Under the pieces are notes generated by a model. That model saw nothing but the letters and a program-made list of their open reading frames with translations, was not told the origin of the DNA and ran no database searches. 40,812 nt of DNA from Myxococcales bacterium (GTDB lineage: Bacteria; Myxococcota; B64-G9): contig JAAZNF010000059.1 of assembly GCA_012798435.1 (NCBI GenBank), positions 1-40,812 of the forward strand. Reading direction: 5' to 3'. Positions 1 through 40,812 of the stretch are shown one piece after another (the stretch's first letter is position 1; every line of letters begins with the position of its first letter). The translations under genes and the position numbers were made by a program.

Positions 1-212
1 CCGGAGACGGCACGACCACGGACGGAGCGGACGGGGGGTCAGACGGTGGGGACGGGAAGGACGCCGGCGGTGATGGCGGTGGCGGGGATGGCGGCGATGA
101 CGCGATCGGGCCGGCCGGCGGCTGCGGTTGCGGCGGCGCGCCAGAAGGTCAGGGTCTCCTGGCGATTTCCTTGCTGCTTTTTTTGACCAGGCGACGAAAA
201 CCTCGTCCCTGA
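1..212 (+). CDS. C-terminal end of a MYXO-CTERM surface protein (5' partial)
   Basis: The reading frame is open from the left edge (first full codon at base 3) to TGA at 210-212. The visible 69 residues begin with a long Gly/Asp-rich low-complexity linker. They end in Gly-Gly-Cys-Gly-Cys-Gly-Gly, a hydrophobic stretch (LLAISLLLFL) and a basic tail TRRRKPRP. Cys-Gly, then a transmembrane helix, then an Arg cluster is the layout of the MYXO-CTERM sorting signal, which is processed and anchored on the outer surface in myxobacteria-like organisms. The function of the missing N-terminal part cannot be told. Oddly, the last two codons and the stop lie inside a repeat copied again 100 bp downstream, so the natural C-terminus may have been altered by that repeat. 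Confidence 0.75.
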   Translation, partial: GDGTTTDGADGGSDGGDGKDAGGDGGGGDGGDDAIGPAGGCGCGGAPEGQGLLAISLLLFLTRRRKPRP

Positions 213-388
213 TGACATGTAACTATTTGTAAAAACAGGGCAAATCGCAGGCGAGGCCCGGGGACAGGCCCCGTCGTTCCCGGGGACAGGCCCCGTCGTT
301 TTTCGTCCCTGATGACATGTAACTATTTGTAAAAACAGGTCAAATCACAGGCGAGGCCCGGGGAGGCCCGGGGACAGGCCCCGTCGTT
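203..388. repeat. Duplicated repeat block with three REP-like GGGGACAGGCCCC elements
   Basis: Bases 203-264 recur at 303-364, exactly 100 bp later, with only two mismatches (240/340 and 247/347). Within and after the copies the 19-bp unit GGGGACAGGCCCCGTCGTT occurs at 260-278, 282-300 and 370-388. Its core is an imperfect palindrome (GGGG-ACAGG-CCCC). Relatives of the core occur at 13019 and 23510 in this window, so it is a dispersed family and not a purely local duplication. Such elements resemble REP sequences mobilised by RAYT (Y1-type) transposases, but no transposase gene is in the window. The rest of the gene-free stretch 213-517 shows no convincing gene. A TTGACA at 448-453 lacks a good -10 partner. 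Confidence 0.8.
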
Positions 389-517
389 TTGCCCCGTTGT
401 GGCAGGCGCGGCAGGACTCCTCATTTCGATAATAATGAATATATCTGTTGACAACGAAGTCAGCCAGTCACAGAAAGCTCCTCGAACAGATCCAAAAGTC
501 TCGAGAAAGGAAAATCG

Positions 518-2212
518 ATGAAGAAACTGAACACGTTCTCCCGCCTATTCCTTTGTGGATTCGGAATGGCCCTGCTGGCGGCGGGCTGCGGCTCCAAGGA
601 GCTTTCCATCGTCCACATCACCGAGGACATCACCGCCGACACCACCTGGACCGACGACAACATCTACGTGATCGACGACTCGATCCAGATCACCGCCACC
701 CTCACCATCGAGCCGGGCACGGCGGTGAAGTTCTCCAGCGAGAAGAACTTCCAGGTGGGCACGGGCGGCAAGATCGTGGCCGACGGGCAGCAGGCGGGCA
801 CGCCCATCGTCTTCACCTCGCTCCTCGACGACCAGCACGGCGAGGACGCCAACGGCGACGGCGCGGCCACCGCCCCCGCCCCCGGCGACTGGGGCTACAT
901 CCAGGTCAAGGCGTGCGGCTCGGTGTTCAATCATTGCCTGTTCATGTACGGCGGCGCCCACATGCCCTACAGCGGCACCCTGATCCTCGACAACGACTGC
1001 GAGACCACGGTGACGAACTGCACCTTCGCCCACAACCAGGGCGGCACCCCGCAGGACCTGCGCGCGGCCACCTTGAACGCGAACGGCGCCGGCGCCGGCA
1101 CGATCATCACCGGCAACACCTTCTTCGACAACGAGGTGCCGCTGCTCATCAGCGGCAAGTTCGATCTCGACGACTCCAACGTGTTCTCTGAGCCCACCCC
1201 CGGCACCGCCAAGAACAAGTACAACGGCGTCTTCTACGGCAGCGCCTACCAGATCACCGGCAACCGCACCTGGGCCGAGAGCGATGTGCCCATCGTCATC
1301 ACCGGCCCGCTGGCCATCCCCGAGGGCGGCTCGCTCACCCTGGGCGACAAGGTGGTGGTGAAGTTCGCCGAGGACGAGCGCATCGACGTCGATGGCCGGC
1401 TGCTCGCCGACGCCGAGACGGCCATCACCTTCACCTCGCTCAAGAACGACGATGTGCTGGGAGACACCAACGGCGACGGCTCGGCCACCGCGGCCGCCCC
1501 GGGCGACTGGCGGGGGATCTACTTCACCGCGGATGGCTCGGTCCTCGACCACTGCCTGATCGAGTTCGCCGGGCACGCCAAGCCCTACAGCGGGACGATG
1601 TCGGTGGACCAGGACGCCGCCGTCACCATCACCAACTGCACCTTCGCCCATAACGCGGGCGGGACCCCAGAGGACAACCGTGCCGCCACGCTCAACCTGG
1701 GCTCGGCCAAGGCCACCTGCGTCATCACCGGCAACACCTTCTACGACAACGATCTGCCCATGGTCATCAGCGGGCTCATCAGCCTGGATGACTCCAACGT
1801 GTTTTCCGCCACCGTGAACGGCACCCCGGTGGGCAACCAGTACAACGGCATCTTCATGGACGGGGTATCCCACGCGGTGAAGGACACCACCAGCTGGGCC
1901 GAGACCGAGGTGCCCATCGTACTCTTCGAGACCGTGCTCAGCATTGGCGACGACGATGGAGGAACGCTGACCCTGGCCGACGGCGTCATCATCAAGGTGT
2001 GGAACACCCGCATCGATGTGGGCGAGTTCGGCACGCTGAACCAGGGTGCGGACAACTACTTCACCTCCTTCAAGGACGACGCTCGCCTGGGCGACAGCAA
2101 CGGCGACGGCGAGACCGCTCCGGCCAAGGGCGACTGGCTCGGCGTCAACGTGTGCAAGCCGCAGTGCGAGTACGCGAACTGGGGCAACATCCTCTACGCC
2201 ACCAACCCCTAA
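518..2212 (+). CDS. Outer-membrane lipoprotein with parallel beta-helix repeats
   Basis: The protein has 564 residues. The start is fixed by an AAAGGA ribosome site about 6 nt upstream and a lipoprotein signal (MKKLNTFSRLFLC..., lipobox LAAGC). The body is built from roughly 220-residue repeats: two full copies and a truncated third. Each carries the same landmarks: TW(T/A)(D/E), a hydrophobic strand plus 'KF', 'FTS', a (D/E)x-NGDG loop, GDW, 'HCL', 'TNCTFAHN', 'GGTP', 'ITGNTF', 'DSNVF'. The short N-x-T and G-N-T strand periodicity is typical of right-handed parallel beta-helix (PbH1/pectate-lyase-like) folds. The Asp/Asn/Gly loops look suited to calcium binding. No catalytic residues could be identified, so this may be a structural surface protein or an inactive carbohydrate binder. 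It appears to be monocistronic. Confidence 0.8.
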   Translation: MKKLNTFSRLFLCGFGMALLAAGCGSKELSIVHITEDITADTTWTDDNIYVIDDSIQITATLTIEPGTAVKFSSEKNFQVGTGGKIVADGQQAGTPIVFTSLLDDQHGEDANGDGAATAPAPGDWGYIQVKACGSVFNHCLFMYGGAHMPYSGTLILDNDCETTVTNCTFAHNQGGTPQDLRAATLNANGAGAGTIITGNTFFDNEVPLLISGKFDLDDSNVFSEPTPGTAKNKYNGVFYGSAYQITGNRTWAESDVPIVITGPLAIPEGGSLTLGDKVVVKFAEDERIDVDGRLLADAETAITFTSLKNDDVLGDTNGDGSATAAAPGDWRGIYFTADGSVLDHCLIEFAGHAKPYSGTMSVDQDAAVTITNCTFAHNAGGTPEDNRAATLNLGSAKATCVITGNTFYDNDLPMVISGLISLDDSNVFSATVNGTPVGNQYNGIFMDGVSHAVKDTTSWAETEVPIVLFETVLSIGDDDGGTLTLADGVIIKVWNTRIDVGEFGTLNQGADNYFTSFKDDARLGDSNGDGETAPAKGDWLGVNVCKPQCEYANWGNILYATNP

Positions 2213-2455
2213 CTCGAACATCTCGCAAGGGGGCCTCGCCCCCAGGCCCCCCCCCAGCAAGAGAACCCGGAAAAAAAATCGGCTTACAAGGTGAAACCCC
2301 ACCGGGGGTCGATGATGTCTCGCATCAGGTGTCTACTCATAAGGCGAGCGAAGGCCCCTTCAACGAATCGCGAGGACACCCCCAAGCCCTGACAGCAAAG
2401 ATCAGGCGAAGGCTACAAGGGAAAGATCGCGCGCGAACGCGCCGGCAACGTGGCG
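2213..2455. other. Gene-free stretch between convergent genes, with a GC hairpin
   Basis: No credible gene was found here. A perfect 6-bp stem with a 3-nt loop (GGGGGC-CTC-GCCCCC) lies at 2229-2243, 17 nt after the beta-helix lipoprotein stop. It could help end transcription, but no T-run follows it. A C9 homopolymer-like run comes right after. The remainder shows nothing recognisable. Confidence 0.4.
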
Positions 2456-2698
2456 CTACGACTGCGGCTTGTGACAGGACACGCAGCCGGTGCGCGTGGG
2501 ATGCGGGGTGACCTTGGCCCCACCGGCGCCACTCTGGTGGCACCCCAGGCAGTAGGCGTCATCCGTCTGTGTGGTCGAGTGCGGGATGGCCGGCGGCTGG
2601 TCGTCGCCGCCTCCACACGCCGGGAACATCGTCAAGGCGAACAGCAACACGAGGGACAGGGTTGCCACCCGCACGCCTCGCGGGATACGGCGGCGCAT
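2456..2698 (-). CDS. Small dihaem c-type cytochrome-like lipoprotein (80 aa)
   Basis: An 80-residue protein with a basic N-terminus and hydrophobic signal (LSLVLLFALTMF) ending in PACGGG, a loose lipobox. The mature part has only about 50 residues and carries two haem c attachment motifs, CLGCH and CVSCH, with a 'HPTR' histidine between them that could be an axial ligand. It is probably an exported electron carrier held at a membrane, or a fragment-sized relative of NapB/cytochrome c7-type proteins. GGAGGT sits 4-5 nt before the ATG. A sigma-70-like promoter lies 20-50 nt upstream, which supports the gene despite its size. It diverges from rarA. The partner redox enzyme is not visible nearby. 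Confidence 0.75.
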   Translation of the reverse strand: MRRRIPRGVRVATLSLVLLFALTMFPACGGGDDQPPAIPHSTTQTDDAYCLGCHQSGAGGAKVTPHPTRTGCVSCHKPQS

Positions 2699-2725
2699 GA
2701 TGACCTCCAGGATAACAACTATCCG

Positions 2726-2754
2726 AATATACTCCGAAGCCCGGATGGATGCAA
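2726..2754 (-). promoter_or_regulatory. Sigma-70-like promoter for the small dihaem cytochrome
   Basis: On the minus strand, TTGCAT (2754-2749), a 17-bp spacer, then TATATT (2731-2726). Spacing is ideal and the -10 is 5 of 6. Transcription would begin near 2719, about 20 nt before the ATG at 2698, leaving room for the GGAGGT site. Prediction by eye only. Confidence 0.5.
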
Positions 2755-2781
2755 TTGAATCGTGTGGGCCGACCGGCTAGC

Positions 2782-4143
2782 ATGCCGCGCATGGACCAGA
2801 GCGAACTCTTCGGCCCCAAGAACGACGGGCGCGCCGACGCGCCGCTGGCCGAGCGCATGCGCCCGAAGGAGCTATTGGAGTTCGTGGGCCAGGAGGAGAT
2901 CCTGGGCCCGGGCCGGCTGCTGTCCGAGGCCATCCGCCAGGACCACCTGCCCTCCATGATCCTGTGGGGCCCGCCGGGCTGCGGCAAGACCGCGCTGGCC
3001 TCGGTGATCGCCCGCACCACCGGGGCCGTCTTCGTGCCCTTCTCCGCGGTGCTGGGCGGGGTGCGCGAGATCCGCGAGATCGTGGAGCGGGCCCGGTTGA
3101 GCCGCGCGCGGGAGGGAAAGCCCACCATCCTGTTCATCGACGAGATCCACCACCTCAACAAGTCGCAGCAGGACGCCCTGCTGCCCCACGTGGAGCGCGG
3201 CACGGTGACGCTGATCGGCGCCACCACCGAGAACCCCTCCTTCGAGGTCAACGCCGCCCTGCTCTCGCGCTGCCGGGTGTTCCTGCTGAAGCCTCTCTCC
3301 GAGGAGCACTTGGCCGCCATCGCACGCCGGGCCATCTCCGATGCCGAGCGGGGCCTGGGGGCACTGGGGCTGACCATCGAGCCTGAGGCGCTCGAGCTCC
3401 TCGCGCGCGCCAGTCAGGGGGACGCCCGCCGAACGCTGAACACGCTCGAGGCCGCGGCACGCTACCTGGCCTCGCGCGGTGAGAAGACCATCACGCCGGA
3501 CACCGTGCGCGAGGCCGTGCAGCACAAGGCCCTGCTCTACGACCGCACCGGCGAGGAGCACTACAACCTGGTCTCGGCGTTCATCAAGAGCCTGCGCGGC
3601 TCGGATCCGGACGCGGCCGTGTACTGGATGACGCGCATGCTGGAGGGGGGCGAAGACCCGCGCTTCCTGCTGCGGCGCATGCTCATCTTCGCCTCCGAGG
3701 ACATCGGCAACGCCGACCCGCGGGCGCTGGTGCTAGCCGCCGCGGCGCTCTCGGCGTGCGAGTTCGTGGGCTTGCCGGAGGCGGTGTTGACCCTCTCCCA
3801 GCTCGCCACCTACCTGGCCTGCGCCCCGAAGAGCAACGCATCTCTGCTCGCCTGGACTCGGGCCCGGAAAGACGTGGTCGAGCACGGGCCGCTGTCGGTG
3901 CCGCTGCACCTGCGTAACGCCCCGACCTCGCTGATGAAGAACCTCGGCTATGGCAAGGAGTACCGCTATCCGCACGACTTTGCGGGAAACTACGTCCCCG
4001 AGAACTACCTGCCGGAGAAGCTTTTACGCCGGCGATACTACACCCCCACGGACAACGGCGCCGAGGCCGAGATCGCCCGACGCCTTGAGGAGCTGCGCGC
4101 GCGCGCGGGGAAGCCGGCGCCACCGGAGGAGCAGGACGAGTGA
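2782..4143 (+). CDS. rarA: Replication-associated recombination protein A (AAA+ ATPase)
   Basis: RarA/MgsA family, a clamp-loader-like AAA+ ATPase that acts at stalled replication forks in the cytoplasm. Using the ATG at 2782 the protein has 453 residues, near the family norm (E. coli about 447). It shows 'LAERMRP', Walker A GPPGCGKT (residues 63-70), Walker B LFIDEIHH (about 117-124), the sensor-1 region ATTENPSFE, 'LLSRCRVF' and 'GDARRTLNTLE'. The strongly conserved C-terminal family blocks SEDIGNADPRA, LACAPKSNA, VPLHLRNAPT and YGKEYRYPHDF are also present. An in-frame ATG at 2749 exists but overlaps the divergent promoter of the neighbouring gene; 2791 is the other alternative. The downstream yidD-like gene starts inside its stop (GTGA overlap), so the two are translationally coupled. 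Confidence 0.96.
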   Translation: MPRMDQSELFGPKNDGRADAPLAERMRPKELLEFVGQEEILGPGRLLSEAIRQDHLPSMILWGPPGCGKTALASVIARTTGAVFVPFSAVLGGVREIREIVERARLSRAREGKPTILFIDEIHHLNKSQQDALLPHVERGTVTLIGATTENPSFEVNAALLSRCRVFLLKPLSEEHLAAIARRAISDAERGLGALGLTIEPEALELLARASQGDARRTLNTLEAAARYLASRGEKTITPDTVREAVQHKALLYDRTGEEHYNLVSAFIKSLRGSDPDAAVYWMTRMLEGGEDPRFLLRRMLIFASEDIGNADPRALVLAAAALSACEFVGLPEAVLTLSQLATYLACAPKSNASLLAWTRARKDVVEHGPLSVPLHLRNAPTSLMKNLGYGKEYRYPHDFAGNYVPENYLPEKLLRRRYYTPTDNGAEAEIARRLEELRARAGKPAPPEEQDE

Positions 4144-4607
4144 GCCCTCTGCCGCGGCTGCTGGGGTGTCTGGCCCTGATCGGAGCCGCCAGCCTGCCCG
4201 CGGCGGGGGGCGAGTTCGGCCCCTGGTCCGCGGACGAGCGGCACCCGGTGACCCGGGAGGCCGAGGCGAGCGCCGGGCCACGGACCGTGCCGCCCGGTGC
4301 GCCCCGGGCCGAGGACGAACTCTTCCTGGGCCTCATGTTCCGCTTCTGGGTGGATGGGCTCTCGCGGGCCGACGGCGATCGCTGCGCCCACCAACCGTCC
4401 TGCTCGGCCTATGCGCGCAAGGTCATGCTGCGCCATTCCTTCCCCGTGTCGGGCTGGATGGCCCTGGCCCGCCTGTGGCGCGGCGCTCGCAGCAGCGCCC
4501 TACGCGAGCTTCCGCTCGTGCTCGTGGACGGCGCGCTGCGGCTGCTGGATCGGGTGGAGGACGGGAAATTCTGGGCGGCGGGCTACCTGCCGCTCTCGGG
4601 CCGGTAG
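4140..4607 (+). CDS. Exported YidD-like protein (membrane insertion efficiency factor family)
   Basis: A 155-residue protein starting at GTG, overlapping the rarA stop by 4 nt. Residues 1-24 look like a signal peptide or anchor (RLLGCLALIGAASLPAAGG). The second half carries the YidD hallmark CxxxPSCSxYA (C-A-H-Q-P-S-C-S-A-Y) followed by the usual amphipathic 'GWMALARLWRG'. Standard YidD is about 70-90 residues, sits on the cytoplasmic face of the inner membrane and aids YidC-dependent insertion. Here an N-terminal extension with an export-like signal has been added, and the usual trailing Arg-Cys-His/Asn-Pro motif is not evident. The protein may therefore work in the periplasm or be a divergent family member with another role. 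It converges with the response regulator gene, overlapping by 25 nt. Confidence 0.7.
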   Translation: MSPLPRLLGCLALIGAASLPAAGGEFGPWSADERHPVTREAEASAGPRTVPPGAPRAEDELFLGLMFRFWVDGLSRADGDRCAHQPSCSAYARKVMLRHSFPVSGWMALARLWRGARSSALRELPLVLVDGALRLLDRVEDGKFWAAGYLPLSGR

Positions 4608-5539
4608 AAGTACGTGGTGTGCTGGTACAGGCAGATCTGCCGGCCGCCCGCCTGGCGGGCCTGGCGCAGGGCGTCTTCGAGCTGTGAAAGCAGCACCTCG
4701 GCCGAGTTCACGTCTTTGTTGGGATAGAAGGCCACGCCCAGGCTGAAGCCAGGCGTCACCACCTTGCCCCCGGCCGTGAAGGCATGCGCCTGCAGGCGCG
4801 CCAGGATCCGGCTGGCCACGGACAAGGAGCCGGTGAAGTGGGTGCGCGGCAGGATGAGCACAAAGCGGTCCGCCTCGGGGCGGGTCAGGATGTCGAACTC
4901 GCGCACCCCCTGCTCCAGGATCTGGGCGACCTCATGGACCACTGCCTCCAGGCCCTCCGCGCCCGCCTGCCGGCCGAGCTCGGCGGCGTTGTCGAGGCTG
5001 ACCGCCAGGCAGGAGAGCGGCTCCTTGTAACGCTCGGCGCGCGCAAATTCGTCGTGCAGGCGCTGGGTGAGGTAGCGGGCGTTGAACAGGCCGGTCGCGG
5101 GGTCCGCGATCGCCTGATCCTCGAGGCGTTTCTGGTTCTGGTTGATACGGTCCTGCAGTTTCTTGATCCGCAGCAACGCCTCCATGCGGGCGAGCAGCTC
5201 GCGCGGGTTGGCCGGCTTGCTGAGGTAGTCGTCGGCGCCCAGGCGCAAACCTTGCACCCGGCTCTCGAGATCGTTTTTCGCGGTGAGCAGGATCACCGGC
5301 AGGAAACGCTGGCCCTGGTTGGCCTTGAGCAGCCGGCACACCTCGAGGCCCGACAGCCCCGGCATGACCACGTCGAGGAGCACCAGATCGGGAGAGTGGT
5401 CCCGCACCGCGGCCATGGCGGCGTTGCCGTCCGCGGCCTCGGTCACCCGGAAACCTTCTCGCTCGAGGAGTTCCCTGAGGTGATCGCGCGTCGCCGGCTC
5501 GTCATCGACGATAAGCACCAGGGACTTCTCTTCTTCCAC
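4583..5539 (-). CDS. Response regulator with degenerate GGDEF domain
   Basis: A receiver domain (about residues 7-122) has acidic pocket VDDE (11-14), phospho-acceptor Asp56 in LLDVVMPG, 'LLTAK' and Lys108 in YLSKP. A coiled linker follows (125-142), then a diguanylate-cyclase-like domain (about 143-318) opening with DPATGLFNARYL. The catalytic GGDEF loop is replaced by PEADRF (221-226), so cyclase activity is very unlikely. It may bind GTP or c-di-GMP, or act as a signalling scaffold. GTG at 5539 is chosen because GGAGG lies 4 nt upstream and a promoter-like element at 5611-5639 would put the RNA start downstream of the in-frame ATG at 5620. Length is 318 aa. It is divergent from the PEGA-protein gene. 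Confidence 0.85.
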   Translation of the reverse strand: MEEEKSLVLIVDDEPATRDHLRELLEREGFRVTEAADGNAAMAAVRDHSPDLVLLDVVMPGLSGLEVCRLLKANQGQRFLPVILLTAKNDLESRVQGLRLGADDYLSKPANPRELLARMEALLRIKKLQDRINQNQKRLEDQAIADPATGLFNARYLTQRLHDEFARAERYKEPLSCLAVSLDNAAELGRQAGAEGLEAVVHEVAQILEQGVREFDILTRPEADRFVLILPRTHFTGSLSVASRILARLQAHAFTAGGKVVTPGFSLGVAFYPNKDVNSAEVLLSQLEDALRQARQAGGRQICLYQHTTYFYRPESGR

Positions 5540-5610
5540 CGCGCCTCCAGGGAAAGCCTCTGAGATGAGCCATCGCGGCTCACTCTCTATCGCGCCGCGC
5601 CAACGAACAA

Positions 5611-5639
5611 AGTATGGCACGGCGAACCCGTCGATTCAA
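5611..5639 (-). promoter_or_regulatory. Sigma-70-like promoter of the REC-GGDEF gene
   Basis: Minus strand: TTGAAT (5639-5634), a 17-bp spacer, CATACT (5616-5611), each 4 of 6 to consensus. The expected start is near 5604, giving a 65-nt leader to GTG 5539. If used, it excludes the upstream ATG at 5620 as the translation start. Confidence 0.4.
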
Positions 5640-5658
5640 CAGACCCGCACGAGGCCCT

Positions 5659-5670
5659 GACAGCGCTGTC
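5659..5670. promoter_or_regulatory. Perfect 12-bp palindrome in the divergent intergenic region
   Basis: GACAGCGCTGTC is a perfect palindrome lying 20 bp upstream of the -35 of the REC-GGDEF gene and about 120 bp upstream of the sigma-54-like promoter of the PEGA gene. Its position fits an operator or an enhancer-binding half, but the binding protein is unknown. The remainder of 5540-5865 holds the two promoters and no gene. Confidence 0.35.
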
Positions 5671-5791
5671 GCACCCGATGCGGCAACAACGACATGCCGG
5701 CACCATCGAAGATGTCTTTCGGGAGTGCCACCCACCCCGTAACATCCTGATTGAAAAACTAAAAAGAAGCAGTGTGACGGAAGACACCTCG

Positions 5792-5807
5792 TGGCGTGCT
5801 TTTTGCT
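5792..5807 (+). promoter_or_regulatory. Sigma-54 (-24/-12) promoter for the PEGA outer-membrane protein
   Basis: TGGCGTG, 4 nt, TTGCT: the -24 GG (5793-5794) and -12 GC (5805-5806) are separated by exactly 10 bp as RpoN promoters require. The predicted transcript start is near 5818, about 48 nt before the ATG at 5866. Such promoters need a bacterial enhancer-binding ATPase, which is not encoded in this window. Confidence 0.6.
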
Positions 5808-5865
5808 TGGTGGCGAGACTGCGTTCCTTTTCTCGAGTGAAGGCCAACCCAAGGAGTCCTCTCCG

Positions 5866-7236
5866 ATGAAAAAACTATTTCCATCTCTCATGAGCTGCAT
5901 CATTTCGGCCGTCGTCGCCCAGGCCGCCTGGGCGGACGAAACCTTCGAGAAGCACCAACCGGCGATGGATGCGCGGACCGCCGCCGACGAACAAGTGGTG
6001 GAGATCCTGCTCGCGCCGCTCGGGGCGGAGGGCCAAGAGGGCGAGTCCCGCGGGCTCATCCCCATGGTGACCCGGTTGGTGCAAAACACGCTCTCCCGCG
6101 TGCCGGCGGTGAAGTTGACCCCGCCGGGCAAGCTGCCCGAGCTCGACAAGCGCTTTGTGGACTTTTCGGCCCTGGCTTCCATGGAGCGGCTTGCGCTCAT
6201 CGACCTCAAGAACCAGACCGGGCTGGACGGGGTGATCTTCGTGTCCTGGCGCTGGGAGGAGGCGAGCTTCGAGCTCGCGCTCGGCCTGGTCGATCTGCGC
6301 AACGGCCGTGTCCACCTGTCCCGGAAGTTCAGCGAGCCCTTCGGCGCTGTCCTGCTCTCGCACATCGAGGAGGCGATCGAGGGTTTCGCAATCTCCATCC
6401 GGCGCAGCATCCGGGTGACCATCCAGGTGACCTCCGAACCCGAAGGTTGCGAGGTGTTCGTCAACGATCAGCCCGTGGGCAAGACCCCGCAGACCGTCGA
6501 GCTGCGCACCGGGACCTACCGTCTCCGGGTAGAGCACGAGGGATACCGGCCGCACCTGTCCACCCACGACCTTTCGGACGGCGACCGGCTGGAGCTGCAC
6601 GCCGTGCTGCAGAATCCCTTGGCGGCGCGATTCCTCAACGCCCCTCCCGGCCTGCGGGTGGACTCGCGCGAGCTTTCGGCCGGCTACCGTTACGTCTTTG
6701 TCAACAGCGACGAACCCGCGTGGCGCCACGGGCATTCCTTGCTGCTGGACGGCACCCTGCGCATCAACGATTGGCAGGCGGGGCTGCGCTTCGGCTTCTC
6801 CGCTTTCGAGTCCCACCAGCGCCTGGACACCTTCCTGGGGCAGAACGAGGGCGACTTCGTGCTGCAACACAACCTGATCCAGCTCATGGCGCTGTGCCTC
6901 TACCCGGTGTGGGAGAAGTACTCCTTCGCCCACCTGAAACTGGGCGCGGCGGCCGGGCTGGCCTGGTCCTCGGCCAAGAGCGCGGCCCGCTCGACCGACA
7001 AGTGGACCGGCGCGGCCGACCTGTTCGCCCAGGCCGAGGTGCGCCTGCTGCGCTCCGGCAATTTCGGCATCGATCTGCTGCTCTCGCTGGGGTTCTCGTA
7101 CCTCGGGGAACTCCCGTACCTCGAGAAGACCTTCAGCCTGTTCGGAGAGGGCGAGGAGCGGGTACGGAACCGCCACATGTTCGGTCCGACCGGCTCGGCC
7201 GCACTTCAGTTCAAGTGGTACAACGACATTTTCTAG
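5866..7236 (+). CDS. PEGA-domain protein with C-terminal outer-membrane beta-barrel
   Basis: A 456-residue protein. The start is set by AAGGAG 9 nt upstream and a clean signal peptide (MKKLFPSL... cleaved after AAWA). Residues about 40-180 form a mixed region giving 'EILLAPLG', 'GLDGVIFVSW', 'LGLVDLRNGRVHLSRKF', like the FlgO/TolB-type ligand domains often placed before PEGA. Residues 183-250 are a PEGA domain (SEPEGCEVFVNDQPVGKTP..., then GTYRLRVEHEGY). After it come about 200 residues of alternating amphipathic strands ending in FKWYNDIF. A terminal Phe is the classical outer-membrane barrel signature. It may anchor to peptidoglycan or polysaccharide through PEGA. A small lipoprotein gene follows after 11 nt, so they are co-transcribed, probably from the sigma-54 promoter. 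Confidence 0.8.
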   Translation: MKKLFPSLMSCIISAVVAQAAWADETFEKHQPAMDARTAADEQVVEILLAPLGAEGQEGESRGLIPMVTRLVQNTLSRVPAVKLTPPGKLPELDKRFVDFSALASMERLALIDLKNQTGLDGVIFVSWRWEEASFELALGLVDLRNGRVHLSRKFSEPFGAVLLSHIEEAIEGFAISIRRSIRVTIQVTSEPEGCEVFVNDQPVGKTPQTVELRTGTYRLRVEHEGYRPHLSTHDLSDGDRLELHAVLQNPLAARFLNAPPGLRVDSRELSAGYRYVFVNSDEPAWRHGHSLLLDGTLRINDWQAGLRFGFSAFESHQRLDTFLGQNEGDFVLQHNLIQLMALCLYPVWEKYSFAHLKLGAAAGLAWSSAKSAARSTDKWTGAADLFAQAEVRLLRSGNFGIDLLLSLGFSYLGELPYLEKTFSLFGEGEERVRNRHMFGPTGSAALQFKWYNDIF

Positions 7237-7247
7237 GAGGCTCTGCC

Positions 7248-7703
7248 ATGCCACGCCTGCTCATCGTCGCCTGCGCCAGTCTGTGGATCCTCGCCGCCTG
7301 CGGCGCCGAAGGGGAAAACGGCAACCCCGATCCAACCTACCAGAACCAGCTCTTCTCCGGCACCGCACGCATCAACGCGGCCAAGGACGGCTCATCCTAC
7401 CAGCCCGGCTTCTCCTGGATCGCCACCGGCTACCGGCACGTGGTGTGCGCGGTGTTCAAAAGTCCCATCCACGTCAAGGAGAACCAGATCACCAACTCGG
7501 ACGACGTGGTGTGGATCTGGCACACCGGCTTGGGCACGGGGCGCGAGGGGAACATCCGCTACTCGGACGGACGGCCGCATCCCGCCTCGAGCGACGCCCC
7601 GGCGCCACTCCAGGACGGGGTCTACTACTGGGGTGTATGGGCGCTGAACGACGCTGGCCACGCGGTGGCCTCCAGCGTGGAGTACACCCTCAACGTGCCC
7701 TGA
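7248..7703 (+). CDS. Small lipoprotein, Fn3/Ig-like
   Basis: A 151-residue lipoprotein: signal MPRLLIVACASLWI, lipobox LAAC, then a short Glu/Gly/Asn linker. The mature part has beta-strand-rich text such as 'PGFSWIATGYRHVVCAVF' and 'GVYYWGVWALNDAGHAV...YTLNVP', the rhythm of a fibronectin-III/Ig-like domain. No enzyme motif is seen. TAGGAGG overlapping the upstream stop is its ribosome site, so it is in an operon with the PEGA barrel protein and may be its surface partner. I do not recognise the family. It converges with the Ig-like lipoprotein gene only 11 bp downstream. Confidence 0.75.
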   Translation: MPRLLIVACASLWILAACGAEGENGNPDPTYQNQLFSGTARINAAKDGSSYQPGFSWIATGYRHVVCAVFKSPIHVKENQITNSDDVVWIWHTGLGTGREGNIRYSDGRPHPASSDAPAPLQDGVYYWGVWALNDAGHAVASSVEYTLNVP

Positions 7704-7714
7704 GGCAGGCTCCG

Positions 7715-8128
7715 TCAGGGCGCGGTCTCGAAGGCGGCGATCCAGAAGTCGTCGAGCGGGTTGCCGTAGACGTCCGTCACGCGCCGGGCGATCCCCAGCA
7801 CGTAGCGCACCCCGGAGAGCAGCGGTCGGACCGGGGTGAGGCGCACCACGCCAAGCCCGTCGGGTTCGACCTCGATGTGGTAGCGGACCTCGGCCTCATG
7901 ATCGCCGGACCACAGTGCCACCGAGTCGGGGCCGACGCTCGCCGGATCGACCGGCTCGGAAAACCAAACCCGTGGCTCGATGCCGACGGGCACCGCGATC
8001 CAGCCGTTTGCGGGGAGGCTGGCCACGATCCGGGGCGGCTGTGCATCGACCGGCTCGAACAGGGGCTCCTCGCCGGTGAGCGTGCACCCGCCGAGCGCGA
8101 GCAGAGCGATGAGCAATCGGCAGCGCAT
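7715..8128 (-). CDS. Ig-like (Big_5/SbsA-type) lipoprotein of the cytochrome conduit operon
   Basis: A 137-residue lipoprotein: MRCRLLIALLALGGC is the signal and lipobox. The mature part matches the pattern of bacterial Ig-like Big_5/SbsA domains: 'PPRIVASLPANGWIAVPVGIEP' leading to 'VWFSEPVDPASVGPDSVALW', and ending 'LSGVRYVLGI..VTDVYGNPLDDFWIAAFET'. Its ATG overlaps the stop of the 13-haem cytochrome gene by one base (TGATG), so the two are translationally coupled and probably form a complex. A plausible role is an outer-membrane-anchored cap or stabiliser of the conduit; it has no haem motif itself. Confidence 0.8.
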   Translation of the reverse strand: MRCRLLIALLALGGCTLTGEEPLFEPVDAQPPRIVASLPANGWIAVPVGIEPRVWFSEPVDPASVGPDSVALWSGDHEAEVRYHIEVEPDGLGVVRLTPVRPLLSGVRYVLGIARRVTDVYGNPLDDFWIAAFETAP

Positions 8129-9189
8129 CAGGGGCACCTGCGGGAAAGGTCGTCGGGCAGATGGCACTTCTGACAGGCGCGTTCGTTGCGCTGACGCATG
8201 AGCGCGCAGCGAGCGCGGAAGGAGGGCGGGTGGGGGTTGACGCCGCCGCCAATCCCCGCCGCCCCGTGGCAGCGCACGCAGTCGGATTCCGCGTGGCAAG
8301 AGGCGCAGCCGGCCAGGTTGGCCCGGGCATCCGCGGCGTGGCTCCCGCTGCCGTACCCGAGCGGGTGCAAGCGCTGGTTGCGCGGCCGGCGCGGCGACCC
8401 TTCCGCCACCCCGGCCGCCTGGTGGCAAGCGAGGCAGTCGGCGCGCGAGCGGTGGCAAGCATCGCAGTCCTGGCTGCCGGCGCGGGCCGGGCCGGGGTGA
8501 GAGAGACGCCAGTCGGGCGGGTGGATCTCCAGCGGGCGCCGGACACCGCGATGGCAGCGGGCGCAGGACCGTTCCTCGTGGCAGCGCAGGCACAGCTCCC
8601 GCCGCGTGGCCGCCTCCGCAGCGTGGCGTTTTTCGAACCCCGGGGCGTGGTCGGGCCCGCCGTGAACTCCGCGCGGGCGCAGCGTGCCGTACGGCGTCTT
8701 GACCTCCAGGCGTCCAGCGGCGTTCGCCGGATGGCAACGCTGGCAGCGGCCCACCCCGTCCATCCAGTCGTCGTGGCACTCCCGGCAGCGGCCCGCCGGC
8801 GGGTGCAGGCCCGCGGTCTCCTGGGCCGTGTCGTGGCAACGACGGCACGAATCCCGGTCGGCGGCGTGCAGCGGGTGGGAGAAGCGCAGGTAGGCCGCGC
8901 CTCTCTCGGCGCCCCGGGCCTCGCCGCGATGGCAGGCGTCACAGCGGGCCGGTGGCTGCTCCAGCCAGGCGGCGTGACAGGCGGCGCACTGGGGGTGGCC
9001 GGGGCGAGGCGCGGGCCGGGCCCTGGGGAGGGACATGTCGCCATGACAGGCACCGCAACCGAGATCTCCATGCCGCGCATGGGAGAAGCGGATCGTCGAG
9101 ACCTCTGGCGGGTAGACCCCCGGCGAGTCCGTCGCCGCGGTGGGTGCGGCCGAAACGAGAAGCACCAGGATCCACCCGAGGACCCTCAT
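8128..9189 (-). CDS. Periplasmic 13-haem c-type cytochrome
   Basis: A 353-residue protein. The start is ATG 9189 with a signal peptide (MRVLGWILVLLVSAAPTAA). Thirteen CxxCH haem c motifs can be counted: CGACH, CAACH, CDACH, CRRCH, CRECH, CQRCH, CLRCH, CARCH, CDACH, CLACH, CASCH, CVRCH and CQKCH. Many free His residues (FSHARHG, FSHPLH, GLHPP, EIHPP, RLHPLG, NPHPP) could be distal ligands. That is one haem per 27 residues, the density of MtrA/PioA/OmaB-type electron wires. There is no lipobox, so it is probably periplasmic or threaded through the barrel encoded just upstream, whose stop it overlaps (ATGA). Together with the downstream lipoprotein it suggests an outer-membrane electron conduit. 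The direction of electron flow and the substrate are unknown. Confidence 0.93.
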   Translation of the reverse strand: MRVLGWILVLLVSAAPTAATDSPGVYPPEVSTIRFSHARHGDLGCGACHGDMSLPRARPAPRPGHPQCAACHAAWLEQPPARCDACHRGEARGAERGAAYLRFSHPLHAADRDSCRRCHDTAQETAGLHPPAGRCRECHDDWMDGVGRCQRCHPANAAGRLEVKTPYGTLRPRGVHGGPDHAPGFEKRHAAEAATRRELCLRCHEERSCARCHRGVRRPLEIHPPDWRLSHPGPARAGSQDCDACHRSRADCLACHQAAGVAEGSPRRPRNQRLHPLGYGSGSHAADARANLAGCASCHAESDCVRCHGAAGIGGGVNPHPPSFRARCALMRQRNERACQKCHLPDDLSRRCP

Positions 9190-10523
9190 GCGCGCGGCCC
9201 TCCCTGGAAGTGGAACACAAGATCCAACACCAGGAGCAGCCGCGAGGCGAAGGGCAGCAGACGGTTGCCGTTGGCCTCGAGGAGCAGGTGCAGCGCCCGG
9301 CCCGGTCCGAAGATCCAGGTCGTCCCCAGGCCGCCGCCGCCACCCAGGGCGCTCTGATGGGGCTGGACCGGATCGGAAAAACTGCTGAGCAGGGCCCGGC
9401 CCTCGATGAGCCAGCTCTCGCCCGGGGAGACGCGCCAGGTCGCCATGACCAGGTAGCGGCGACCCGCGGCGCCGTCCTCGTAAGTCACATAGGCCGACAA
9501 CATTCCCGAACGCCCGGTGGGCAGGCCGCCCTCGGCCTCGATCCCCGTCGTCGTGGGCGGATAGGCCGAGGGCGTAACGTTCAGGTACCAGCGCTGGCGC
9601 AGGCGCAAGCGCGCCGTCTTTCCATCGGCCCAGGAGAGACTCGTGCCGCCATGCGCCTCCGCGAAGGGCTCGGGTGAAAAAAAATTGAAGATGGAGTCTT
9701 GCGAAAAGAACGGCCGCAGGTAGAGCGCGCCCAGTTCGAGGCGCCAGCGCGCGCTGGCGACGGGGAAGCCCACGAAGGCGTCGGCCCGCAACCGATCGAA
9801 GCCGTCGAGCAACAGGTTGTAGGCCGCGCCGGCGTCGAGGCCCAGCTTGCCCTCGAAAAGGCGCAGCGCGCCCGCGGCCGCCAGGCGCTCCTCCTGGAGC
9901 GGCCAGCCGTCTTGCCAGGCCGCCAGCCGCCGGTAGTCCACCTCCACCCGATGGTGCGCGGTGGTCCAAGAAAGCCGCGCCCCCACCACCGGGCACAGCG
10001 TCTCGTCCTCGCTGCCGGGCAGCGCAAGCTCCATGTCCCCCAGGATGCTGCGATCACGGACCGCGAATCCCATGTACAACTCGAGCGGCAGACGAAACAG
10101 CGGCCTTCCCTCGATGTGCACGCCATCGAAGCGAAAGAATCCCAGCTCGGAGAACTCCCACAACCGCCCCACGCGAAAGCGCAGGCGCTCGGGGACGGCC
10201 TCGACGCGCAGCTCGGCCCGGGTGAGCAGCGCCTGCCGGCCTCCATGGGCCCCGACGGAGTCCTCCAGATCCGCGTCCAGGCGAAAGTCGAGCGAAAACG
10301 ACAGCCGCTCGCTCTCGAACAGGCGGCTGGCGTCGAGGACGATCCAGTGGCTCAGACGGCGGCGCAGCAGCAGCTCTCCGTCCGCGGCCAGCACGTCGTA
10401 CCCCTGGCCCACCGTCTGCACCGCGAGATCGACTTCCGAGGCCCGGCCCGAGGCGCCGACGCACAGCAGCAAAAGCAGCCAGGGCAGCGCCGGGCGGCGC
10501 TCACTCCCGCGACGTGGAGCCAT
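9186..10523 (-). CDS. Outer-membrane beta-barrel (porin) of a porin-cytochrome conduit
   Basis: A 445-residue protein with a signal peptide (LPWLLLLLCVGASGRA, after a basic N-terminus). It has long runs of alternating polar/apolar strands such as 'LSFSLDFRLDADL', 'RLRFRVGRLWEFSELGFFRF' and 'RLLLVLDLVFHFQG', with no soluble-enzyme motif. Position is the main evidence: its stop overlaps the start of the 13-haem cytochrome, the pairing seen in MtrB-MtrA, PioB-PioA and Geobacter OmbB-OmaB. It starts 23 nt inside tatB, so it is coupled to the Tat genes. It is shorter than MtrB (about 700) and nearer the size of Geobacter conduit porins. Alternative: an ordinary outer-membrane protein that merely precedes the cytochrome gene. 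Confidence 0.8.
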   Translation of the reverse strand: MAPRRGSERRPALPWLLLLLCVGASGRASEVDLAVQTVGQGYDVLAADGELLLRRRLSHWIVLDASRLFESERLSFSLDFRLDADLEDSVGAHGGRQALLTRAELRVEAVPERLRFRVGRLWEFSELGFFRFDGVHIEGRPLFRLPLELYMGFAVRDRSILGDMELALPGSEDETLCPVVGARLSWTTAHHRVEVDYRRLAAWQDGWPLQEERLAAAGALRLFEGKLGLDAGAAYNLLLDGFDRLRADAFVGFPVASARWRLELGALYLRPFFSQDSIFNFFSPEPFAEAHGGTSLSWADGKTARLRLRQRWYLNVTPSAYPPTTTGIEAEGGLPTGRSGMLSAYVTYEDGAAGRRYLVMATWRVSPGESWLIEGRALLSSFSDPVQPHQSALGGGGGLGTTWIFGPGRALHLLLEANGNRLLPFASRLLLVLDLVFHFQGGPRA

Positions 10524-10881
10524 CCGGTCCTCGCTCGGAGGGAGGAGGCAGCGTAGGAGCCGCGGTGGGGGCGGCTGGGGAGGACGTCTCGGGATCCTTG
10601 GCGGCCGGGAGTGGCGGGGCCAGCTCGAGCTCCGAGATGGCCCGGCGCATCTGCGCCCGCACGTCGAGGTCCTCCTGGAGCGACCGCAGATCGTCGTCCC
10701 GGGACAGGTCCTGCTGGATGCCGTCGAGGTCGATCTCGCGCTTCACCTCGTCGGCGGTGCGCCGCAGGCGAGCCACGGTGCGGCCGATCTTGCGCGCCAT
10801 GTCGGGCAGTTTCTCCGGCCCGAGCACGATGAGCGCCAGGACCAGGATGACGACCAGTTCCCAGGTGCCGATGCCGAACAT
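10501..10881 (-). CDS. tatB: Sec-independent (twin-arginine) translocase subunit TatB
   Basis: A 126-residue protein starting MFGIGTWELVVILVLALIVLGPEKLP: a short membrane helix, the TatA/B family Gly-Pro hinge (LGPEKLP), then an amphipathic helix and a long charged helix (DDDLRSLQEDLDVRAQMRRAISELE), and a Pro/Ala tail. Glu-Leu (not Gln) before the helix and the GPEKLP hinge are TatB-like. TatB receives twin-arginine precursors with TatC in the inner membrane. tatC is not in this window. It follows tatA after 17 nt and overlaps the porin gene by 23 nt, an unusual operon partner. Confidence 0.88.
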   Translation of the reverse strand: MFGIGTWELVVILVLALIVLGPEKLPDMARKIGRTVARLRRTADEVKREIDLDGIQQDLSRDDDLRSLQEDLDVRAQMRRAISELELAPPLPAAKDPETSSPAAPTAAPTLPPPSERGPDGSTSRE

Positions 10882-10898
10882 GACGACCCGCTGGCGGG

Positions 10899-11162
10899 TT
10901 ACTCCTTGTCGCGGGGGGACTTGGCGCCGGTGGGCGCCGTCCGTCCGGGAAGCTCCCCGGGCGGCGCGGCCTCGTCCAGGCTGCGGGCCTCGCCCTCGAT
11001 CTCGCGCGGAGACTCCCGGTAGCTGCGCTTGAAGTTGCGGATGGCCTTGCCCAGGCCCTCACCGAGCTGCGGCAGTTTTCCCGCGCCGAAGATCACCAGC
11101 ACAATCAGCAGGATGACCAGAAGCTCCCACATGCCGATGGTGGCCATGGCGACGTGTTTCAT
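10899..11162 (-). CDS. tatA: Sec-independent (twin-arginine) translocase subunit TatA
   Basis: An 87-residue protein with the TatA signature [17 protein letters not shown], hinge '[23 protein letters not shown]' and a charged tail. TatA oligomerises to let folded twin-arginine proteins through the inner membrane. The start at ATG 11162 has GGAGAG about 8 nt upstream; ATG 11147 (MATIGMW) is nearly as good and closer to the usual N-terminus. tatB follows after 17 nt. Upstream lies the CheX-type gene, 46 nt away on the same strand. Confidence 0.92.
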
Positions 11163-11208
11163 GTTCTCTCTCCGATCGGCGCACGAGGACTCGCCGGCGG
11201 CGTGCCGG

Positions 11209-12072
11209 TCAGGCGTCCTCGAGCCGGAAACGCAGATCCAGCGCTCCCTCGGTCACGTGCAGCGGGAACACCACCAGCCGGCTACCGGGCGCCGGCGCGG
11301 GCACGGCCGGGAGCGTCTCGGGCGGGGAGATCTCCACGTCCTTCCCCTGCTGGGCCAGGGCGGCCGCGGTGTTGCCGCACACCAGGTTGGTGAATTCCTT
11401 GACCGCGTCCTCCACCATCTCCTCCGACTCCCGGGTGGCGTCCTGGCCCAGGATGCGCGAGGCGACTTCCACGGCGATCTCGGAGGAGACGCTGAGCACG
11501 TACTGCACCTGCGGCGAGCCGGTGAACCGCACCCCCACGCTGAGGTGGAACTCGCCCTCGGGCGCTCCGTCGGCGTCGCGGCCCGCGGCGACCTTGACGG
11601 TGATCCCGGCCACCCGTAAAAACAGCTTGCGCGTGAGGTCGACGGCCGCGCGTAGCAGCTCGGCGGCGGGGAGCGCCTCGGGCATGGCCACTTCCTCGAC
11701 CACCCGGTAGCGGGCCTGCTCCTCCTGGAAGATGGCCAGCTCTCGCTCGAGAACGTCCTCGCTGATGTGCCCCAGCTCCAGCAGCGCCTCGCCCAGCATG
11801 AGGTAGTTGTTCTTCTGATAGGTGAGGATCTCACGGGCCTTCTCGGGGGTGAGCATCCCCTTGGCCACGGCCAGGTCGCCGAAGCGCAGGTCGGTCGAGC
11901 GTTGCAGCTCGTTCACCTCGCGCACCTGATCGGGGGTCATGAATCCTCGGCGCACGGCCAGCTCCCCGAACTTGAGGTTGCGATACTCCTGAAGCTCGAG
12001 CGCCTCGATGAGTTGTCCCCGGGTGACCACCCAGCGCTCGATGAGAAACTCGCCGAAGAACTGGATTCCCAT
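11209..12072 (-). CDS. Four-repeat (MshEN-like) protein with C-terminal CheX/CheC phosphatase domain
   Basis: A 287-residue protein. Residues 5-118 hold four helical repeats at exact 29-residue spacing, each opening with F/L-G-E/D (6, 35, 64, 93) and carrying 'G-x-(I/L/M)-(T/S)-x-(E/D)-x-(L/V/A)' and a Gln or Phe-Gln helix end. This resembles the MshEN/GspE-N helical c-di-GMP-binding repeat. Residues about 132-287 are a CheX-type domain with the phosphatase signature D222-x3-E226-x2-N229-x20-P250. CheX/CheC proteins dephosphorylate CheY-type receivers. A CheY gene sits 7 nt upstream, so this is probably its phosphatase or partner. The repeat-plus-CheX arrangement is unusual. It could be an adaptor and not an enzyme. 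Confidence 0.78.
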
Positions 12073-12079
12073 GCGTCGC

Positions 12080-12454
12080 CTACTTGGCCTCGAAGGCCTT
12101 CTCCAAGACCTGGCGCATGCGCTCCAAGTCGAACGGCTTCGAGATCACGTTGCGTGCGCCGAGGCGCAGCGCCTCCTCCGCCTGGGAGCCAACGCCTCCC
12201 ACCGAGCTCACCATGATCACCCGCGCCGCCGGGTCGATCTTCAGCAGGGTGCGCAGGGACTGGATGCCGTCCATCATGGGCATGATGATGTCCATGAGAA
12301 CCAGCTCGGGAGAGAGCGACTTGTAGAGCTTCACCGCCTCGGCGCCGTTGCGGGCATGGCCCACCACCTGATAGTCCCCAAGATCTCCGAGCACCTTGGT
12401 GAGCTGCCGGGCCGAGGCCAGACTGTCGTCCACCACCAGGACTTTCCGGCTCAT
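12080..12454 (-). CDS. CheY-like single-domain response regulator
   Basis: A 124-residue stand-alone receiver domain. ATG 12454 is chosen because GGAGGG lies 5-8 nt upstream; the frame extends further upstream but without a site. Conserved residues: VVDDS (Asp9/10), phospho-Asp55 in LMDIIMP, 'VSSVGG' (Ser/Thr switch), Lys in ISKPF. With no output domain it must act by protein contact. The CheX-domain gene 7 nt downstream is the likely partner. Reading onwards, the same transcript may run into tatA-tatB and the cytochrome conduit. Confidence 0.93.
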   Translation of the reverse strand: MSRKVLVVDDSLASARQLTKVLGDLGDYQVVGHARNGAEAVKLYKSLSPELVLMDIIMPMMDGIQSLRTLLKIDPAARVIMVSSVGGVGSQAEEALRLGARNVISKPFDLERMRQVLEKAFEAK

Positions 12455-12556
12455 ACCGCCCTCCCCGACGCCACGCGCCACCTGAAAAAACCGGCGCGGC
12501 GGCGAATCCACCCGATCGTATGGGGGAGATCCGGGAGAGTCAAGTTCGTTGCTGGT

Positions 12557-12895
12557 TCAGGCCTGTCCCGAGCGGCGGTGGATGAAGTAGCGGATCTTCT
12601 GCCGGTCAGCGGGGGCGATGTTGATGAAGCGAAGCGCCCGGGTCTCGAAGAAGCCCCTTTTCTCCCGGCGCAGCAGCTTGCAGCGAGCCCAGACCAGGTG
12701 CTTGATACCCGGCAGCGACATTTCGATGATGGAATCGCCGCAAAACGGCATGTCCAGGCCGCGGGGGAACTCGAGCAACACGCCGTCCTCGCTGAGGTCG
12801 GCAGCCAGGGGAACGAAGTATCTTCCGCCGGTGGTCTCGCCCACGAAGACATCGAGTTTCACCCGGCTGCCTTTTCTTCTGTTATCGTTTTCCAT
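12557..12895 (-). CDS. PilZ domain protein (c-di-GMP receptor)
   Basis: A 112-residue protein that is almost entirely one PilZ domain. It has the N-terminal Arg-rich switch (NRRKGSR; the RxxxR-type motif), the 'DLSEDGVLLE' box (D/N-x-S-x-x-G), then strands 'IIEMSLPGIKHLVWARCKLLRREK' and a C-terminal 'RFINIAPADRQKIRYFIHRR'. PilZ proteins change conformation on binding cyclic di-GMP and control motility, secretion or polymer production. GGAGGG is 4-8 nt upstream of the ATG. It has its own promoter-like element upstream and leads the minus-strand gene run, separated from cheY by 102 nt. Confidence 0.85.
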   Translation of the reverse strand: MENDNRRKGSRVKLDVFVGETTGGRYFVPLAADLSEDGVLLEFPRGLDMPFCGDSIIEMSLPGIKHLVWARCKLLRREKRGFFETRALRFINIAPADRQKIRYFIHRRSGQA

Positions 12896-12920
12896 CGCAC
12901 CCTCCTGGGTAGTTGAAAGA

Positions 12921-12958
12921 CCTACATGTAGGATACTGTCGGTAGCTCATCTGGTCAA
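12921..12958 (-). promoter_or_regulatory. Sigma-70-like promoter with a perfect palindrome over the -10 (PilZ operon)
   Basis: Minus strand TTGACC (12958-12953), 17 bp, TATCCT (12935-12930). A perfect 12-bp palindrome, CCTACATGTAGG, covers 12921-12932 and therefore the end of the -10 and the start site (about 12923). This is a classic place for a dimeric repressor to block transcription. It is the only good promoter seen ahead of the whole PilZ-to-conduit gene run. Confidence 0.5.
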
Positions 12959-12999
12959 ATTTTTTGCCGGGCGCCCGCTGTCATTATTTCAACTACCTG

Positions 13000-13040
13000 A
13001 AAAACAATCATAAAATATGGGGACAGGCCCCGTTGTTTTT
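13000..13040. repeat. REP-like element with extended inverted repeat
   Basis: GGGGACAGGCCCCGTTGTT at 13019-13037 is a single dispersed copy of the family found at 260-388. Here it sits inside a larger fold: AAAAACAA (13000-13007) pairs with TTGTTTTT (13033-13040) around the GGGG/CCCC core. It lies in an AT-rich gap between the divergent PilZ and YkgJ-like genes. A second T-run follows (13044-13050), so it could also work as a terminator on the plus strand. Confidence 0.65.
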
Positions 13041-13084
13041 GCGTTTTTTTGAAAATTGCGCGAAAAGATCGTGCAATCTTGTAT

Positions 13085-13101
13085 CGGATCCATATGATCC
13101 G
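13085..13101. promoter_or_regulatory. Inverted repeat just upstream of the Cys-cluster gene
   Basis: CGGATC-CATAT-GATCCG: 6-bp arms (13085-13090, 13096-13101) ending 6 nt before the ATG at 13107. It could be an operator or an mRNA hairpin hiding the start. A weak promoter-like pair, TTGAAA then TGCAAT at 17-bp spacing, lies just ahead of it. Confidence 0.3.
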
Positions 13102-13106
13102 TCGGC

Positions 13107-13862
13107 ATGCCGGGCGCACGAAAGGTCCGATTCGAGCTCTCACGTAACTTCAACCAGTGGCTGAAGGCGCCCGACCCCGGTCCGCCCGACATCGAGGTTG
13201 ATCGGGCTTTTGCGCGGTGGATCCTGGGCCTCATGGCCAGGGAGCAGATCCGTCGCGTCGGGCCGGTGTTTGTGGATGCGGCGGTCCTGAAGACGCGCTT
13301 CGCGTGTGTCCCGGAGCGATGCGCGCCCGGACCCGGCCGGGGCCGCTTTCGAAGTTGCTGCGCCGACATCGATCTTTTGCTCACACCCGCCGAACGAAAG
13401 CCTCTCGAAAAAAACATCCGGCAACTTTCCTCCGAATTGTTGCGGCACGAGCCGAGGCTTACGCCCAACGAGCGCGGACAGGTCGAGCTCTTCGACGCGA
13501 CCGGGGAGGTGCTGCGCCGTCCCGGAAAACGCTGCGTGTTTTCGGTCATCGACCGGCGCGCCCGGATCCGATGCCGGCTGCACGCCTTCGCGAAAAGGTC
13601 GCAGCTACCGCTGTCCGCCCTCCAGCCGCGGAGCTGCCGGCTGTTCCCTCTCGTCCTGGTCAACCTCGGCCGCGCAGTCCTGCTCACCGTGGTGAACCGT
13701 CACAACTACCGCGCCTGGCAGGCGCTCCATCCGAGCCGGTTTCCCTGCCTCGCCGATCCCGCCTTGCCGCCGCTGATCCGTTCCATGAGCGCGACGCTGG
13801 ATGAACTCTTCGGCCCAGGATTTGCCAGGGAGCTTGAAAAGATGCAAAAAGATACACCATGA
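13107..13862 (+). CDS. YkgJ/DUF3109-like cysteine-cluster protein
   Basis: A 251-residue protein. Cys are clustered as in YkgJ/DUF3109 proteins, thought to bind Zn or Fe-S: 'TRFACVPERC...SCC' early, then 'RCVFSVIDRRARIRCRLHAFAKR', and 'LQPRSCRLFPLVLV'. The last is the family's usual 'kP..Crl(f/y)P' ending. The early part (residues 1-60) has no known feature. There is no strong ribosome site before the ATG. The 3' end overlaps the start of the CapA-type gene by 4 nt (ATGA), so they are coupled. The family's exact chemistry is not known to me. GC content and codon use are like the neighbours. Confidence 0.7.
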   Translation: MPGARKVRFELSRNFNQWLKAPDPGPPDIEVDRAFARWILGLMAREQIRRVGPVFVDAAVLKTRFACVPERCAPGPGRGRFRSCCADIDLLLTPAERKPLEKNIRQLSSELLRHEPRLTPNERGQVELFDATGEVLRRPGKRCVFSVIDRRARIRCRLHAFAKRSQLPLSALQPRSCRLFPLVLVNLGRAVLLTVVNRHNYRAWQALHPSRFPCLADPALPPLIRSMSATLDELFGPGFARELEKMQKDTP

Positions 13863-15286
13863 ACCGCCGTTCGAATCCTCCGGCTTATACTGGCTTTCTC
13901 TCCCTGCTCTTCGCCCTGGCCACCGGTTGCGCGCACGTCGCTCCCGCCCCGGCGCCGCCCCCGCCCGGAGCGCCGCCTGCTCCGGCCGCGCCACCCGCCC
14001 GTCCTCTCGCGCCGACCGCTCCCACCGCGCCGGCGCCGAAGATCCCGCTGCCGCGCGTGGTCGCTCGCCTCGACCTGGCTGCGGTGGGGGACGTGTTGCC
14101 CCACAGCTCGGTGCTCAACTCGGCCCGCGCCGCCGACCGCCGCGACGAGAAAGGCGCCTCCCAGAACAACGAGGGCTTCGACGAGCTTCTGCTCGGGGTG
14201 CGGGAGGCGCTCTCGGGGATCCACGTGGCCCTGGCCAACCTGGAAACCCCGGTCGCGCCCAAGACGGGCAAGGAGAGCCGGCCCTTCCAGTTCAACGCCC
14301 CGGCGGTGCTGCTCTCCGGCCTGCGCGCCAGCGGCTTTTCCATGGTGAGCGTGGCCAACAACCACGTCTACGACCAGGGCACCAAGGGCCTCTCCGAGAC
14401 GCTGGAGATCCTCGAGCGCTCCGGGCTCGACTTTGTCGGCATCGCCAAGAGCTGCGAGGAGGTCTTCCGGCCCCGCCTCGTCGAGAAGGAGGGCCTGCGG
14501 GTGGCATTCTTGGCGGCGGCCCAGATGTTCAACGCCGAGCCCAAGAAACCCGCACCCTGCGCCGCCAAGCTCGATGAGAAGAAGCTCATCCAGGCCGCGA
14601 AGGAGGCGCGGGCGGCGGGCGCCGACGCGGTGGTGCTCTCGGTCCACTGGGGTAACGAATACCAGACCGCGCCCCGCAAGGAGGAGATCGACACCGCCCA
14701 CCGCTTGCTCGACGGGGGGTTCGACGCCATCATTGGCCACCACCCGCACGTGCTCCAACCGCTGGAGATCTACCCGGCCGCCGACGGACGGCTCACCTTC
14801 GTGGCGTACTCGCTGGGGAACTTCCTCTCCAACCAGGCGCGCTTCTACGCCTTCGGCATCGAGCCGGCCAAGAACGGCAACCCCCGCGACGGAGCCATCC
14901 TGCGTTTCTCGGTGGTGCGAAAAGACTACGGCGACGGCCAGACCGTCCGCGAGCTTGCCGATCTGTCGGTGCAACCCACCTGGACCGAGAACAACGCCCG
15001 CGAGCGCCTGCGCGACAAGAAACTCTCCCCGGTCATCCGGGTGGTGGTGAACGACGAGCGCCTCGCCTCCGCTCAGGCCGAGCTCGAGCGGCTCGACCCC
15101 GCCGCCGAGCCACAGCGGGCGCTTCAGCTCAAGAAGCAGATCGAGTTCTTCGCCGCGCGCAAGGCCGCTGCCGCCGCTATCCTGGGTGAGGACTACCTGC
15201 TCGTCCCCCTGCCGCCGCCGCCGCTGCCGCCGGAGGCGGCGCCCGAGGCGACTAGCCCCACAGCATCCGGATCCCCAGCCCGATGA
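13859..15286 (+). CDS. CapA-family (poly-gamma-glutamate/capsule type) phosphoesterase lipoprotein
   Basis: A 475-residue protein. The N-terminus is a lipoprotein-like signal (LSLLFALATGC), then a 40-residue Pro/Ala linker. The catalytic-type domain (about 68-350) shows the CapA/PGA_cap metallophosphatase blocks: 'AVGDVLPHSSV', 'LANLETPV', 'VANNHVYDQG', 'HWGNEY', 'IGHHPHVLQPLE' and 'YSLGNFLSN'. These Asp/Asn/His residues form a metal site. CapA/PgsA proteins take part in extracellular poly-glutamate or capsule production, but many members have other roles. The last 40 residues are Pro/Ala-rich. It is coupled to the upstream Cys-cluster gene and converges with mntP, overlapping it by 35 bp. 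Confidence 0.88.
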   Translation: MNRRSNPPAYTGFLSLLFALATGCAHVAPAPAPPPPGAPPAPAAPPARPLAPTAPTAPAPKIPLPRVVARLDLAAVGDVLPHSSVLNSARAADRRDEKGASQNNEGFDELLLGVREALSGIHVALANLETPVAPKTGKESRPFQFNAPAVLLSGLRASGFSMVSVANNHVYDQGTKGLSETLEILERSGLDFVGIAKSCEEVFRPRLVEKEGLRVAFLAAAQMFNAEPKKPAPCAAKLDEKKLIQAAKEARAAGADAVVLSVHWGNEYQTAPRKEEIDTAHRLLDGGFDAIIGHHPHVLQPLEIYPAADGRLTFVAYSLGNFLSNQARFYAFGIEPAKNGNPRDGAILRFSVVRKDYGDGQTVRELADLSVQPTWTENNARERLRDKKLSPVIRVVVNDERLASAQAELERLDPAAEPQRALQLKKQIEFFAARKAAAAAILGEDYLLVPLPPPPLPPEAAPEATSPTASGSPAR

Positions 15287-15839
15287 GAACCAGGCCGCCG
15301 GCCGGCTCCACCCAGCGCCCGGCGTAGCGGCGCACCAGCGCCCCCGAGCGCATGCCCAGCCAGGTGATGGTGCCGCAGGTGACGCCGATGACGGCGGCGG
15401 CGAAGAGCAGCCGGCCCGTCTCCAGCACCAGGCCCACGCCCAGCCCGGCGCCCAGCGCGTCGATGGAGGTCGCCAGCGACAGCGCCACCAGCGACCAGCC
15501 GCGGGTGCGATCGGCCGGGACACAATCGGGGTTCCGCTCCCGCGTCTTCTCGGCGGCCTCCTGACCCTCCTTCTCCGAAAGTCCATCGATGATCATCTTG
15601 ACACCGATGGCCGAGAGCAGCCCGCAGGCGATCCAGTGGGTGTAGGCCTCGAGGTACTCGACGGCTACTCGCCCGAGCAGTGCACCCAGGAGCGGCATCA
15701 GCGTCTGGAACAGCCCGAAGTGGAAGGAGAGCCGGAAGCGCTGGCGCCGCTCACAGGCGGTGGCGCCGACGACCGCCCCCACCGAGAAGGCGTCGGCGGA
15801 GAGGGCCAACGCCAGCAAGAAGATCTCCACCAGGGTCAC
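15252..15839 (-). CDS. mntP: Manganese efflux pump MntP
   Basis: A 195-residue inner-membrane protein with six hydrophobic segments and the MntP duplication: 'LALALSADAFSVGAVVGA' in the first half and 'LSLATSIDALGAGLGVGL' in the second, each with the key Asp in S-x-D-A. It also has 'GLLSAIGVKMIIDGL' and ends 'GLVLIGLGIRMLWG'. MntP exports Mn(II) to avoid toxicity. The start is GTG 15839 with GGAGGAG 4 nt ahead. No yybP-ykoY riboswitch was recognised in the 52-nt gap to the radical SAM gene upstream, so it is probably co-transcribed with that gene. Confidence 0.92.
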   Translation of the reverse strand: MTLVEIFLLALALSADAFSVGAVVGATACERRQRFRLSFHFGLFQTLMPLLGALLGRVAVEYLEAYTHWIACGLLSAIGVKMIIDGLSEKEGQEAAEKTRERNPDCVPADRTRGWSLVALSLATSIDALGAGLGVGLVLETGRLLFAAAVIGVTCGTITWLGMRSGALVRRYAGRWVEPAGGLVLIGLGIRMLWG

Positions 15840-15891
15840 AAGGCTCCTCCTTCGCGAGGCGCACCCGCCTCGTCCGCCGCGTTCCCATCCA

Positions 15892-16908
15892 TCACACCAG
15901 CCGGCGCCGGATCTCGTCCGCCGCCGCCAGCGGATCGAGGCCCTGGCGCCGCAGCTCCTCGATGGCGCCGTCGAGCTCCCGTCGAAGCGAAGGCTTCTGG
16001 ATGTCCGAGGGCCCGCCGGCCCAGCCCAGCCGGCGGGCCAGCACGAACCGGGCCTGCTCGTCCCGGGGCAGCGCAAGGAACTCGTCGCAGATCGCGAGCA
16101 GCCGCGCCTGGTCGGACGGCAGATCGCCGCGGATCTCCATGAGCAGGTTGAGCACGTGGTCGCTCTCGAGGCGGGTGCGGACGCCCGAGAGCCCCCCCAG
16201 GAAGGCGCGGATCTCGGCCACCAGCTCGATCTCCGAAAGCGGTGCGAACACCCCGCGTTGGGCCATCGCGAAGAGCTCGGTGCCCGGCGGCAGGGCGGTG
16301 GTGCGCAGGCGCACGAAGTCGGGCCCGATCTCGGCGATGGCCGAGGCGGTGTCCTCGGCGTGCCGGGCGGACAGCTCCCGCCCGCCCAGGCCCGGCATGA
16401 CGTACTCGGAGAGCTCGAAGCCGGCCGCCTTGGCGCGCCGGCCGCCCTCGATGTGATCGGCGCGGGTGCACCCCTTCTTCACAAGCGACAGCACCGCGTC
16501 GCAGCCGGATTCCATCCCCACGTGGAGCCGATCCAGGCCGGCATCGCGGATGCGGCGCAACTCCGAAAGCGCCCGCCGGGCCAGGGTGTGGGAGCGGGCG
16601 TAGGCAGTCACGCGCCGCACGCGGGGGAAGCGCTGGCGCACCGCCTGCACCACACGGACGAGGTCGTCGGTCGGGCTCAGCAAAGGATTGGCGTCCTGCA
16701 AGAAGACCGTGCGCGGCGCGTCGCCATAGTATTCCCGCATGGCGTCGAGATCGGCCAGGATCTCCTCGACGGAGCGCAGCGAGAAGCGCGTCCCCTTGTA
16801 CACCGGGCAGAAGGCGCAGCGGTTCCAGGGGCAGTTGCGCGACACGCGCACCAGGAGGCTGCCCGCTTCTGAGGGAGGACGGATGGGGCCCTGCTCGAAG
16901 TCCGTCAT
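15892..16908 (-). CDS. Radical SAM protein
   Basis: A 338-residue protein. The cluster motif is C-PWNR-C-AF-C near residue 26, i.e. CX4CX2C instead of the textbook CX3CX2C. 'PVYKG' follows, and then the SAM-radical barrel with 'VFLQDANPLL', 'VTAYARSHTL', 'LDRLHVGMESG' and 'EYVMPGLGGR'. This sequence style is shared by a widespread set of uncharacterised radical SAM proteins. The C-terminal 100 residues are helical ('DEFLALPRDEQARFVLARRLG') without extra Cys, so no auxiliary cluster is evident. The substrate is unknown. mntP follows after 52 nt. The ATG is nearly at the predicted RNA start (leaderless if the weak promoter 16915-16943 is used). Confidence 0.85.
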   Translation of the reverse strand: MTDFEQGPIRPPSEAGSLLVRVSRNCPWNRCAFCPVYKGTRFSLRSVEEILADLDAMREYYGDAPRTVFLQDANPLLSPTDDLVRVVQAVRQRFPRVRRVTAYARSHTLARRALSELRRIRDAGLDRLHVGMESGCDAVLSLVKKGCTRADHIEGGRRAKAAGFELSEYVMPGLGGRELSARHAEDTASAIAEIGPDFVRLRTTALPPGTELFAMAQRGVFAPLSEIELVAEIRAFLGGLSGVRTRLESDHVLNLLMEIRGDLPSDQARLLAICDEFLALPRDEQARFVLARRLGWAGGPSDIQKPSLRRELDGAIEELRRQGLDPLAAADEIRRRLV

Positions 16909-16914
16909 ACGCTA

Positions 16915-16943
16915 TTTGTAGTCCCGCGACCGCAGGCTGGCAA
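16915..16943 (-). promoter_or_regulatory. Possible promoter of the radical SAM gene
   Basis: Minus strand TTGCCA (16943-16938), 17 bp, TACAAA (16920-16915). This would start RNA at or next to the ATG at 16908, i.e. a leaderless message. The match is modest. The 85-bp divergent gap shows no other clear element for the cysteine synthase gene. Confidence 0.3.
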
Positions 16944-16993
16944 CCGCCGCGAAAGTATGCTAGCAAGGTGCGCGCGAAAGGAAAGGATGGCGC

Positions 16994-17896
16994 ATGTTTC
17001 ACAAGAGCATTCTGGAGTGCATCGGCAACACGCCCATGGTGAGCCTGGAGCTGGTCGGCTACCCGCACATTTTCGCCAAGGCCGAGTTCCTCAACCCCGG
17101 CGGCAGCATCAAGGACCGGGTGGCGCTCCATCTCATCGAGGAGGCCGAGCGCGAGGGGAAGCTTCGGCCCGGCATGACCATCGTGGAGGCCACCTCGGGC
17201 AACACCGGCATCGGCGTAGCCATGGTGGGCGTGCTCAAGGGCTACCGGGTGAAGATCGTCATGCCCCAGAACATGAGCGAGGAGCGCAAGAAGATCATCC
17301 GGGCCTTCGGCGCCGAACTCATCTTCACCTCGGCCGAGGGGAGCCTCCCCGAGTGCGTGGCCAAGGTGCGCGAGCTGCAGGCCGCGGATCCGAAGGTGTG
17401 GGTGCCGCAGCAGTTCGAGAACCCCAAGAACCCCGAGATCCACTACCGCGCCACCGCCGAGGAGATCTGGCGCCAGATGGACGGTAAGGTCGACGCCTTC
17501 GTGGCGGGGGTCGGCTCCGGCGGCACCCTGGCCGGCGTGGGCAAATACCTCAAGGAGCGCAACGCGCGCTGCCGCATCGTGGCGGTGGAGCCCAAGAACT
17601 CGGCGGCGTTGCTCGGCAAGGAACCCGGACTGCACCAGATCCAGGGCATCGGCGACGGCTTCATCCCGCCGGTGCTGGACGTGTCGCTCATCGACGACGT
17701 GGAGGTGGTGAGCGACGAGGACGCAGTGGCCACCGCGCGCCTGCTGGCGCGCAAGGCGGGGTTGTTGGTGGGCACCTCCTCGGGTGCCAACGTGTGGGCC
17801 TGCACCCGGGTGTCGGCGAAACCCGGCGGCGAGCGGCGCGTGGTGACGGTGTTGCCCGATCGGGCCGAGCGGTACTTCTCCACCGCCCTCATCTGA
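16994..17896 (+). CDS. Cysteine synthase (O-acetylserine sulfhydrylase family, PLP enzyme)
   Basis: A 300-residue fold-type II PLP enzyme. It shows 'IGNTPMVSLE', PLP lysine Lys40 in NPGGSIKDR, the substrate loop EATSGNTG (65-72), 'MPQNMSEERKKI', 'VAGVGSGGTLAGVGKYLKE' and 'IQGIGDGFIP', ending with 'GLLVGTSSGANVWA'. CysK/CysM-type enzymes join sulfide (or another sulfur donor) with O-acetylserine to make cysteine. Family paralogues such as cystathionine beta-synthases differ and cannot be fully excluded. It is the first gene of a set with moaA 18 nt downstream, hinting at a link between sulfur supply and molybdopterin or MOSC chemistry. AAAGGAAAGG lies 10-15 nt before the ATG. Confidence 0.92.
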   Translation: MFHKSILECIGNTPMVSLELVGYPHIFAKAEFLNPGGSIKDRVALHLIEEAEREGKLRPGMTIVEATSGNTGIGVAMVGVLKGYRVKIVMPQNMSEERKKIIRAFGAELIFTSAEGSLPECVAKVRELQAADPKVWVPQQFENPKNPEIHYRATAEEIWRQMDGKVDAFVAGVGSGGTLAGVGKYLKERNARCRIVAVEPKNSAALLGKEPGLHQIQGIGDGFIPPVLDVSLIDDVEVVSDEDAVATARLLARKAGLLVGTSSGANVWACTRVSAKPGGERRVVTVLPDRAERYFSTALI

Positions 17897-17914
17897 CGGA
17901 ACGCGGAGGACCCG

Positions 17915-18883
17915 GTGGGATTCTCTCGCCAACGCGTCACGCTGCGCCTCTCGGTCACCGACCGCTGCCAGCTGCGTTGCCGCTACTGCATGCCGCTCGA
18001 GGGCGTGCCGCGCGTCTCGCACCACGACGTGCTGCGCTTCGAGGAGATCCTGCGTGTGGTGACGCTGCTGCGGGAGCGTTTCGGCCTCTACAAGGTCCGG
18101 CTCACCGGGGGCGAGCCGCTGCTGCGCTCGGGGATCACCGAGCTGGCGCGCGCGCTGGCCTCGATGGGGGAGATGGAGCTCGCGCTCACCACCAACGGCC
18201 AGCTTCTTTCCGACCTCGCCGAGCCGCTGCGAAGAGCCGGGCTCACGCGCATCAACGTGAGTTTGGACAGCCTCGACCCGGCGCGCTACCGCGAGCTCAC
18301 CCGAGGCGGAAGCCTGGAGCGGACCATCGCCGGCATCGAGGCCGCCCGCGCGGCGGGGTTCGCGCCCATCAAGCTGAATACGGTTGTGCTGCGCGGGGTG
18401 AACCTCTGCGAGGTGGGCCGCATCGCGACCTTCGCCCTCGAGCGGGGGCTGCAGCCGCGCTTCCTCGAGCTCATGCCCATCGGCTGCGCGCGAGGTTTCT
18501 TCGAGCGGGACTTCGTCTCCTCGGAGGAGGTCCACCGGGAGCTCGAGAAGGATTTTACCCTGGCGGAGCTCCCGGTGAACCCCGCCTCCAGCAGCCGGGA
18601 GTTCACCATCGAGGGTTCGGGGCGCTTGCACGGAATGGTCGGCTTCATCAGCTCCGAGAGCCGCCCGTTCTGTGCCGGTTGCGACCGGCTGCGCCTCACT
18701 AGCACGGGCACGCTCATCGGCTGCCTGGCCCGCGGCGACGGTTGCGATCTGCGCAAATACCTGCGCCTGGGTGACCGGGACGCCGACGAAGAGCTGGCTC
18801 AGGCCGTGCACCAGGTGCTCGCGGCGAAACGCCCGCGCGGAGAATTCACCCGGGCGGACCTCATGCCGCTCCTGGGAGGTTGA
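17915..18883 (+). CDS. moaA: GTP 3',8-cyclase MoaA (molybdenum cofactor step 1)
   Basis: A 322-residue radical SAM enzyme with GTG start (GGAGG ahead). The N-terminal cluster is Cys18, Cys22, Cys25 in 'DRCQLRCRYCMP'; then 'VRLTGGEPLLR' and 'INVSLDSLDPARY'. A second C-terminal cluster is CAGCDRLRLTSTGTLIGCL (CX2CX13C), which binds GTP in this family. The protein ends in Leu-Leu-Gly-Gly, the conserved C-terminal Gly-Gly needed for activity. It converts GTP to 3',8-cyclo-H2GTP for the MoaC step. moaC follows 1 nt after its stop. No moaD/moaE is in the window. Confidence 0.96.
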   Translation: MGFSRQRVTLRLSVTDRCQLRCRYCMPLEGVPRVSHHDVLRFEEILRVVTLLRERFGLYKVRLTGGEPLLRSGITELARALASMGEMELALTTNGQLLSDLAEPLRRAGLTRINVSLDSLDPARYRELTRGGSLERTIAGIEAARAAGFAPIKLNTVVLRGVNLCEVGRIATFALERGLQPRFLELMPIGCARGFFERDFVSSEEVHRELEKDFTLAELPVNPASSSREFTIEGSGRLHGMVGFISSESRPFCAGCDRLRLTSTGTLIGCLARGDGCDLRKYLRLGDRDADEELAQAVHQVLAAKRPRGEFTRADLMPLLGG

Positions 18884-18884
18884 C

Positions 18885-19388
18885 ATGGCCCGCCCGCGCC
18901 GAGTGCTTTCCCACCTCGCTCCCGACGGGGCGCCCCGCATGGTGGACGTCGGCGAAAAGCCCGTGACCCACCGGGTGGCCGTGGCCGAGGCCTGGGTAGA
19001 CGTGGGCCCGCGGGTGGCGAAGCTGCTCGCTTCCCACGGCGGCGTGGCCAAGGGCGACGCCCTCACCACCGCGCGCCTGGCCGGGATCCAGGCGGCAAAA
19101 CGCACCGCCGAACTGATCCCGCTGTGCCACCCCCTGCCGTTATCAGTGGTCGATGTCTCGGCCGAGGTGGTGGGGCGCCGGGTGCGCCTTCGCGCGCGCG
19201 TGGAGTGCCATGCCCGCACTGGCGTGGAGATGGAGGCGCTCACCGCCGTCTCGGTGGCCGCGCTCACCGTGGTGGACATGGTGAAGTCCGCCGGCAAGGG
19301 CGTGGTGATCGGCCCCGTCGGCCTCGTCGAGAAGCAAGGCGGGAAGTCGGGGAGCTGGAAGCGGGAGGACCACCTTGGGCCGCGTTGA
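18885..19388 (+). CDS. moaC: Cyclic pyranopterin monophosphate synthase MoaC
   Basis: A 167-residue protein. Family blocks: 'MVDVGEKPVTHRVAVAEA', 'KGDALTTARLAGIQAAKRT', 'LIPLCHPLPLS', 'VECHARTGVEMEALTAVSVAALTVVDMVK' and the Lys/Gly-rich 'KSAGKGVVIGPVGLVEKQGGKSG'. MoaC turns the MoaA product into cyclic pyranopterin monophosphate. The ATG lies directly after the moaA stop, with GGGAGGTTGAC as ribosome site. Its end overlaps the TTG start of the MOSC gene by 14 nt, so the three are translationally linked. Confidence 0.95.
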   Translation: MARPRRVLSHLAPDGAPRMVDVGEKPVTHRVAVAEAWVDVGPRVAKLLASHGGVAKGDALTTARLAGIQAAKRTAELIPLCHPLPLSVVDVSAEVVGRRVRLRARVECHARTGVEMEALTAVSVAALTVVDMVKSAGKGVVIGPVGLVEKQGGKSGSWKREDHLGPR

Positions 19389-19809
19389 AGCCATCTGCGT
19401 ATCCGAAAAGACCGGCGTGCAGAAGACCCCGGTGCCGCGGGCCCGGCTGCGCGCGGGGTTCGGCATCGAGGGCGACGCCCACGCTGGCGACTGGCACCGC
19501 CAGGTGAGCCTGCTCTCGGCCTCCGACATCGCCGAGGCGCGGTTGCGCCTTCCCGACATCGCGGACGGGGCCTTCGCCGAGAACCTGGTGCTCTCCGGCG
19601 TCGATTTTTCGCGCCTTACCGTGGGCGCCCGGCTGCGGCTGGGGACATCCGTGGTGCTGCGCATCACCCAGATCGGCAAGGAGTGCCACACCCCGTGCCG
19701 CATCGGCCAGCTCACCGGCGACTGCATCATGCCGCGGCTGGGGCGGTTCGCCTCGGTCGAGGAAGGCGGCGAGATCGCGGCCGGGGATCCGGTCGAGTTG
19801 TTGGGGTGA
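19375..19809 (+). CDS. MOSC-domain protein (molybdenum cofactor sulfuration family)
   Basis: A 144-residue single MOSC domain. Landmarks: 'EAICVSEKTGVQKTP', 'GFGIEGDAHAGDWHRQVSLLS', 'AFAENLVLSGVDFSRL', 'GARLRLG', 'LRITQIGKECHTPCRIG' with the conserved Cys (E-C-H-x-P-C) that carries persulfide sulfur or contacts the cofactor, and 'MPRLGRFASVEEGGEI'. Small stand-alone MOSC proteins commonly sit with moa genes and are thought to handle sulfur for the molybdenum cofactor. The start is taken as TTG 19375 inside moaC; no ATG fits the domain's beginning. It completes the cysteine synthase-moaA-moaC-MOSC operon. Confidence 0.88.
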   Translation: MGRVEAICVSEKTGVQKTPVPRARLRAGFGIEGDAHAGDWHRQVSLLSASDIAEARLRLPDIADGAFAENLVLSGVDFSRLTVGARLRLGTSVVLRITQIGKECHTPCRIGQLTGDCIMPRLGRFASVEEGGEIAAGDPVELLG

Positions 19810-19981
19810 GCCGCTACGCGAGTCCCGAGTCGTCCCCGGGGCAGACCGGCGTTCGCAGACAACCTTCCAAAATCATCTCCTGCGCGGTGGGCGTGGAGGT
19901 TGGGATCTAGGCCCTCTCGCTGGAAAAAACTGTTATCGTCGTGGATGAAGTGCGGCTATACTTTTGCCCATCGAGGTGTCC

Positions 19982-20590
19982 ATGGCGATCGTAGATGCGA
20001 ACCGTTTTCCCACCGTGGCCCGCTACCTGGAGGTCCACCGGGGCCGCCTCGATCGCTACCCCCAATGCCAGGGCAAAGGCGGCCTGCTGCGTGACGTCGT
20101 CGAGGAGCAACTGCTGGCCGAGGTGATGGACGTTCTGCCTCCCGAGGTGGCCGAGCTGCTCAAGAACCCGCCCCCGGTCAACGTGTGGACCTCGGAGATG
20201 TTGATGGAGGTGGTCTTCCAGGCGGTGGGCGATCTGCACTTTCGCACCGCCGCCGAGGCCGAGGAGTGGGTCTACACCCACGACCTGGCTCGCTTCCAGG
20301 GCAAGCTCTATAGGCTGCTCATGGTGGTGATGTCGCCGATCGCCGTGCTGCGCACGGTGGGCAAGCGCTGGGAGGCCTTCCACCGCGGGACCACCCTGGA
20401 CGTCCAGGCGGAGAAGAACCGCGCCCTGGGGTTCTTGCGTTTCCCCGAGTGGCTGTACCTGCCCGAGTCCAAGATCAACATGTGCGGCTCGTTCCGAGCC
20501 GCGCTGGCCGCGGGCGGGGCCAAGCAAACCGCGGTGCGGCTCATCGAGGTCACCTCGACGCAGCACGTCTACGAGGCGATCTGGAATTAG
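19982..20590 (+). CDS. Unrecognised 202-aa protein, possibly DUF2378/haem-NO-like myxobacterial family
   Basis: The start is ATG 19982 with GAGGT about 5 nt ahead. A frame-internal TTG lies at 19964. The protein is soluble, mostly helical at the front ('LLRDVVEEQLLAEVMDVLPPEVAELL') and more beta-like at the end ('GFLRFPEWLYLPESK', 'FRAALAAGGAKQTAVRLIEVTS'). This layout reminds me of the TIGR02265/DUF2378 small proteins common in myxobacteria, related in fold to haem-NO-binding domains, but I see no decisive motif. It stands alone between the moa operon and a convergent lipoprotein pair. The 172-bp gap in front holds a TATACT at 19957-19962 without a good -35. Confidence 0.45.
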   Translation: MAIVDANRFPTVARYLEVHRGRLDRYPQCQGKGGLLRDVVEEQLLAEVMDVLPPEVAELLKNPPPVNVWTSEMLMEVVFQAVGDLHFRTAAEAEEWVYTHDLARFQGKLYRLLMVVMSPIAVLRTVGKRWEAFHRGTTLDVQAEKNRALGFLRFPEWLYLPESKINMCGSFRAALAAGGAKQTAVRLIEVTSTQHVYEAIWN

Positions 20591-20710
20591 CCAGCGATAG
20601 CTTTTCTCGAATCCCCTCTCTCGCATGGCCGTCGCTTGAGCAAGAACCGCGGCCTGTGCCGCCTGACCGCGCAGGTATCGCCGGCCTTGCGTTCCGAGCG
20701 CCAGAGGCGA

Positions 20711-20736
20711 CCGCCTCCTCTGCCCGACGGAGGCGG
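20711..20736. terminator. Hairpin between convergent genes (possible bidirectional terminator)
   Basis: A perfect 8-bp stem CCGCCTCC (20711-20718) / GGAGGCGG (20729-20736) with a 10-nt loop lies in the 159-bp gap between the stop at 20590 and the opposing stop at 20750. T-runs are weak on both sides, so the termination role is an inference. Confidence 0.4.
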
Positions 20737-20749
20737 CGTTTCGGGCTTG

Positions 20750-21754
20750 TTACTTGTGCAGATGGGCGATGAGACCCTTGTTGCCGACGATATAGGCGTC
20801 CTTGCCATCGTCCGACATCCACACGCCGTTCAGGGTCTCGGGGGTGTCGATGACCTCGCGGGACACCTTGTCGCCCTGGATGCGGACCGCGACGCCCATG
20901 TCCCCCGCGGCGATCATCTCGACTTCACCGGAGGCCTTTTCATAGCCGTGGATGGCGCGGAAGGCCACGTCGTACCCGGTCCGGATGGGTTGCCAGGGGT
21001 CTTCGGAGGGGATGGGCCACACCCCTCCGTACATGCCGACCACCGCGCCCTTCCCGCCCGGGCCCACCCAGGCGCCGAACAGCACCGGGGTGATCAGCAG
21101 CGGTTCCCCGGAGATGGGATCGTTGGGGCACTCGCCGTTGACCAGCTCCACCGCGCACAAGGTGATGGTCCTCGTCTTCCAGCCGTCCTGGTAGTAGCAC
21201 ACCCGCCCCTGCTCTCCCACGGCGAAGGCCAGGTTCTGCGCCGGGTAGGTGATCCCGGCCATGTTTCCGGAGCAGAAGCTGTAGTTGGCCACGCCGCCGC
21301 CCGAGTAGCGTTGGGCCACGTCCTGGCCCACGATGATGGCGTCGTCCGGGCCATCGATGGCCCGAAAGTCGGCGCAGGTGCGCGCGCTCAGGATCTCCAC
21401 CGGCGGCGGCGCGGTGCCGCCGTCCTCGGGAGGCTCGAGGTCTCCGCTGTAGCGCAGGATGGTGCACTGGTTGCCCACCGCCACCACGTGGTCGGCGGCG
21501 TTGCCCCACACGCCGAAGAGCGTGGCGGAGATCTCCGACTTGGCTTTCAGCGCGCGCCAGCGCCCGTTCTCGCGACGCAGGAAGGTACCGTTCGCCCCCA
21601 CCGCGTACACGTCCGAGGACGAGAAGCCCCACACCGCCATCAGGTCCTCTTGCGTGTTGCTGGTCTCCATGACCCAGCCCGGGATGCAGGCCACTTCGAG
21701 CGCCACCAGCCCGAGCAATAGCGCGAGGCGCGAGCCTGGGTGGTTTCGGCTCAT
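20750..21754 (-). CDS. Lipoprotein with propeller-like repeats
   Basis: A 334-residue lipoprotein (signal ...LLLGLVALEVAC). The mature part has recurring blades of the type W-G-x-x-x-x-D-V-Y-A-V-G-x-x-G-T: 'AVWGFSSSDVYAVGANGTFLRR', 'GVWGNAADHVVAVGNQCTILRY', 'GPDDAIIVGQ', 'NLAFAVGEQGRVCYY', 'KGAVVGMYGGVW' and 'KDAYIVGNKGLIAHL'. This WG...AVG...G repeat is common in myxobacterial surface lipoproteins and probably forms a beta-propeller for binding. There is no catalytic motif. Its ATG overlaps the stop of the preceding small lipoprotein gene (ATGA), so they are coupled and may work as a pair. Confidence 0.75.
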   Translation of the reverse strand: MSRNHPGSRLALLLGLVALEVACIPGWVMETSNTQEDLMAVWGFSSSDVYAVGANGTFLRRENGRWRALKAKSEISATLFGVWGNAADHVVAVGNQCTILRYSGDLEPPEDGGTAPPPVEILSARTCADFRAIDGPDDAIIVGQDVAQRYSGGGVANYSFCSGNMAGITYPAQNLAFAVGEQGRVCYYQDGWKTRTITLCAVELVNGECPNDPISGEPLLITPVLFGAWVGPGGKGAVVGMYGGVWPIPSEDPWQPIRTGYDVAFRAIHGYEKASGEVEMIAAGDMGVAVRIQGDKVSREVIDTPETLNGVWMSDDGKDAYIVGNKGLIAHLHK

Positions 21755-22197
21755 GGGATCTTCCTTTCGCCGCTCACATCGAACTGGCGGGTGCAGTCAG
21801 GGCGGATGTCCTGTAGCTGTCCGATCACGGTGGTGCGCGGGCCGCCGTCCGGGGCGGCGCCCTCGCTCAGGGTGCCGCTCAGGTTGATGGTCTCCTCGTT
21901 GCCGATCTTTCCCGAAACCAGGAAGCTCGCGTCCTTCTGGATCTGGCCCTTGAGGGTGCCCCAGCGCGAGGTGAATTCGGTGGTGAGGTCGTTCGCGCGG
22001 ATGCTGGCGCGCAGGGTGTTCTCCAGGATCCCACCGGTGTACGGCATACAGCCCGCGCCGCTCTGGCGTAAAAATGTCTCCCAGACCTCGTAGTCGCCCG
22101 CGAAGCGCGTAAGGTCGGGCCCATCCGATGACGAGCCGCATCCCGCCGCGAGCGACATCCAAAGAAGCGCCCCCGCCAGACAGCAGATCGAATGCAT
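21751..22197 (-). CDS. Small lipoprotein
   Basis: A 148-residue lipoprotein with signal MHSICCLAGALLWMSLAAGC and a short Ser/Gly linker. Mature strands such as 'LTTEFTSRWGTLKGQIQKDASFLVSGKIG' and 'INLSGTLSEG' suggest a small beta-sandwich or lipocalin-like barrel. I do not recognise the family. Two Cys (in GAGC and PDC) may pair. GGGAGGAG is the ribosome site. It leads the two-gene lipoprotein operon with the propeller protein. Confidence 0.7.
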   Translation of the reverse strand: MHSICCLAGALLWMSLAAGCGSSSDGPDLTRFAGDYEVWETFLRQSGAGCMPYTGGILENTLRASIRANDLTTEFTSRWGTLKGQIQKDASFLVSGKIGNEETINLSGTLSEGAAPDGGPRTTVIGQLQDIRPDCTRQFDVSGERKIP

Positions 22198-22218
22198 GTC
22201 GCCACTCCTCCCGCGCCT

Positions 22219-22247
22219 ACCCTAGCAAAGGAATGCGGGCGGATCAA
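22219..22247 (-). promoter_or_regulatory. Possible promoter of the two-lipoprotein operon
   Basis: Minus strand TTGATC (22247-22242), 17 bp, TAGGGT (22224-22219). The spacing is ideal but the -10 is poor. It lies 22-50 nt before the ATG at 22197, in the 71-bp gap after the Hsp33-type gene. Confidence 0.3.
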
Positions 22248-22268
22248 CGAAGCCGAGGCGCCGCGGCC

Positions 22269-23060
22269 TCAAGACAGGCCCACTCGCCCGGCGCCCTCGG
22301 CAAAGTCCTCCCGGGCGATCCACCAACGCCGGCCGCAGCGGGGGCAGAACACCTCCAGCTGATCCTCTCCGGCAAAGAGCGCTTCCACCTTGTCTCCGAA
22401 AAGAGAGCGCAGCACGTCCATCATGCGCTGGGCGTTGCAGCCGCAATCGAAGCGGAAGGCGCGCTTCTCCACCGGTGTCAGCTCTTGCTCGATGCGTCTC
22501 AAGGCCGAGCTGGCGTCGAGAGAAGCGAGCCAGGACTCGTCCACCTGCGGCAGCCCGAACACCAGTAGGAACTCCGCCTCCGCCGGAGCGAACAGGCGCA
22601 CCCGAGTCTGTTCGGAGCGCTCGTAGTAGGCCTCGACGATGGCCGGGATCTCGTCGAGCGAGAAGGAGAGCAGGCTCTCGCTGTGCTGCGCGCCGCGGCG
22701 AGACTCGACGAACAGGCGGTTCTCGGGCTCGGTGCGCACCCCGGTCGTGATCAGCCGCCCGGCCACGGTGCCGGCCTGGTTGTCGCCGGTGGCGAAGAGG
22801 TTGGCCACGGGTTGGTTGAGGTTGAGCGTCCAGGCGGTGAACTGGTCGCGCGGCTTGCAGCTCAGGTGGAGACAGGTGGCGGCGAGCAGCGCTTGCATCT
22901 TGGAGAGCAGCGGTTCGGCGGGGAGGCTCTCCCAGCGGGCCACGTGGCGGCGATAGGTGTCGAAGAGGTTTTCGAAGCGTCCGTGGCAAAACACGGCATC
23001 GCGTTCGAGATCGAGAAAAATCTTGATCTCGGTAGCCAGGAGATTGCCGGGAGTATCCAT
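22269..23060 (-). CDS. hslO: Hsp33-type redox-regulated chaperone
   Basis: A 263-residue protein (E. coli Hsp33 is 292). The C-terminal redox switch is intact: CxC (Cys206, Cys208 in FDCGC) and CxxC (Cys239, Cys242 in CPRC) with the typical 'RMMDVLRSLFGDKVEALFAGEDQLEVFC' helix and loop between them. These four Cys hold zinc when reduced and release it when oxidised, which activates the holdase. The N-terminal part keeps 'QAGTVAGRLITTGVR' but is otherwise divergent and has extra Cys (25, 63, 68). It is a cytosolic oxidative-stress chaperone. It is preceded by a promoter flanked by a 12-bp inverted repeat. Confidence 0.85.
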   Translation of the reverse strand: MDTPGNLLATEIKIFLDLERDAVFCHGRFENLFDTYRRHVARWESLPAEPLLSKMQALLAATCLHLSCKPRDQFTAWTLNLNQPVANLFATGDNQAGTVAGRLITTGVRTEPENRLFVESRRGAQHSESLLSFSLDEIPAIVEAYYERSEQTRVRLFAPAEAEFLLVFGLPQVDESWLASLDASSALRRIEQELTPVEKRAFRFDCGCNAQRMMDVLRSLFGDKVEALFAGEDQLEVFCPRCGRRWWIAREDFAEGAGRVGLS

Positions 23061-23078
23061 GTATCTTCCTGGTGTTGG

Positions 23079-23147
23079 AGTCTATCTCCAGCGTACCGAG
23101 TTTTCAAGAACCCATGTGGTAAGAAGTGTTTCCACCTGGAGATAGAC
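23079..23147 (-). promoter_or_regulatory. Promoter of the Hsp33 gene bracketed by a perfect 12-bp inverted repeat
   Basis: Minus strand TTGAAA (23107-23102), 17 bp, TAGACT (23084-23079). GTCTATCTCCAG at 23080-23091 and its exact complement CTGGAGATAGAC at 23136-23147 form a 12-bp inverted repeat 44 bp apart. One arm covers the -10, the other lies upstream of the -35. Two repressor dimers or half-sites with DNA looping would fit. It is not the CIRCE heat-shock element. Confidence 0.55.
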
Positions 23148-23344
23148 GCGGCTTTTGTATAACATTTTGATAAATATAAATAATACACATTTTTTTATTG
23201 TAGTCACAGGCGCAGATTGTGACTTTCTGTCCCTGTCTCTGGCGGGTGTAATGTGGTAATTATTATTTAATCTATTTTTTCAATTAGTTACAAATTTAGC
23301 GGGTAGGAATTAGTTGGCACAAACATTGCTCCTTGCCCCCCATC
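23148..23344. other. AT-rich gene-free stretch
   Basis: About 200 bp of markedly AT-rich sequence (runs such as TAAATATAAATAA and TTATTATTTAATC) in an otherwise GC-rich window. It separates the divergent Hsp33-type and propeller genes and continues into the first codons of the latter. It contains the sigma-54-like element at 23315-23330. No gene was found in it. Confidence 0.7.
23315..23330 (+). promoter_or_regulatory. Sigma-54 (-24/-12) promoter
   Basis: TGGCACA, 4 nt, TTGCT: -24 GG (23316-23317) and -12 GC (23328-23329) with exactly 10 bp between, nearly the RpoN consensus. Transcription would start near 23341, only about 4 nt before the ATG at 23345, so the message would be almost leaderless or translation may begin at ATG 23390. 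Confidence 0.55.
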
Positions 23345-24484
23345 ATGTCGAATAATAAAAAAAAACCATATTTCGCAAGATATTATGTGATGTCAGCTGC
23401 GATTGGTGTCTTGTTGATAGCCTCGATTGCCATTTTCCATATTGTTGACTCAGCCGAGGCCGAATCAGCGGGATCGTATGTAACTAGCTCTAAAAACGAA
23501 ATAAAAAGTGGGGACAGGCCCCATTTTGTTGGCAAACATGGCGTGTTTAGGTCTGGCGAAAAGGCACCTGATGTGGCGGCCGAGGCGCAAGAACCGGCAG
23601 GAGAGATAGAGGATTTTATCATGGTTCCCTGGGGCTTCACCAAGGATTCTCTTGGGAGGCTTCGGCCGGAGGAAGGGAACCCGGAAGGCCCCATGAGCTT
23701 CTCCGTTGACGATGAGGGCAGGCTCCTCGTGCTCGACCAGGTCAACGCAAGGCTCCAGGTATTCGAGGATGGTACCTGGGTCAGGTCAATCCCCGTCCCG
23801 GCGGAAACCCTGCACGACTTCGCGATGGCGCCGGATGGCCGGATCGCCGTGCTCGATCGGTTTTCCGGCGATGAAGTGGTGTTCATATCCGACCGCGGGA
23901 AGGTGGAGAGTCGGGTGCGCCTCACCGGCCTGGAGATTCCCGAGGGTGGGTTGGCCACCGGCTTGTTCTCGCGCCCCGACGGCACCTGGGTCGAGGTCGA
24001 GCACGAGCGGCTGGTCCAGGTGGCGGACGAGCGCGGACAGCCGGTCGCGTCCCGCAGGACCCTGCCCGGCCGGCCCTCGCGAGACGGTCGCTGGTTGCTC
24101 CAGGCATTGCGCGAGGGGCCCGACGCCGCGGTGGTGCTGGTCCGCCCGGCGAGCGATCCAGAAGCGGTGCCGGTGCTGCTGGCTCGGGTGGAGTTTTTGC
24201 TACCCGTGTTGCAGCTCACCGCTCTGGAGAGCGATCGCGCCGGCCGGGTGTACCTGGCGGCGATCATCGCGCGCTTCGACGAGAGCGATCCCACTCGCGT
24301 GATCGAGGAGTACGAGCCGGTGGTGGTGTTGTCGCCCGAGGGCAGAGAGCTGGGCCGGGTGGTGTTCCCGCCTCGCACCCTGCCGGAGGAAAGCCTTGTC
24401 CCCATCCGCGTCTCTCCCGCCGGAGCCATCTACCAGATGGCCTTCACGGAAGAGGGCGTCGTGTTCAGGAGGGCTGTGCTATGA
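23345..24484 (+). CDS. Membrane-anchored propeller-like (NHL-type) protein
   Basis: A 379-residue protein. The N-terminus (NNKKKPYFARYYV, then AAIGVLLIASIAIFHIV) is an uncleaved-type signal or anchor. After a 45-residue linker comes 'IMVPWGFTKDSLGR' and repeated beta units: 'MSFSVDDEGRLLVLDQVNARLQVFEDG', 'DFAMAPDGRIAVLDRFSGDEVVFI', 'LTALESDRAGRVYLAAI', 'IRVSPAGAIYQMAF'. This is the NHL/six-bladed propeller style. The first 70 codons are AT-rich and include an in-frame REP-like element (KSGDRPHFVG), whereas the rest has normal GC. ATG 23333 and 23390 are alternative starts; none has a clear ribosome site. It overlaps the next gene by 4 nt (ATGA). Confidence 0.7.
   Translation: MSNNKKKPYFARYYVMSAAIGVLLIASIAIFHIVDSAEAESAGSYVTSSKNEIKSGDRPHFVGKHGVFRSGEKAPDVAAEAQEPAGEIEDFIMVPWGFTKDSLGRLRPEEGNPEGPMSFSVDDEGRLLVLDQVNARLQVFEDGTWVRSIPVPAETLHDFAMAPDGRIAVLDRFSGDEVVFISDRGKVESRVRLTGLEIPEGGLATGLFSRPDGTWVEVEHERLVQVADERGQPVASRRTLPGRPSRDGRWLLQALREGPDAAVVLVRPASDPEAVPVLLARVEFLLPVLQLTALESDRAGRVYLAAIIARFDESDPTRVIEEYEPVVVLSPEGRELGRVVFPPRTLPEESLVPIRVSPAGAIYQMAFTEEGVVFRRAVL
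23478..23530. repeat. REP-like element inside coding sequence
   Basis: GGGGACAGGCCCC at 23510-23522, flanked by AAAAGT on the left and ATTTT on the right, which makes an imperfect hairpin. The preceding ATGTAACTA...TAAAAAC (23478-23496) resembles the left part of the repeats at 203 and 303, so a longer unit seems conserved. It lies in frame in the linker of the propeller-like protein without breaking the reading frame. Confidence 0.65.
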
Positions 24485-26232
24485 AGCCACTTGCGCTTGT
24501 TGTGGTGACCGCCGCCGTCGTTTTCTCGGGCAGGGCGGCCATCGCCGAATGTCCGAGCATCTCCCGCGACGACATCGTCCGCCTGTGCAACCAGGCCATG
24601 GGATACTCCTATTACTGGGGTCACGCCAGCTGGCGCAGCGACGGCGCCTCCCACGGTTCGTGCTCGGGAAGCTGCCCCAACTGCACCCACTCCGGGCAGT
24701 ACGGGGCGGATTGTTCCGGTCTGGCCGGCAAGGTGTGGCAGGTGCCCCGCGCCAGCGCCGTGACCGAGGACTACCATCCGTACTCCACCTACAACTTCCG
24801 CTATGAAACCACCCACTGGACCCGAGTGGCCCGCGGCGGAACCATGATCCGCGGCGACGCGCTGGTGTACAACAGCAACGGCAGCGGGCACATCATGATC
24901 TACGACAGCGGGGACGCCTGGGGCACGCCCAAGGTGTGGGAATGCAAGGGCTGCTCCTACGGCTGTGTGCACGGCAGCCACTCCATCTCGACGAGCTACA
25001 TCGGCATCCGCCGGCACAACCTGGCCACCCAGCCCGCCCAGGGAAAGCTCCAGGGCACGGTGTACGTGGACAAGGGATCGGGGAGCGACGACATGTCACA
25101 GCGCCTGCCCGGCGCCACCGTCTCCACCGCGGGCAAGACCGCGACCGCGCGCGACGGCGACGCCTACTGGTCGTTCACCCTCGACGCCGGCGGTTACACC
25201 GTCAGCGCCGCGATGAGCGGCTACCACAGCGCGAGCCGCTCCTGCTCCGTGCCCGAGGGTGGCGAAACCTGGTGCTCCATCGGGTTGACGGCGGTGTGCA
25301 CGCCGAGCTGCGCCGGCAAGGTCTGCGGCCCGGACGGCTGCGGCGGGAGCTGCGGAAGCTGCGGCGCCGACCAGGCGTGCAACGCCGGAAAGTGCGAGTG
25401 TGTCATGCAGTGCGGGAGCCGGGAGTGCGGCCCCGATCCGGTGTGCGGCGCCTCCTGCGGGACCTGCGGTGACGGCACCCGCTGCTCCGCGGCCGGGGTT
25501 TGCGAGTGTGTGCCGGCCTGCCAGGGCCGGGAGTGTGGCCCGGACGGCTGCGGCGGGAGCTGCGGCGGGTGTCCGCCGGGGTTGCTCTGTGACGCATCGG
25601 GTCTGTGTCAGGCCTGCGTCCCCGAATGCGCCGGCCGGGTGTGTGGCCCGGATCCATTGTGCGGTCAGAGCTGCGGCACCTGTCCTGCGGGCCAGGCGTG
25701 TCAGGACGGCCAGTGCCTGGCCTGTGTGCCGGACTGCGCGGGGCGTAGCTGCGGCCCCGACCCGCGCTGCTCCATGCGCTGCGGCGTGTGCGCAGCCGAG
25801 CTTCTCTGCGACGCCGCCGCGGGCACTTGTCAGACCATTCCTCCCGACCGGGGAAAGGTCTTCGGCACAGTGCGCGAGCGGCGCCAGGGCGCGCGGGAGC
25901 AGGACGAGGGGCCGGTGGTTCCGCGGGCGTCCATCCGGCTGGATGGCCAGGTGCAGGCCGCGGCCGATGAAGAGGGCTACTTCGAGTTCTCGGTCGGGCC
26001 GGGAGAGCACCTCATCGAAGCCAGCGCGGAGAAGTTCTCCGCCGGTTCCGTCACCTGCACCATCGCCGGCGGCGCCCACGCCGATTGCTCCGTGCTGCTC
26101 GATCGGCTCGGTACGGACCCCGAGGACGAGGTCGTGGTCCTGGGAGGGTGCGGCACCGGCGGAGGGCGCTCGCTGTCTTTGCTCGGGCTTGCGCTGGCCG
26201 GTCTGCTCATGGCCCGGCGGCGCCGCGTCTGA
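24481..26232 (+). CDS. Secreted NlpC/P60-like hydrolase with Cys-rich repeats and MYXO-CTERM tail
   Basis: A 583-residue protein. Signal peptide 1-23 (VVVTAAVVFSGRAAIA). Residues about 25-165 look like an NlpC/P60-CHAP papain-like domain: catalytic Cys78 in YGADCSGL and His137 in SGHIMIY. A carboxypeptidase-regulatory-like beta domain follows (about 188-270). Then five Cys-rich repeats (about 272-450) have the form C-x3-C-x-G-(K/R)-x-C-GPD-x-x-C-G. A second CarboxypepD-like domain (about 455-545) precedes a GGCGTGGG, hydrophobic, RRRRV tail. The tail is a MYXO-CTERM signal, so the protein should be surface-anchored. It may cleave peptidoglycan peptides or cap peptides at the cell surface. It is translationally coupled to the propeller-like gene. 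Confidence 0.85.
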   Translation: MKPLALVVVTAAVVFSGRAAIAECPSISRDDIVRLCNQAMGYSYYWGHASWRSDGASHGSCSGSCPNCTHSGQYGADCSGLAGKVWQVPRASAVTEDYHPYSTYNFRYETTHWTRVARGGTMIRGDALVYNSNGSGHIMIYDSGDAWGTPKVWECKGCSYGCVHGSHSISTSYIGIRRHNLATQPAQGKLQGTVYVDKGSGSDDMSQRLPGATVSTAGKTATARDGDAYWSFTLDAGGYTVSAAMSGYHSASRSCSVPEGGETWCSIGLTAVCTPSCAGKVCGPDGCGGSCGSCGADQACNAGKCECVMQCGSRECGPDPVCGASCGTCGDGTRCSAAGVCECVPACQGRECGPDGCGGSCGGCPPGLLCDASGLCQACVPECAGRVCGPDPLCGQSCGTCPAGQACQDGQCLACVPDCAGRSCGPDPRCSMRCGVCAAELLCDAAAGTCQTIPPDRGKVFGTVRERRQGAREQDEGPVVPRASIRLDGQVQAAADEEGYFEFSVGPGEHLIEASAEKFSAGSVTCTIAGGAHADCSVLLDRLGTDPEDEVVVLGGCGTGGGRSLSLLGLALAGLLMARRRRV

Positions 26233-26249
26233 CGGCGGCGAGGGCGTCT

Positions 26250-26933
26250 TTACTTCTTGCGAGGCGCGGCCTTCTTCCCGGTGACGGGTTTCTTTCGGGC
26301 GACCTTCTTCGGCGCGGGGCGCGGAGGCTTCTTCCGGGAAGCGGCCGGCGGACGGGGCCGGGCAGCGGCCTTGGGCGCCGGTTTCGCGTCGGGCGGGCCC
26401 TTGCCTGCGGCTTTCTTTCGTGGTGCGGCAGATTTCTGGATGTCACGGACACCTGGCAGATCGCGAACGGGCCAGGCAAACAGCTCGCCGGTGGAGGGTG
26501 TGAGCTCCCACTCGGCGCAGCGGGCCAGGGCGGCGTCGGGAGGAACTCCCTGCCGGATGAGCTGATTCATGCGGTTGCGAGCGCGCTCTGTCAACCGCCG
26601 GCCGGGCGGCTTCTCGCCCAGGGCGCGAATCACCTCCGCCGAGAGCCACTGGCAGAACTCCTCCACGGCGCTGCGCTCGGCCCCCTCCACGAACCAGTCG
26701 TAGAAGGGCTGCCGGCGGAAGGCGTCCAGGGCGAAACCCTCGGCGGTGCGCGCCTCATCGTGGATGCAAAATCCCAGGATCGGTTCGGTCACGCGTCGCA
26801 CCAGCCAGCAGGTGGAATAGCCCTCCTCGTTCGCGACCGGGGTGCCGAACATCTTCTCCAGCACCGAAAAAGGTGCCCGCAGGCGGGCCTGGCATGCCGG
26901 AACCATGGAGATTTCCTGGGTTGTGACGTACAC
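26250..26933 (-). CDS. Protein with histone-H1-like Lys/Ala/Pro-rich basic tail
   Basis: A 227-residue protein from GTG 26933 (GGGAGGA 5-6 nt ahead); ATG 26906 is an alternative. The N-terminal 150 residues are a coherent but unrecognised domain ('APFSVLEKMFGTPVANEEGYSTCWLVRRVTEPILGFCIHDE', 'FYDWFVEGAERSAVEEFCQWLSAEVIRALGE'). The last 60 or so are Lys/Arg/Ala/Pro-rich (SAAPRKKAAGKG ... RKKPPRPAPKKVARKK ... KKAAPRKK), like eukaryotic H1 and bacterial Hc1/AlgP tails, which bind DNA or RNA. It is possibly a nucleic-acid-binding regulator. Its first 179 bases lie inside the 3' end of the upstream membrane-protein frame, an unusual same-strand overlap. Confidence 0.65.
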   Translation of the reverse strand: MYVTTQEISMVPACQARLRAPFSVLEKMFGTPVANEEGYSTCWLVRRVTEPILGFCIHDEARTAEGFALDAFRRQPFYDWFVEGAERSAVEEFCQWLSAEVIRALGEKPPGRRLTERARNRMNQLIRQGVPPDAALARCAEWELTPSTGELFAWPVRDLPGVRDIQKSAAPRKKAAGKGPPDAKPAPKAAARPRPPAASRKKPPRPAPKKVARKKPVTGKKAAPRKK

Positions 26934-28569
26934 GCATCCTCCCGGTTGGGGGCGACGGTTGGGGAGTAAAACAGGCCACCGATGGGGTGTCAAGCCACGC
27001 AGGCTTGGCCTGGCAACGCAGCACCTCGCGCCGGGCCCAGTCGAAGGCGCGTTCCTCCCGCGGCTCCGGCGTTCCCCGCCAGGCCAGCATGGGCCCGAGC
27101 AGGAGAATGAAAGCGCCCGCGCGCGCCATCTTCACAACGGCGCGCCCCTCTCCCGCGAAGAGCATGCCGAGGCAGATGCCGATGACGAGCAAGGCCATGG
27201 GCAGGACCGCCAAGAGCGAGCCGAGCCCGCCGAGGCTGCCCAGGGAAGGAGAGAGACAGCCCGCCGCGAGCAGGCGGACGGAGAAGTCGGCCAACGGGTT
27301 CGAGAAATCCGGCGGAAAGCCGCCGAAGGTGGCCAGCGGCAGCGCGTGTGCGACGATGGACAGGGGTAGCAGCACGGGAAGAGCGTGCCGTGCCAGCCGG
27401 GCGACGAGGTCGCGGCTCGCAAGCAGGCGCCCCAGGCTCAGGACGACAAAGGGGATCAGCGGACACAAGTGCCGCGCGCTGAAACTCCAGCCCCAGGCCA
27501 CCGGGTCGAGCGCCGACGCCAGGAGCAGATACCCGACGCTACCGGCCGCGATGGCCAGCGAGAGCGGCCGTCCTGTCCGGGGGTCCGGGTGGCGGAGCCT
27601 GGCGAACGTGCCCCACAGCCCGAACAGCAGCCACGGGGAGAAGAACAGCAGTCCGCGCGTGGAAGAGAACAGCGCCTCCAGCAGGTGCCCGGCCGACGGC
27701 GCTCCTAACCCGAACAGCCCCCGGTTGTGGACCTCGGCGAACGGCGCGTGCAGCAGGTGGCCGTACCCCGGCTGCCAGATCCCGCCGAAGCAGGCGAGGT
27801 GGTAAGCGACCAGTATCCCCGTGGGAGCCACCGCGCCCAGCAGGCCCCACAGCAGCGTCCTTACACGCTCTCTGGCTCCGGCCACCGCGGCCAGCGCCAG
27901 CGGCAGGGCCAGGAGAACCGCCGGGTACTCGGTCAGCACCGCGCCACCGAGCAACCCGCCGGCCAGCGCACCGCGCCAGGGCCGACTCTGCTCGCGCTCC
28001 TGGAGAATGAGCGGGATCGCCGCTAGCAGAAAGAAGGCGCACAGCTGGTGCCCGTAGAGCAAGTTGCCGTAGGGCAACGCCGCCGTGCCCATCCCGTAGC
28101 CGAGCGCGAGCAGAAGGCGCCATCGCAGGGAAAGCGTCCACAACGCGAGCAGCGTAAAGAGGAGCCACGCGGTGGCCGCGGTGGGGATGGCCGCGAGCGC
28201 GATCCGCAGTGCCCGCAAGAGCGCGGTGTTGGAGACCGCGGCCGCATCCCCTCCGGCGGCGCCGAGGAGGCACAGGTACACGGGCACACCCACGAGCCCC
28301 ACGCCGGGCGCCTTGTCCGAGAACAGCCGCCCGCCGTGCCGGGCCAGATCGGTGATGTACCCGTAGCGCGCCACCGGTCCGTCCAGCGAGAAGCTGCCGT
28401 CGTCCACGATGGCGCGGGTGAGGTAGAGGCGGGTCAGCTCGTTGGGAGAGCCGAGTTCTGGAAAGAAGGGAAAGAAGTAGATGCAGGCGAAAAAGACCGC
28501 CACCACCGTGCCCAGCCCGGCCAGCCGTTCCCGTCGCGCCAGCGTCGCTTGGAGAGCGCCGGTGTTCAT
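26755..28569 (-). CDS. Polytopic membrane protein, GT-C glycosyltransferase-like
   Basis: A 604-residue protein from ATG 28569 with about ten or more hydrophobic helices. The first loop after helix 1 has 'FPELGSPNELTRLYLTRAIVDDGSFSLDGPV...DKAPGVGLVGVPVYL'. An acidic (DD) motif in the first extracytoplasmic loop is what GT-C enzymes (PMT/ArnT-like lipid-sugar transferases) use. 'KAPG' and 'WGWSFSARHLCPLIPFV' also fit that group. Substrate unknown; it might decorate the co-encoded lipoproteins. The last 60-70 residues (after 'EVLRCQAKPAW') read through into the next gene with low-complexity sequence, suggesting the original stop was lost or a frame error exists. Confidence 0.65.
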   Translation of the reverse strand: MNTGALQATLARRERLAGLGTVVAVFFACIYFFPFFPELGSPNELTRLYLTRAIVDDGSFSLDGPVARYGYITDLARHGGRLFSDKAPGVGLVGVPVYLCLLGAAGGDAAAVSNTALLRALRIALAAIPTAATAWLLFTLLALWTLSLRWRLLLALGYGMGTAALPYGNLLYGHQLCAFFLLAAIPLILQEREQSRPWRGALAGGLLGGAVLTEYPAVLLALPLALAAVAGARERVRTLLWGLLGAVAPTGILVAYHLACFGGIWQPGYGHLLHAPFAEVHNRGLFGLGAPSAGHLLEALFSSTRGLLFFSPWLLFGLWGTFARLRHPDPRTGRPLSLAIAAGSVGYLLLASALDPVAWGWSFSARHLCPLIPFVVLSLGRLLASRDLVARLARHALPVLLPLSIVAHALPLATFGGFPPDFSNPLADFSVRLLAAGCLSPSLGSLGGLGSLLAVLPMALLVIGICLGMLFAGEGRAVVKMARAGAFILLLGPMLAWRGTPEPREERAFDWARREVLRCQAKPAWLDTPSVACFTPQPSPPTGRMRVRHNPGNLHGSGMPGPPAGTFFGAGEDVRHPGRERGGLFHLLAGATRDRTDPGILHPR

Positions 28570-28619
28570 ACGGATGGATCCATTCGCGTGCCCGACCGAG
28601 CCGGCATGCGGGCCGGGGG

Positions 28620-29093
28620 TTACTGCATGGGGGTCTGGATGTCCACCCGCGCGAAGAAGTGGCAGGTGGCGTCGGAGTATATCTCCACCAGGTGATCCCC
28701 CGCCTGGCGCACCTTCTTGCCCTGTGTGAAGATGCGGTCGGTGCCGGCCATCTGGAAGAGATCCTGGCCCTTGCTCTCCCAGGTGTAAGAGACGTGGCAG
28801 CCGGGCTCGTACCAGATGATCTCGGTGTCCTCCCCCGGATGCTTGCGGGTCTTGAAGAACAGCTTCACCACGATGGTGGTGTCGGCCGGGGTGGAGACCA
28901 CGAAGTTGCGGTAGCCGGGGAAGTCGCCCTCGATGTAGTGGGACTCGTCCAGGTTGCAGCCCGCGGTGGTCTGACACACCGGCACGTTGGCCATGCAGGG
29001 ATCGGAGTCGGCCCCGGCGATGAAGTCGCCCTCCTGGACGCCGCAGGCGAAGAGCAGGCCGAGCACCAAGAGCAGGAACAATACACGCGCCAC
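28620..29093 (-). CDS. Small lipoprotein of the surface operon
   Basis: A 157-residue lipoprotein from GTG 29093 (GAGAGGG 4-10 nt ahead; no ATG fits). Signal VLFLLLVLGLLFAC. The mature part has six Cys (in PCMANVPVC, AGC, GCHVSY, TCHFF) and beta strands: 'FPGYRNFVVSTPADTTIVVKLFFKTRKHPGEDTEIIWYEPGCHVSYTWESKGQDLFQMAG'. This suggests a jelly-roll or PPC-like beta-sandwich. Family not recognised. It lies 14 nt after the preceding Cys-rich lipoprotein gene and 50 nt before the membrane protein gene. Confidence 0.7.
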   Translation of the reverse strand: MARVLFLLLVLGLLFACGVQEGDFIAGADSDPCMANVPVCQTTAGCNLDESHYIEGDFPGYRNFVVSTPADTTIVVKLFFKTRKHPGEDTEIIWYEPGCHVSYTWESKGQDLFQMAGTDRIFTQGKKVRQAGDHLVEIYSDATCHFFARVDIQTPMQ

Positions 29094-29107
29094 GTCGCCC
29101 TCTCTCG

Positions 29108-30235
29108 CTACCGCCCCACCACGCCCTGTAGCTCGGCGGACAGATCCAGCAGACCCACCGCCCGCAGGACGGTGCCGTCCAGAAGCTGCACCAGCTTGAA
29201 GGAGTGGCGTTCGATCTTGAAGTTGAAGTTGGTGGCCGTGTCCCGCGCCAGCAGAGCGATGCCCTCGGCCGGGATCTCCAGACAGCCGTCGTCGAAGGTG
29301 ATGCAGCGCAGCTTCTTCCAGGGCGTGTCCGAGCCACTGCCGGGCGAGAGCAGCACCTCGACGTAGTCCCCGTTGCCCTTCTTCCAGGAGACGGTCAGGG
29401 CCTCGGTGCGGTGTTCGTCGATGCCCAGGCTGGGCCCGTCGGCCAGCGCCTCCCCGGAGTGCTGGTCCAGGTGGGTGAGCGTCGGCGCCTCGGGCACGCG
29501 CAACGTCTCCGCGAACGCCGGGTAGTCCTGTTCGCCACTCCCACTGGCGAACACCTGGATGCCGACCTCGGTACCGGCGTAGGCCCGCAGAGGCAACACC
29601 TTGGGCGGGAGGCGGTATTTCTTGTCGGGATCGGGGACGAGCTCGGCGGCGCCCCCCGTCCAGGTGATGCCGGTGAAGGCCACCCGCTCCACCCGCAGGG
29701 GCGTGGGGCTGCCTTCCTGGCAGGCGAAGTTCGTGCCGCAGCTCTCCGAGTTGCAGCGGACCGCGTCGCACTGGCCGGTGTCGCGGTCGCAGCGCAGGGC
29801 CGGATCGCACTCGGCGTCGTCCGTGCAGCTCTGGTGCGGGGCGAAGCAGGACCCGGCCCGGCACACGAAGGGCGCGGGGCAGGGGTGCGTGTCGTCGCAG
29901 GGGTCGACGGGGCGGCAGCGGCGCAGCACCTCGGGCCGGCCCTCGTACAAAAAGCACGCGTCCGACAGCAGCGTGCGCTGGGCCACGTACACCTGGTAGT
30001 CGGTCATGTCCTCGAAGTGGGCCTGGACCAGGGTGGTGTGCTCGGCGCCGGCGCCGATGATGTTCAGCTCGCTCACGCCCACCGTTCCGATCCAGAACGT
30101 GGCCAGATCGGTGTCGTCGTCGACGACCGCGGGCATGTCGTCGTGGCCCGGGCCGCACGCGGAGTCGCTCGCGCCGCAGCCGGTGAAGCTCCACACCGCG
30201 AGAACGACCGCCGAGATCCGTAGGAGTGTTCGCAT
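29108..30235 (-). CDS. Cys-containing lipoprotein of the surface operon
   Basis: A 375-residue lipoprotein; signal and lipobox MRTLLRISAVVLAVWSFTGC. A beta-rich N-terminal part ('LATFWIGTVGVSELNIIGAGAEHTTLVQAHF') is followed at about 105-170 by a Cys-rich segment with 'C-x-x-D-x-x-C' units (CDDTHPCPAPFVC, CTDDAECDPALRC, CNSESCGTNFAC). These are the same unit type as in the long VWA lipoproteins next door. Then comes a C-terminal beta domain ('YRLPPKVLPLRAYAGTEVGIQVFASG', 'LTVSWKKGNGDYVEVLLSP') that reads like an Ig/DUF-type sandwich. No enzyme motif. Gaps of 14 and 47 nt to its neighbours support one operon. Confidence 0.75.
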   Translation of the reverse strand: MRTLLRISAVVLAVWSFTGCGASDSACGPGHDDMPAVVDDDTDLATFWIGTVGVSELNIIGAGAEHTTLVQAHFEDMTDYQVYVAQRTLLSDACFLYEGRPEVLRRCRPVDPCDDTHPCPAPFVCRAGSCFAPHQSCTDDAECDPALRCDRDTGQCDAVRCNSESCGTNFACQEGSPTPLRVERVAFTGITWTGGAAELVPDPDKKYRLPPKVLPLRAYAGTEVGIQVFASGSGEQDYPAFAETLRVPEAPTLTHLDQHSGEALADGPSLGIDEHRTEALTVSWKKGNGDYVEVLLSPGSGSDTPWKKLRCITFDDGCLEIPAEGIALLARDTATNFNFKIERHSFKLVQLLDGTVLRAVGLLDLSAELQGVVGR

Positions 30236-30282
30236 GGTCCCATCCTAATGGTGGGCGACAGCAAGATCAACTTGCCGGATAG

Positions 30283-32952
30283 CTATTTCTCGTCCACCGC
30301 GAAGAAGTCGCCGTCCCCCAGCGGGATCTCGGCCACGTTGGGTTCCTTCTTGCCGTTTGCGAACTTCATCTGGTAGAGCGCCCGGCGGAAGATGGAATAG
30401 GCGGTCGGGTTGTTGAGCGGGGTCTCGGCGAAGTACAGCCACAGATCGTTGCGGCCCGGCCCCATGCCGGGGATGGTCTCGAGCGTCTCCACCAGGGTGA
30501 TGTTTTTCACCTTGAAGGTGATGCAGTTCTTGTCGGCCATGCCCACCACGATCGTCTCACCCATGCGGCAGGGCTTCCCCGCGGGGCAGTCGCCGTCGCT
30601 GGCGCACAGCGTGACCGGTTGAGCGCCGTCGCACCAGAAGCCATCCAGGGGAGTGAGGTTGGCGTCCACCTTCACCGTGATCCAGGTCGGTTTCTGGTGT
30701 TCGTTCACCCGGCTGCCGGCCGGGCAGCTCCAGCTCTGGCACGGCGGTGGGGTGCACACGCCGGATTCGGGGTCGCACTCCTGCCCGCTCAGGCAGCGCA
30801 CGTTGATGCAGCGATCGGTCAGGCACTTGCCCAGCATCAGATCGCAGCGCTGCCCGTCGGCGCACTCCATGGCGCGGCAGTCGGGGATGCACAACCCCTG
30901 GGAGGAGTCGCATACCTCGCCGGCCTTGCAGGTCACCAGGGCGCAGGGATCCGGCACGCAGGCGCCGGTGTTGGGATCGCACCAGTTCCCCACCGAGCAG
31001 GCCGGGTTGCAGTCCTTGACGCAGGAGCAGGCCGAGAAGAGCTGGTAGATGCCGCTGCCGGTGATCTCGATCTCCGGCCCGGGCTGGCTGTCCATGGGAT
31101 CCTTCCACGCCAGCGTCGGCAAGGGGCGGGGCTGGCCGTCCGGGCGCAGGGTGCCGGGCGGGTAAAAGTACAGCATGCCAGCGCCCTCGGCAGAGCGGCC
31201 CGAGACGTCGGTGATCTCTACCCCGGTGATGGTCACCGGCTGGGCGGAGAACGGCACGATGCGCAGCCCCTCGTCCACCACCTTGTAGCGGTAGGCGTCC
31301 CCGGCGCGCGAGGTGATGTCGTTGGACAGCGGGTCCAGGTGCTCGCGGATCTCCTGGCCGTTGGACAGGCCGTCCATGTCCGAGTCCAGCAACTGATCGG
31401 GTTTGAGGTAGTTCGTCCCCGCGTTGAACTCGATGCGATCGGGGTAGCCGTCGCGGTCGGAATCGAACAGCCCCGTATCGGTGCCGAGGATCTTCTCCTC
31501 GCAGTCGTTGAGGCCGTCTCCATCCCGATCGCTGTAGGGGAAGTCCAGCCCGTAGCAGGCCTGTGGTAGGTCGAAGCGCAGCGGATCCAGGTTGAGCGTG
31601 GCGAACACGACCTCCAGCCGATCGCCCAGCATGTCCCCATCGCTGTCGGCGTTGGCCGGGTCGGTGTCGCTGCCGCTCATCAGGCCCTTGTTGAAGAAGT
31701 CTTCCACACAGGAGCAGTTCCACAGGTCCCGGCAGGTCCCGGCCAGCATCTCACCGTAGCAGCGCTCTTCGGCGTCAGACATCCCGTCGGTGTCGCTGTC
31801 GGCCAGGAGACGCCCATTGATGGAGTGAGTGTTGAGGTTGGTCACCATGAAGGTCTTCATGACGAAGACGCTCTCGGTGGTGTCGAACTTGAGGGTGGTG
31901 AAGTTGAGCTTCCCCTCGTCGAAGAAACGCACGTAGTCGCCGTGGCCCTGGAAGGCCAGCGCCTGGAGCAGCTGGGCCACCTGGTCGTTCTGGGCGCCGT
32001 TGGGATCGTCGCAGGGGTAGGTGGGGCAGCAGTCCTCGCGCCGCGTGCACTCGCGCGAGACGTCGTTGGAGCACACCCGGATGGGGGCGCAGCGGGTGCT
32101 GCAGTTCTGCGGGTCGGCGCAGCAATCGGTGGCGAGCGTGCAGGTGAGGGTGTGGTCGTCGGCGCACAGGCGCACCGCGTCGTTGCAGGTCTCGCCCCCA
32201 GAACAGTTGGCCGGGCACGGCGTGGTCGAGTTGCAGTTGCGCGGCTGCGGCGTGCCCTGGCAGGTGCCGGTGGGGTTGTCGATCTGGATGGTGTGGAAGG
32301 CCACCTCGGCCACGCCCTTCTCCTTGCCAAACTTCTCGATCTCGTCCAGCGCGGCCAGGACTGCCGCGCGGTTGGCGGCCAGGCTGCCGTACCCCGGGTC
32401 GGGCGGGCCATGGGCGATGAAGATGAACACGTAGCGGGTGCGCGAGCGCGTGCCCGGGTTGGTGGTGAGGAGATCGCCGGAGAACACGCTGCTGGCCAAC
32501 GACAGGGCGGCGAACCAGTCGCGGCAGCCGCCGCCCACGCAGGCGTCTACCTGGGGATCGAAGTTGACGAGCTCGCCCAGGGCGTTGTTGAGGATGCCGT
32601 AGTCGCGGGTGTAACCGCCCTCGGTGAGCAGCCGGGTGCCGCCGCCGAACTTGATGATGGCCAGCGAGTAGTTGAGGTTGGCCCGGTAACGGTCCACGAT
32701 GTACTGCATGGCCTCCTGGCGCTTGGCCGGGTCGGGGTTCACGTTCCCGTCCCACCCCGAGGTGTCGAACAAGAACATGAGCTTGACCGGGAAACGCCGC
32801 TGGGCCGGGTCGTCGGTGCACACCGTGCCGGACAGGGTGACCTTGTTGGGGATGTTGGGCTCGCGCGAGATCTGGTAGATGTTGGTGTCGGTGCACGCCA
32901 TCCCGGCGAGCGCCGGCAGAGCCGCCACAACCATCATCGCAATCCGTTTCAT
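30283..32952 (-). CDS. VWA-like lipoprotein with thrombospondin-3 and Cys-rich repeats; metal site degenerate
   Basis: An 889-residue protein. Lipobox ALAGMAC (Cys20), GGGAGG ahead of ATG 32952. Residues 40-260 align by eye with the VWA domains of its two paralogues (TVCTDDPAQRRFPVKLMF..., 'TRYVFIFIAHGPPDP'), but the MIDAS motif DxSxS is DTSGW (63-67), so metal-dependent binding is doubtful. A Cys-rich insert follows (about 275-365), then thrombospondin-3 calcium loops (DSDTDGMSD, DSDGDMLGD, DRDGDGLND, DSDMDGLSN). A second Cys-rich block comes later (C-x-x-G-x-x-C-D type), and the shared C-terminal module ('NCITFKVKNITLVETLE...GRNDLWLYFAETPLNNP') ends the protein. It is probably a surface adhesin or structural partner of the other two. 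Confidence 0.85.
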   Translation of the reverse strand: MKRIAMMVVAALPALAGMACTDTNIYQISREPNIPNKVTLSGTVCTDDPAQRRFPVKLMFLFDTSGWDGNVNPDPAKRQEAMQYIVDRYRANLNYSLAIIKFGGGTRLLTEGGYTRDYGILNNALGELVNFDPQVDACVGGGCRDWFAALSLASSVFSGDLLTTNPGTRSRTRYVFIFIAHGPPDPGYGSLAANRAAVLAALDEIEKFGKEKGVAEVAFHTIQIDNPTGTCQGTPQPRNCNSTTPCPANCSGGETCNDAVRLCADDHTLTCTLATDCCADPQNCSTRCAPIRVCSNDVSRECTRREDCCPTYPCDDPNGAQNDQVAQLLQALAFQGHGDYVRFFDEGKLNFTTLKFDTTESVFVMKTFMVTNLNTHSINGRLLADSDTDGMSDAEERCYGEMLAGTCRDLWNCSCVEDFFNKGLMSGSDTDPANADSDGDMLGDRLEVVFATLNLDPLRFDLPQACYGLDFPYSDRDGDGLNDCEEKILGTDTGLFDSDRDGYPDRIEFNAGTNYLKPDQLLDSDMDGLSNGQEIREHLDPLSNDITSRAGDAYRYKVVDEGLRIVPFSAQPVTITGVEITDVSGRSAEGAGMLYFYPPGTLRPDGQPRPLPTLAWKDPMDSQPGPEIEITGSGIYQLFSACSCVKDCNPACSVGNWCDPNTGACVPDPCALVTCKAGEVCDSSQGLCIPDCRAMECADGQRCDLMLGKCLTDRCINVRCLSGQECDPESGVCTPPPCQSWSCPAGSRVNEHQKPTWITVKVDANLTPLDGFWCDGAQPVTLCASDGDCPAGKPCRMGETIVVGMADKNCITFKVKNITLVETLETIPGMGPGRNDLWLYFAETPLNNPTAYSIFRRALYQMKFANGKKEPNVAEIPLGDGDFFAVDEK

Positions 32953-32981
32953 CTCTGCCTCCCGCGGCCCGATGTGTCCGC

Positions 32982-35054
32982 CTAGGGGTTGGGGTTGGCC
33001 GTGCAGGGACAGGCCCAGGCGCCGCCGGCCGGGGTGCACCAGGAGCACTCCGCCGGGCACTCCGGGGTCACGTGCAGGGTGATCTGATAGGGATGGGCGT
33101 AGTCGTAGTGCAGCCGCTGGTACTCCTGGACCACGAAGTAGATGGGCCGGCCGCCATGGTACTCGCCGCACAGGTAGGAGCACTCGTTGTCGCCGAAGGT
33201 GCCCGAGCCGTTGCCTTGCACGTCCCAGCCGAAGGACTCGTCGAAGTCGCCGGGACGGTTCCAGCCGAAGGTCACGTGCATGTCGGAGTTGCCGGCGTAG
33301 CTATAGCTGAAGGACAGGCGGTAGTCCTTCATGGTGTCCTTCTGGTTCACCGGGTTTTGCGCCTCGGCCGGGATGCCCTCCAGCTTGTACCAGTCCTGGT
33401 CGGCGCGGAAGGAGATGTAGCCGGTGAACGGCCCGCAGGTGGCGCCGCCGCCCCCGTCCGGGGTGCAGTTGATGGTGGTGGCGAAGCTCGCGTTCCAGGC
33501 CTTGGTCTCCTCCTCGGAGGTGTTGGTGGCGTAGGGCTGGAAGGTGCTGTTGGGCTCGTTGGCGTCGGGCTCCGGCCGCACCGTGACCGTCAGCGTGTAG
33601 GGGTGCTGCAGGTCGGCGTTCTGGGAAGTGAAGTCGCGCACCAGGATGTAGTAGGTGTCTCCGAACATGGGGGCCACCGTGCGCAGGTGGCGCGGCTCGC
33701 CGGGCACCGCCCAGTCGCGCGCCGGGTTCTGGTCGTCCACGATGTGCCGCATGATCAGGGTGCGGATGCCGCAGCCGCCGGGCAGGCAGATGCCGGCCCC
33801 GCGGCACTTGCCCGAGGCGACGACGCACTCGTGCGAGGGGCACTGGGCGTTGCGGTACTCGGCGAGCTGGCCGCCGCAGTTCCAGGAGAGCAGATCGCAG
33901 TCGCTGTCCTTGGTGCAGGGCGTGCGCGGGTCGGCCACGATGAGGTCCACCGCCGGGTCGATCTCGGGCAGGGTCTGGCAGTTGAGGTCCACCTCGATGA
34001 GGGCGGGGTTGGTATCGCTGGTGCCCGGGGACTGGATCACGTACCAGTCCTGGTCGCCGCGGGTGGCCAGGTAGGCGTCGGACACGGTCGCGCCGCTGCT
34101 GATGGCGGAGGCGTTGCGGAAGTCGTTGTTGCCGGCGCCGGTGCGATCGCGCGAGTCGGGGTTGGCCAGGACCGTGGCGGTCAGGGTGTACCCCACCTCC
34201 AGATCGCTGTCGTCGTTGAAGGCGTCGCTCACCAGGATGTAGTAGGTGCCGGACTCGGCGAGCTGCAGGACGTCCTTGAGCTGGGCGGCGCCCTTCATGC
34301 CATCGGCGATGCTGCCGGTGTTCACCGGCGTCAGCTTGTCCGGGCGGTACACGGTGTAGCTCACGTCCACCGGCGCTGGCCCGCTCGTCGAAAGCTGCAG
34401 GCTCATGATCTGGCCGGCGGCGCTCACCTCGACGCGGAACCAGTCCTGGTCTCCGATGAAGGAAATGAATCCCTTGGCGCCCCCGATGGAATTCGCCTGG
34501 TCGGCGGTGTTGTTGGGCTCATAGGTGTCGGGATCCTTCACCGTGGCGATGGTCAGGAGGTAGTTGGCGCTGGCGCGGGCGTCCTGCTCGTCGCCGCCTT
34601 CGTCGTATACCTCCAGGAAGTATTTGCCGGCCTTGTCGAGGTAGAAGGTCCCCGTGATGTCCGTGACCGCGTCCGACCCGTCGTGATCGCAATGGCTGCC
34701 GATGGCCGCTACGTGGCCGTCCTCAGGCCGGATGCGGTAGCACAGGTCCACTCCCGTCAGCGAGATGGCATTGTACAGGTGCACCTTGACGATGGTGCCG
34801 TCCTCGGGGGCGTTGAACCAGAAGTAGTCCTCGTCGCCACGGGGGCAGATGTAGCCGCTGACCGCCGCGCCGGCGGCGGTGAGTTCCCACTCGGGATCGA
34901 CGTTGTCGCGCTGGGAGGTGTCGCGCTGGCACACGTCGAAGCCCTCGTCGACGTCGCTCTCGCCGCCGTCGGATTGCTGGCTGGTTCCGCAGCCGGCCAT
35001 CCCGGCCACGAACGGCACCGTGAGCACCCATGCCAAAATTGAGATATGACGCAT
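32982..35054 (-). CDS. Lipoprotein with tandem pre-peptidase C-terminal (PPC)-like domains
   Basis: A 690-residue lipoprotein (lipobox VAGMAGC, Cys22). At least four PPC-like beta-sandwiches are recognisable. Each has a 'D-(E/Q)-D-W/Y-(F/Y)' strand (RGDEDYFWF, IGDQDWFRVEV, RGDQDWYVIQS, RADQDWYKLEG), a 'G-x-Y-(F/Y)-(L/I)-x-V' strand (GKYFLEVYDE, GTYYILVSDAF, DTYYILVRDF), 'YTLT(A/V)TV' closers and 'D-x-x-E-P-N-(N/S)-T' openers. PPC domains bind calcium and usually attach to secreted proteases; here no protease is fused. It sits between two VWA paralogues (gaps 29 and 39 nt), so it is likely part of the same surface assembly. A Cys-rich insertion occupies about residues 380-425. Confidence 0.82.
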   Translation of the reverse strand: MRHISILAWVLTVPFVAGMAGCGTSQQSDGGESDVDEGFDVCQRDTSQRDNVDPEWELTAAGAAVSGYICPRGDEDYFWFNAPEDGTIVKVHLYNAISLTGVDLCYRIRPEDGHVAAIGSHCDHDGSDAVTDITGTFYLDKAGKYFLEVYDEGGDEQDARASANYLLTIATVKDPDTYEPNNTADQANSIGGAKGFISFIGDQDWFRVEVSAAGQIMSLQLSTSGPAPVDVSYTVYRPDKLTPVNTGSIADGMKGAAQLKDVLQLAESGTYYILVSDAFNDDSDLEVGYTLTATVLANPDSRDRTGAGNNDFRNASAISSGATVSDAYLATRGDQDWYVIQSPGTSDTNPALIEVDLNCQTLPEIDPAVDLIVADPRTPCTKDSDCDLLSWNCGGQLAEYRNAQCPSHECVVASGKCRGAGICLPGGCGIRTLIMRHIVDDQNPARDWAVPGEPRHLRTVAPMFGDTYYILVRDFTSQNADLQHPYTLTVTVRPEPDANEPNSTFQPYATNTSEEETKAWNASFATTINCTPDGGGGATCGPFTGYISFRADQDWYKLEGIPAEAQNPVNQKDTMKDYRLSFSYSYAGNSDMHVTFGWNRPGDFDESFGWDVQGNGSGTFGDNECSYLCGEYHGGRPIYFVVQEYQRLHYDYAHPYQITLHVTPECPAECSWCTPAGGAWACPCTANPNP

Positions 35055-35093
35055 CGTACCGTCTCCTTTTCGAGGCTGTTCTAGAAGCCCAGG

Positions 35094-38000
35094 TCAGGGA
35101 CCGGGCGCGGAGGTGTCGCCGAAGACCTTGCAGTCCCGATCGGGATCGAACCAGTCGGTGCAGCGGCGGCGGCTGTCGGGGTCCCGCGGCACGCAGCGGC
35201 CCTGGCAGTAGGCGTGGGGGCAGTCCTGATCGGAGGCGCAGTGTTTGACGCAGAAGCCGTTCTCGCAAGCCCAGGTGGCGTCCGGGCAGTCGGCCGGCGC
35301 GCTGCACGAGATGTTCACCGGGTAGAGGCACGAGGGGTTGGTGGCCCCCAGGTTGCAGATGTAGTTCGGGCAGTCCGCGTCGCTGCTGCAGCTCTCGCGG
35401 CCGACGGTGTCGCAGTTCCCGCGGCCGGCGTCCCGCTGGCACAGCATGCCGCCGCCGCACACGTTGTCCTGCGCCTCGCGCTGCGGATTGCAGGAGATGG
35501 CCGGGTCGTTGACGCAGGTGCCGGTGGTGGCCCCGGGGCTGGACTCCCGGCAGAAGGTGAGCGGGCAGTCGAGCGATTCGGTGCAGGGCTTGCCGGGGTC
35601 GGTGGCGCACACCATGTAGGGCCGGCAGAAATTCGGGTTGCAGTCGCCGTCCTGCATGCAGGGGGTGAAGTTCAGCGAGCAGGAGCGGACGCACTGGCCG
35701 CCCGAGGCGCCGCAGTCCTGGGTGGTGCTGCAGGGATCGCCGGTGTAAGCGCAGCGCTGAGAGCCGGTGCACACGTTGACCGGGCATTCGCTGTTCTCCT
35801 GACACTCCTTCACGCAGCGCCGGTTCAGGCATACCTCTCCGGCGCCACACTGGGCGGTGGTGTCGCAGATGTTGGAGCCGAAGTAACAGGCCTTGGCCTG
35901 CTCCGAGCAGCGGTTGAAGGGGCAGTCGAGGTCGAACTGGCAGTAGTCCCCCACCACGTCATTGCAGGAGTAGCCGCGCTCGCCGCGGCACTCGTCGTCG
36001 GTGGCGCAGGAGGTGCCCATGCACACCCCCACCACGGGCTCGCACACCTGGTAGGGGCACTCGCGCGAGTCCAGGCAGGGTTGGATGCGGCAGCGGTGCA
36101 GTTCGTCGTCGCAGGGTTGCACCGGGCAATCGGCGTCGGTGGCGCACTCCAGCGGCGCGCAGGTCCCGCCGTGGTGATCGACGCAGTGGTGGGCCACACA
36201 CAGCGAGTTGCCGGAGACATTCTCGCAGGTGTCCGACAGGTTCGGGCAATCGGCCGCCTGGGCGCAGCGGGTGCGGCAGAACCCCTCCAGACACATCATG
36301 CCGGTCGGGTTGGGGCAGTCCGTGTCGAGCTGGCAGGCGGGAGCGTACTCGTCGGCCCGATCCGGATCGCAGCTCTCGCCGGGGTGACAGTCGTTGGCCG
36401 AGAAGCACGGGACGCGGCAGAAGCCGCTCATGCACTGCGGATCGTTGTCGGGGTTGGAGTCGCCGTCCAGCGGGCAGGCCACCGTCGGGCTGCACGGGGT
36501 GTACTGCGGCAGACACTCCCGCTGCGGGCAGTTGCGGGTGGTGGGGTCTGGCGCGGAGCGGGCCGGATCCATGCACATGCCGGTCACCGGATCGACGGGG
36601 TAGTTGGGGCAGTCCTCGTTCTTGAGGCAGGGAACGCCGATGGGGTACTGGCATTGCTTCTTGTGGGAGTAGGGATCCTCGACGCAGGAGAACCGCGGGC
36701 ATGGGGTGGCCTCGTCGCAGGCCTGTCCCAGCGGCGCCAGGCACAGGTTGTTGCGCGGGTCGCACACGTGGTGGGGACACTCGGAGTCGAGAGAGCAAGG
36801 CGTGCCGGTGGGGCGCTTGAAGTCCCTCTGCTGAAACTTGATCACCCCGGTCGGGGGGTATTTCAGGTCCGAGTCCGGGTAGCGCGGCACGTAGCGCGCC
36901 CGCGCGCAGGCCACCCGGAAGGTGCCGTAGTCGTCGGGATTGTCGAAGGGCGTCTGGCCGACGTACACCATGATGTCGTTGAACCCGGCGGGGGCGCCGG
37001 ACCGGCGCGGCAGGGTGCCCTCCAGCGTGATGTTGGACACGGCGAAGTCGTAGCACTTGCGGCTCTCGAAAGAGCCGGGCCGCAAGGAGAGGTTGTAGCG
37101 GTAGCCCAGGATGGAGAAGCGGGCCGCGTCGTTGATCTGGGGGTTGGTGTGCCAGGCCACCTCGGCGCCGTTCAGCGAGCCGTCGAAGTCGGTGTCCACC
37201 TGGGCGTCGGGCCACACCGGGTTGGTGCCCGAGCGCACCTCGATGATGTCGGGGATGCCGTCGGCGTCGGTGTCGTAGAGCTCGGGGTTGGTGCCGATGA
37301 AGCGCTCCTCGCAGTCCAGGAGGTCATCCCCGTCGCGATCCAGCCGGTCGAGCGCCAGCCGGCAGTCGGCATCGTCGGAATCTAGCGGGTCGAACCCCGA
37401 GCGCCGCAGCCGATACTCCAGAAGATCGGAGAAACCATCGCCGTCCGTGTCCACGAGGCGCGGGTCGGTCCCGATCTCGAACTCCAGCGAGTCCACCAGG
37501 CCGTCGCCGTCGGTGTCGATGGCGTCGCGGTTGGCCCAGGCCGGGTGGGCGTTGAGGTTGGAGACCAGGAAGGCGCCGTCCTTGACCGCGAACGAGCGCT
37601 TGACCGAGGTGAAGTTGATGTCGAGGAAGTTGATCTGCTCGCCGTTCTGGAAGTTGCGGAAGGTGCCGTTGCCGATCTTGGCCAGCCCCTTGAGCAGGGC
37701 CTCGGCCTGCGCCACCACGTAGTCCGGGGTGTTCACCGAGAGGTAGCTGGTGTGGAGGGTGAAGTCGGCCACGTCGAAGCGCGCCGGCAGCGCCATCAGT
37801 TCCTCCACCGCCCGGCGGATGCTGGACGGGGTGTTGATGTCGTTGTCGAAGTCCTGCGGGTAGGGCAGGCCGTCGCTGAGGAAGATCACCACGTACTTGG
37901 TGCGAGCGCGCTCGTCCACCGTGGTGATGCTCATGTCCATGGCCAGGGTGGCCTCGGCCAGGGCGATGGCCGCCTGGTAGCTGGTGTTCCCGCCGCCGGT

Positions 38001-38444
38001 TTGCAGCGAGATCAGCGCCCGCAGCAGCGAGGGCAGGTCGTTGGTGAAACCGAACTGATCGTTGACCCCGTCGCCGTTGGTGTCCCGCTGCGTGGCCACG
38101 TTGGCCGCCGAGTCGAAACGGATGATGGCGTAGGAGACCCCGGAGTCGTAGCGGAACTTCTGGATCACCTCCCACACCGCGCGCAGCCGGCCGGGGTAGT
38201 CGTTAGGGGTCGGCGGAGGATCGGTCACGTTGGTGCTCTGCGAGCAGTCGATGATGAACATGATCTTGACCGGGAACAAGAGCTCGTCCGGGTGCTCGGT
38301 GCAGAAACTGCCCTTGACGGAGAGCTTGTTGTCGTCCTGATCGGTGCCCGAGCCGGCGTTCTCGTAGATATCGGCGTCGGTGCAGGCGGCCGCCGCCAGC
38401 AGACACACGCCAACCCACGCCGCCCGGAGGAACCACGTTCTCAT
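35094..38444 (-). CDS. Giant VWA lipoprotein with thrombospondin-3 repeats and a long Cys-rich stalk
   Basis: A 1116-residue protein. Lipobox LAAAAC (Cys21). VWA domain about 45-275 with an intact MIDAS DCSQS (66-70) and 'TKYVVIFLSDGLP' (the Asp of MIDAS motif 3). Next are thrombospondin-3 loops (DTDGDGLVDSLE, DTDGDGFSD, DRDGDDLLDCEE, DTDADGIPD) and the shared module ('CYDFAVSNITLEGTLP...GFNDIMVYVGQTPFDNP'). The final 550 residues are dozens of C-x(2)-D-x(2)-C-P-style units, which look like a rigid disulfide-bonded stalk. VWA lipoproteins such as Myxococcus CglB act as adhesins in gliding motility; this could be an equivalent. Closest relatives in the window are the genes at 30283 and 38479. 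Confidence 0.88.
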   Translation of the reverse strand: MRTWFLRAAWVGVCLLAAAACTDADIYENAGSGTDQDDNKLSVKGSFCTEHPDELLFPVKIMFIIDCSQSTNVTDPPPTPNDYPGRLRAVWEVIQKFRYDSGVSYAIIRFDSAANVATQRDTNGDGVNDQFGFTNDLPSLLRALISLQTGGGNTSYQAAIALAEATLAMDMSITTVDERARTKYVVIFLSDGLPYPQDFDNDINTPSSIRRAVEELMALPARFDVADFTLHTSYLSVNTPDYVVAQAEALLKGLAKIGNGTFRNFQNGEQINFLDINFTSVKRSFAVKDGAFLVSNLNAHPAWANRDAIDTDGDGLVDSLEFEIGTDPRLVDTDGDGFSDLLEYRLRRSGFDPLDSDDADCRLALDRLDRDGDDLLDCEERFIGTNPELYDTDADGIPDIIEVRSGTNPVWPDAQVDTDFDGSLNGAEVAWHTNPQINDAARFSILGYRYNLSLRPGSFESRKCYDFAVSNITLEGTLPRRSGAPAGFNDIMVYVGQTPFDNPDDYGTFRVACARARYVPRYPDSDLKYPPTGVIKFQQRDFKRPTGTPCSLDSECPHHVCDPRNNLCLAPLGQACDEATPCPRFSCVEDPYSHKKQCQYPIGVPCLKNEDCPNYPVDPVTGMCMDPARSAPDPTTRNCPQRECLPQYTPCSPTVACPLDGDSNPDNDPQCMSGFCRVPCFSANDCHPGESCDPDRADEYAPACQLDTDCPNPTGMMCLEGFCRTRCAQAADCPNLSDTCENVSGNSLCVAHHCVDHHGGTCAPLECATDADCPVQPCDDELHRCRIQPCLDSRECPYQVCEPVVGVCMGTSCATDDECRGERGYSCNDVVGDYCQFDLDCPFNRCSEQAKACYFGSNICDTTAQCGAGEVCLNRRCVKECQENSECPVNVCTGSQRCAYTGDPCSTTQDCGASGGQCVRSCSLNFTPCMQDGDCNPNFCRPYMVCATDPGKPCTESLDCPLTFCRESSPGATTGTCVNDPAISCNPQREAQDNVCGGGMLCQRDAGRGNCDTVGRESCSSDADCPNYICNLGATNPSCLYPVNISCSAPADCPDATWACENGFCVKHCASDQDCPHAYCQGRCVPRDPDSRRRCTDWFDPDRDCKVFGDTSAPGP

Positions 38445-38478
38445 GACATACCTCTCTTGCGAAGGCCCGCCATTCGAC

Positions 38479-40332
38479 TCACCTGCGCGAGTCGGTCACG
38501 CAGTCTCCGCCGAAGCTCAGATCCAGAAGGTACGGCTTCTTGAAGTCGGTGTCGCTGATGGTGATCTCGCCGTTGAAGGGCACCTTGTAGTCGGGCTCGA
38601 TGTACTGCGGCCGCACGCAGGCCACCCGGTAGTCGCCCACGTCCAGGGGGTTGTCCGACGAGCTCTGGTTGAACCACAGCATGATGTCGTTGAAGCCGCG
38701 GCTGCCGCTGCGGTTGCGGTCGAGGGTGGTCACCAGGCTCAGGTAGCGCACGTCGAAACTGTAGCAGTACTGGTCCCGGTTGTTGGTCCGTCCCTCCTTG
38801 AGCTCGTACCAGTAGCGGCTGGTGTTCCACAAAGAAGGATCGGAACGCGCCGGATCGGTGTGGTACATGACCTCGTCCAGGTTGCGTTGGCCGTCCGAGT
38901 CGAGGTCCTGCATGAGGTCGTTCGTGACGGGGTCCATCCCCATCAAGATCTCGATCCGGTCGGGGACGCCATCGCTGTCCACGTCCACCATGCGATCGGT
39001 GCGGTCGCGAAGCTCGCTCGGGAAGAACAGCACCTCCTCGCAGGCCAGCATCCCGTCCCCGTCGCCGTCGTTGGTGTCCTGGCAGGGCGTGTCCGGCCGG
39101 CTGGCGTCCAGCGGATCGAAGCCGGCGTTGCGCAGGCGATACTCCACGAAGTCGCCGTAGTAGTCGCCGTCGCTGTCCGGGCTCAGCGGATCGCTGCCCA
39201 GGCGCTGCTCCTCCTCGTCGTTCAGGCCGTCGCCGTCCGAGTCGGGCTGGAAGCGGTCGATGACCGGCCGGGCGCTGCGGTTGTCGACCAAAAAGCTCTT
39301 CGACACGTAGGTGCGCTTGATGGAGGTGTAGTCGATCTGGAGGAAGTTGATGTCCTGACCCGAGGTGAAGTCGCGGAAGGTGCCGTTGCCGCGGCGGGAG
39401 ATCTCCCGCAGCAAGGCCCGCCCGCGATCCGGATCCAGGTGGTAGGCCTCCTCGGCCGCGGCGCACAGCGGCGAGGTGGGGTTGCCGAACTGGTCGCGGC
39501 AATACAGGAAGGCCGAGTGGATGCGCATGTCGCCCACGTGGAAGTTGGCCTTGAGGTCCATCATGGCGTCGACGAGCTGGAAGAGCTGGTAGTTCTGGTT
39601 GTAGTCGGCGCCCTCCTCCAGCTCGGGGAAGATCCCGTTGGCGGCGTGCTGCGAGAACACCGCCTCCATGTCCAGGTTGACCACCGCCCCGGTGGCGTCC
39701 ATGGTTTGGCAGATCACGTGGTAGTCTTCCTCGCACTCCGGGGTGTAGCGCGGGCTGGCGGGGTCGGTGGCGCAGCCGAAGCACACCGGGTCCGGGGTGC
39801 CGTCCGAGAAGAAGATGACCACGTACTTGCTGCGGGTGAGCTCGGGCAGGCCGCCGCCCGAGGTGTTGACCTTGTTCATGTCGTTGAGCAGGGCCTCGTA
39901 GGCCCGGCCCAGGGCGCCCTGGTAGTCGGTCATGGAGTCGGCCTGCAGCAGGCCGCCCGAGCCGAAGACGTTGGCCTCGTCGCCCTGCAGGTGCACGAAC
40001 CCGCCGGTCAGGTCGGACACCACGCCGTTGAACTTGATCACGTCGAAGTACACGCTGGGGTTGTTGGCGTAGCGGCGCACCACCTGACGCACCGCCTCCA
40101 CGCGGCGGTCGCCTTCGTCGGTCTGCTGCATGCTGCCCGAGCAGTCCACGATGAACATGATCTTCACCGGGAACTCCACGTCGGAGGGCGGCTGGGTGCA
40201 GACCTCCCCGTGAATGGTGAGCAGGTTGTCCACCTCCGGATGGAAGATGCTGCTGCTCACCTCGATCCCGCTATCGGTGCAGGCGGATGCGAAAAGCAGC
40301 ACCACGAAAAACGAGAGAAAGCTCCGTTTCAT
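38479..40332 (-). CDS. VWA lipoprotein with thrombospondin-3 repeats
   Basis: A 617-residue protein. ATG 40332 is chosen for GGAGGT 4 nt upstream and for the signal MKRSFLSFFVVLLFASAC (lipobox Cys18); the frame extends 20 codons further without a site. VWA domain about 45-335 with intact MIDAS DCSGS (63-67) and 'SKYVVIFFSDGTPDP'. Thrombospondin-3 loops follow (DSDGDGLND, DSDGDYYGD, DGDGDGMLACEE, DVDSDGVPD, DLDSDGQRN). It ends with the shared module ('CYSFDVRYLSLVTTL...GFNDIMLWFNQSSSDNP') and has no Cys-rich stalk, so it is the minimal form of the three paralogues. It appears to be the first gene of the long minus-strand operon. Probable role: calcium- and metal-dependent adhesion at the outer surface. 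Confidence 0.88.
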   Translation of the reverse strand: MKRSFLSFFVVLLFASACTDSGIEVSSSIFHPEVDNLLTIHGEVCTQPPSDVEFPVKIMFIVDCSGSMQQTDEGDRRVEAVRQVVRRYANNPSVYFDVIKFNGVVSDLTGGFVHLQGDEANVFGSGGLLQADSMTDYQGALGRAYEALLNDMNKVNTSGGGLPELTRSKYVVIFFSDGTPDPVCFGCATDPASPRYTPECEEDYHVICQTMDATGAVVNLDMEAVFSQHAANGIFPELEEGADYNQNYQLFQLVDAMMDLKANFHVGDMRIHSAFLYCRDQFGNPTSPLCAAAEEAYHLDPDRGRALLREISRRGNGTFRDFTSGQDINFLQIDYTSIKRTYVSKSFLVDNRSARPVIDRFQPDSDGDGLNDEEEQRLGSDPLSPDSDGDYYGDFVEYRLRNAGFDPLDASRPDTPCQDTNDGDGDGMLACEEVLFFPSELRDRTDRMVDVDSDGVPDRIEILMGMDPVTNDLMQDLDSDGQRNLDEVMYHTDPARSDPSLWNTSRYWYELKEGRTNNRDQYCYSFDVRYLSLVTTLDRNRSGSRGFNDIMLWFNQSSSDNPLDVGDYRVACVRPQYIEPDYKVPFNGEITISDTDFKKPYLLDLSFGGDCVTDSRR

Positions 40333-40415
40333 GGCAACCTCCATACCGGCTCGACCAGCGGCCATTATGAGGACTAAACGCCAAAAAAACAAGCTCTTCG
40401 CCCAAAGAAGGGAGT

Positions 40416-40431
40416 TTCAAGAAGCATGCCA
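40416..40431 (-). promoter_or_regulatory. Weak sigma-54-like element ahead of the VWA operon
   Basis: Minus strand TGGCATG, 4 nt, TTGAA: the -24 half is good, the -12 half has GA in place of GC. It lies about 85-100 nt before the ATG at 40332. This is the only promoter-like feature I can point to in the 223-bp gap 40333-40555. No gene is present there. Confidence 0.25.
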
Positions 40432-40555
40432 GGGATGACTTCGAGTGCCCTCGCAACCAGATGAAAACAAATAGATTTGTCTGGCGGGTGCGCGCGGGTG
40501 GGAAAATGCACCGGGCCACCTGTCGCCGTGATGCTTCCGGGTGCGCAAAAAGTAT

Positions 40556-40588
40556 AGAAAACCGGGCCCCCGCAGATCGGAGGCCCGG
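40556..40588 (-). terminator. Rho-independent terminator of the MYXO-CTERM gene
   Basis: On the minus strand an 11-bp stem (40588-40578 with 40572-40562; one G-T wobble) closes a 5-nt loop and is followed by TTTTCTAT. It lies 28 nt after the stop of the partial gene at 40617 and separates it from the VWA operon. Confidence 0.85.
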
Positions 40589-40616
40589 CTCTCTGGTTCT
40601 TAGATTTGTCCGGATG

Positions 40617-40812
40617 TCAGCCGCGGAACCGGCGGACCCAGCCGAGGCCCAGCAGGCCCAGCAGGCCCAGAAGCCCGCCGGTGCCGGCGGTGGCGCAGCC
40701 GCTCTGGGGAGAACCGGTCGCATTCAGCGCCAGGGTGGTCTCGGCGGTGCTCACCTCGGGGTACAGCTCATCCGGGAACACCAGCCGCGCGCTGAGCTTC
40801 ACCACGTACTCG
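40617..40812 (-). CDS. C-terminal end of a second MYXO-CTERM protein (5' partial)
   Basis: The frame runs off the right edge; about 64 codons are visible, ending in TGA at 40619-40617. The text is 'VVKLSARLVFPDELYPEVSTAETTLALNATGS', then 'SGCATAGTGG', the hydrophobic LLGLLGLLGLGWV and RRFRG. This Cys-Gly-rich spacer, membrane helix and Arg cluster is a MYXO-CTERM tail, marking a protein anchored outside the cell. The function of the missing part is unknown. The strong terminator just downstream shows it is transcribed separately from the VWA operon. Confidence 0.8.
   Translation of the reverse strand, partial: EYVVKLSARLVFPDELYPEVSTAETTLALNATGSPQSGCATAGTGGLLGLLGLLGLGWVRRFRG

Follow-up and report, generated by a model that had tools for sequence, protein, structure and literature searches.

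Gene content of the run

The window, which is the whole of a 40,812-bp contig from an assembly of 5.05 Mb that is 97% complete, carries eight consecutive genes on the minus strand, called here G1 to G8 (Table 1). Spacings of 34, 39, 29, 47, 14 and 50 nt, then one overlap, separate these genes; upon re-measurement this layout agreed exactly with the one given in an initial annotation. The same annotation counted six lipoproteins, and lipoboxes were indeed found in six of the eight genes, G1 to G6. It also described three paralogues combining a VWA domain with calcium loops. G1, G2 and G4 all matched VWA_2 and TSP3_bac in Pfam, and they contain 6, 6 and 4 DxDxDG-type loops, respectively, versus about 0.4 in shuffled sequences (some 10 fold over expectation); the description holds, the VWA match of G4 being weak and below cut-off (E 0.011). 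The metal-site motif of the VWA domain reads DCSGS in G1, DCSQS in G2 and DTSGW in G4. The DxSxS and SDG/TDG motifs were kept by G1 and G2 in almost all species and were variable in G4, where the metal site (DTSGW) looks degraded. A sequence search of the PDB returned a single, marginal VWA match for G1, and no match for G2, of which the last 561 aa contain 82 cysteines.

Among the other lipoproteins, G3 matched PPC (PF04151) in two stretches, and corresponds to the protein with tandem PPC-like domains noticed initially. The model of G6 (pLDDT 89) is similar to the sandwich of collagen-binding/PPC type seen in collagenases (best E 2.8e-5, TM 0.50/0.65). G5, found in the window's family only, is beta-rich, and a fold search gave weak Ig/FN3-like matches, none of them firm.

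Table 1. Features of the run and of its upstream end, in window coordinates.
Feature	Position	Strand	Basis or remark
mtsC 3′ end (MYXO-CTERM surface protein), cut by contig end	40617-40811	-	MtsC model positions 365-427, E 3.6e-6
Strong hairpin resembling an intrinsic terminator, mtsC-G1 interval	40594-40556	-	17-pair stem, 11 G-C, T-rich tail; ATACTTTTTG
G1, MtsD-like lipoprotein, VWA + TSP3, 617 aa	38479-40332	-	NF047639, 262 bits, E 1e-77
G2, second VWA + TSP3 lipoprotein ('MtsE' position), 1116 aa	35094-38444	-	Pfam, NCBIfam, synteny
G3, PPC-domain lipoprotein, 690 aa	32982-35054	-	PF04151; equal placement in relatives
G4, third VWA + TSP3 lipoprotein, 889 aa	30283-32952	-	Pfam; clade position
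G5, beta-rich lipoprotein, 375 aa	29108-30235	-	window's family only
G6, small lipoprotein, 157 aa, PPC/collagen-binding-type fold	28620-29093	-	also in Myxococcaceae-like mts locus
G7, GT-C-like membrane protein, 604 residues, neighbour	26755-28569	-	homologues away from mts
G8, basic-tailed protein, neighbour	26250-26906	-	unmatched at related loci

The run had been taken to start at G1. An mtsC gene, truncated by the end of the window, in fact lies upstream of it. A sigma-70-type promoter was looked for and none was found. Elsewhere in the window, a gene convergent with G8 (24481-26232, plus strand) encodes a Cys-rich protein with a MYXO-CTERM-like tail (GCGTGGG...LLMARRRRV), two adjoining short genes (10501-11147, minus strand) resemble TatA/TatB-type translocase components, and the G+C content of positions 22001-24000 is 0.59, versus 0.63-0.73 in the rest.

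Relation to the mts locus

The 64-aa fragment encoded upstream of G1 aligned with the MtsC tails of relatives and matched the end of the MtsC model. In a genome of the same family (G001), a full MtsC is encoded directly upstream of G1 (579 bits for a cut-off of 350), and full MtsC genes were likewise found upstream of the G1 genes of G004, G005, G007 and G008; in G003, of the same family too, no MtsC was present directly before G1. The window's own genome has MtsC on another contig, C87 (548 bits, same cut-off), which carries an FHA/sigma54 activator, a full MtsC, and an end placed inside a second MtsC. A further contig, C69, ends inside another MtsC. The ends of C87 and C69 have 177 31-mers in common, which accounts for the assembly break. 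From synteny, we infer that C87 joins the window contig (C111). Nearly identical mtsC copies were seen at the ends of all three contigs, and MtsC is multi-copy in the window's family. The FHA-domain sigma54 activator lies directly upstream of mtsC in this family (L045 7381-8769, on C87; L022 5377-6744; L027 4025-5377; L028 4744-6090), and is likely a dedicated mts regulator.

The NCBIfam model of MtsD matched G1 (1e-77), G2 (5e-60) and G4 (3e-29), all below its 800-bit cut-off. G1 itself fell short of this curated threshold (262 bits, NF047639), though it belongs to the MtsD clade and occupies the MtsD place. In a quick, midpoint-rooted tree, G1 and MtsD formed one clade (SH-aLRT 93), G2 split into two parts, and G4 was sister to a VWA-type gene found upstream of mtsC in Myxococcaceae-like genomes (SH-aLRT 94). 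G1 and G2 are, as judged from these relationships, separate old paralogues. A gene-neighbourhood search had been proposed initially, with synteny in several genomes as the sign of a system: the order MtsC, MtsD (G1), second VWA/TSP3 protein (G2, for which we use the working name 'MtsE', meaning the place after MtsD) and PPC lipoprotein (G3) was present in nearly all loci fetched, from about 12 families. Counterparts of G1, G2, G3 and G6 were all recognised in the Myxococcaceae-like mts locus. MtsC was detected in 68 of 117 genomes of the phylum, well beyond the Myxococcaceae-like group. Genes at related loci were called with a codon-usage caller, which called none in one genome (G018), yet tblastn finds the locus there.

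Two further features of these neighbourhoods were recorded. A GMC oxidoreductase gene lies beside mtsC or mts in four families (f1, f5, f8 and f28; L046 9082-11298, L021 1182-3406, L029 17811-19999), and the small gene ahead of it resembles gluconate 2-dehydrogenase subunit 3. In Myxococcaceae-like mts loci, a small lipoprotein gene is placed on the opposite strand, with the PPC gene on one side and the G6 homologue on the other (L020 15720-16169, minus strand; L021 3974-4414, plus strand).

The mts locus of Myxococcus is reportedly the subject of Zhang et al. 2007, in J Bacteriol 189:7937. A role of the MYXO-CTERM protein MtsC (spelled MstC) in cohesion, S-motility and development is given in PMC11980579, where Zhang et al. 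2007 is cited; that mutants lose cohesion is known for Myxococcus through the same paper. Our comparison was drawn from genomes and from the NCBIfam models NF047638 (MtsC) and NF047639 (MtsD). On homology and gene order, we conclude that G1 to G6 and the truncated mtsC represent a divergent version of the mts locus for cell-cell cohesion, in an uncultured lineage of Myxococcota type. The initial annotation knew of no named system with this gene set and proposed an undescribed multi-component adhesion or envelope complex; given the MtsC/MtsD models and synteny, the locus does have a name, and of that proposal multi-component surface adhesion remains and "undescribed" does not.

Association with a Glt-type machine

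In many genomes, the genes adjoining mts encode GltG-like (FHA plus TonB-type tail), GltC-, GltD-, GltE-like, CglF-like and OMP_myx_plus proteins, and in four families (f1, f3, f5 and f28) TolQ/ExbD are also present beside mts. In the genome G012, a single-strand run comprises MtsC, MtsD, 'MtsE', PPC, lipoprotein, VWA, CglF, GltG, OMP, GltC, GltD, an unassigned gene, GltE, TolQ, ExbD and ExbD, the largest gap being 101 nt. In family f1, the Glt block is headed by a second MtsC. It is because such a machine accompanies the locus that the comparison with CglB, made in the initial annotation, is apt.

The mts-linked GltD class was defined by its own profile (at least 435 bits, versus at most 350 for other paralogues). 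Among the 117 genomes of the phylum, 65 had both MtsC and this class, 3 MtsC only, 2 the GltD class only and 47 neither (Fisher 1.6e-26, phylogeny ignored). The same counts were 32/3/2/33 by genus (7e-14) and 15/0/1/14 by family (2e-7), phylogeny being ignored here as well. Of the three genomes with MtsC only, two (G025 and G066) carry a GltG-like gene next to mts. MtsC and the GltD class were found at most 40 kb apart in 39 genomes, which belong to 15 genera and five families, a figure that depends in part on queries taken from mts-linked loci; other GltD paralogues were found within 40 kb of mts in none of 40 genomes. The window's own genome has the class too: on the contig C51, a GltD with 70% identity to the G003 protein is accompanied by GltC, GltE and two OMPs. 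C51 ends inside gltG and C69 in MtsC, and these contig breaks mask the arrangement in this genome. A divergent Glt-like cluster (GltG, CglF, GltE, GltD, GltC and two OMPs), with no mts genes alongside, is present on C92 of the same genome (52001-72000, L097).

One genome assembled as a single contig (G049) contains four Glt-type loci, at 1.57, 2.33, 3.97 and 6.01 Mb. Their positions are linear with the M. xanthus locus tags 1327 (cluster G5), 1922 (cluster G4), about 3377 (nfs) and 4867 (glt), with r2 0.998 and residuals to 128 kb, in a comparison of positions. We take locus tag 3377 to be nfsG. Given this linearity, the mts-linked copy is probably the G5 cluster of M. xanthus. The function of that cluster was given as unknown in 2011, and motility was unaffected in a mutant of its gltD-type gene, MXAN_1327 (Luciano et al., PMC3169522), even though mts has an effect on S-motility; this result argues against any essential function in S-motility.

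Since mts travels with a copy of a Glt-type machine, a motor may be at work on the adhesins. Our best reading, to which we give a probability of roughly 0.7, is that G1 to G6 and MtsC form a cohesion complex that depends on calcium and that a third Glt-type machine carries and perhaps drives. The MYXO-CTERM tail of MtsC would bring this protein to the surface, where it would make up one adhesin together with G1 to G6, predicted outer-membrane lipoproteins. The metal sites of the VWA domains of G1 and G2 may attach to a ligand presented by an adjacent cell or by the matrix, the TSP3 segments, once loaded with calcium, would be stiff stalks, and the PPC-like domains of G3 and G6 could contribute glycan or protein binding. 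A dedicated envelope machine, made of the GltG/C/D/E-like and CglF-like proteins and beta-barrels, with its own TolQ/ExbD in several lineages, would hold the complex and probably move or expose it. The Mts proteins would then be its surface cargo, by analogy with CglB, which, according to a review (PMC12288465), is a surface lipoprotein with a VWA domain and is loaded into the outer-membrane portion of the gliding apparatus. For the more specific proposal, in which Mts is the surface module of the orphan G5 cluster and a proton-driven envelope machine works the cell-cell cohesion of the phylum, carrying or exposing a calcium-dependent multi-VWA adhesin, we see even odds.

Alternatively, the cohesion adhesin encoded by mts might be passive, and common regulation or ancestry of envelope genes, not a physical machine, would explain why it lies near a Glt-like cluster. 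The normal motility of the MXAN_1327 mutant fits with this and weighs against our best reading, as does the location of the Glt cluster away from mts in eight families (f10, f12, f15, f16, f20, f21, f26 and f29). Near-perfect co-occurrence at the genus and family levels, the tightly packed run of G012 and the MtsC heading the f1 Glt block argue against it, and we regard a passive adhesin as rather unlikely, though still a serious contender. That G1, G2 and G4 serve the main gliding machine as substrate adhesins of CglB/CglD type is very improbable: they are VWA surface lipoproteins with weak CglD matches, but the GltD class linked to mts is another one, gliding-type GltG is found in genomes lacking both MtsC and that class (G047 in f8, and several of f13), and the CglD matches are confined to the TSP3 part (see below).

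The GT-C enzyme and the basic-tailed protein, initially counted as members of the run, were dropped from it. G7 has homologues in all 8 other genomes of the family, each on contigs apart from mts, and none at related mts loci; G8 had no match at any related locus. Good G7 homologues align up to about residue 520 of 604, which leaves the 152-nt G7/G8 overlap in a tail that has no counterpart in them. Judged from this distribution, G7 and G8 are bystanders, outside the mts locus. A hitherto undescribed envelope system of eight genes, with these two acting for example in lipoprotein glycosylation, has for it the tight spacing as far as G7 and the lack of a terminator-like site between G6 and G7. 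It can practically be dismissed, since the presence of mtsC next door and the distribution of G7 already contradict it, as do MtsC/MtsD homology and synteny and the failure of G7 and G8 to be conserved with the run.

Comparison with known systems

The mts locus itself is already known, and what is new here is its joining to a class of Glt-type machine; no published report of the link was found in the literature searched, whose coverage was limited. The link gives the G5 cluster a testable function, and points to a way for an inner-membrane motor to influence adhesion between cells.

CglD shares TSP3 repeats with the window proteins, and a VWA_2 domain has been ascribed to it (PMC4488436). CglD identity was rejected, as G1, G2 and G4 scored 31, 42 and 30 bits with NF033765, for a cut-off of 400. 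The Glt/Agl machine with CglB and its Nfs paralogue (PMC3169522, PMC3858216, PMC12288465) likewise combine a VWA surface lipoprotein with GltC/D/E/G-like, CglF-like and outer-membrane barrel proteins, whether or not a TolQ/ExbD motor is present. They differ in that the mts-linked GltD is a distinct class, that several VWA/TSP3 proteins and MtsC are present on the mts side whereas the gliding machine has CglB, and that the main cluster has another genomic location.

Closest is the Myxococcus mts locus, as seen in Myxococcaceae-like genomes, where MtsC, MtsD-type, second VWA/TSP3, PPC-type and G6-type lipoproteins occur in equal order. In the window and its family, however, G4 follows G3, whereas the VWA-type gene there is upstream of mtsC; G5 is additional; G2 has a cysteine-rich tail of about 560 aa; G1 is far under the MtsD cut-off; MtsC is often duplicated, and an FHA/sigma54 activator lies upstream.
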